Part shown: positions 1-34,191 of the stretch, piece by piece
Layout: every line of letters starts with the position of its first letter
How positions within the stretch are numbered: the first letter of the stretch is position 1
Assembly: GCA_902622705.1 (NCBI GenBank)
Contig: CACNQT010000012.1
Coordinates: 1-34,191, forward strand
Source: an uncultured Prochlorococcus sp.
Lineage (GTDB): Bacteria; Cyanobacteriota; Cyanobacteriia; PCC-6307; Cyanobiaceae
Direction of reading: 5' to 3'
Length of the DNA stretch: 34,191 nt
Translations under genes and position numbers: made by a program
The notes under the pieces: model-generated
The model's database searches: none
Seen by the model: the letters and a program-made list of their open reading frames with translations, nothing else
Told to the model about the DNA's origin: nothing

Positions 1-1319
1 AGTCCATTTACCCAAGATTCGGGCTAAACCCCATAGTGAAAAGATTATGTGAAAAAGTAAAAAAGGAAAATTATTACAACAATAAAAGTATCTGGCCATA
101 TCCGAATGAAAGCATAGCTTTTAAAGCTAAAAAATACATTGATAGAAATACTTCTGAACAATTCTCATTAATTGAAAAAAGAGATAATCTAGCTTTCTTA
201 ATAACTGAAAAAGAAGGCAGTATTTATGCAAAATCTTTTTGGCAACATACTGGTCTTGGCATATCTTCAAGGGCTGCTGCTATAGAACTAGGTCTTGAAG
301 ATTGCCCTCCAAAATCTTACGTAAATGAATGTTCTCAAAGAATAAAAAATAGAATTTCTAAATCTACAAAAATTAACTCTAATGATATTTACTTAACTTC
401 ATCTGGCATGTCTGCATTGCATACATCATTAGAAATAATATATAAATTATTTCCAGCTAAACCAACACTACAAATTGGTTTCCCATATGTAGATGTACTT
501 AAATTACCAATGAATATCTTTTATGGAGCCAAGTTAATTACAGAAGAAAATTGCAAGGATATTGAATTAGAAATCAAAAGCATAAATCCATCAGCATTAA
601 TTATTGAACTACCGAGTAATCCAATGCTCAAATGTGTAAACATTAAAAAAATTTCAAAAATAGCTAAAAAGTTAAATATTCCATTAATTGTTGACGATAC
701 GATTGGATCAAATTTAAATATAAATTCCCTAGAACATGCAGATATAGTTTTTACTTCACTTACAAAAATTTTTTCAGGTAGTGGTGATATTCTTGCGGGA
801 TCATTAATACTAAATCCAAAAAGCAAATGGATTGATCAATTTAGAAAAGCATTAAACGAGATTAATCTTCCAACACTTTCCGATGGAGATACAGTTTATC
901 TAGAGAAAGTTAGTAGAGACGTAAATCAAAGAGTTTTTGAACAAAATAAAGCATGTTTAGAATTAAAAAAAAGATTAGAGACCCATAGCGAGATTAAAAA
1001 TATTTTCCATCCTGAAAATTGTCCAAATTTTAATTCTTTACTTACTTCTGATGGAGGATACGGCTGTTTATTATCATTTGAATTAAATGGAGGATTGAAC
1101 AAAGCTAAAAAATTTTATGATTCTCTTCAAGTATCTAAAGGACCTAGTTTAGGTACAAAATTTACTTTAGTTTGTCCTTATGTTTTACTAGCTCATTATG
1201 ACGAGTTGGATTGGGCTGAAAGTTATGGTATACCATCGCACCTTATTAGAGTATCAGTTGGATTAGAAGACCAAGATCAATTGTGGAAAAGCTTTTCTGA
1301 AGCACTTAATAATTTCTAA
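1..1319 (+). CDS. Cystathionine gamma-synthase-like PLP enzyme (5' end outside window)
   Basis: This is a Cys/Met-metabolism PLP-dependent enzyme of the trans-sulfuration family. The frame is open to the left edge of the window with no stop, so the GTG at 36 is probably internal and the true start lies upstream. Residue numbers below count from that GTG. SSGMSA at about 122-127 fits the cofactor phosphate-binding loop. VDDT at about 219-222 carries the Asp that contacts the pyridine ring. SLTK at 241-244 supplies the Schiff-base lysine (K244). Family members make or cleave cystathionine and related thioethers in the cytoplasm. The gene lies 84 bases before cysK on the same strand, which supports a role in sulfur amino-acid metabolism. 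The exact reaction (MetB, MetC or other) cannot be fixed from sequence alone. Confidence 0.85.
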   Translation, partial: SIYPRFGLNPIVKRLCEKVKKENYYNNKSIWPYPNESIAFKAKKYIDRNTSEQFSLIEKRDNLAFLITEKEGSIYAKSFWQHTGLGISSRAAAIELGLEDCPPKSYVNECSQRIKNRISKSTKINSNDIYLTSSGMSALHTSLEIIYKLFPAKPTLQIGFPYVDVLKLPMNIFYGAKLITEENCKDIELEIKSINPSALIIELPSNPMLKCVNIKKISKIAKKLNIPLIVDDTIGSNLNINSLEHADIVFTSLTKIFSGSGDILAGSLILNPKSKWIDQFRKALNEINLPTLSDGDTVYLEKVSRDVNQRVFEQNKACLELKKRLETHSEIKNIFHPENCPNFNSLLTSDGGYGCLLSFELNGGLNKAKKFYDSLQVSKGPSLGTKFTLVCPYVLLAHYDELDWAESYGIPSHLIRVSVGLEDQDQLWKSFSEALNNF

Positions 1320-1403
1320 ATTCCTAGTATTTACCGTATAGAAACTTATATACTCTTTTTCTGAATAATAGTTAGTATTAGAATATATTTTCTCAATATA
1401 TAA

Positions 1404-2390
1404 ATGGCAAAAATTTATGAGGACAACAGTTTTGCTATTGGAAACACTCCATTAGTAAAATTAAAATCAGTTACTAAAAACGCGAAAGCTACAGTACTTG
1501 CAAAAATTGAAGGTAGAAACCCCGCTTACAGTGTCAAATGTAGGATTGGCGCGAACATGATCTGGGATGCAGAGAAAAGTGGGAAGCTTACAAAAGACAA
1601 AACTATTGTAGAGCCAACCTCTGGAAATACAGGAATTGCTCTAGCTTTTACTGCTTCAGCAAGAGGTTATAAACTCATCCTTACAATGCCAGAATCCATG
1701 TCAATTGAAAGAAGAAGGGTTATGGCAGTTTTGGGTGCTGAAATTGTTTTAACAGAGGCATCTAAAGGTATGCCTGGAGCAATAGCTAAGGCTAAAGAAA
1801 TTGCAGAAAGTAATTCTTCTAAATATTTCATGCCAGGTCAATTTGATAATCCAGCAAACCCTGAAATTCATTTCAAAACTACTGGACCAGAAATCTGGGA
1901 TGATTGCGATGGTGAAATTGATGTCTTAGTCGCAGGGGTTGGGACTGGCGGCACAATTACAGGAGTTTCAAGATACATTAAGCAAGAAAAGGGTAAAAAT
2001 ATTACTTCTGTAGCTGTAGAACCCTCGCATAGTCCTGTTATTACACAAACGATGAATGGAGAAGAGGTTAAATCTGGACCACATAAAATTCAAGGAATTG
2101 GAGCAGGATTTATTCCTAAGAACCTTGACTTATCAATTGTCGATAAAGTTGAGCAGGTGACAAATGACGAGTCAATCGAGATGGCTCTTAGATTAGCAAA
2201 AGAAGAAGGTCTATTAGTCGGAATATCTTGTGGAGCTGCTGCCGCTGCTGCTGTTAGATTAGCTGAACAAGATGAATATGCGGGAAAAACTATTGTAGTT
2301 GTTCTACCTGATTTAGCAGAGAGATATTTATCATCAATTATGTTTACTGAAGTTCCAAGCGGAATCATTCAAGAACCAGTCAAAGCCTAA
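1404..2390 (+). CDS. cysK: Cysteine synthase A (O-acetylserine sulfhydrylase)
   Basis: The enzyme joins O-acetylserine and sulfide to make cysteine, the last step of sulfate assimilation, using PLP in the cytoplasm. Its 328 residues are normal for the family. [11 protein letters not shown] places the PLP lysine at K45. The substrate loop PTSGNTGI is at 71-78. The glycine-rich phosphate-binding loop GTGGTITG is at about 180-187. The ATG at 1404 gives an N-terminus ([20 protein letters not shown]) typical of CysK. It follows a cystathionine gamma-synthase-like gene on the same strand and converges with queA, leaving only about 20 bases between the two stops. The Cys after the catalytic Lys is the usual CysK residue and not an anomaly. 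Confidence 0.95.
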
Positions 2391-2410
2391 ATCTATTTTT
2401 TCTCCAGTAA

Positions 2411-3517
2411 TTAATCTGGTGAAATATACATCGCATCGCCATAAGAGAAAAATCTAAATTTTTCTTTTATGGCTTTTTTATACAAATCTAATAATCTTTC
2501 TCTACCAATCATTGCACTTACTAAAAGTAATAATGAACTTTTAGGAAGATGAAAATTAGTTAATAATCCATCAACTACCTTAAATTTATAACCTGGCTTA
2601 ATTACTAAATCCACGTACTTCGCTATGGGAATATAGTCATTAATTTCGTGAGAATAACAACTTTCAAGAGCTCTCACGCTAGTTGTCCCAATAGCAATTA
2701 TTCTTCTATTTGTTTTCTTTATTTTTTTTATTTCCTCCACTACTTCCTTATTAACACTTACCCATTCTTTATGAAGTTTTAAGTTACTTAAATCTTCTTG
2801 ATCAATTGGTTTGAATGTTCCATAGCCCACGTGCAAAGTTATTGGTAAAATTATTACTCCTTTTTTTTTTAGATTGGAAATAAGACTTTTGCTTAAGTGT
2901 AAACCAGCAGTTGGCGCAGCAACGGCCCCTGGATTAGTTGCATACTCAGTTTGATAACTATTTTCATGAAAAGATTCTTCTTCGGTATTTTTTATATAAG
3001 GGGGGAGAGGGATTTCCCCGTATTTATCAAGAAGGTCATTCATTGAATTGAGATCAATTATATTTTCAGGAAATTTAATAAATCTCCCTCCAGTTTCTTC
3101 ATCAACCCCATCAACCATCAAATTAATATTTTGTGCAAAAGGAGATTTTAATATTATTTTTCTATTTATTTTTAACTTTTTCGCTGGCTTTGCCAAACAT
3201 AACCAAACACATTCATGGGATCTTTCTAAGACTAATAATTCGACTAAAGTCCCATTTTCTAATTCAACCTTTAACCTAGCTTTCATTACCTTTGTATTGT
3301 TAACAACTACAAGGTCGCCTTCTCTAAATTCATCTAAAAGATTCTTGGTAAATTTATTAGTTAAGCAGTCTTCTTCTAAAGCACTATTTCTAACTATCAT
3401 CAATCTTGATTCATGCCTAATTGCAGAAGGTTTACTAGCAATTAATGAAGGATCAAGTAAATAATCATAAGATTCAAGCCTATAATCTCTTTCTTCTTTA
3501 TTAATTTGAGAAATCAA
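2411..3517 (-). CDS. queA: S-adenosylmethionine:tRNA ribosyltransferase-isomerase
   Basis: QueA transfers and isomerises the ribosyl part of S-adenosylmethionine onto 7-aminomethyl-7-deazaguanine in tRNA, giving epoxyqueuosine. It acts on the wobble base of His, Asp, Asn and Tyr tRNAs. The 368-residue protein has the family landmarks: an N-terminal YDYLLDPSLIA-type start, VVNNTKVMKARL, the PGAVAAPTAGLHL block near the middle, HVGYGTFKPI, and the C-terminal TNFHLPKSSLLLLVSAMIG. It is a little longer than typical QueA (about 340-350). It lies 6 bases downstream of the pyruvate dehydrogenase E2 gene on the same strand, so the two may be co-transcribed. A Tyr(GTA) tRNA, a plausible queuosine substrate, is elsewhere in the window. 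Confidence 0.95.
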   Translation of the reverse strand: MISQINKEERDYRLESYDYLLDPSLIASKPSAIRHESRLMIVRNSALEEDCLTNKFTKNLLDEFREGDLVVVNNTKVMKARLKVELENGTLVELLVLERSHECVWLCLAKPAKKLKINRKIILKSPFAQNINLMVDGVDEETGGRFIKFPENIIDLNSMNDLLDKYGEIPLPPYIKNTEEESFHENSYQTEYATNPGAVAAPTAGLHLSKSLISNLKKKGVIILPITLHVGYGTFKPIDQEDLSNLKLHKEWVSVNKEVVEEIKKIKKTNRRIIAIGTTSVRALESCYSHEINDYIPIAKYVDLVIKPGYKFKVVDGLLTNFHLPKSSLLLLVSAMIGRERLLDLYKKAIKEKFRFFSYGDAMYISPD

Positions 3518-3523
3518 TTAAAT

Positions 3524-4891
3524 TTAAGATACAAGTGTCTCTGGCTCATTTTCAATCAGGTTAGCCAAGTCTTGCAAGAATGAAGCACCATCAGCTCCAT
3601 AGATCACTCTGTGATCAGCTGTAAGATTTACTTGCATTATTTTTTTAACAGATATTGAACCATCACTATTTGCAACAACGGTTGGTTTCGATGATGCTAT
3701 GGCTAAAATAGCACCGGTACCAGGAGGAAGAATTGCGTCAAATCTATCAACTCCAAACATACCAAGATTAGATAAAGTAAAGGTTCCCGTTGAGTATTCA
3801 TGAGGTTCTAATTGTTTTGATCTTGATCTTTTTACAAGATCTTTCCATTCCCTAGATAATTCAAATAAATCAGTACTGCATGGTTCTTTTAATACTGGAG
3901 TAATTAGTCCACCATCTTCCATCGCGACAGCAACAGCAATATTTACATTTTCTGGATAAGAAATTCCATTTTCTGAAAAACTTGAGTTAACTTGAGGATG
4001 TTTCTTTAGTGTCTTTGCAACTGCCTTTACAAGTAAAGCAGTCATAGTCACTCCATTCTGTTTTACCTTTTTGTAAAAATAATCTAATTTATCTGTATTG
4101 ATGGAGTATCCCACCCTAAAACATGGAACATCTAAACTAGATTCCATATTTTTATTTACCGCTTTTTGAAGAGTATTAAATTGAACTGTTTCTCCGGGAT
4201 TACCAAAACTATTTCCTGAAGTTTCTGGTTTACTTTCAACTCCCAAATTTGAACCAGGGATACTTGCAGGAGAATCACCTTCCCCTATCCATGGTATAGA
4301 AACAGGTTGGCCATTAGCTTTTAAAATATCATCGGCTTGAATCCTTCCGTGAGGGCCAGATCCATTAACCTTTGCTAAATCAACACCCATTTGAGAGGCT
4401 AGTTTTTTAGCTCTTGGAGATGCAATTATCCTGGAAGAAACATTACTTGTAGCGGCATTAATTTTATCACTGTTTAAAGACGGTACTGGCTTTTCACTCT
4501 TTAAGACGACTTCTTGTACTTCTTTTTTGATATTTTCAGTCTGAACTACTTGTTTTTCTTCAGTTTTATTGCTTACCAATTCAAGTTGATCCGAACTAGA
4601 AACATCGGGTTGCTTTCCTTTATTTTGTTCTTGAACAGAATCTATCTCATCCTCATTTTCTACAATAAGACCGATAGTCTCTCCTACTGGTGCAGTACTG
4701 CCAGCAGGCATTAAAACTGCTGCAAGATATCCATCTTGAAAAGATTCAACATCCATATCTGCCTTGTCAGATTCAACTACCAAGACAGATTCACCTCTTT
4801 CAACTTTATCTCCTGGATTTTTCAACCATTCCACAATCTTGCCCTCCGTCATAGTAGAACTCAAGGCAGGCATGAATATTTCGTGAGACAT
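3524..4891 (-). CDS. pdhC: Dihydrolipoamide acetyltransferase, pyruvate dehydrogenase E2
   Basis: This is the E2 core of the pyruvate dehydrogenase complex, which moves the acetyl group from lipoamide to CoA. Three parts are visible. An N-terminal lipoyl domain has the lipoylated lysine in ESDKADMDVES (K43). A flexible Glu/Lys/Ser-rich linker covers about 85-150. The E3/E1-binding domain is at about 157-190 (ASPRAKKLA, then GSGPHGRI). The C-terminal catalytic domain has the active-site block DHRVIYGADG (His 427). Only one lipoyl domain is present, as usual in cyanobacteria. queA follows 6 bases downstream. The lipB gene about 2.7 kb away on the same strand encodes the octanoyltransferase that starts lipoylation of such domains. 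Confidence 0.95.
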   Translation of the reverse strand: MSHEIFMPALSSTMTEGKIVEWLKNPGDKVERGESVLVVESDKADMDVESFQDGYLAAVLMPAGSTAPVGETIGLIVENEDEIDSVQEQNKGKQPDVSSSDQLELVSNKTEEKQVVQTENIKKEVQEVVLKSEKPVPSLNSDKINAATSNVSSRIIASPRAKKLASQMGVDLAKVNGSGPHGRIQADDILKANGQPVSIPWIGEGDSPASIPGSNLGVESKPETSGNSFGNPGETVQFNTLQKAVNKNMESSLDVPCFRVGYSINTDKLDYFYKKVKQNGVTMTALLVKAVAKTLKKHPQVNSSFSENGISYPENVNIAVAVAMEDGGLITPVLKEPCSTDLFELSREWKDLVKRSRSKQLEPHEYSTGTFTLSNLGMFGVDRFDAILPPGTGAILAIASSKPTVVANSDGSISVKKIMQVNLTADHRVIYGADGASFLQDLANLIENEPETLVS

Positions 4892-5109
4892 AAGAAAATT
4901 GTTATTGCATAAGTTTCAAGGGATTTCTACCAAACTTCCTAAAGTTTTTATGATTAAGAACCCTTTAAACTCTTGTTTTAATTATACGAAATCATGTTCA
5001 CAGTGGGAACTCTTAAAACTTAAGAAAGTAATAATTTAGATCAATTAGAATTTAAAACTTTTCGAAATTAAGATTTACTTATATTTATCAAAAATACTAA
5101 ATCTTCTCT

Positions 5110-5553
5110 TTAATTATTATCTATAGATTGAATAACTCCATCTTTAACCGTAATCGAGACTTGCATTTTTTCAATAAGATTGTCTCCCACAGTGACATCA
5201 CAGAAACTATCCACTTGCCCTTGATCAACAATTTCGTCCATTTTTAATTCGCGAACTTGACTCTGTTGTTGAAGTAGATTTCTTTTTTGTTCTTCAATTT
5301 CATTTCGTTTTGCTGCAACTTGTTGTTGCACCTGACTAACCTGTTCTTGAACCCTTGGATCTAGAGGATTAACCGATTGGGATCTAATATTATTTACTAT
5401 TTGCTGCCCCTCCTGCTCCAGTTGCGATAATTGCTGATCAATGTTTGAAATTGCTTTACTTAATTCTTTTTCAGCATCTTCCTTCCAAGTTGGTGTAACT
5501 ACAGCTTTAATTGCTATTGAGCGCTTTATAGATATTGAGTTTTTTGTTTCCAT
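5110..5553 (-). CDS. YlqD-family coiled-coil protein
   Basis: This 147-residue protein resembles the YlqD family, whose function is unknown. A short N-terminal strand-rich part (SISIKRSIAIKAVVTPTWK) leads into a long, Gln/Glu-rich coiled coil at about 25-100 (repeated QQLSQLEQEGQQ, VQQQVAAKRNEIEEQ). A C-terminal beta-rich part (VDSFCDVTVGDNLIEKMQVSITVKD) follows. There is no signal peptide or membrane segment, so it is probably cytoplasmic. It lies between the acyl-CoA synthetase gene upstream and pdhC downstream, all on the minus strand. About 218 bases separate it from pdhC, so it is probably not in one transcript with that gene. The family call rests on overall pattern and is fairly secure; the function is not. 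Confidence 0.8.
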   Translation of the reverse strand: METKNSISIKRSIAIKAVVTPTWKEDAEKELSKAISNIDQQLSQLEQEGQQIVNNIRSQSVNPLDPRVQEQVSQVQQQVAAKRNEIEEQKRNLLQQQSQVRELKMDEIVDQGQVDSFCDVTVGDNLIEKMQVSITVKDGVIQSIDNN

Positions 5554-5591
5554 AAAAAATTAAATTACCTTTTCAATATAGATAGAACAAA

Positions 5592-7535
5592 TCAAATTTT
5601 CTTACTAAATTTGTTTTCATACATATTTTCTATTTGTAATGAATACTTTTTTTCTATTTCTTTTCTTTTTTGTTTAAGAGTTTGTGTTAACAACCCATTT
5701 TCTAGAGTAAAGGCATCAACAAAATAACAATCTAATATTTGTTCTTCTGATCTTGCTCCTAATCGACTTTTAAGCAAATTATTAATTTGTGATTTGAAAA
5801 ATGTACCAATATTTTTATTCAGGTTTAATTTTGAAAGGTCTTCTTCCAAAAACTTGCTTTTAACCAATTCGACATTAGGAACTACAAGGGCTGTTAAACA
5901 TTTCTTATCTTGTCCTACTAGTTGAATCTGATTAATAAATTCAGAGCTAAGGATTTCAGTCTCTAGCGGATTCGGTTCTATATTTTCACCACTTGATAAG
6001 ACTATTGTATCCTTGGCTCTTCCTGTTATAAAGAGAGAACCATTTGGTATTAGAAAACCTAAATCACCAGTATCAAACCAACTATCCTCGGATAAAACAT
6101 TTTTTGTAGCTATTTCATTATTTAGATAACCTTTCATTACTTGCGGCCCCCTAACAAGAATTTTTCCGACTTCTCTGAACTTCAGAATCTTTTTTTTATC
6201 ATCATTCACTATTTTGATTTCAGTAAATGCTAAAGGCTGACCAGATGATCCTCTAACATTTAATTCTCTTCTCCTACAAGTTAATACTGGACTAGTTTCT
6301 GTAAGTCCATATCCCACCAAAACATCTACACCTAAAGATTCAAAAAAAAGATCTACATGTTCTGGCAATGCACCTCCACCGTTAATGGGAAATTTCAGTT
6401 TTTCTCCGCATAGTTGTCTAAGAATATTCGGCCATAAAAAAATAGTAGACAATTTATGTAAAGGATATCGGCTAATAACACAACCCAGTAAAGGGATTTT
6501 TGATTTCAAAGTTATTTGATTTATATCTATATTTCTTATCTTTCTAAGACTTCTTTTGAAAACTGAACTATTACTTATCAAAAACTTAATAAGTTTTTGC
6601 TTCTTGGAAGGCATTTTTTTCAATGCCTGAAAAAAACCATCATGTATTGCCTCCCAAAGTCTTGGTACAGTGGCCATCACAACAGGTTTTATTTGTGTAA
6701 TATCATCTTTCAGAAATTTTGGAATTGTATAGTACTGAGAACAACCACATGAAAAAAAGAAGTATTCAGCGCTCCTCTCATAAGAATGCCAGATAGGTAA
6801 TACGCTTAATACAGAGGTCCCAGGTTCTGGATCAGCGATATAGGCTAAATTGATTATTTGATGTAAAAAATTTGCATGTGTCAAGGGAACACCTTTAGGT
6901 TTTCCTGTTGTCCCAGAAGTGTAAAGAATAGTAGCTACGTCATCAATTTCTGGATTAAATTTTTCAAGATTTTTTTTTTGTGAATTTTCTTTTTCTGATT
7001 CTTTTATAAATTGATTCCAACTTATTAAACTTTCAAATTGTTCATCTTCTAAATTGATTATAAATTTAAGTCTTTTTTTTAATTCTTCTTTGTTGTTTAA
7101 CTTTAGCCAAATCTCCTTAGATTGAACTACCAGACCTACTGAATTAGAATGCTCAATAATATAGTCTAATTCTACTGAAGGAGAATTAATACCTCTCACT
7201 GCATTTATAGCTCCTAAACGCATTAAGCCTTGATCAACTACTAGCCATCTTGGAGAATTTTCAGATATTACAGTGACCACATCCCCTTTTACTAAGCCAT
7301 AATTTTTAAAAGAAAAAGAGACTTTTGTTATTAAATCAGCCAGCTCAGAATAAGAAAATTTTTCTTTGTATTTCCCTCTTAAATCGCATATAGCTAAAGT
7401 ATCACCACATTTAATTTTTAATTCTTTCCAAATTTGATCTATATGATTAAGGTTCTTAATAAAATCTCTATTTTTGGCAAATTTATCTTTTTTAGAAAGA
7501 GGCTTGGCTGAAGGCCAGTATGCTAAATCACCCAT
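5592..7535 (-). CDS. Long-chain acyl-CoA/acyl-ACP synthetase (AMP-forming)
   Basis: An ANL-superfamily adenylating enzyme of 647 residues, the usual size for long-chain fatty acyl-CoA or acyl-ACP synthetases. The AMP-binding P-loop is YTSGTTGKPKG at 205-215. The A5-type block VLVGYGLTETSPV and the hinge-region block WFDTGDLGFL follow, then ITGRAKDTIVLSSGENIEP near the C-terminal domain. In cyanobacteria the single such enzyme often re-activates free fatty acids released from membrane lipids (Aas activity), so that is the most likely role. The substrate cannot be read from the sequence. It lies about 30 bases downstream of lipB on the same strand, which groups two fatty-acid-activating or -transferring functions. 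Confidence 0.9.
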   Translation of the reverse strand: MGDLAYWPSAKPLSKKDKFAKNRDFIKNLNHIDQIWKELKIKCGDTLAICDLRGKYKEKFSYSELADLITKVSFSFKNYGLVKGDVVTVISENSPRWLVVDQGLMRLGAINAVRGINSPSVELDYIIEHSNSVGLVVQSKEIWLKLNNKEELKKRLKFIINLEDEQFESLISWNQFIKESEKENSQKKNLEKFNPEIDDVATILYTSGTTGKPKGVPLTHANFLHQIINLAYIADPEPGTSVLSVLPIWHSYERSAEYFFFSCGCSQYYTIPKFLKDDITQIKPVVMATVPRLWEAIHDGFFQALKKMPSKKQKLIKFLISNSSVFKRSLRKIRNIDINQITLKSKIPLLGCVISRYPLHKLSTIFLWPNILRQLCGEKLKFPINGGGALPEHVDLFFESLGVDVLVGYGLTETSPVLTCRRRELNVRGSSGQPLAFTEIKIVNDDKKKILKFREVGKILVRGPQVMKGYLNNEIATKNVLSEDSWFDTGDLGFLIPNGSLFITGRAKDTIVLSSGENIEPNPLETEILSSEFINQIQLVGQDKKCLTALVVPNVELVKSKFLEEDLSKLNLNKNIGTFFKSQINNLLKSRLGARSEEQILDCYFVDAFTLENGLLTQTLKQKRKEIEKKYSLQIENMYENKFSKKI

Positions 7536-7562
7536 ATTAAATTGATTTTGAAATTTTAATTT

Positions 7563-8213
7563 CTATTTTGATACAAAATCAAAATTAAATTCTTCCTGAA
7601 TTATTTTTTTAACAATTATCTTGACTTCTTGAATATTTAAATTTTTGTTGTAATCAATCATATTTGCCATAAGACAATTTTCTATTCCGCAAGGAATAAT
7701 TTTATTAAAGTTTTCTAATTCGCAATCAATATTGATTGAAAATCCATTTATTGTAATCCATCTTTTACAACCAATTCCAATTGAAGCAATTTTCTTATTT
7801 CCTATCCAAACACCAGTGAACCCCTCTCTTGGATGACAATCTATATTAAAAGTTCCAAGAATTTTTATAATAATTTCTTCAATTTTTCTTAAATACCAAT
7901 TTAAATCTTTATTAAAATTTTTCAAATCTAAGACCAAGTAAGTTACTAATTGTCCTGGCATATGACAAGTAACCTCACCACCTCTATCAATCTTAAAAAC
8001 ATCATATTTATCATCATTAAAAGAAAATAATAAATTATCGTAATTAGATCCTCTACCCAACGTATAACAGAGTTGATGCTCGCCTATCCAAATTAAATCA
8101 GGGTTAGAGTTATCTAAAATCAATGCCTCCTGATATTCTTTTTGTAATTTATAAACATCATTGAAAAAAGAAATATTATCAGGTTGTTTAATTATTGCTG
8201 TTCTATTAAACAT
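7563..8213 (-). CDS. lipB: Octanoyl-ACP:protein octanoyltransferase
   Basis: LipB moves octanoyl from acyl carrier protein to the lipoyl domains of 2-oxoacid dehydrogenases and the glycine cleavage H protein; LipA then adds sulfur. Its 216 residues are typical. Seen motifs: [10 protein letters not shown] near 53-62, [21 protein letters not shown] at about 77-97, the catalytic-lysine segment [10 protein letters not shown] (K140/K141), and the catalytic cysteine in IIPCGIENC (C175). It is divergent from hpf with only 44 bases between the start codons, so the two promoters overlap or abut. A natural substrate, the E2 subunit with one lipoyl domain, is encoded at 3524-4891. Confidence 0.95.
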
Positions 8214-8257
8214 ATTTAAGTAGATTTAGAAAGTAAGTAAATATTTTTAGATTTGTT

Positions 8258-8842
8258 ATGAAAATTTTAATTCATGGGAAAAATCTTGAGCTCACCGGAG
8301 CATTAAAAGAATATACTGAGGCAAAGATAGAAAAAGCAACTCATCACTATAAGGATATCGTTAAAGAAGCCGACATACACCTTTCAATAGAAAAAAATCC
8401 AAGAGTCTCCTTCCAGACTGCAGAAGTTACTATTTTTGCAAATGGTACCGTAATTAGAGCCGAAGAAAAAACTGAAAATCTATACTCAAGCATTGATTTA
8501 GTTTCAAATAAACTTTGTAGAAAATTACGTAAATACAAAGAAAGAAACAATAAAGCAATTCATAATAATCAATTTAAAAATAAAGAGTCTTTCCTAATTG
8601 AAAATACAGAATCAAGATTTTTAGATGAAGCTTTACTTAAAGATGGAATAGAAGCTAGTCTGCCTGAACCATCTATAAAAAATAAATACTTTGAAATGAA
8701 TCCAATTTCGTCAGAAGAAGCAAGAAAACAATTAGATCTAATTGATCATGATTTTTATGTTTTTCGAAATAAAAAAAATAATGACCTTCAAGTTATATAC
8801 AAGAGGAATCATGGTGGTTATGGACTGATTCAATCCAAATAA
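8258..8842 (+). CDS. hpf: Ribosome hibernation promoting factor, long form (light-repressed LrtA type)
   Basis: The protein binds idle ribosomes and promotes their dimerisation and protection in the dark or under starvation. The N-terminal S30AE/HPF domain covers about 1-100 (MKILIHGKNLELTGALKEY, then the basic KLCRKLRKYKERNNK). A variable linker follows, and the C-terminal dimerisation domain is at about 145-190 (MSSEEARKQLDLIDHDFYVFRN-type core with NGGYGLI-like ending). With 194 residues it is the long form. Cyanobacterial homologues are called LrtA because their message is repressed by light. It is the first gene of a plus-strand run with deoC-like and recO; only 7 bases separate its stop from the next start. 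Confidence 0.93.
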   Translation: MKILIHGKNLELTGALKEYTEAKIEKATHHYKDIVKEADIHLSIEKNPRVSFQTAEVTIFANGTVIRAEEKTENLYSSIDLVSNKLCRKLRKYKERNNKAIHNNQFKNKESFLIENTESRFLDEALLKDGIEASLPEPSIKNKYFEMNPISSEEARKQLDLIDHDFYVFRNKKNNDLQVIYKRNHGGYGLIQSK

Positions 8843-8849
8843 TTTTCAA

Positions 8850-9509
8850 ATGCCCAATATTGAATATGAATTAAACGAAAAAATTCATGCCATTATTATT
8901 AACCCGTATTTAACCTGGGAAAATTTCTGCGCAAATTGCAATTTAATAAAAAAATATAATATCAAGAATATTTCTACTTCACTTAATTATTTAGATGATT
9001 TTAAAAACCGTTTGAGCAATCACAGTGCAAACATAAACACACTAATTTCTTACCCTTTAGCAGATTTACCAGTTACATTTATTGAAGAATTAGTTAATTT
9101 TGCAAAAGATAAAGGTGCAAACGGAATTGAATATATCCCAAACTTTATCAATTTATCCAAAAGGAACTTGGAAACTTTCGCTGCTGAAATTGAGCAAGTT
9201 AAGTTATCTGGATTACCAGTTTCAATAATCATAAATAAATCAAAACTACAAAAAGAAGTTTTGTACAATGCGATAGAAATATCTTTGGAATTAGGAATAA
9301 AAAATTTTCAATTCGGGGACGGGTTTGGACCTCCTATTACATTAAATGATGTAGCGGAAATATTAAAAATAACGGGTTCCCAAAATCACATCAAAGTTGT
9401 AGGTGGTATAAAAACACTTAGACAAGTTATTGATTTGCTTGAAAATGGAATTAGTTGCGTTGGAACTTCTAATTTTTGTGAGATTTTTCAAGAAGTAAAG
9501 GTTATTTAA
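8850..9509 (+). CDS. deoC: Deoxyribose-phosphate aldolase family protein, catalytically degenerate
   Basis: The 219-residue protein fits the DeoC TIM-barrel family: an ISYPLADLP segment, a GANGIEYIPN strand, an ISLELGIKNFQFGDGFG strand and a terminal HIKVVGGIKT strand. True DeoC cleaves 2-deoxyribose-5-phosphate through a Schiff base. By motif alignment to E. coli DeoC, the Schiff-base lysine (in FIKTSTG) is Gln154 here, and the catalytic Asp (in EVDVVFP) is Glu94. The second lysine (FKPAGG) is kept as K182. Aldolase activity is therefore doubtful. The gene lies directly between hpf and recO: its stop is followed at once by the recO ATG, so translation of the two is probably coupled. The family call is good; the classical function is not supported. 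Confidence 0.85.
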   Translation: MPNIEYELNEKIHAIIINPYLTWENFCANCNLIKKYNIKNISTSLNYLDDFKNRLSNHSANINTLISYPLADLPVTFIEELVNFAKDKGANGIEYIPNFINLSKRNLETFAAEIEQVKLSGLPVSIIINKSKLQKEVLYNAIEISLELGIKNFQFGDGFGPPITLNDVAEILKITGSQNHIKVVGGIKTLRQVIDLLENGISCVGTSNFCEIFQEVKVI

Positions 9510-10295
9510 ATGTCTGGTTCTGGTGAGTGCAGATTAAAAGGTCTCTGTATTAAAGCTTCTCCATTAGGCGAAAATGATAGATTAATAACTATCCTTACTG
9601 ACGAGCAAGGGATTGTTCGATTAGCGGTACCTGGTGCTAGACGTCCTAAGAGTAGTCTTGCGGCAGCTACTCCACTAACATATTTAAGTCTGCAAATTTT
9701 TGGGAAAAGAAATCTTAAAACTGTACGTCAAATTAAAATATTAAAAAGCTATTCTGGTATAGGGAAAAATATTGAATGTCTTGCAGCCGCGCAAGCAATA
9801 ACTGAATTAACTTTTTTGTTAGTAGGTAATAATGACAAGCAACAAAACTATTTATCTTGTGTTCTTGCACATCTAGATAGGATTTATTTGTATGAAGAAT
9901 CTAAAGAAGAAGATATTAAAATGCTCTCAATGAGTATTCAATCTTTAATCCATTTATTAGCCATTGGAGGTATAAATTTACCAATTCATCATTGCTGTAA
10001 AACTGGAGATCCTATTATTCCACCTTTAGGAAATTGGGAATGGAGTTGTTATTATTTGCCAAGTGAAGGGTTTTCATCTACGGAAGATCCTCAAAGTAAT
10101 CTAAAAATAAACGCATCTGAAGTTGCTCTATTACAGAGACTTCTTTTCCCCGAATTACCAATAAAATCTAACGGAGAGTTATTGGGACCTAAAATAGTCT
10201 GGCTTAAAATATTATTTATTATTGAAACTTGGATCTCTGCTCAACTAGAGAAAGATCTATCTTCACTAAAAATATTGAGAGAAATATATAGTTAA
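9510..10295 (+). CDS. recO: DNA repair protein RecO
   Basis: RecO works with RecR and RecF to load RecA on SSB-coated single-stranded DNA and to anneal strands. The N-terminal OB-fold is recognisable from the start CRLKGLCIKASPLGENDRL and IVRLAVPGARRPKSSLAAATPLTYL (about 6-70). The helical C-terminal domain follows. The zinc-finger region is reduced to a CC pair in HHCCKTGD near residue 170 and does not show the full four-cysteine pattern. Length 261 is normal. The start codon follows the deoC-like stop without any gap, indicating one transcription unit with hpf and deoC. Confidence 0.9.
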   Translation: MSGSGECRLKGLCIKASPLGENDRLITILTDEQGIVRLAVPGARRPKSSLAAATPLTYLSLQIFGKRNLKTVRQIKILKSYSGIGKNIECLAAAQAITELTFLLVGNNDKQQNYLSCVLAHLDRIYLYEESKEEDIKMLSMSIQSLIHLLAIGGINLPIHHCCKTGDPIIPPLGNWEWSCYYLPSEGFSSTEDPQSNLKINASEVALLQRLLFPELPIKSNGELLGPKIVWLKILFIIETWISAQLEKDLSSLKILREIYS

Positions 10296-10380
10296 CATTT
10301 TCATAAACTATGAATAAATTTTAAAATTATGATCTTGGGTGCTCTGACTGTTAATTTAATGAATAGTTAATTCAATAAAT

Positions 10381-11538
10381 GTGGTTCATGTTGCCTGGTT
10401 GGGTAAGAAATCTCCTTTTTGTGGAAATGTAACTTATGGTAATTCAACTACTGAAAAATTAAAGGCCAGAGGTCATAAAATTAGTTTCATTCATTTCGAC
10501 AATCCTTCTAGTTCAAATTCATCAAAACCATTATTTCTGGCAAATGATCCAGATGTAAGTCTTCCATATTTAATTAAATCCCAAGTTTATACAATACCGT
10601 CACCAAGAGCAGAAAAAGAGCTAAGGCTATCATTGGAAAGATTAAAGCCTGATTTAGTACATGCAAGCTTAACTTTATCTCCTTTAGACTTTAGACTTCC
10701 AGAGATTTGCGATGAAATTAATCTTCCACTCATAGGAACATTTCACCCACCATTTGATGCAAAAAATAGAAATTTAACTGCTAGCACTCAACAGTTAACA
10801 TATCAACTTTATGCCCCCTCTTTATCAAAGTTCGATAAAATAATCATTTTTTCCGAACTTCAAAAAAATGTTCTTTATAAATTAGGAGTACCTAAAGAAA
10901 AACAAATAATTATTCCAAACGGTGTTGATGAGAATATTTGGAAACCTTTTTGCGAAAAAAATAAAAAATATGATCAGGTAAAAAACAAACTTGGAAATAA
11001 AAGAATCTTTTTATATATGGGTAGGATTGCCAATGAGAAAAATATCGAGGCACTTTTACGTTCTTGGCGCCAAACAAAAACTGAAAATTGCAAATTAGTT
11101 ATTGTTGGAGATGGACCAATAAAGCCAACACTTGAAAATAGTTTTTCTAACCTTGGTAATGAGAAATTAATTTGGTGGGGTGCCGAATTAGATTTAGAAA
11201 CTAGGGTAGCGATAATGCAAATAGCAGAGGTATTTTTCTTACCAAGCTTAGTAGAGGGTTTGTCATTATCACTTTTAGAAGCAATGTCTACTGGTACTGC
11301 ATGTGTAGCCACTGATGCCGGTGCTGATGGTGAAGTTTTAGATAACGGAGCAGGGATAGTGATTTCAACTGATAATGTGGCGGCACAATTGAAAACTATA
11401 ATCCCAATTCTTGTAGAACATCCTTCATTTACAAAAGATCTTGGTGAGAAAGCTAGAGAAAGAGTACTTAAGAGATATACAATTACTAATAATATAAATT
11501 CGCTTGAGAAAGCTTATATGAACTTAAAAAGTAATTAA
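10381..11538 (+). CDS. Glycosyltransferase family 4 protein
   Basis: A GT-B-fold, GT4-type retaining glycosyltransferase of 385 residues. The C-terminal nucleotide-sugar domain shows PNGVDENIWKP at about 179-189, the MGRIANEKN block at 213-221 (R215, K220) and the E-x7-E motif in VEGLSLSLLEAMSTGTACVAT (E292 and E300). The N-terminal acceptor domain is less conserved. No signal peptide is seen; such enzymes act on the cytoplasmic face of membranes or in the cytosol. Sulfolipid synthase SqdX is in the same family, but the N-terminus here is unlike typical SqdX, so the sugar and acceptor are not assigned. The GTG at 10381 is used because it begins a good family N-terminus; no ATG is available there. 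An 85-base gap follows recO. Confidence 0.88.
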   Translation: MVHVAWLGKKSPFCGNVTYGNSTTEKLKARGHKISFIHFDNPSSSNSSKPLFLANDPDVSLPYLIKSQVYTIPSPRAEKELRLSLERLKPDLVHASLTLSPLDFRLPEICDEINLPLIGTFHPPFDAKNRNLTASTQQLTYQLYAPSLSKFDKIIIFSELQKNVLYKLGVPKEKQIIIPNGVDENIWKPFCEKNKKYDQVKNKLGNKRIFLYMGRIANEKNIEALLRSWRQTKTENCKLVIVGDGPIKPTLENSFSNLGNEKLIWWGAELDLETRVAIMQIAEVFFLPSLVEGLSLSLLEAMSTGTACVATDAGADGEVLDNGAGIVISTDNVAAQLKTIIPILVEHPSFTKDLGEKARERVLKRYTITNNINSLEKAYMNLKSN

Positions 11539-12351
11539 CTAACGAAACTCTTTACTTCTATTACTAGCTGAAACTATTGATTCAATTAATGCTGACCTTA
11601 TACTCTTTTTTTCTAAAACCCTTAAAGCAGAAATAGTTGTTCCACCTGGAGAGGTTACTAAATTTTTAAGCTCAGAAGTAGTAAGTTTATTTTCCTTTAT
11701 TAGACAAATAGTCCCCAGTATCATTTCCATAACAAGTTCCTCTGAAATTATTTTTGGTAATCCCCCGCTTAATCCTCCATCACTCAATGCTTCTATGATT
11801 AAAGCAATAATTGCAGGACCTGATGAAGTTAAAGCTAAAAATATATCAAGGTAATCTTCAGTAAATTCATAAATTTTACTAGTATTTTCAAATAATGTTT
11901 TTGTAAATTGTTTCTGATCTTCTGTAATTTCTTCTCCCCAAGAAATCCCCGTTAAACCTTTTCCAATAGTTATTGGAATATTTGTAACCACCCTCACACA
12001 TTTATGATTAGGGAACTTTTGAGTAAGTCTATTTATTGAAACACCAGCAAGAATTGAAACTAACAACTTGTCCTTATTTGATATGTTATCGGCTTCGCTT
12101 ATATCTTTAAGATGCTGAGGTTTTACCGAGAGAAGTTGAAATTGACAATCCCAAATTATTTTTGAATCTTTAGAACTTGATTTATAGGCATTTATATTAT
12201 ATTTATAATTTTTTTTTATATTTTCTAAACTTTTTTCAGAATTTACAACACAATAAACATTCTCTGGGAGAATTAAATTTTTATCTAATAGAGGAGTTAT
12301 TATAGCTTTTGCAATATTTCCAAAACCAATAATCGCAATTTTTTCAGTCAC
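11539..12351 (-). CDS. proC: Pyrroline-5-carboxylate reductase
   Basis: ProC reduces 1-pyrroline-5-carboxylate to proline with NAD(P)H. The N-terminal Rossmann motif IAIIGFGNIAKAI is at about 5-17. LLSVKPQH lies mid-domain. The C-terminal catalytic/dimer region has the conserved LTSSGPAIIALIIEALSDGG and LVTSPGGTTISALRVLE blocks. Length 270 is typical. Its stop directly abuts the stop of the convergent glycosyltransferase gene. It is 7 bases downstream of sepF on the same strand, a pairing of proC with sepF that recurs in cyanobacteria and Gram-positives. Confidence 0.95.
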   Translation of the reverse strand: MTEKIAIIGFGNIAKAIITPLLDKNLILPENVYCVVNSEKSLENIKKNYKYNINAYKSSSKDSKIIWDCQFQLLSVKPQHLKDISEADNISNKDKLLVSILAGVSINRLTQKFPNHKCVRVVTNIPITIGKGLTGISWGEEITEDQKQFTKTLFENTSKIYEFTEDYLDIFLALTSSGPAIIALIIEALSDGGLSGGLPKIISEELVMEMILGTICLIKENKLTTSELKNLVTSPGGTTISALRVLEKKSIRSALIESIVSASNRSKEFR

Positions 12352-12358
12352 AGATTAA

Positions 12359-12925
12359 TCATGAATAAGCACTTAATTTAGAATTACCCCATGCAGGTTC
12401 GGGAGCAGTGTTATTTTCAAAATTATATTGAGGAGTGTTTTTAGAAGGCACATTTGAAGGAGAAGCTTCTTCAGGCGAAGAACTAGTTACATTTACACAA
12501 CTTGGCGCAAAAAGGAAAATACTTTCACCCACTCTCTCTTGATGTCCATCAATTGCATATGTTCCCCCAGCAACAAAATCAACCGCTCTTTGAGCCTGAT
12601 CAGGATCCATCATAGTTAAATTAAGAATTACAGTTTTTCTCTCTCTTAATGCTTGAATAGCTTGAGGCATTTCATCGAAACTTCTTGGCTCCATTAAGCT
12701 TACTTCTGAGGATGAATTTGAGATCCCAGGCATTCCAACAACTTTAGATGATCTATTATTATTCATAAATTCGAAAGGATTTGAATTCGCAAGAGCATTT
12801 GGATTTCTTTGATTTTGTTTAAAATCATTTAATTCATCCTCTGATGGATAATCCAACTCATCAAAATCATCATCTAGATACTCATCCCCTGCAACAACTG
12901 CCTTTAATTTAGAAATAAGTGACAC
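12359..12925 (-). CDS. sepF: Cell division protein SepF
   Basis: SepF (Cdv2/YlmF in cyanobacteria) binds FtsZ and helps to assemble and tether the division ring. The 188-residue protein has a short N-terminal helix that is the likely membrane-targeting part ([13 protein letters not shown]), an acidic disordered linker ([15 protein letters not shown]), and the conserved core at about 75-145: [23 protein letters not shown], then [16 protein letters not shown] and [13 protein letters not shown]. The Ser/Pro-rich C-terminal tail is variable. It comes after pipY in the same direction with a 149-base gap that contains a perfect hairpin (12952-12969), and it is followed closely by proC. Confidence 0.95.
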
Positions 12926-12951
12926 CTTTTAAATCCTCATAAAATAATTAC

Positions 12952-12969
12952 TAAGGTTTAATAACCTTA
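12952..12969. repeat. Perfect inverted repeat upstream of sepF
   Basis: TAAGGTT-TAAT-AACCTTA is a perfect 7-bp stem with a 4-base loop. It lies 26 bases before the sepF start codon (minus strand) in the gap between pipY and sepF. There is no T-tract after it in the sepF direction, so it does not look like an intrinsic terminator. It could be an operator or a leader hairpin. Confidence 0.6.
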
Positions 12970-13074
12970 AGTAATAGATTCATTTTTTAAATGAATAAAC
13001 TACCTATACCTAGATAACGTTACTTGTTCTTTACTGCAAGTTTATAGATAAGATTTTTATAAATAAATAAATAA

Positions 13075-13710
13075 TTAGGATCTATCTCCAAAAATTAATG
13101 AGCCTAATCTTAACCAGGTTGATCCAGAATTAATAGCTTCCTCCCAATCCCCTGACATTCCCATTGAACAATCTGGAAGTTGAAGTGAATCAGCTAAAGA
13201 ACGACATTTTTTAAACAATTCTGAATTCTCCTTGGAGCTAAGTCCTCTGGGATTAATAGTCATCAAACCCTTTAATGTAATGTTTTTCAATTCTTGTATT
13301 TCGCTCCACTTCGATATTAAAAGTTCAGGCCTAAAACCTCCTTTAGAAGGGTCATCACTTAACTTAACCTGCAACATTATAAATGGATTTTTCTTCTCTT
13401 CATATGAAATACTAGAAATCCTTTGCAACTTCTCGAATGAATCTACTGAGTGAATGTATTTAAAATTTTGAACTATCTTTCTTATTTTATTACTTTGTAT
13501 TCGTCCAATAAAGTGCCATTTTATTTGTTTAAGATCTTTTAATATCAATTGCTTCTCGAAAGCCTCTTGAAACTTACTTTCACCAAAGTCGTTCTGACCT
13601 ATATTTTGAATAGTCTTGATTTCTTGACTTTTAAATCCTTTACTTACAGCAAGAATATTTACATTTGATGGTATTTTATTTTTTATTTTTAAAAAATTTG
13701 CAGGGTTCAC
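13075..13710 (-). CDS. pipY: PipY, YggS-family PLP homeostasis protein
   Basis: A cytoplasmic PLP-binding protein of the YggS/PROSC family that keeps vitamin B6 vitamers and amino/keto acids in balance; it has no known catalytic reaction. NILAVSKGFKSQEI carries the PLP lysine (K24). WHFIGRIQSNKIRKI, LMTINPRG and SMGMSGDWEEAI(N)SGSTWLRLGS are the family's phosphate-binding segments. Length 211 is slightly short but complete. The gene is named pipY because it is directly behind pipX (3 bases between the pipX stop and this start). That conserved cyanobacterial pair links PLP homeostasis to nitrogen regulation. Confidence 0.93.
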   Translation of the reverse strand: MNPANFLKIKNKIPSNVNILAVSKGFKSQEIKTIQNIGQNDFGESKFQEAFEKQLILKDLKQIKWHFIGRIQSNKIRKIVQNFKYIHSVDSFEKLQRISSISYEEKKNPFIMLQVKLSDDPSKGGFRPELLISKWSEIQELKNITLKGLMTINPRGLSSKENSELFKKCRSLADSLQLPDCSMGMSGDWEEAINSGSTWLRLGSLIFGDRS

Positions 13711-13713
13711 CTT

Positions 13714-13980
13714 TTATAAGAAAGTTTGCGTAAATAAATTATCCCATTTAGATAGCTCTTCAGAACCTTTTCTTCTAGCTTTTTGGAGGTTTAATTCGGC
13801 CTGATTACGTGCATCTAAATAAGGTATAACTTCAAAAAAAACTTCTCTCTGGCGAACTTCTACCAAGAAAAACATTTTTTGAGCGTATAAAGTCGCATAA
13901 ATATCTCTCCCATCATTTCCAGGAGAAACTTGGTACAACATGCCAAATGTTGGATGGTTTAAATAACGCTCAGAACTCAA
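13714..13980 (-). CDS. pipX: PipX, PII-interacting co-activator of NtcA
   Basis: PipX binds either the PII signal protein or the nitrogen regulator NtcA, and in the NtcA complex it strengthens transcription of nitrogen-starvation genes. The 88-residue product has the Tudor-like domain at about 1-55 (ERYLNHPTFGMLYQVSPGNDGRDIYATLYAQKMFF split across the strands) and the two C-terminal helices at about 58-85 (ARNQAELNLQKARRKG). That is the normal size and architecture. It is immediately upstream of pipY and starts 19 bases after the end of the EcfT-like gene, so it may be read from a longer minus-strand transcript starting at der. Confidence 0.95.
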   Translation of the reverse strand: MSSERYLNHPTFGMLYQVSPGNDGRDIYATLYAQKMFFLVEVRQREVFFEVIPYLDARNQAELNLQKARRKGSEELSKWDNLFTQTFL

Positions 13981-13999
13981 ACCTAAAATATTGTGTTAT

Positions 14000-14914
14000 T
14001 TATAATGCACCATACAGTTTTCTAAGAAAAATTGCTATGCAAATAAAACAAATCGATAATGTATTAACAATTACATTGAGAGATTTTGAAGGATAAAGAG
14101 TTCTAAATCTGTTGGTTTTTATAATAATTTTTTTCTTTGAGAGTAATGATTCTGCTCCATGATCAATTCTCAGAAATATATTTTGAAATAACCTTTCCGC
14201 CAAGATTAATAAAACATTGAAAGATTTCTTTAGTCCTAAATTTCGAAAATTTATTGATCTTACTGACACTGATTTAATTATATTTTGCAATTCTTCCTGC
14301 ACTAATGGAATAAAACGCAACGCAATTAACAGCTGAAAAAGCCACTTATTAAGTGGCAATCCGATTTTTCTTAATGGGGAAAGAAACCAACTTAGTGCCC
14401 ATACAATATCTTCTTGTAATGTAGTTAAAAGCATCAAATTAACACTATGAATAACAGTAAATATCAAGGTGGAAGTTTTTATTCCTAATTCAAAGGCATT
14501 TCTTGATAAGTTGTAGGGACCAAAATTTAAAAGCCATATTTTATGTGATGGAATTTGCAAAATGTTCCATTTCTTATAGTTTTCAACTACCACTTGTAAT
14601 TCGTTGGGATTTCTTAAATAGCTATCTAGAGATTGAATATCAGAAGATGCAAGCATTGATAAACATCCAATTAACAATGATAAGCATAAGAGAATAAACA
14701 TTGATCGCCACCATACTCTTGATGGCAATAAACTTATAAAAGTAACCAATAATAAACAACCAACTAAACTCAATCTCCAGATAGGGCCTGCCCATATTGG
14801 AGTGATTAGAAATATCATTACCAAAATTATTTTTAATCTACTATCTATAATTCTTAGCCAACTTCTATTACTATGAACGTATTGACCAACAGAAAATTTG
14901 GTAAGCAAATTCAT
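14000..14914 (-). CDS. Energy-coupling factor transporter transmembrane protein (EcfT/CbiQ family)
   Basis: This is a membrane component of an ECF-type vitamin or metal importer, which couples ATPase subunits to a substrate-binding S component. The 304-residue protein has hydrophobic segments at about 27-45, 47-64, 70-90, 145-170, 185-205 and 280-300. The cytoplasmic coupling region between them contains RSINFRNLGLKKS and IDHGAESLLSK. No S component or ATPase is adjacent in the window, so the substrate is unknown. The start codon overlaps the stop of der by one base, indicating translational coupling with it, and pipX follows. Confidence 0.82.
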   Translation of the reverse strand: MNLLTKFSVGQYVHSNRSWLRIIDSRLKIILVMIFLITPIWAGPIWRLSLVGCLLLVTFISLLPSRVWWRSMFILLCLSLLIGCLSMLASSDIQSLDSYLRNPNELQVVVENYKKWNILQIPSHKIWLLNFGPYNLSRNAFELGIKTSTLIFTVIHSVNLMLLTTLQEDIVWALSWFLSPLRKIGLPLNKWLFQLLIALRFIPLVQEELQNIIKSVSVRSINFRNLGLKKSFNVLLILAERLFQNIFLRIDHGAESLLSKKKIIIKTNRFRTLYPSKSLNVIVNTLSICFICIAIFLRKLYGAL

Positions 14915-16287
14915 TAATCTTTTTGAATTAACTCAATATTTTCTCTTTCAACTTCTTTATTTAAAGCTCTTTGTTGTTTTCCTCTCCAAAGTAAAATGAT
15001 GGGTGTGCCTTCAAAGCCTAAATTTACTCTAATTTGTTTTTCAATATATCTTCTATAAGTTATTCCGAATAATTTCGGGTCATTTACAAAAAGAGTAAAA
15101 GTGGGAGGTCTGTTCTTTACTTGAGTACCGTAATAAAGCCTACCTTGCTTGCCGCTTCTCTTCGTTGGAGGACTTTTCCAACTGATTGATTCTTTAAGTA
15201 CTTCATTAACTACAGATGTTGTAACTCTTCTTCTATGTTGATTTACAGCATTAAGAGCATGCTCAAAAATATTATCAACTCTTTGACCAGTTAGGGCAGA
15301 TATAAAAATCATTTTTGACCAATGTAAAAAATAAAGTTTAGATCTAAGTTCTTTTTCTACTTGATAAATTGTTGAACTATTTTTTTCTACAAGATCCCAT
15401 TTATTAACAACAATTATACAAGCTCTGCCTTGTTCTTCTATTCGCCCAGCGAGCTTTTGGTCTTGATCAGTTACTCCATCTATAGCATCTATAACTAAGA
15501 CACATACATCACTTCTATCTATAGATTTAAAAGCTCTATTAATACCAAAGAATTCTGTCCCATATTTAACATTCTTCTTTCTTCTAATCCCTGCAGTATC
15601 TACAATTTTCCATTGGATATCACCTTTTTTAATAAGCATATCAATTGAATCAGTTGTAGTCCCACTAATATCACTAACTATTGCTCTTTTTTCTCCTGAG
15701 ATTGAATTTAACAAACTAGATTTACCAACATTTGGCCTCCCAATAATCGACATCATTATCTTTTCTTCCTCATCCAGAATATTATTTTCAGGAAGTTCAT
15801 CAATAACGAGATCTAAAAGGTCGCCAGTACCTGAACCATGAATAGCAGAAACAGGGTAAGGTTCGCCCAATCCTAATTTCCAGAACTCAGAGGCTAAAGA
15901 GATTCCCAGAGTAGTAGATTCACATTTATTAACAGCAATAATTGTTTTACAGCTTGAGTTCCTTAACCATTTTGCTATTGATAAATCTCCATCAGTAACC
16001 CCTTGATTCCCATCTACTACAAGTAAAGCGATTGAAGCCTCTTCTAAGGCCAAATAAACTTGTGTTCGTATCTCTGGTAAGAATTCACTATCATCATCAA
16101 AAACTAACCCTCCAGTATCTACAATTTGGAATTCCTTACCACCCCATGAAGCATTTTGATAAGTTCTATCTCTTGTAACACCAGGCTTATCAAATACTAT
16201 TGCATCATTACTTTCGCAAAGACGATTTACCAAGGTAGATTTACCAACATTAGGTCTCCCGATTATTGCTATTTTTGGAAGAATCAA
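14914..16287 (-). CDS. der: Ribosome biogenesis GTPase Der (EngA)
   Basis: Der is a tandem GTPase needed for 50S ribosomal subunit maturation. Two G domains are visible. The first has GRPNVGKST at about 10-18, PGVTRDR at 35-41, DTGG at 57-60 and NKCE at 120-123. The second has GRPNVGKSS at 183-191, [15 protein letters not shown] and NKWD. A KH-like C-terminal domain follows ([34 protein letters not shown]). Length 457 is normal. NKCE instead of NKxD in the first domain is commonly seen in cyanobacterial Der. Its stop overlaps the start of the EcfT-like gene. Confidence 0.97.
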
Positions 16288-16361
16288 TTCTTCACTCCAA
16301 AGAAAATATTGTCTATTACAACTATACCTTTAATAGAATCATTTACCTTGCTAAAAAATAT

Positions 16362-16847
16362 TTATTTGATTTCTGGATCTCCAAAATGTCCTTTCGCTGG
16401 ATTACCAGGTGGTGAACTAAGACTTGGCATTAATTCATTATCTTTAGAAAAACAATCATTTTCAATCGCCCAATAAAGCAGCCAATTTACTGCCGTAGCT
16501 CTTCTAGTTCTTCTTGGATAGAGTTCATTTATCTTATAACCTTTAAAATTAAGAACATCTTTCAATCCCTGTTTATAGTCTTTTGGAATTGATCGAGTCA
16601 AATGTACTGAGGCTGGTCGCTCTGAAATGATTTGAGGAGCCTTTTCAAATTTTTCTGACCAATAAGAAGGCGTTAATGCGCTAGAGGCCCAATCATTTGT
16701 AGATACTTCTTTAGTATAAAAAAGTCTTTCCCAAACTAACTCACAAACAAATACGTCACTTAACTTATCTTCAAGAATAAAAAATAATAGTCTTTTACAT
16801 ATTGGCCATGTAAATTGATTTTCAACGAATTTTTCTTTTTTATGCAT
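16362..16847 (-). CDS. DUF1823 family protein
   Basis: A 161-residue protein of the cyanobacterial/plant-plastid family DUF1823, function unknown. Recognisable features are the WPICKRLLFFILEDKLSD start, the WERLFYT segment, and the C-terminal KINELYPRRTRRATAVNWLLYWA block. There is no signal peptide or clear membrane span. Its start codon overlaps the cobI stop by one base, suggesting they are translated together; no functional link to cobalamin is implied by that alone. Confidence 0.8.
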   Translation of the reverse strand: MHKKEKFVENQFTWPICKRLLFFILEDKLSDVFVCELVWERLFYTKEVSTNDWASSALTPSYWSEKFEKAPQIISERPASVHLTRSIPKDYKQGLKDVLNFKGYKINELYPRRTRRATAVNWLLYWAIENDCFSKDNELMPSLSSPPGNPAKGHFGDPEIK

Positions 16848-17602
16848 TAATCGAACCTTATCAAAATCAAAGAAAAATAAGGCATAAAGTCTTTATTATA
16901 TTCGGATGCATATTGAATAATTTGATCTGGCGTACCAACACTCAAAGCAATTAATGATTTTTTGATAATATCCTCTTTTTTTAAAGTTTCCCTAACTAAA
17001 TTCCATCGTTTCCCAATTTTCATAATGGCTAAGACCGTTTTATTTTCTCTACTTTCCTTAATTAGTGATGTCAATTCTGAATTAGAGGAGGGGCACTCTT
17101 TGATTATTAAAGTCTCACCTTTTTTAACTAAATCAAAATCATTCAAAGCTGCTGTTGCTGATAGAGAAGAAATACCAGGTATGATTTTGGTAGTGATTTC
17201 TGGATAATTATGCTTTATTATCCTCAAAATATTAGAAGAACTTGCAAATATTGAGGTATCTCCTAGACAAAGTAAAACAACTGATTCACCATTTTTTATA
17301 AATTTCACAATTTTTTCTACTGCGTTAGACCATATTTCATCAGGATCTAAATCCCTTCTAGCCATTGGAAAGATAAAAGGTATATTTTTTTTAAATTTGG
17401 TATGTTTCTTTACTATTTCTGCAGCGAAACTCTTTTTATTATCATCTGATATTGGAAAAACTATAACTTTCGCTTTTTTTATAGCATCTACAGCAGCAAT
17501 TGTTAAAAGCGATGGATCTCCGGGCCCAACACCAACGATGGTGAATGTTGGTAAATCAGTGTTATATCGATTAAGTAAACTTAAGAACTTGTTTATTATC
17601 AT
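16847..17602 (-). CDS. cobI: Precorrin-2 C20-methyltransferase
   Basis: This enzyme methylates precorrin-2 (or cobalt-factor II) at C20 with S-adenosylmethionine, an early corrin-ring step of vitamin B12 synthesis. The tetrapyrrole methylase fold is shown by the N-terminal TIVGVGPGDPSLLTIAAVDAI at about 20-40, the central LLCLGDTSIFASSS at about 110-123, and PGISSLSATAALND at about 143-156. Length 251 is normal. The ATG at 17602 is preceded only by a short gap to the miaE stop. Prochlorococcus makes pseudocobalamin, so this pathway is expected. Confidence 0.92.
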   Translation of the reverse strand: MIINKFLSLLNRYNTDLPTFTIVGVGPGDPSLLTIAAVDAIKKAKVIVFPISDDNKKSFAAEIVKKHTKFKKNIPFIFPMARRDLDPDEIWSNAVEKIVKFIKNGESVVLLCLGDTSIFASSSNILRIIKHNYPEITTKIIPGISSLSATAALNDFDLVKKGETLIIKECPSSNSELTSLIKESRENKTVLAIMKIGKRWNLVRETLKKEDIIKKSLIALSVGTPDQIIQYASEYNKDFMPYFSLILIRFD

Positions 17603-17618
17603 TTTTATTTTATTAACT

Positions 17619-18227
17619 TTAGCTATGTACCCTTGGCATCATAAAAGTTTCAGCTAGTATTACTGACTCAATTTCAGACAATTCCTCTAACCTTTTGAAA
17701 GTTTGATTTTTAGAGAATTTAGTTTGCGCTAGCTTCCAGTAAACTCCAAAATGTCTTGCCTCACTCTCAAGCAGAGATTCATAAAGGGATTTAAACGACT
17801 TATCTTCAGAATTCAGAGCAAGCAAGCTTAATCTTTCATGACTTCTTGCTTCAATAAGTCCTGCTATTAAGAAACTATCAAGCATTCTATTGGGTTCTTC
17901 CTTTCTTATATGCTTGGACAATTCAGCTCCATATGGAGGCGGTTTTAAGGACTTAAGAGAATGTCCAAGATCTTTTAAAAAATAAAGTATTTTTTCAAAA
18001 TGCTCTAATTCCTCTCTCGCTATTGGACTAAGAACTTCTGCCAGTTTTGGTTCTGATGGATATCTAAACATCAATTGAATAGCTACTCCTGCTGCTTTTC
18101 TTTCACAATGAGCATGGTCAATAAGAATATCTATTGGATTAGATAATGCGAGTTTGATCCACTCATCTGAGGTAAATGACGATAAATATTTAATATGAGA
18201 AGTGGGCCTTTTAAAATCTACTAGCAT
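17619..18227 (-). CDS. miaE: tRNA-(ms2io6A)-hydroxylase MiaE
   Basis: MiaE is a non-haem diiron monooxygenase that hydroxylates the isopentenyl group of ms2i6A at tRNA position 37. Its ferritin-like four-helix bundle is marked by HAHCERKAAGVAIQLMFRYP, REELEHFEKIL, IEARSHERLSLL and LESEARHFGVYWKLA, which supply the paired Glu and His iron ligands. Length 202 is typical. It starts directly after the aroQ stop. Oxygen-dependent tRNA modification fits an oxygenic phototroph. Confidence 0.93.
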   Translation of the reverse strand: MLVDFKRPTSHIKYLSSFTSDEWIKLALSNPIDILIDHAHCERKAAGVAIQLMFRYPSEPKLAEVLSPIAREELEHFEKILYFLKDLGHSLKSLKPPPYGAELSKHIRKEEPNRMLDSFLIAGLIEARSHERLSLLALNSEDKSFKSLYESLLESEARHFGVYWKLAQTKFSKNQTFKRLEELSEIESVILAETFMMPRVHS

Positions 18228-18674
18228 TTAATCTTTAATACTCAAATATCCAATGATTCCTTCAAGTGCTAAGGAATAACTTGATATGCCGAATCCACTA
18301 ATAATTCCTATAGCTTTATCTGTAAGAAAAGATTCTTTACGAAAATCTTCTCTACTAAAAATATTTGAAATATGCAACTCTACAAATGGAATTTTTGATC
18401 CAATTAAAGCATCACGGATTGAAATTGAGGTATGAGTTAAAGCGCCAGCGTTTATTAGAATGCCTTGAATCCTATTAACAGAATCATGAATCTTATCAAC
18501 TATTTCACCTTCATGATTACTTTGAAAACATTCAAGAAGGGTTTTTTTACTTTCTGCGGCTTTCATTAAATCTTGCTCAATATCTTTCAATGTTTTATAA
18601 CCATATATTTCGGGTTCTCTAGTGCCTAAAAGATTAAGATTTGGTCCATTTATCAATAAAATATTCATCATCAA
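18228..18674 (-). CDS. aroQ: 3-dehydroquinate dehydratase, type II
   Basis: AroQ removes water from 3-dehydroquinate in the shikimate pathway. The signature [21 protein letters not shown] at 5-24 includes the catalytic Tyr. The [13 protein letters not shown] segment at about 49-61 and FVELHISN with the catalytic His (about 95-102) are present. Length 148 is standard. The first Met (18674) is followed by a second; either would be possible. It precedes miaE with no gap and is divergently oriented from the tRNA pair about 95 bases away. Confidence 0.95.
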
Positions 18675-18769
18675 TAAAGCCTTTCTTTACAAATGCTATC
18701 TATAAAGAAACAAAAAAACCAAAACATTTTCACACAAAGTGTCCATTAACTGATAAGTTCAAATAGTGG

Positions 18770-18851
18770 GGGTCGGTGCCCGAGTGGTTAAAGGGGGCGG
18801 ACTGTAAATCCGCTGGCTCTGCCTACGTTGGTTCAAATCCAACCCGGCCCA
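18770..18851 (+). tRNA. tRNA-Tyr (anticodon GTA)
   Basis: An 82-base cloverleaf with a long variable arm. The acceptor stem pairs GGGTCGG with CCGGCCC, and A is the discriminator. The anticodon loop CTGTAAA has GTA at 18804-18806. The T-arm is GTTGG-TTCAAAT-CCAAC. CCA is not encoded. It is 10 bases before tRNA-Thr on the same strand. Confidence 0.97.
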
Positions 18852-18861
18852 CTTTAAAATT

Positions 18862-18933
<72 letters not shown>

Positions 18934-18983
18934 CTCCCGGGATAGATTGGTATCATTAAGATTACCACTATCGCACAAAGAAA

Positions 18984-19268
18984 TTAATCAGAAATCCAGC
19001 GATTTATTATTGTCCCTTCATAAATATGGCCCGATGCTTCAACAATCGGTTTGGTTTCTGGGTTCACAAAGATGTCGTAACATGTATTTACTGGTCCTTG
19101 AAACATAACGGTTGCTCTTTTGGGATCTTCTAATGATTTGCCAATATAAAAAGTTTTTACTCCCATCTCTTTAAACATGGCCTGTTGTTCAGGAGCATTC
19201 ATATGTGCCTCATATTCCTCAAAAGTATTACTTAATTTAAAATCTAAAACAGTTGTTTCAATTGACAT
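18984..19268 (-). CDS. DUF3764 family protein
   Basis: A 94-residue soluble protein with a ferredoxin-like alpha/beta pattern (TTVLDFKLSNTFEEYEAHM, then GVKTFYIGKSLEDPKRATVMFQGP). It matches the marine-picocyanobacterial family DUF3764; function is unknown. A second, divergent member is at 32236-32541, sharing TFxE near residue 15 and G-x-S-x-EDP in the middle. The ATG sits directly after the T-tract of repeated element copy A (19269-19312), and there is no Shine-Dalgarno sequence in front of it. That suggests a short leader transcribed from this element. Confidence 0.8.
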   Translation of the reverse strand: MSIETTVLDFKLSNTFEEYEAHMNAPEQQAMFKEMGVKTFYIGKSLEDPKRATVMFQGPVNTCYDIFVNPETKPIVEASGHIYEGTIINRWISD

Positions 19269-19312
19269 AAAAAAAGGAGCTAATTGCCCCTTATTGTAGA
19301 TCGACTGTCAAT
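19269..19312 (-). promoter_or_regulatory. Repeated promoter-like element, copy A
   Basis: Read on the minus strand: ATTGACAGTCGATC, then TACAAT, then AAGGGGCAATTAGCTCC, a T-tract, and the ATG of the DUF3764 gene. The near-palindrome around GACAGTC is next to a canonical-looking -10 hexamer. The GGGGC/GCTCC arms can form a 5-bp hairpin. Five other copies lie at 22016, 24730, 25154, 26428 and 26779. Confidence 0.65.
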
Positions 19313-19702
19313 TTAAGAAATCATCTTTAAGTTTTGAATAACCAACTTAGTATTTTCTTAAAATCTTAAAAATCTAGTATTGAGCTATAAGTTATAAAAA
19401 AAAGGAATTAGCCCAAAAAGAAGAAACTTAATTAGGTTTGGAATCATACGATGTTTTAGGGTTTAATTCTCAAGAAGAACTTGAATTAGAACTTTCAAAA
19501 CTTACTAAATTTAGGCCTGAATTTGATACTGATTTGAAATAAGTTGATAGCAATTCAGAAAGTAAACGAATCATTTTATATTTTCTATCCTTTAATTATT
19601 AGTTTTGACTAAATTCTTCCAAGTCACTTGCAAAATACCCACTAAAAAAAGTAAGGATGTATCCCTACTAGCTAACTTCTATGACGATGTAAGTTTTAAA
19701 AA
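19313..19702. other. Gene-poor stretch between copy A and the hli-linked small gene
   Basis: About 390 bases with no convincing long gene. It holds one possible 34-codon reading frame (19438-19542, described separately) and otherwise AT-rich sequence in which I see no RNA gene or strong terminator. Confidence 0.5.
19438..19542 (+). CDS. Possible 34-residue small protein
   Basis: A short frame from a TTG at 19438 to a TAA at 19542 encodes LESYDVLGFNSQEELELELSK-type sequence rich in Glu and Leu, then TKFRPEFDTDLK. The regular helix-like composition looks protein-like and not random, but the start is weak and the upstream frame is closed by a stop. It could be the tail of a decayed gene. I do not recognise it. 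Confidence 0.3.
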   Translation: MESYDVLGFNSQEELELELSKLTKFRPEFDTDLK

Positions 19703-19810
19703 CTATACGAATGTAGTTGTTGTTGTGATGCTTAAAACAAATGCAACAAAGAATATGTAAGGAACCACCTTAAGGGGTACATATCCTTGTCTTTTAGATA
19801 TAAAATCCAT
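19703..19810 (-). CDS. Small single-span membrane protein behind hli
   Basis: A 35-residue frame whose ATG comes right after the TAA of the minus-strand hli gene (TAAATG), so the two are almost surely translated from one message. The sequence starts MDFISKRQGYVPLKVVPYI and has one hydrophobic segment (IFFVAFVLSI, about 19-28), ending in a Thr run. I do not know a function. Position suggests a partner of the high-light-inducible protein in the thylakoid membrane (inference). Confidence 0.6.
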   Translation of the reverse strand: MDFISKRQGYVPLKVVPYIFFVAFVLSITTTTTFV

Positions 19811-19969
19811 TTATACAAATCCCGGAATAATTTGTCCAGTTGTTAAATATGCGCCAATAAGGGCTATAAAGCCGATCATCGCGAATCTACCGTTAAGCTT
19901 CTCAGCTACGATTTTTTCCTTCTCAACTGTTTTTGTTTCTTTCATTTTTGTGGTTGGTTGCTTAGCCAA
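19811..19969 (-). CDS. hli: High-light-inducible protein (Hlip)
   Basis: A one-helix chlorophyll-binding protein of the LHC superfamily that protects photosystems under light stress. The CAB-type motif EKLNGRFAMIGFIALIGAYL, with the chlorophyll-ligand Glu, Asn and Arg, is followed by TTGQIIPGFV. The TTG start at 19969 was chosen because AGGA lies 6 bases in front of it and gives 52 residues. The ATG at 19945 (44 residues) has no such site but is also possible. The C-terminus is nearly the same as in the two plus-strand hli genes at 20439 and 20648. A 35-residue membrane protein gene follows at once. Confidence 0.88.
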   Translation of the reverse strand: MAKQPTTKMKETKTVEKEKIVAEKLNGRFAMIGFIALIGAYLTTGQIIPGFV

Positions 19970-20072
19970 GACGCTTCCTAATGCAATCTTGAAGTAAATC
20001 TAATAAAGGAAAACTATAAGCGTGAGTATAATTACTTACTCTCATACTCCCTATAAGCTGAACTTATTAAAG

Positions 20073-20222
20073 CTATCTTCCCGCCTTTGCATATTCGAGA
20101 TTTAAAAAATATTTTTCACCATCATCATTACTATCATCATCATCATCATTGAAAGAGCCAATCAAGACATAAACGCCTCCCAGTCCAAGGATCATTGATA
20201 AGTAGAGAATAGGCTCTGCCAT
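20073..20222 (-). CDS. Small membrane protein with an Asp-rich run
   Basis: A 49-residue frame (ATG at 20222). It has one N-terminal hydrophobic span (ILYLSMILGLGGVYVLIGSF, about 5-24), then a stretch of mostly Asp (DDDDDSNDD, about 26-34), then YFLNLEYAKAGR. The Asp run is encoded by GAT repeats, seen on the plus strand as CATCATC. It is divergent from the hli gene at 20439, 216 bases away, and upstream of the minus-strand hli gene. Not a recognised family; it may be a thylakoid protein co-regulated with hli (inference). Confidence 0.6.
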   Translation of the reverse strand: MAEPILYLSMILGLGGVYVLIGSFNDDDDDSNDDGEKYFLNLEYAKAGR

Positions 20223-20384
20223 TACTCAATTTTGATCAATCAAAAACAAATCCGGGGGAGCTTTTTCATATCTCCATGATCTTTTAATTATTAGGTTCAG
20301 CTTTAAAAATAAATTACTAACTGTTACGTATATGTGTCAGTATTGCTTAAATAATACCGAAATACTCATATTTATACCTTTTTA

Positions 20385-20421
20385 TTTACATTAGTTAATA
20401 AAAATGTTACGTTTATTAACA
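20385..20421 (+). promoter_or_regulatory. HLR1-like repeats upstream of the hli gene
   Basis: TTTACATTAGTTAATA (20385-20400) and GTTACGTTTATTAACA (20406-20421) each resemble the RpaB-binding HLR1 pattern (K-TTACA-WW-NN-K-TTACA) with two mismatches each in the paired hexamers. They end 17 bases before the hli start codon. In such AT-rich DNA chance matches are common, so this is tentative. Confidence 0.3.
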
Positions 20422-20438
20422 ATTAAATTATTTAACTA

Positions 20439-20648
20439 ATGGCCAATTCTTCATACATAACTACAGAATCAGGCGGAAGGCAAAATATTTTCCCAACTGA
20501 ACCTCGTCCTTATGTTGATCAATCCGTTTCTTACGATGGATATCCTCAAAACGCAGAAAAAGTTAATGGCCGTTGGGCAATGATCGGTTTAGTTGCACTT
20601 TTAGGAGCTTATTTAACTACTGGCCAAATAATTCCAGGTATTCTTTAA
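20439..20648 (+). CDS. hli: High-light-inducible protein with extended N-terminus
   Basis: A 69-residue Hlip. The N-terminal 38 residues are soluble and variable (SSYITTESGGRQNIFPTEPRPYVDQS). The single chlorophyll-binding helix is EKVNGRWAMIGLVALLGAYL, followed by TTGQIIPGIL. The Glu, Asn and Arg of ExxNGRxAM are present. Its TAA overlaps the ATG of the next hli gene by one base (TAATG), so translation is coupled. Expected location is the thylakoid membrane, bound to photosystem assembly or repair complexes. Confidence 0.92.
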   Translation: MANSSYITTESGGRQNIFPTEPRPYVDQSVSYDGYPQNAEKVNGRWAMIGLVALLGAYLTTGQIIPGIL

Positions 20649-20908
20649 TGTCTCCTCTTGCAAGTTTTTTAGCTGTAATAGTATTCTTCACAGCTATCCT
20701 TGTTGCTTATCTAACCAAGCAATTTCAAAACGAAAATTTAAACTATTTAACTCCAAATTCAATGACAAATTCAAAAACTAAAGTCAAAAAAATCGAAAAA
20801 GAAAAAGTTGTTGCAGAAACTCTTAATGGCAGATTCGCAATGCTTGGATTAATTGCTGCTGTCGGAGCCTACTTAACAACAGGCCAAATAATTCCAGGTT
20901 TCGTTTAA
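20648..20908 (+). CDS. hli: Two-helix high-light-inducible protein
   Basis: An 86-residue protein starting at the ATG that overlaps the previous stop. Unlike a classical one-helix Hlip it has an additional N-terminal hydrophobic span (SFLAVIVFFTAILVAYLT, about 6-23), a charged linker (about 40-55), then the CAB motif ETLNGRFAMLGLIAAVGAYL and TTGQIIPGFV. A longer frame in phase starts at 20573, but that start lies inside the preceding hli gene, so 20648 is preferred. The next gene's ATG follows its TAA with no gap. Confidence 0.9.
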   Translation: MSPLASFLAVIVFFTAILVAYLTKQFQNENLNYLTPNSMTNSKTKVKKIEKEKVVAETLNGRFAMLGLIAAVGAYLTTGQIIPGFV

Positions 20909-21136
20909 ATGCTTTTACTCTCTGTACCATTTTACGATTTTCCTTCTTCGCCCATACTAATAATTGGCGCGATAGGGATTGTTGTAGCACTGGCTGTATT
21001 TTTTCTAGCTTATAAAAAGTACTTTAATTCTCCATTTAACAAAGAACTTCAATTAAAGAAAAAAGCTCTATTGAAGGAGAAAACAGAACTAACCAAAAAA
21101 CTTGAAAAAATTGAACAAGATTTAAAAAATTTATAG
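20909..21136 (+). CDS. Small membrane protein with C-terminal coiled coil (hli operon)
   Basis: A 75-residue protein immediately after the two-helix hli gene (TAAATG). One membrane span is at about 16-34 (ILIIGAIGIVVALAVFFLA), followed by a basic, Lys/Glu-rich helix at about 44-75 (ELQLKKKALLKEKTELTKKLEKI) with heptad spacing. Its function is not known. The tight linkage indicates co-expression with the two hli genes, perhaps as a scaffold in the thylakoid (inference). Confidence 0.8.
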   Translation: MLLLSVPFYDFPSSPILIIGAIGIVVALAVFFLAYKKYFNSPFNKELQLKKKALLKEKTELTKKLEKIEQDLKNL

Positions 21137-21164
21137 TTAAATGAAAGTTCTGAAAGATTAGGAG

Positions 21165-21920
21165 TTGTTTATTGGAGAGCCTTTAATGACAATCCAACTG
21201 CATCAGGTGGAGGAGTTGAAGGACTTGGGAGGAGAATGCTTACTTTTAGCAGCCAACCCAGACCCAGAATTAAAAAATAAATTACTTTCAGAAATTGAAG
21301 GTATTTTTCAATGGTGCTGGAATATGGATGACAATAAAATGTTTGAAGTTTTAGAGAATCGAGGAAATGTTGCGGCAGTAGCCGAGGCAACTATTGAAAA
21401 TTATTTAGATAATCAACCTGTCTTGCAGTTTGTTTATGAACTAGCTGGAGATAGTGAGCAAAAATTTAAAGCATCAGAAATTTACTCAAAATATTGTGAT
21501 TGGTGCAATGAGTCAGGCAAGCATAAAATGACCTCTACTAACTTTGGGAAGGAACTTGGAAAAATGGAAGGTTTTAGTAAAAAGAAGAAAGAAATGGATG
21601 GTAACTATTACTTTATTAGTGAATTTAAAAAGATTAATTTGGCTGAACATTTTGGCATCTCTACTAATGCAAGGTTAAACCCTCCATCATGTAAGGTTGC
21701 TGACCCTAACCCTCCATCCTCAAAACCTTCTATTGATGAGGGGAATAATAAATCTATGGAGAGTATGGATAGTTCAAACAATAAAAATAGTTTTAAAAAT
21801 AAAAAAGAGAATATAAATAGAAAAGAATTTTCGCAGCAAACCCTCCAAACCCTCCAACCATCCATAACAGGTTCATCATGGGATACAGACTCAGACGAAG
21901 ATGACCCATATTGGGGCTAA
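21165..21920 (+). CDS. C-terminal remnant of a phage/plasmid D5-type primase-helicase
   Basis: A 251-residue frame (TTG at 21165; an ATG at 21186 with GGAG 8 bases before it is equally good). Residues about 30-70 (NPDPELKNKLLSEIEGIFQWCW) match the segment that follows the helicase core of D5-family primase-helicases. Residues about 90-145 (QFVYELAGDSEQKFKASEIYSKYCDWC, then STNFGKELGKM) match their C-terminal winged-helix domain. The tail is a Pro/Ser/Asn-rich linker (NPPSSKPSID) and an acidic end (WDTDSDEDDPYWG), as in replication primases of mobile elements. The primase and Walker-motif helicase parts are missing, since the space upstream is filled by the hli operon. I read it as a truncated relic of an integrated element. 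Confidence 0.6.
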   Translation: MFIGEPLMTIQLHQVEELKDLGGECLLLAANPDPELKNKLLSEIEGIFQWCWNMDDNKMFEVLENRGNVAAVAEATIENYLDNQPVLQFVYELAGDSEQKFKASEIYSKYCDWCNESGKHKMTSTNFGKELGKMEGFSKKKKEMDGNYYFISEFKKINLAEHFGISTNARLNPPSCKVADPNPPSSKPSIDEGNNKSMESMDSSNNKNSFKNKKENINRKEFSQQTLQTLQPSITGSSWDTDSDEDDPYWG

Positions 21921-21921
21921 A

Positions 21922-21936
21922 TCCCTCATCTAGGGA
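21922..21936 (+). terminator. Weak hairpin after the primase remnant
   Basis: TCCCT-CATCT-AGGGA forms a perfect 5-bp stem with a 5-base loop just past the TAA. No clean T-tract follows, so a terminator role is only possible. Confidence 0.3.
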
Positions 21937-22015
21937 GTGGTTAATCTCTTTAATCCTTTGATATGAATTTACTTCTGATCTTTCAGAAGCAAAATAGTGC
22001 GATAACTAGTGCATT

Positions 22016-22058
22016 ATTGACAATTAATCTAAAATAAGGGGCATTAGCTCCTTTTTTA
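22016..22058 (+). promoter_or_regulatory. Repeated promoter-like element, copy B
   Basis: ATTGACAATTAATC is followed by TAAAAT, then AAGGGGCATTAGCTCC and six T, directly before the ATG at 22059. The half-site differs from the other copies (AATTAATC in place of AGTCGATC), but the -10-like hexamer and the leader match copies A and C. Confidence 0.6.
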
Positions 22059-22442
22059 ATGTCAAATACTAAAGCCATAGAAGATTTAATTAATGGTTAT
22101 GCAACCAGTGAAGATTCTTCTTTTCTAATACCAAACGTAACTGAGGATTTTTTAGCTGTAAGACCAAGTGGAAATCCAATATCTGCTAAGGGATTAGTGG
22201 GAATGTTTGATAGTAAAGACTTAGTTGAAGAATCATCAGAACTAATCAAAACCCACAAAATTGAAATTTACGGTGAGATAGCTTACGCAGTTTTTACTTT
22301 AAATGAAATCTTCAGTTATAAAGGAAATCAAAATAAAGATCTTTCAACTTATACTTGCATTTTTAAAAATGTAAATGGTACTTGGAAGTATTCTTGGATG
22401 CAAAGATCTCAAGGCACTACTGATATGACCACATGGGAATAA
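22059..22442 (+). CDS. DUF3804-like NTF2-fold protein
   Basis: A 127-residue soluble protein with the sequence pattern of a SnoaL/NTF2-like cone fold: an N-terminal helix (IEDLINGYATSEDS), then strands ending in AYAVFTLNEIFSYKG, DLSTYTCIFKN and GTWKYSWMQRSQGT. It resembles the picocyanobacterial DUF3804 family; no function is assigned. The ATG follows the T-tract of element copy B with no Shine-Dalgarno sequence. A small signal-peptide-like remnant frame starts right after its stop. Confidence 0.7.
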   Translation: MSNTKAIEDLINGYATSEDSSFLIPNVTEDFLAVRPSGNPISAKGLVGMFDSKDLVEESSELIKTHKIEIYGEIAYAVFTLNEIFSYKGNQNKDLSTYTCIFKNVNGTWKYSWMQRSQGTTDMTTWE

Positions 22443-22535
22443 ATGAAAAGATTCCTAATCCCACTGCTAGCTGCTCAAGCATTGCCTATGAATAGTTGTG
22501 GGTTCTTTAGGTTAAAGCTAAGAATTCTTTTGTAA
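22443..22535 (+). pseudogene. Signal-peptide remnant (MKRFLIPLLAA type)
   Basis: A 30-codon frame starting at the ATG directly after the preceding TAA. The first 14 residues (MKRFLIPLLAAQAL) are the same kind of signal peptide as in the PDZ protein at 25638 and the lipoprotein at 32545, and NSCG could be a lipobox-like end. The frame stops soon afterwards and runs into the oppositely oriented gene ending at 22518. It looks like the 5' stub of a secreted-protein gene whose body has been lost. Confidence 0.5.
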
Positions 22536-22778
22536 TAATCTAATGCCAGATATTACAGAGATTATCGATGCAATACCAAGAAATATCGAATAAAAAGGCT
22601 GCAAATTAATAATGCCAAAATTACCTGTATGCCATTTGATCAACCAAAAAGCATCTACTCCTAATGGTTGAAGAAAACTATAGATAGTCCCAGATATAAG
22701 AGTAATTAATAAAGGTATTGAAGAAATTGCAGCTACTTTTCTATGTATTTTCCTTTTACTAAGTTTAAATTTTTGCAT
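22518..22778 (-). CDS. Small PepSY-helix-like membrane protein
   Basis: An 86-residue protein with two to three membrane spans (about 14-34 and 57-80, plus a weaker one between). His12 in KIHRKVAAISS and His50 in IKWHTGNFG are placed as in PepSY-associated transmembrane helices and short cytochrome-like proteins, so haem or metal binding is conceivable. Its start codon follows the DUF3721 gene's stop directly, and it is the last gene of the minus-strand operon with the CopG-like protein. That context suggests a part in metal or redox handling at the membrane (inference). Confidence 0.65.
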   Translation of the reverse strand: MQKFKLSKRKIHRKVAAISSIPLLITLISGTIYSFLQPLGVDAFWLIKWHTGNFGIINLQPFYSIFLGIASIISVISGIRLLQKNS

Positions 22779-23000
22779 TTACATTCTTAGGTACTTATGT
22801 AATTCTTTTTCATCCTCACATGGAAGCCATTTCTCTTTGTTCTTATGTGTTCCTTGACAACCAAGTTCTAATGACTTTTTTAAAGCATCTTGCTCAGAAG
22901 AATATGTTCCTTTCATATGAGCATGTGAATATGAATTGAAATTAAGAAATATAAAAATGAAAAAAGTAAGAATTTTTATCTTTCTAAAAACAAAAGTCAT
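22779..23000 (-). CDS. Secreted DUF3721 protein
   Basis: A 73-residue protein with an N-terminal hydrophobic export segment (about 8-24, ILTFFIFIFLNFNSYS) and a short mature domain: HAHMKGTYSSEQDALKKS, LGCQGTH, then WLPCEDEKELHKYL. This is the DUF3721 pattern with two conserved cysteines (C48 and C61) and a His/Met-rich beginning (H26, H28, M29). It lies between the CopG-like gene (24 bases upstream) and the PepSY-like gene. Function is unknown; a periplasmic metal-binding role would fit both residues and neighbours. Confidence 0.75.
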   Translation of the reverse strand: MTFVFRKIKILTFFIFIFLNFNSYSHAHMKGTYSSEQDALKKSLELGCQGTHKNKEKWLPCEDEKELHKYLRM

Positions 23001-23023
23001 TATTAATTAAATTAGTGTTTTTG

Positions 23024-23542
23024 TTAGGGTGAAATTTTGTCGAATATTTTTGTTTTGCCACTATTACTAAATGAAACTACTTTGTAATTTTCATAATTAT
23101 GCGAGTGTGATTCGTGAGAATGCATTTCCATTCCAGGCGAACCAAGAGGCATGCCAGGAACTGCTATACCAGAGATAATTGGTTTTTCTTTAAAAAGTTT
23201 AGTGATTGATTCAATCGGCACATGTCCTTCAATTGCGTAGTTTCCTATTTTTGCAGAGTGGCAGGACCTTAAATTATTGGGAATTTTATATTGGTTTTTA
23301 ATTCCCGAAACATCTTCAAGAATATTATCAACAACTTCTAATCCATTTTGGCGTAAATGATTTACCCATTTCTTGCAACAACCGCATGATGCTGATCTAT
23401 AAGAAACGACTTTAGGTATATCTATATTATCTTGATTTTTAGCACTACTCTTTTGGGCATTAAATATATTTACTATGAGAAATCCAGAAAATAAAAGAGT
23501 CTTTAGTAAATGCTTCTTAAAGAATGATTTCTTAAATGCCAT
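23024..23542 (-). CDS. DUF411 (CopG-like) periplasmic copper-binding protein
   Basis: A 172-residue exported protein; the N-terminus has a basic start and a hydrophobic segment at about 13-28. The DUF411 domain has the cysteine cluster SCGCC (C53, C55, C56), then LRSCHSA (C94, H95), EGHVP (H107), and AVPGMPLGSPGME with Met131 and Met138. A His-rich patch follows (MHSHESHSH, about 140-148). The family includes the copper-resistance protein CopG of Gram-negative copper operons, whose cysteines hold a copper cluster. All key residues are present. Upstream is a MauE/DoxX-like gene and downstream a DUF3721 gene. Periplasmic copper binding or redox is the likely job; copper itself is inferred from the family. 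Confidence 0.82.
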   Translation of the reverse strand: MAFKKSFFKKHLLKTLLFSGFLIVNIFNAQKSSAKNQDNIDIPKVVSYRSASCGCCKKWVNHLRQNGLEVVDNILEDVSGIKNQYKIPNNLRSCHSAKIGNYAIEGHVPIESITKLFKEKPIISGIAVPGMPLGSPGMEMHSHESHSHNYENYKVVSFSNSGKTKIFDKISP

Positions 23543-23603
23543 TTCAGTAAGGAATTCTTATTTTCAAAACTATTAATAAAATAAATGAAATTTTATAAAA
23601 TTG

Positions 23604-24056
23604 TTATTTAATCAAAATCAAAGCACTCATAATTGCCATTAAAAGATTTTCAATAAAACTAATAATTCCTAAAGGAATTTTTGTATATCCTCCAACGCAT
23701 GCACAATTTAATTTTAATTTATCTAAATAAACAGCTTTAAAAACTGATGCCATTCCAAAAATTCCTAGTATTAAAGCAATTAAAATAATTGAAGAGGGAG
23801 GTGAAGATAGTAAAAAACATAAGCCAATTAATAATTCGCAAAAAGGATAGATATAAATCCAATTTTTAAATCGAGAAGTAATTAAATCATATTTTTTATA
23901 ACTCAAACCAAAAGCTTCAATATCCATAAGCTTCAGCATCGCTAAAAGACATATTGATATGCCCATAAAAACTTGGAAGCTTTTAATCAAAATAATAGTT
24001 ATAAGAAATGAAGTACCAAATACTGCAACCAATGGTGTAAAAGACTTTAATTGCAT
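23604..24056 (-). CDS. MauE/DoxX-like redox-associated membrane protein
   Basis: A 150-residue integral membrane protein with four spans (about 8-24, 28-45, 68-105 containing two, and 128-148). The motif CACVGG (C118, C120) fits the C-x-C-x-G-G found in MauE/DoxX-type proteins that pass electrons to periplasmic thiol or cupro-proteins. It follows the 80-residue gene with a gap of 3 bases and precedes the CopG-like gene by 61. A partner role in keeping the CopG-like cysteines reduced or oxidised is a reasonable inference. Confidence 0.72.
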   Translation of the reverse strand: MQLKSFTPLVAVFGTSFLITIILIKSFQVFMGISICLLAMLKLMDIEAFGLSYKKYDLITSRFKNWIYIYPFCELLIGLCFLLSSPPSSIILIALILGIFGMASVFKAVYLDKLKLNCACVGGYTKIPLGIISFIENLLMAIMSALILIK

Positions 24057-24059
24057 TTT

Positions 24060-24302
24060 TTAACTTTTAAGAACAGAGTCACAAATACTAGATGGATTTG
24101 CCTGCTTAACTATTCTTAGCTTTTTGATAAGAGTGTCTCGATCTATTTGATGTTTTAAATATTTAATACAAAGATTCTTTTCCCTATTTAAATAAGCTTC
24201 TGTTCTTAAACTGCTAGCAATAGAGAATAAATTAATAGCAATAATCGCTAATAAAATGCTCATTGGGTATTTTTTGATAAAAGGAAGAACTTTATTTTTC
24301 AT
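24060..24302 (-). CDS. Small membrane-anchored protein with two cysteines
   Basis: An 80-residue protein with one N-terminal membrane span (about 13-31, MSILLAIIAINLFSIASSL) and a basic, probably periplasmic part carrying C45 (EKNLCIKYL) and C74 (SSICDSV). I do not recognise a family. It is the first full-size gene of the operon that goes on to the MauE-like and CopG-like genes, 3 bases before the former. The cysteine pair fits the thiol/metal theme of its neighbours. Confidence 0.7.
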   Translation of the reverse strand: MKNKVLPFIKKYPMSILLAIIAINLFSIASSLRTEAYLNREKNLCIKYLKHQIDRDTLIKKLRIVKQANPSSICDSVLKS

Positions 24303-24344
24303 TATTTATAATCTTTATTTTAATCTAAATAGCATAGCAATATT

Positions 24345-24485
24345 TTAAATTTCGCAGCCGCGATATGAAGGGTTCTCTTCACACTTAAGTTTCCAATAAA
24401 TTACTTTAATATTTGCTCCATTATCTATATCATTAATAGTCCTAAAGTATTTAGGAATGATTGTATAAGGAACTCTTTTATTCAT
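24345..24485 (-). CDS. Small basic protein upstream of the CopG-like operon
   Basis: A 46-residue frame with a clear ribosome-binding site: AGAGGAAATC before the ATG at 24485. The product (MNKRVPYTIIPKYFRTIND, then IKVIYWKLKCEENPSYRGCEI) has two cysteines near the end and no membrane segment. It is 42 bases upstream of the 80-residue gene, so it may head the same transcript. Not a recognised family. Confidence 0.6.
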   Translation of the reverse strand: MNKRVPYTIIPKYFRTINDIDNGANIKVIYWKLKCEENPSYRGCEI

Positions 24486-24549
24486 GATTTCCTCTTACTT
24501 AGTACACCTATGTTCTAACTACCAACGCATATTATTTATGAGTATCACA

Positions 24550-24624
24550 ATGTACGGTTTAAGGAAGAATAAAGTTCGGGTAGAGGACCAAATTTTGAGA
24601 CTGTTATTTAATTACCAGTCCTAG
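24550..24624 (+). CDS. Possible 24-residue small protein or decayed frame
   Basis: ATG at 24550 to TAG at 24624 encodes MYGLRKNKVRVEDQILRLLF followed by NYQS. The helix-like composition (VEDQILRLLFNY) looks like a protein fragment, but it is very short and has no clear ribosome site. Included as a weak candidate only. Confidence 0.25.
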   Translation: MYGLRKNKVRVEDQILRLLFNYQS

Positions 24625-24729
24625 GATTAATACATGGTTGTCATGAGGCAGTTGCAGGCATACAACTGAAGCCAATCATAAATTATTTGAGATAAAGTCG
24701 AGAGAGAGATATCAATCAGTAAATAGATG

Positions 24730-24750
24730 ATTGACTGTCGATATAAAAAT
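24730..24750 (+). promoter_or_regulatory. Repeated promoter-like element, copy F
   Basis: ATTGACTGTCGATATAAAAAT keeps the GAC-x-GTC core (with T in the centre) and is followed at once by TATAAA-like sequence. It lacks the GGGGC...GCTCC leader. It lies 74 bases before the ATG of the DUF3303 gene at 24825. Confidence 0.5.
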
Positions 24751-24824
24751 CTAAATTTAAAGATAAATTAAATACTTTTTAAATTATCGTTTTTAGATTG
24801 AGATTACACTATTGAATTTTAATT

Positions 24825-25145
24825 ATGGCTTACTATCACGTTCATGGAGTTATCCCAGATACTCTTTCGCAATCTGAAGGGTACAAACTCTTTGAACAAT
24901 ATATTGCTTCCGGCGCACCTAAGGATAATTTTGACGGCTTTGAATTGATAAGTAGAGTCCATGCTCCTCAAACCGGAGAAGTTTTCGTAACATGCAAAGC
25001 TGACAGTCATCTTAAAATGGCTGAACATTTTGGTATTTGGAGAGCAAAATTTGGCGTTGAATGGAATGTACTTCCTGTTTTTAATGATGAAGAAGTTATT
25101 CTAAGAAATAAACAACTTGCTGAAGAAGTAGCAGCGATGGGATAA
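24825..25145 (+). CDS. DUF3303 family protein
   Basis: A 106-residue soluble protein matching the DUF3303 pattern: an N-terminal strand (YHVHGVI), a helix, a central strand pair (FELISRVHAPQTGEVFVTCKAD), and the helix LKMAEHFGIWRAKFGVEWNVLPVF, then a charged C-terminal helix. This looks like a dimeric alpha/beta-barrel fold. Function unknown. It has its own upstream element copy F, and element copy C begins 8 bases after its stop, where the hairpin and T-run could also serve as its terminator. Confidence 0.8.
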   Translation: MAYYHVHGVIPDTLSQSEGYKLFEQYIASGAPKDNFDGFELISRVHAPQTGEVFVTCKADSHLKMAEHFGIWRAKFGVEWNVLPVFNDEEVILRNKQLAEEVAAMG

Positions 25146-25153
25146 TTTAATTG

Positions 25154-25200
25154 ATTGACAGTCGATCGAAAATAAGGGGCAATTAGCTCCTTTTTTTTTT
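25154..25200 (+). promoter_or_regulatory. Repeated promoter-like element, copy C
   Basis: ATTGACAGTCGATC is followed by GAAAAT, then AAGGGGCAATTAGCTCC and a run of ten T. The ATG of the cupredoxin gene is 28 bases further on. Position after the DUF3303 stop means the hairpin (GGGGC/GCTCC) plus T-run could be an intrinsic terminator of that gene, a leader of the next gene, or both. Confidence 0.62.
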
Positions 25201-25228
25201 AATATGTTTATATAAATTCCTTAAGTTT

Positions 25229-25633
25229 ATGCGTTCACTTTTATTATTGCCTTTGCTTTTAGGTTTTTCATTTCCAGCGAATGCAAAGTCAGAGACTTAC
25301 TTTATTGATGTTTCAGCAGAAAGTATAGAAAACTATATTCTTAGTGGTAAAGATAAAAATGGATCTGTAAGTGGGAATGATCCTACAGTTACTGTTAATA
25401 AAGGAGATACTATTGTTTTTAATGTTGATGCGTTTAGTCATCCGTTTTATATAAAGACTGAATTTTCTCGTGGAGGCGGTGATCAAGTAACCAAAGGGAC
25501 ATTATCAGGTATCCCTGGAACTCAAGATGGAAAACTATCATGGAACACAACGGGTGTATCAGCTGGGAAATACTATTATGTTTGTTCTCCTCATGCACCT
25601 TTTGGGATGGGAGGCTCAATTATTGTTGAATAA
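25229..25633 (+). CDS. Secreted plastocyanin-like type-1 copper protein
   Basis: A 134-residue cupredoxin. The signal peptide (about 1-19) ends in FPANA before KSETYFIDV. The type-1 copper ligands are all present: His71 in FSHPF, Cys119 and His122 in YVCSPH, and Met127 in FGMGG. It differs from photosynthetic plastocyanin in the region around residues 80-110 (SRGGGDQVTKGTLSGIPG). It is likely periplasmic or lumenal and may carry electrons or bind copper. The gene stands behind element copy C, and the PDZ gene starts 4 bases after its stop. It lies about 0.9 kb from the CopG-like operon. Confidence 0.88.
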   Translation: MRSLLLLPLLLGFSFPANAKSETYFIDVSAESIENYILSGKDKNGSVSGNDPTVTVNKGDTIVFNVDAFSHPFYIKTEFSRGGGDQVTKGTLSGIPGTQDGKLSWNTTGVSAGKYYYVCSPHAPFGMGGSIIVE

Positions 25634-25637
25634 ATAA

Positions 25638-26207
25638 ATGAAACGCTTACTACTCCCATTACTAGCTGCCCTCGCTTTACCAACTGCTGTTAATGCTGAA
25701 ATATCTGATGAATTACATAAAAAATGTTTAGAAGCACGAGATTATGCAGGATGTGTGAAAACTAATAAAAAACTATCTCATAAAAAAGATAAGGAAATAT
25801 CAGGGATTGGAATAAGGCTTTTTCTCAATAGTGACACTGCTGAATTAACTATTCAATCTGTAATAAATGATTCACCTGCTGCTTCAGCTGACATTAAACC
25901 AAATGATGTAATCATAAAAATAGATGGCAAATCAACTAAAGGAATGGGTATAAATGAAGCTGTTTCTCTCATAAAAGGACCAAAAGATAAGCCAATTAAA
26001 TTAGTTTTATCAAGAATTAATGAGGCAGGTAAAAAGGAAAAAATAAATGTTCGATTAGTAAGAGATACTTTTAAAGTCTCAACAAAAGACTATTTATATG
26101 AAGGTGATTTAAGGAGGCAATTAGAGTTTTTCTTTCCAGAAAATATAAAACAGATTTTTCCAGAAAATGATTCCTCGTCAAAGCTCAAAAAAGGAACTTC
26201 AATTTAA
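25638..26207 (+). CDS. Secreted PDZ-domain protein
   Basis: A 189-residue protein. Its signal peptide MKRLLLPLLAALALPTAVNA (1-20) is the best example of a type that recurs in this window. A PDZ domain follows at about 54-143 (IGIRLFLN, INDSPAASADIKPNDVIIKIDG, MGINEAVSLIKGP, VRLVRD), as in CtpA-type carboxyl-terminal proteases but without the Ser/Lys protease domain. The short N-terminal mature part has two cysteines (C30, C39), which could form a disulfide. It is 4 bases behind the cupredoxin gene, so both are likely one transcript. A role as periplasmic adaptor is inferred. Confidence 0.82.
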   Translation: MKRLLLPLLAALALPTAVNAEISDELHKKCLEARDYAGCVKTNKKLSHKKDKEISGIGIRLFLNSDTAELTIQSVINDSPAASADIKPNDVIIKIDGKSTKGMGINEAVSLIKGPKDKPIKLVLSRINEAGKKEKINVRLVRDTFKVSTKDYLYEGDLRRQLEFFFPENIKQIFPENDSSSKLKKGTSI

Positions 26208-26215
26208 ATTTCTGA

Positions 26216-26428
26216 ATGAAATGCATACTCCTAGTTGAACTTTTATTAGTTTTAATTACCATAATTTATGTTTCTCTAAACCCAATTTCAAGAATTTATA
26301 TTGCTGATTATTTAGAAAAGATATCCTTATTTTTATTTAAAACAGTAAGTGAAGAAGATTTAAATAAGTGGTATGAGAAAAGAGATAAGTATGAATTACT
26401 TAAGAAATTAGGAGGAACTGCTTATTGA
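26216..26428 (+). CDS. Small single-span membrane protein
   Basis: A 70-residue protein with one N-terminal span (about 3-22, CILLVELLLVLITIIYVSL) and a soluble, charged tail (KTVSEEDLNKWYEKRDKYELL). It comes 8 bases after the PDZ gene in the same direction. The layout, span-IY-S-x-P..., ISLFLFKTV, then an acidic stretch and Asn/Trp, resembles the oppositely oriented gene at 26468, so they may be diverged duplicates. Repeated element copy D begins at its stop codon. Unknown function. Confidence 0.65.
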   Translation: MKCILLVELLLVLITIIYVSLNPISRIYIADYLEKISLFLFKTVSEEDLNKWYEKRDKYELLKKLGGTAY

Positions 26429-26465
26429 TTGACAGTCGATCTACCATAATTAGCATTTAGCTCCT
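26428..26465 (+). promoter_or_regulatory. Repeated promoter-like element, copy D (degenerate)
   Basis: ATTGACAGTCGATC overlaps the last base of the preceding stop and is followed by TACCAT and a decayed leader (AATTAGCATTTAGCTCC). Read in this direction there is no gene right after it; it faces into the convergent gene ending at 26468. It may be a stranded or inactive copy. Confidence 0.5.
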
Positions 26466-26467
26466 TC

Positions 26468-26725
26468 TCAACCTCTTTGAGTTCCTCTCAATAATTCTCG
26501 TAATTTTAACCTAAGACTAAAAATGAAATCAGGTTCAGAAAACCAATTATCTTTATCTGTTATTTCTACAGTTTCGTTTAAAAATTTAGCGGAAGAAGTC
26601 AAAGAATTTGCAATAATTACTTTTGATTTTGGACTTGAGTAAATAAATCCAATAATTAACACAATTAAAAATATGGACCCTTTAACTTTAAGTGATTTAA
26701 TAAATTCTTTTTTTAAGTAACCCAA
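26468..26725 (-). CDS. Small single-span membrane protein, possible paralogue of the 26216 gene
   Basis: An 85-residue protein with one span (about 14-30, GSIFLIVLIIGFIYSS) followed by SPKSKVIIANSLTSSAKFLNETVEITDKDNWF and a basic end with many Leu/Arg. The order of features matches the 70-residue protein encoded convergently at 26216. No recognised family or function. Confidence 0.6.
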   Translation of the reverse strand: MGYLKKEFIKSLKVKGSIFLIVLIIGFIYSSPKSKVIIANSLTSSAKFLNETVEITDKDNWFSEPDFIFSLRLKLRELLRGTQRG

Positions 26726-26778
26726 AATAATTTAAAAATTAAATTTATTTTAGTAGTTGATATTTAAAGACAGATTAA

Positions 26779-26800
26779 ATTGACAGTCAATCTAAAATAA
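26779..26800 (+). promoter_or_regulatory. Repeated promoter-like element, copy E (perfect palindrome)
   Basis: ATTGACAGTCAAT is a perfect 13-base palindrome about a central A. It continues into CTAAAATAA, which contains a TAAAAT -10-like hexamer. There is no GGGGC...GCTCC leader. The 55-residue gene starts 22 bases further at 26823. Confidence 0.6.
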
Positions 26801-26822
26801 AAAAAGTGATAAGTTTTTAAAA

Positions 26823-26990
26823 ATGAGTAAATTTTCCTCTCAGGAAATAGAAAGTCAATATAACTTAATAAAAACGCTTTTATCTAATCCTGAAAAGTAT
26901 AAAGATGCGATAGATGCAGTTAAAAAAGATATTGCTTATATGCCACTAGAACTTAAGAAAAAACTTGAAGAAGAAAATATTACTTTATAA
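26823..26990 (+). CDS. Small helical protein
   Basis: A 55-residue soluble protein (MSKFSSQEIESQYNLIKTLL, then NPEKYKDAIDAVKKDI, PLELKKKLEEENITL) predicted to be almost all helix. It lies directly behind element copy E. Its 3' end overlaps the convergent ACR3 gene's 3' end by 11 bases. Not a recognised family, but composition and promoter context support a real gene. Confidence 0.65.
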   Translation: MSKFSSQEIESQYNLIKTLLSNPEKYKDAIDAVKKDIAYMPLELKKKLEEENITL

Positions 26991-27990
26991 ATAATATTTT
27001 GGAAGACTTCGAAATATTTACTAAATAAAGCATCAAAGGAACTTCTACTAGTACCCCAACGATGGTAGCCAAAGCAGCTCCTGAATTAATACCAAAAAGA
27101 GTTATCGATACAGCTACTGCAAGTTCAAAAAAGTTTGAAGCGGCTATCATCGAGCCTGGACAGGAAATAGAAAACTTTTGCCTAAAAAACTTCATTGAAA
27201 AAGCAGTTAAATAAAAAATAAAAAGAGTCTGAATTATTAATGGAATTGAAATTAAGATTATATGAATAGGATTTTGTAATATAGATTTTGATTGAACAAA
27301 GAATAATAAATAGACTGTAAGAATTAAAAAAAACAACGAATAACTTTTACTTTTATTCAAAATACTTTTTATTCTTTTTTCGCTATAGATTTTATTTTTT
27401 AAAAATATTGCTAGAAAAAGTGGTACCAAAATAAAGATTATTACAGAACCGAAAACAGTATCTAACGGGATATCTATACTGTTAAATCCTAAAAGAATTT
27501 TTGACAATAATGGAAAGGCTAAAATTAATATTAGATCATTAATAGCTACTTGGATTAAAGTAAATAAAGGATCGCCTTTAACAAGATTACTCCAGACAAA
27601 AACCATTGCTGTACATGGCGCTATTCCTAATAGAATCATTCCAGAAACATATTCTTTAGCAAGTACAGGATCTATAAAATTACCATATAAAAAATATAAA
27701 AAAGAGGCTGCAATGATTGCCATTGAAACTGGTTTTATTAACCAATTAATAAAAAGGACAATAGAAAATCCTTTAATCTTATATTTCAAATTTATTATTG
27801 ACTTGAAATCTATTGATAACATCATTGGAAAAATCATTCCCCAGATAAGAATTGCTATTGGAAGATTTATTCTTGAGAGTTCTAATTCGCCTATAAATTG
27901 AGATAAATTAGGAAATAAATAACCGGATAAAGATCCAATACACATTGCTAAGAAAACCCAAACACTTAGATATCTATCAGAAAATTGCAT
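26980..27990 (-). CDS. ACR3-family arsenite exporter
   Basis: A 336-residue membrane protein with about ten spans that exports arsenite. The hallmark GIAPCTAMVFVWS around the essential Cys126 is intact, and the second-half segment PGSMIAASNFFELAVAVSI is the matching family signature. It is 44 bases downstream of the second phnE gene on the same strand and probably belongs to the same transcript. Phosphate-starved cells take up more arsenate, so pairing P-scavenging with arsenite efflux makes sense. No arsenate reductase or ArsR gene is seen in the window. Confidence 0.92.
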   Translation of the reverse strand: MQFSDRYLSVWVFLAMCIGSLSGYLFPNLSQFIGELELSRINLPIAILIWGMIFPMMLSIDFKSIINLKYKIKGFSIVLFINWLIKPVSMAIIAASFLYFLYGNFIDPVLAKEYVSGMILLGIAPCTAMVFVWSNLVKGDPLFTLIQVAINDLILILAFPLLSKILLGFNSIDIPLDTVFGSVIIFILVPLFLAIFLKNKIYSEKRIKSILNKSKSYSLFFLILTVYLLFFVQSKSILQNPIHIILISIPLIIQTLFIFYLTAFSMKFFRQKFSISCPGSMIAASNFFELAVAVSITLFGINSGAALATIVGVLVEVPLMLYLVNISKSSKILFIK

Positions 27991-28034
27991 TTAATTTATC
28001 TTTACTTAACTATTCATCCTAGTATTTAATTTAG

Positions 28035-28850
28035 TCAAATAATAGCCTTTCTTATTTTTGCTGTAATCCATTCACTAAAAACTACTGCCACTACTATTGC
28101 TAATAAAATAACTGATACCTTAGCCCAAGCTAAGTCTCCTATTTGAGCATCTAATTCTATCCCTATACCTCCTGCTCCAACTAAGCCAACAACAGTTGCT
28201 TCTCTTATATTTATATCCCACCTATAAATAGAAATACTCGTAAATGCTGGGAGAATTTGAGGCACTATGCCAAAGGTCATAATTTGTGCTTTATTTGCCC
28301 CTGTTGCCTCAATAGCTTCAATTTGGTTTTCATCAATTTCCTCTATAGCTTCATAAAGTAATTTTCCACAAAATCCAATCGATCTTAATCCGATAGCAAT
28401 TATGCCAGCCAAGACTCCCGGACCGACAACTGCAACCAGAAGTAATGCCCAGATTACTGAATTAATTGATCTGCTTGAAACTATGCAAAATAAGGCTAAA
28501 GGTCTTAAAAACTTTTTACTTGGGGTAGTATTGTTTGCGGATAAAAAAGCTAATGGTATTGCAATTAAAGTTCCAATCGTTGTACCAATAGTCGCGATAT
28601 TTAAAGTATCCCAAATAGGTTTTATTAAAGTGAAGAAATAATTAGTTTCTGGAGGAAACATCCTACCTAAAAGATCTAAAGCCTCATTATGTGAATCAAA
28701 TACATAAAACCAGATTGTTTTACTACTAATCAGACCGAAACAAAAGCTAAAAATTAAAGTACCTAAGAACCAACAAAGCCAGTTTTGTAAATCTCTTTTT
28801 CGATCAAATTTTTTCCAGGTTTTGTAATCCTTTTGTTTTATTATTGGCAT
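28035..28850 (-). CDS. phnE: Phosphonate/phosphite ABC transporter permease (second PhnE)
   Basis: A 271-residue inner-membrane permease of the PhnE family, with about six spans and the cytoplasmic ATPase-contact (EAA) loop IEEIDENQIEAIEATGANKAQI, followed by GIVPQILPAFTSISIYRWDINIREATVVGLVGAGGIG. That block is closely matched in the other PhnE. Its start overlaps the stop of the first phnE gene (TAATG). Two different permease subunits probably make a heterodimer. ACR3 follows. Confidence 0.92.
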   Translation of the reverse strand: MPIIKQKDYKTWKKFDRKRDLQNWLCWFLGTLIFSFCFGLISSKTIWFYVFDSHNEALDLLGRMFPPETNYFFTLIKPIWDTLNIATIGTTIGTLIAIPLAFLSANNTTPSKKFLRPLALFCIVSSRSINSVIWALLLVAVVGPGVLAGIIAIGLRSIGFCGKLLYEAIEEIDENQIEAIEATGANKAQIMTFGIVPQILPAFTSISIYRWDINIREATVVGLVGAGGIGIELDAQIGDLAWAKVSVILLAIVVAVVFSEWITAKIRKAII

Positions 28851-29647
28851 TACTTTATTAATTTCCTGAGATGACTAGATGTATATTCAACAATCATCAC
28901 GATAGAAATAATTACGATAAGAACAGCCGCTGCAGTCTCAAATTCATATCTATCAAAAGCTGTATTTAAGGTAGAACCAATACCTCCTCCCCCAACAATT
29001 CCAATTACCGCTGACTCTCTAAAATTAATATCCAATCTGTATAAAGATAATCCAATAAATCTTGGCATAACTTGAGGCTGGACACCATAATTAACCCATT
29101 GAAACCAACTGCTGCCAGTAGATTTGATTGCTTCAGCTTGGGATTTATTTATGTCTTCAATATCTTCAGATAATAATTTAGCGAAAAACCCTATTGTCGA
29201 TAAACTCAGAGTTACCATCCCAGCAAAAGGTCCAAAACCCATTAACTTAACAAAAAATATTGCTAGGATAACTTCCTGAAAACTCCTCGACAATGTGATA
29301 ACTCCTCTTGATAAGAAATAAACAAATTTAGGAGCTATGTTTTTAGCCGCCCCTAAGGATACAGGTATAGAAATAAGTATCCCCACAATAGTTGCAACAA
29401 TAGTCATCCATAGACTTTCAAAAATACCTGCCAAAATCTCATCAGATCTAGTTATAAAATCTGGAGGGAAAAAAGCAAATATAAAATTTTTACCCCTTGG
29501 GATCCCTTCAAGAATTCTTTGCCAATCAATTTCGGTAGTTAGGAAAACAGATAATAAGTAAGTACTAATTATCAAAATTAATCCAATTCTTAATAACCTA
29601 TTTTTTATTAACGGTTTTCTTTTCCAAATTACTTTCTTATCATTCAT
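28850..29647 (-). CDS. phnE: Phosphonate/phosphite ABC transporter permease (first PhnE)
   Basis: A 265-residue permease, related to its downstream neighbour across the whole length. It has the EAA-type loop IEDINKSQAEAIKSTGSSWFQ and the conserved VQPQVMPRFIGLSLYRLDINFRESAVIGIVGGGGIGS. About six spans are visible, the first at about 18-35. It starts 11 bases after the phnC stop and is coupled to the second phnE by overlapping stop and start. Confidence 0.93.
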   Translation of the reverse strand: MNDKKVIWKRKPLIKNRLLRIGLILIISTYLLSVFLTTEIDWQRILEGIPRGKNFIFAFFPPDFITRSDEILAGIFESLWMTIVATIVGILISIPVSLGAAKNIAPKFVYFLSRGVITLSRSFQEVILAIFFVKLMGFGPFAGMVTLSLSTIGFFAKLLSEDIEDINKSQAEAIKSTGSSWFQWVNYGVQPQVMPRFIGLSLYRLDINFRESAVIGIVGGGGIGSTLNTAFDRYEFETAAAVLIVIISIVMIVEYTSSHLRKLIK

Positions 29648-29658
29648 TTAATATATTC

Positions 29659-30426
29659 CTAATTTGCTACAGTTTTAGACCAGTCTTCTTCTCCATATAT
29701 TTTTGTAAGTATTGTCTCTGATAAGCCACTCGGCTTGCCATCGTAAACAATTTCTCCAGCTTTTAAACCTATTATTCTTTCTGCAAAATTCTGAGCAAGA
29801 AAAACATCATGAATATTTATAATCGCAGCAAGATTTCTTTCATTACATAACTCGCATATTAATCGCATAATTTGCCTGGAATTTTTGGGATCTAAACTAG
29901 CGGTAGGTTCATCTACTAAAAGTAACATTGGATTTTGTATCAAAGCTCTAGCAATTCCTACTCTTTGCCTCTGCCCTCCTGACAATTCATCGGCTCTTTT
30001 ATCAAGCATATGCTCTAGTCCAATTCTTTGAAGCAGACGGAATGCTTCTTCAATATCTTTTTGAGGAAATTTCCTGAAAAAACTATTCCAAAATCCTACG
30101 TAACCTAATCTGCCGGAAAGGACATTTTCCATTACACTTAATCTTTCTACCAAAGCAAATTCCTGGAAAATCATTCCAATTTGTCTTCTTATTTTTCTTA
30201 ATTTAGATTTATTTAAAGAAGTAATGTCATTTTTTTCATTAGCGAAATAAACTTTCCCTGAAGTGGGCTCAACTATTCTATTTATTGTTCTAATAAAAGT
30301 ACTTTTACCAGCACCTGAAGGACCGATAAGAGCAACTACTTGCCCATTAGGAATTTCTAGGTTTATTCCTTTAAGCGCCACTTCTCCATTTGGATAAACC
30401 TTTTTGAGGTTTATTGTTTTAAGCAT
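29659..30426 (-). CDS. phnC: Phosphonate/phosphite ABC transporter ATPase
   Basis: The ATP-binding subunit, 255 residues. Walker [10 protein letters not shown] is at 35-43, the Q-loop is in GMIFQEFAL (about 84-92), the signature LSGGQRQRV at 148-156, Walker B LLLVDEP at 168-174 and the switch His at about 206. Overall it is most like PhnC, consistent with the adjoining phnD and phnE genes. It powers uptake across the inner membrane. It starts 31 bases after the phnD stop. Confidence 0.95.
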
Positions 30427-30457
30427 TAAGTCTGATTTTATTTATGATTAAAAATTT

Positions 30458-31477
30458 TTATTTGCAATCATAAACAACACCATTAGCCTTATCTATTTTT
30501 CTAATAACATCCCAATCGTGCTTGTGACTTATTGAAATGAATCTATCAGCCTTTTTAAATTCTTTATCTAATGTTGAATTATCCCAGTTATAGGTGTAAA
30601 AAGCTTGCTTTACTTTTGCAACTACGGCTGGATGTAGATTATGAGCATGAGCATAACCTGTCGTTGGGAAGGTTTGGGATTTATAAATAGTTCTTATTTT
30701 AGAAGAATCAACAACTCCTCTTGCATCCATTCTTGTAAGAACTGAGTTAGCAATTGGTGCTACTTCATAATCTTTGTTTGCAACACCCATTATTGAATTT
30801 TGATGCTTGCCAGAAAAGACTGGAGTGAAATCTTTATTTGCCTCAAGACCAAATTCTCCTTTAAGAATTGCCGATGGTGCTTTAAATCCTGAATTAGATG
30901 TCTTAGATGTAAATGTAACTTTTTTACCTTTTAAATCTGCAGGAGAATTAATTGGGCTATCAGAAGGTACGATGATTTCCATTTCATAACCGTAAGACAA
31001 ATCTTTTTTAGCCATCATTCCAAAAGGAACTGCTCCTGCACATGCTGCTGCCACAGTATTACTACCGGTATTAATTCCTGCTACGTGAAGACGACCAGAT
31101 CTCATCGCTTCAACTTGTGCAGCATAAGATTGAACTGGTAAGAATGTTACTTTTTTACCAGTCACCTTAGACATATGTATTACAAAATCTTCCCAAACTT
31201 TTGCATAAACGGAGGGGTCTTCAACAGGTGTATATGAGAACACAATAGTTTCAGGATCTATCCATTCATCTTCGGCAAGGGGTAGATCTGCGAGAAAATC
31301 TCCATCTCGATCACAATATTTGCTGTCAACAGTATTATTTGGATTGCAATCAGATAAATCTAAATCTCCAATTAAATTATTTGATTTATTTCCACAACTT
31401 GAAATGCTTGCACTGATTATTGATAGCCCTAAGACTATCTTTAAAAAATTTCTCATTAGTTTGAATTTATTCTTCAT
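30458..31477 (-). CDS. phnD: Phosphonate/phosphite-binding lipoprotein PhnD
   Basis: The periplasmic substrate-binding protein, 339 residues. The signal segment (about 8-27) ends with SISSC, a lipobox-like cleavage site, so it is likely lipid-anchored. Ligand-loop segments of the PhnD family are seen: FSYTPVEDPSVYAKVWEDF, VQSYAAQVEAMRSGRLHVAG, and TSKTSNSGFKAPSA, with the serine/threonine cluster that contacts the oxyanion. Substrate (phosphonate, methylphosphonate or phosphite) cannot be decided from sequence by eye. No phosphite dehydrogenase (ptxD) or C-P lyase gene is in the window. It is the promoter-proximal gene of phnDCEE, divergent from a Crp-type regulator. Confidence 0.92.
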   Translation of the reverse strand: MKNKFKLMRNFLKIVLGLSIISASISSCGNKSNNLIGDLDLSDCNPNNTVDSKYCDRDGDFLADLPLAEDEWIDPETIVFSYTPVEDPSVYAKVWEDFVIHMSKVTGKKVTFLPVQSYAAQVEAMRSGRLHVAGINTGSNTVAAACAGAVPFGMMAKKDLSYGYEMEIIVPSDSPINSPADLKGKKVTFTSKTSNSGFKAPSAILKGEFGLEANKDFTPVFSGKHQNSIMGVANKDYEVAPIANSVLTRMDARGVVDSSKIRTIYKSQTFPTTGYAHAHNLHPAVVAKVKQAFYTYNWDNSTLDKEFKKADRFISISHKHDWDVIRKIDKANGVVYDCK

Positions 31478-31526
31478 TATTAACTTGCTCTAAAGAGATT
31501 AACTTTTTCGCAAAAAGAGTTTAAAT

Positions 31527-31570
31527 TCTGATTAAGTGTTTTATTTTGAGTTACTCAATTTTTAATCAGA
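31527..31570. promoter_or_regulatory. Nested inverted repeats in the phnD/Crp-regulator gap
   Basis: TCTGATTAA (31527-31535) and TTAATCAGA (31562-31570) are perfect 9-bp inverted arms 26 bases apart. Between them is TTGAGTTACTCAA (31546-31558), a palindrome with 6-bp arms about one base. They sit in the 169-base divergent gap between phnD and the Crp/Fnr-type gene, 50-120 bases from each start. This is a good place for an operator. Confidence 0.55.
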
Positions 31571-31646
31571 TTTATTAGGGAATTAAATAATTTTTAATTT
31601 ATTTTTAATTTTATAAATTTAGGGTGATTGAATTTAATAAATAAAT

Positions 31647-32183
31647 ATGATAATTCCTGAAAAGCAAAATATAGAATTTAAAGAAAATACAATTCTAGAA
31701 GTCAAATCAGGAATATTAATAATGGAATCAAAAATCAAGAATAAGAAAAATATTGTTGGGATAATAAATAAAAATGTTGTAATAAATTTGGAATTATGTA
31801 ACTACGAAAATATTAAATTAATTACGTTGACAACTTGCGAAATTAAAACAATTAAAAGAGGGCTATTTTTTTCATCTACAGACTTATTAACAAAAAGTCT
31901 AAAAAGAATTGATCAATTGGAAAAACTTTTATTAATAAGGGATATAAAAAAATCAGAAGAAAAACTAAAAGAATTTCTTTTATACTTATCCTCAATAATT
32001 GGCTTAAAAAAAGATAAACATTTTTATCTAAATTTAAAAGAATTTAATTTTACCCATAAAATTATCGGTAATTCAATTTCTTCAACAAGAGTAACCGTAA
32101 CAAGAAATTTAAAAATACTAGAAAAAAAAGGTTGGCTCAAATTTGAAAAAAAAGGTATTTTAATTCCGTTTAAAGATAATTAA
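31647..32183 (+). CDS. Crp/Fnr-family transcriptional regulator
   Basis: A 178-residue protein. Its C-terminal winged helix at about 132-175 has NLKEFNFTHKIIGNSISSTRVTVTRNLKILEKKGWLKFE, split by the usual HTH turn, which matches Crp/Fnr regulators. The N-terminal half should be the sensory cupin domain but is very diverged and short of the cyclic-nucleotide-binding residues. So the signal is unknown. It is divergent from phnD, so it likely controls the phnDCEE-ACR3 operon. It might be related to the phosphorus-responsive PtrA regulator of Prochlorococcus, but that is speculative. Confidence 0.78.
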   Translation: MIIPEKQNIEFKENTILEVKSGILIMESKIKNKKNIVGIINKNVVINLELCNYENIKLITLTTCEIKTIKRGLFFSSTDLLTKSLKRIDQLEKLLLIRDIKKSEEKLKEFLLYLSSIIGLKKDKHFYLNLKEFNFTHKIIGNSISSTRVTVTRNLKILEKKGWLKFEKKGILIPFKDN

Positions 32184-32235
32184 CCAAGCCTTAATAAAAT
32201 AGATTTATTTTATATATACAAACAATATCTTTATT

Positions 32236-32541
32236 ATGTCTTGTTCTATAACATCTGTTTTTACTTTTAAAATTGAAAGCACTTTCGATGAATGGGCTGC
32301 AATATTTGATAGTGCAGAAGCAGATAAAAGGCATTCAGAATTTGATATTAAGCCACTTTTTAGAGGAATAAGTAAGGAAGATCCTCAAAAAGTTATTGTC
32401 ATTCATCAAGCTCCAGAAGGAAATGTTCAGAAGTTTGTGGAAGCTAATGGAGACTGGATGGCAACCCATAGAGTTGACCTTTCAACAATGGAAGAATCAT
32501 CTTGGACTTCTTCAGCAACAACGGAAAGTTGTTGTGATTAA
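32236..32541 (+). CDS. DUF3764-like protein with Cys-rich end
   Basis: A 101-residue soluble protein resembling the DUF3764 protein at 18984: an ITSVFTFKIESTFDEWAAIF start, GISKEDPQKVIVIHQAP in the centre, and VEANGDWMATHRVDLSTMEE. It differs in a Ser/Thr-rich tail ending SCCD and in Cys3 near the start, which could bind metal or form disulfides. The 32545 lipoprotein gene follows after 3 bases. Unknown function. Confidence 0.7.
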   Translation: MSCSITSVFTFKIESTFDEWAAIFDSAEADKRHSEFDIKPLFRGISKEDPQKVIVIHQAPEGNVQKFVEANGDWMATHRVDLSTMEESSWTSSATTESCCD

Positions 32542-32544
32542 CAA

Positions 32545-32793
32545 ATGAAAAGACTGCTATTCCCACTACTAGCTCTCTCAACTATTTTCCTTGCGAGTTG
32601 TACTAATAACTCAAACAAAATAGCTACTCAAAAGATTTCTGAAACCCAAAAACAGAGAGAAGTTTGTCTCGATTGGTATGGATACAGAATTGATACCAAG
32701 AAAGCAATTAATGATTTAAATCTCAAAATCGAAACCGAATCAGAATTAATGGCTTACTGTGATTTCTTCAAGAATGTAGCTGATACAAAATAG
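32545..32793 (+). CDS. Small lipoprotein
   Basis: An 82-residue protein. The signal peptide MKRLLFPLLALSTIFLASC has a lipobox LASC with Cys19 as the lipidation site. The mature part is helical and polar (KISETQKQREVCLDWYGYRID, then INDLNLKIETESELMAYCDFF) with two cysteines. The start MKRLLFPLLA matches the signal peptides at 22443 and 25638. Not a recognised family. Confidence 0.75.
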   Translation: MKRLLFPLLALSTIFLASCTNNSNKIATQKISETQKQREVCLDWYGYRIDTKKAINDLNLKIETESELMAYCDFFKNVADTK

Positions 32794-32809
32794 ATTTTTA
32801 CAAAAGAAT

Positions 32810-32980
32810 TTATTTTTTGGTGTCTTGCGATCTCATTTCTTTTTGTGCTTCCCTAATTCTTTCTTCAAAGACTGATCTTCTATATGGAGTAACTTCTCCA
32901 TTTTTAGTTGCCAAGATTTGGGCATCATAAAGCTTCTTGGCTCTTGTAATTTTTTCTCTTATTTGAGAGAGCTCATTCAT
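32810..32980 (-). CDS. Small basic helical protein
   Basis: A 56-residue frame (ATG at 32980) encoding a highly charged helix: MNELSQIREKITRAKKLYDA, then TPYRRSVFEERIREAQKEM and a basic end. The alternating charges and Leu/Ile spacing look like a real small protein. Unknown family. It converges with the lipoprotein gene ending at 32793. Confidence 0.6.
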   Translation of the reverse strand: MNELSQIREKITRAKKLYDAQILATKNGEVTPYRRSVFEERIREAQKEMRSQDTKK

Positions 32981-33024
32981 GATCTTATGCAGTTAATGAG
33001 AATCCCGTTCCCTATTCTCATTTC

Positions 33025-33111
33025 ATGCGTCCAAATAAATTGGATGAACGTAGAAGTAAGCTAACATTAAAAAAGAAGGTCGGATTTAAGATATATTTAA
33101 AAAATCTTTAA
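33025..33111 (+). CDS. Possible 28-residue basic peptide
   Basis: ATG at 33025 to TAA at 33111 encodes MRPNKLDERRSKLTLKKKVG then FKIYLKNL. Lys/Arg content is very high. It may be a nucleic-acid-binding microprotein or simply chance; no strong ribosome-binding site is seen. Divergent from the 56-residue gene. Confidence 0.3.
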   Translation: MRPNKLDERRSKLTLKKKVGFKIYLKNL

Positions 33112-33131
33112 AAGTAGTTTTAAATAAAATT

Positions 33132-33386
33132 TTAAATAGAAATTTTATCTAGAGGTAAAATATTTTGGGCCTCAATTGAGTCCAAATGAATTTCATTCTC
33201 TGTATCTTTATACAATCTTCTTGATTGTGGTGATTTAAGGGCGTTATTGTAATTTTCAATAAATTCCGAATCATCCAAAATAGATTTATTTTCTCTTTTA
33301 AAACTTTCTTTATAAGAATATTTGATATGCCCTATTTCTTGGGCTTGATTTGAGTTTTTGGGAGAAGGTGAATTTTTTTTAATCAT
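33132..33386 (-). CDS. Hypothetical soluble protein
   Basis: An 84-residue polar protein (KKNSPSPKNSNQAQEIGHIK, then FIENYNNALKSPQSRRLYKD, LDSIEAQNILPLDKI). Its N-terminal third is likely disordered and no membrane segment or cysteine is present. I cannot assign a family. Stand-alone gene. Confidence 0.5.
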   Translation of the reverse strand: MIKKNSPSPKNSNQAQEIGHIKYSYKESFKRENKSILDDSEFIENYNNALKSPQSRRLYKDTENEIHLDSIEAQNILPLDKISI

Positions 33387-33568
33387 TTATTATTTTTTTA
33401 TATGATTGTCTTCAATATTCAAGGAGTGGAAATATAGAAGACCTATCTAACCTAAGATTATTGGATTAAGAAGTTATTAAGTAAAAAATAAATTTGTTTA
33501 AAAAATTTCTAAATTTTTAAATAAAATATTTTTTCTAATAGTCAAAAGTTTATTTAATAAGAATTTAA

Positions 33569-33754
33569 TTAAAAATTAACAATAGAGACCTAAAAGATAA
33601 AAATGAACAAAATCAACTTATTAACTTCATTACATTTTCAATTCTTGAAAGTAAAAGAGTTGAAGACAGATTACTTAGAAATGAAATTCATAGCTATCTT
33701 ACCCAACTAAATAAAAAACAATTAAAAGCAATTACAAGTGAATTTCTCATTTAA
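33569..33754 (+). pseudogene. Start-less open frame, likely gene fragment
   Basis: The frame from 33569 to the TAA at 33754 has 61 codons with protein-like content (NEQNQLINFITFSILESKRV, then EDRLLRNEIHSYLTQLNKKQLKAI). There is no ATG, GTG or TTG in frame. A different frame has an ATG at 33603 but gives only a poorer 35-residue product. It may be the tail of a gene whose 5' part has been deleted, or use ATT as start. I do not recognise it. Confidence 0.35.
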
Positions 33755-33762
33755 AAAAAAAT

Positions 33763-34164
33763 ATGAAAAAGCTACTGTTTGTATTTATTCTTATTCTTAC
33801 TTCTTGCAGTACAAAAGATGAATTATCCATTAACCAAGATGATTTATCCATTACAAAAGATGAAATTTCGATCACGAAAGGTGAATCATCCATTACTGAT
33901 GAAAAAAAATTATTTTATGTAACTAAAGAAACTGCTGTTCGTCTTTGTGGAGGTAAATCCAGAATAATTGAAAGTGAAAATGAAGAAATCATCAAAATAG
34001 AAGTCAAAGATTTTTCAAATGTTGAAAAAGAAAAATTTGTTCAATTTACTCTCGTTGAGACAGATAGGAAAGGTGGTAAATATAGAATTGTTAATTGTTA
34101 TCCAAATAAAGATCCTAAGAAATCGGTAATTAAAACAATCAAGACTAATTACAAGTTAAATTAG
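33763..34164 (+). CDS. Lipoprotein with heptapeptide repeats
   Basis: A 133-residue protein with signal peptide and lipobox LTSC (Cys15). Residues about 21-47 are four tandem 7-residue units: LSINQDD, LSITKDE, ISITKGE and a shorter SSITDE. They are encoded by matching 21-base repeats. A beta-rich domain with two cysteines follows (TAVRLCGGKSRIIESENEE to RIVNCYPNKD). The repeat looks like a polar spacer that holds the domain off the membrane. Unknown family; function not assigned. Confidence 0.72.
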   Translation: MKKLLFVFILILTSCSTKDELSINQDDLSITKDEISITKGESSITDEKKLFYVTKETAVRLCGGKSRIIESENEEIIKIEVKDFSNVEKEKFVQFTLVETDRKGGKYRIVNCYPNKDPKKSVIKTIKTNYKLN

Positions 34165-34168
34165 TCTT
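34141..34168 (+). repeat. Perfect 10-bp inverted repeat over the lipoprotein stop codon
   Basis: AAGACTAATT (34141-34150) and AATTAGTCTT (34159-34168) pair perfectly around an 8-base loop. The stop TAG of the lipoprotein gene is inside the right arm. No T-tract follows, so a Rho-independent terminator role is uncertain; it may protect the 3' end of the message. Confidence 0.55.
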
Positions 34169-34191
34169 AGGTCAACTAGATAAAATGAAAA

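Follow-up and report, generated by a model that had tools for sequence, protein, structure and literature searches.

A promoter-like repeat with a terminator-like hairpin stands before small accessory genes of Prochlorococcus that appear to be exchanged at it

Introduction

Several systems are known in which small genes share a short common sequence. The start-associated sequences (SAS/ESAS) of cluster K mycobacteriophages are short repeats located directly before the start codons of unrelated small genes. Phage morons are autonomous small transcription units, and the boundary sequences of lambdoid phages are short shared sequences at which mosaic joints fall. Integron cassettes with attC form arrays of small unrelated genes bordered by one shared site. 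Within Prochlorococcus, Coleman et al. in 2006 reportedly described a genomic-island repeat of strain MED4, about 48 bp long and named PRE1.

Here we describe a repeated element in a 34,191-nucleotide stretch of DNA from an uncultured Prochlorococcus sp. (contig CACNQT010000012.1, the whole stretch being called the window), which is probably PRE1, given the likeness in length, host and several copies concentrated in islands. Among the papers listed by literature searches, none dealt with the element, and one unrelated paper named PRE1 together with Prochlorococcus. The present analysis works out the anatomy, the hairpin pairing, the position relative to start codons, the joints and the phage copies. 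Like SAS/ESAS, the element is a short repeat at the start codons of unrelated small genes, but it differs in sequence and hosts, combines a -10 with a paired hairpin and T run, and occurs mainly in a bacterium. Morons and lambdoid boundaries are similar in that small units stand between other genes and joints fall at a short common sequence; unlike these, a single head is shared by dozens of gene clusters throughout a bacterial genus, with a predicted promoter and terminator that appear to overlap. Arrays of unrelated small genes with a single shared border site recall integrons, although the cassettes described here carry a promoter-like 5' end and have a core of 15 bp. The wider question is how Prochlorococcus, among the most abundant photosynthetic organisms, maintains a small genome while exchanging numerous accessory genes.

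Results and Discussion

Copies of the element in the window

A preliminary description of the window had listed six copies (A-F) of a promoter-like module, and all six were observed where it had placed them (Table 1). With at most one mismatch to ATTGACWGTCRATC, nine matches were found in the window (both strands counted) compared with a mean of 0.06 expected from 100 shuffles, none of which reached nine. A looser pattern allowing three mismatches gave no significant excess in the window (21 matches versus 13.8 expected, with 11 of 100 shuffles reaching 21). The TAnnAT-like hexamer said to follow the palindrome was a strict TAnnAT in four of the six copies (A, B, D and E) and not in C (GAAAAT) or F (TAAAAA). 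Five copies (A, B, C, E and F) have a same-strand gene behind them, as proposed, while copy D has no same-strand ORF of at least 40 aa close behind. A 7-bp hairpin followed by a T run, overlooked previously, was observed after the hexamer in copies A, B and C, with the ATG directly following in A and B; no G+C-rich hairpin was found in copies E and F. An Rfam gathering search of the window returned nothing at the element, and two tRNAs and a Glutamine-II riboswitch elsewhere.

Table 1. Element copies and associated genes in the window. E values of copies are from profile R1; mismatches are counted against ATTGACWGTCRATC.
Feature	Coordinates	Strand	E value or family	Parts and remarks
Copy A, complete	19269..19312	-	5e-14	near-palindrome 19312-19299 (exact match), TACAAT 19298-19293, hairpin 19292-19274, T run, ATG 19268
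DUF3764 gene (copy A), 94 aa	18984..19268	-	PF12594, E 5e-33	
Copy B	22016..22057	+	3.8e-9	ATTGACAATTAATC at 22016 (2 mismatches), TAAAAT 22030-22035, hairpin 22036-22053, T run, ATG 22059
DUF3804 gene (copy B), 127 aa	22059..22442	+	PF12707, E 1.5e-50	
Copy F	24730..24749	+	absent from R1 matches	ATTGACTGTCGATA at 24730 (1 mismatch), then TAAAAA
DUF3303 gene (copy F), 106 aa	24825..25145	+	PF11746, E 1e-11	starts 95 nt downstream of copy F
Copy C	25153..25197	+	3.1e-12	near-palindrome 25154-25167 (exact match), GAAAAT, hairpin 25174-25192, T run
Plastocyanin/azurin-family (cupredoxin) gene (copy C), 134 aa	25229..25633	+	PF00127, E 1.9e-7	starts 75 nt after start of copy C palindrome
70-aa ORF	26216..26428			directly followed by copy D
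Copy D	26427..26466	+	4.5e-8	near-palindrome 26428-26441 (exact match), TACCAT, degenerate hairpin
Copy E	26779..26822	+	1.7e-5 over 26779-26802	exact match at 26779, symmetric ATTGACAGTCAAT core, TAAAAT 26793-26798, ATG 26823
55-aa gene (copy E)	26823..26990	+	no Pfam family	

Structure and distribution

The repeated module before unrelated small genes is real and larger than first described. Across related genomes the conserved unit extends from -1 to +43 of the near-palindrome, about 44 bases (65 copies). GATTGACAGTCGATC comes first in it, followed by a -10-like hexamer (TAnnAT), then a hairpin resembling a terminator, and last a T run, at nearly fixed spacing. A strict TAnnAT was observed at +14 in 176 of 254 copies; the nine other offsets taken as controls had one in 0 to 3 of the 254. 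At +14 the diverged copy L282 reads TATAAT, and one variant lineage, with palindrome and hairpin, has GCTAGG in place of TAnnAT. No -35 hexamer was found 16-18 nt before the -10, and positions -11 to -2 are little conserved (0.08-0.39 bit per column). The TTGACA of the palindrome lies only 7 nt before the hexamer, and an ordinary -35/-10 pair was rejected on this spacing.

Our sequence-only profile (R1) detected the element in all 61 sampled Prochlorococcus genomes, with 1-22 copies each, and only rarely outside the genus; dozens of unrelated small accessory genes have it in front of them in high-light Prochlorococcus and in a few viral fragments of marine origin. The palindrome read backwards gave no matches in the 121 genus genomes searched. 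MED4 has 16 profile matches, six of them at 347-360 kb and eight at 1347-1362 kb, which were assigned to islands from ncRNA coordinates in Table 1 of PMC2518516.

A rough gene caller placed 60 of 65 copies between genes. The MED4 copy at 123165 is intergenic, 124 nt ahead of a 323-aa ORF; a copy within a 441-aa ORF (L275) was also observed. Enrichment upstream of genes, suggested as a check in the preliminary description, was found: an ATG opening at least 40 codons lies within 130 nt downstream of 163 of 254 copies, compared with 28 of 254 for a stretch of that length running the other way, and the remaining 91 have no such ATG. In 95 of the 254 this ATG falls at +43 to +46. The proteins behind these clustered copies form 65 sequence clusters, such as the DUF3764 cluster, with 19 copies in 16 different upstream contexts. 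Immediately upstream of copy C lies the 3' end of the DUF3303 gene, and this end falls in the class of left neighbours that ranks second in size (UP1, 14 copies).

The hairpin and a proposed mechanism

The MAFFT alignment (A1) leaves two hairpin registers unaligned, and pairing was therefore counted per register by script. At least six of seven pairs were observed in 156 of 254 copies, while 300 partner shuffles gave a mean of 137 and a maximum of 150. In register 57, 307 of 371 cells were paired (maximum 272 in 500 shuffles) and in register 58, 608 of 693 (581 in shuffles), the choice of the best register per copy favouring the observed values in both. The hairpin has a G+C-containing stem followed by a T run, as in intrinsic terminators. 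Predicted folds of the two hairpin kinds were -8.7 and -8.5 kcal/mol and were lost once the 5' arm was removed. A hairpin and T run abutting the ATG were found for 57 of 113 ORFs with the palindrome versus 12 of 676 without it. A terminator scan of the window gave six matches with 3.8 expected by chance, three of the six being copies A, B and C. BLAST of the hairpin part against annotated phage terminators returned weak matches (H4, H6, H68; E about 3).

The element is a real promoter-like cassette head with a predicted transcription start. Our preferred reading, held with slightly more belief than doubt, is that of a compact and movable 5' head that small accessory genes share, combining a predicted promoter with an overlapping predicted terminator, at which these genes would be exchanged. 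Given a -10 at +14 to +19, the expected start of transcription is about +26 or +27, predicted to lie within the hairpin loop because the 5' arm occupies the -6 to -1 region. The cassette's own mRNA would lack the 5' arm and escape termination, and read-through RNA from upstream would include the complete stem and end in the T run ahead of the ATG. In this way each cassette would be transcribed from its own promoter and shielded from the neighbour on its left. The arrangement suggests a read-through terminator that overlaps the promoter, a feature new here. Several observations count against this reading: the 91 copies that lack a suitable ATG, the GCTAGG lineage, the absence of a G+C-rich hairpin from window copies E and F, and the weakness of the matches to phage terminators. 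Because every cassette is bordered by the same 15-44 bases, cassettes could be inserted, deleted and swapped by recombination among genomic islands, occasionally other genera, and some phages. A common head that makes small genes expressed, insulated and exchangeable would be a concrete mechanism, testable on existing transcript maps such as the MED4 transcription start maps mentioned in PMC5607370. It would also link host islands with phages, and the 44-bp profile offers a search handle for new accessory genes, many of them too short for annotation.

The hairpin may instead belong to the leader of the cassette's own mRNA, with a start before the 5' arm, acting as an attenuator close to the promoter or as a 5' stem that stabilises the message. 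Stems were kept in 9 of 10 copies behind divergent neighbours, in 54 of 70 that follow a gene running the same way and in 24 of 36 with no neighbour of either kind; the first figure favours a leader and argues against a hairpin that solely stops upstream transcripts, which should decay there. Stems were also kept more often with an ATG (46 of 63 and 44 of 56) than without (39 of 81 and 21 of 44), these counts being derived from fractions and covering copies with and without a same-strand upstream gene. A leader needs, however, a start no later than about +20, right at the hexamer, and no other well conserved -10 was found upstream among the 65 copies. A full terminator at +20 would moreover switch the gene off unless relieved, and we consider this reading unlikely.

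The palindrome and the regulator question

The core had been described as a near or perfect palindrome. It is symmetric in copy E; most copies are asymmetric at one base (GATTGAC/GTCGATC), with G there in 59 and A in 6 of 65 copies. The near-palindrome is probably a protein-binding site. A CRP/FNR-type operator was rejected, the half-sites being too close for that motif.

The genes behind the element may form one regulon, as the preliminary description inferred. A stricter form takes the palindrome as the operator of one dimeric transcription factor, with conservation from regulation alone and the hairpin and shuffling as side effects. The near-palindrome beside a -10 at a single spacing and the occurrence in every genus genome sampled are consistent with this. 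The one-base asymmetry of the consensus, found in 59 of the 65 copies, argues against it, as does the one candidate regulator tested, the MarR protein of MED4 island 1 (PMM0363 according to PMC9692554), which was matched in 3 of the 16 genus genomes that made up one sample and was rejected as a universal regulator. PMM0363 was matched to an ORF of L534 (2391-2822) by its place and MarR domain. A PF12802 search of six genomes found none, which reflects a sensitivity limit, since the MarR protein passes the cut-off when scanned alone. Regulation also leaves the hairpin pairing and the sharp left border of the shared sequence unexplained, and as the whole account it seems improbable to us.

Apparent exchange of genes at the element

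The spreading of cassettes proposed in the preliminary description was right and can be given a sharper form: sequence shared between loci starts or stops at the element. None of 468 left-only homologies ended between -50 and +5, and 304 of 395 right-only homologies began between -5 and +5, these pairwise counts not being independent events. The flanks on both sides change independently. Filled and empty sites were found, with units of 322 and 212 nt gained or lost, and the unit gains detected retain one copy of the element. Given these sites and the switching of homology at the element, both new here, neighbouring genes appear to be exchanged there, which accords with the portable head preferred above.

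One possibility is that a site-specific recombinase uses the 15-bp near-palindrome as its crossover core, with leader and gene units forming an integron-like array of cassettes that carry their own promoter. Pairs sharing the left flank with different genes (n=102, selected on that flank) had an identity of 0.96 at -1 but only the background level at five markers (+17, +21, +26, +30, +32), at which gene-sharing pairs (n=187) were above background. The left context UP0 mixes hairpin kinds (9 of kind I, 8 of kind II, 2 unclassed), and some gene families are constant, such as FAM0 (19 of 19); in one pair of loci (L116/L042) the hairpin kind differs with the same left flank and gene. Against such a core, the gene families FAM1 and FAM2 mix kinds (9 and 8; 5 and 5), and the left-sharing pairs, again as selected, were above background at +20, +28, +33, +36 and +42. 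In a wider count the share of pairs with the same hairpin was 28% for those sharing the left flank, 41% for those sharing the gene and 15% for unrelated ones, so some joints lie to the right of the palindrome, as expected if homologous exchange acts over the 44 bp. In a PF00589 search of 14 genomes, MED4 had a single match, and the open frame containing it is of a kind, 389-398 aa long, that is present in each of 11 genus genomes searched. Taken together, a recombinase core seems distinctly unlikely.

A broader version, also doubtful, is that a cassette system not recognised before exchanges its units at the near-palindrome, with a putative 15-bp core and single-gene cassettes carrying promoter and terminator. 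If so, arrays would be built in Prochlorococcus islands and cassettes would ride in phages; because the left neighbour's terminator and the newcomer's promoter would overlap, a cassette would be expressed and insulated anywhere. A transposed miniature element (MITE- or REP-like) that incidentally brought a promoter would fit the multiple, mostly intergenic copies, but start codons abutting the right end, unlike random insertion, and independently changing flanks make it very hard to credit.

Viral copies

Full copies of the element were observed on three viral contigs. Among 50,697 deposited phage records searched with two consensus queries, none had at least 80% element coverage; matches were short or weak, and the sole cyanobacterial phage among those listed was Microcystis phage Mel-JY01 (18 nt). 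Most of the 77 viral stretches listed with the bare 14-mer look like chance. In contig L232, the relatives of phoH match residues 1-227 of 234 only, departing just before the element (nine relatives listed), so this contig could be a mis-assembled chimera. In contig L225 the joint falls at the start of uvsX, and the 16 relatives listed differ upstream of that point too.

Copies and anatomy of the element

All six copies (A to F) of the repeated module named in the preliminary description were found in the window, which is contig 12 of a genome totalling 1,179,312 bases. When searched on both strands with at most one mismatch, the 14-mer ATTGACWGTCRATC gave 9 matches versus 0.06 in shuffles, and the observation of a repeated module is confirmed as more than chance. 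The hexamer said to adjoin the near-palindrome was a strict TAnnAT in four of the six copies and not in the other two, while a same-strand gene followed every copy except D.

We delimited an element of about 44 bp. Across 65 copies, selected by exact palindrome so that palindrome conservation in this set is by choice, information content dropped below 0.4 bit from position -2 outward and was mostly below 0.25 bit from +44 on. A wider set of 290 copies from 163 loci left 254 after clustering, of which 176 carried a strict TAnnAT at +14, with 0 to 3 at nine other offsets. The two commonest hairpin kinds were AAGGGGC-AATTA-GCTCCTT and AGAGGG-ATAAAA-CCCTCT, and other paired variants exist. At least six of seven pairs were formed in 156 of the 254 copies, versus a mean of 137 and a maximum of 150 in 300 shuffles of partners; as the copies are related, these numbers are not probabilities. 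The excess was larger within registers, where the register is each copy's best by choice.

Features of the element (numbered from the near-palindrome), of loci outside the genus and of the window
Feature	Position	Description
Near-palindrome	-1 to +13	
Hexamer	+14 to +19	
Hairpin 5' arm	+20 to +25/26	then loop and 3' arm
T run	to about +43	after 3' arm
L260, another genus		3-kb locus, 53% G+C; complete element
L337, genome G317		37% G+C; diverged palindrome and full leader, then signal-peptide ORF
L336, genome G212		36% G+C; palindrome and hexamer, without hairpin
tRNA-Tyr and tRNA-Thr	window 18770-18934	at one side of the region
251-aa ORF	window 21165-21920	poxvirus D5-like domain match (PF03288, 1.7e-7); perhaps a mobile-element remnant
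Minus-strand genes	window 22518-24302 (-)	between copies B and F; include DUF411 and MauE-family proteins; no element copy found before them
Phosphonate-type ABC transporter genes, divergent Crp-like regulator gene	window 28035-32183	Pfam
Glutamine-II riboswitch aptamer	window 32996-33053 (-)	Rfam RF01704, 55.4 bits
MarR-type regulator gene, MED4 island 1	L534 2391-2822	relative in the window's genome (G000), contig 17 13521-13760

Distribution among genomes and viruses

The window's own genome contained 33 matches to the 14-mer (at most one mismatch, both strands), none to the reversed-palindrome control and 19 to the whole-element profile. In the genus-wide search that had been proposed as a check, the exact 14-mer was present in 117 of 121 genomes, and the reversed control in none of the 121; in a family sample the exact 14-mer occurred in 34 of 300 genomes. 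The sequence-only profile R1, made from 63 copies, found at least one copy in all 61 genus genomes scanned (range 1 to 22). Within a family sample of 251, each of the 16 genus genomes had 7-19 copies. Among the 235 from outside the genus, 16 had 1-2 matches, most of them weak, and three of these were inspected (Table). The L260 element lies between the end of a DUF3303-like ORF and a 389-aa ATP-grasp gene (Pfam), some hundred bases from a putative tRNA-Leu gene. Named genomes bearing the element were Prochlorococcus, except for two contigs of an uncultured Synechococcaceae cell; bare 14-mer matches elsewhere were read as chance.

Of the 16 profile matches in G015, taken as MED4, 6 formed a cluster at 347-360 kb and another 8 were found at 1347-1362 kb; the copy at 123165 was intergenic and outside both clusters. 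We take the element to be, probably, the repeat PRE1; if so, the repeat was already known and the additions here are its anatomy and joints. Yfr11 (358606-358754, minus) ends 15 nt before an element copy, and this end reads as Yfr11's own terminator. G015 carries the Yfr motif inside the published Yfr10 interval, and Table 1 of PMC2518516 assigns the ncRNAs beside the two clusters to islands 1 and 5. The MarR-type regulator of island 1 had a match in 3 of 16 genus genomes.

Full copies were present in 3 of 28 viral stretches scanned by profile (L225 three, L232 and L186 one each). L225 additionally carries genes for a UvsX-like recombinase and a DnaB-like helicase, and L232 carries genes for an exonuclease and PhoH (PHROGs). 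The L232 contig may be chimeric. Neither of the two L186 proteins tested matched a PHROG. Behind the three L225 copies are, in turn, a DUF3764 gene, a short ORF with a cupin gene after it, and uvsX, the ATG adjoining this third copy being out of frame with uvsX, whose own ATG is 22 nt further.

Genes behind the element

In 95 of 254 copies, the first ATG to open a frame of 40 codons or more lay between +43 and +46; it lay between +36 and +57 in 124 and at 60-129 nt in 39. The proposed enrichment upstream of genes was borne out: such an ATG was present downstream in 163 of 254 copies and absent in 91, versus present in 28 of 254 in the opposite direction. The 163 proteins formed 65 clusters, including DUF3764, DUF3804, DUF3303, cupredoxin, SRAP peptidase and a DUF805 protein; 41 clusters had just one member each, and spurious ORFs may be among them. 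When ORFs of 80 aa or longer in element-bearing loci were compared, a hairpin and T run ended at the ATG in 57 of 113 with a palindrome near versus 12 of 676 without, and about 7 of these 12 were decayed elements by eye.

A signal-peptide-like ORF start (ATGAAACGCTTACTACTTGC...), cut short near the element, was observed just 5' of MED4 copies 1352485 and 1361462 and in L008, with similar left flanks in upstream clusters UP0, UP8 and UP21. They give the impression of earlier genes that kept their first codons and had the remainder replaced.

Joints and exchange of genes

The 277 copies compared gave 136 clusters upstream and the same number of units downstream; 37 of the clusters were joined to at least two downstream units, and 31 of the units to at least two upstream contexts. 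The DUF3764 cluster (19 copies) had 16 upstream contexts with hairpin kind I throughout, and both kinds occurred within each of the gene families FAM1 and FAM2.

Joints were mapped by a BLAST comparison of 273 windows, each 814 nt long; 1,993 in-register matches of 60 nt or more were kept, and 1,843 out-of-register and 6,056 shorter matches were set aside. Both sides were spanned by 141; 959 were short and covered the element itself, 21 lay wholly left and 9 wholly right. Left-only matches (n=468) ended at 32-60 (273), 14-25 (154), 26-31 (16), 61-100 (10), 6-13 (4) and -51 or before (11), with none from -50 to +5. Right-only matches (n=395) started at -5 to +5 (304), -20 to -6 (73), -40 to -21 (7), 15 to 60 (3) and 139 or later (8).

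Filled and empty sites were represented by 4 matches at three sites. A 322-nt unit, comprising the element and a DUF3764 gene, is present in L116 and missing from L042; their left flanks are alike over 138 nt, the proteins of the next gene have 3 differences in 86 residues, and the hairpin kinds are not the same. L279 shares this left flank, with a more distant member of the following gene's family. A 212-nt unit containing just a short ORF is present in L293 and missing from L123 (agreement over 80 nt left, 350 nt right), and flanks were weaker at the third site (L285/L278). Pairs sharing a gene had the hairpin in common in 41% of cases, pairs sharing the left flank in 28% and unrelated pairs in 15%; in a stricter set, left-sharing pairs were at background in the hairpin-kind marker columns and above it at some others. 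By its sequence, the element is a promoter-like head for small cassettes, overlapped by a terminator-like hairpin, and accessory genes appear to be exchanged at it.

Predicted promoter and terminator

The near-palindrome is a putative protein site. Transcription is predicted to start about 7 nt past the hexamer, which for both hairpin kinds falls on the loop's first base or the adjacent one. The leader had predicted folds of -8.7 and -8.5 kcal/mol with the 5' arm and no structure without it, so that a cassette's own mRNA, starting in the loop, would be free of the terminator that read-through RNA from upstream would carry. Alternatively, the hairpin may be a leader or attenuator of the cassette mRNA; the stem was kept about equally often without a co-directional neighbour, which counts against a pure terminator role and makes this a live rival to the terminator-like reading.

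At six loci (L064, L072, L105, L110, L178, L010) the palindrome and a strong hairpin are present, but GCTAGG or similar replaces the TAnnAT hexamer. Copies of this variant cluster in a single upstream context (UP12, 4 copies), and most stand before a 115-aa protein family, whose gene starts about 116 nt on.
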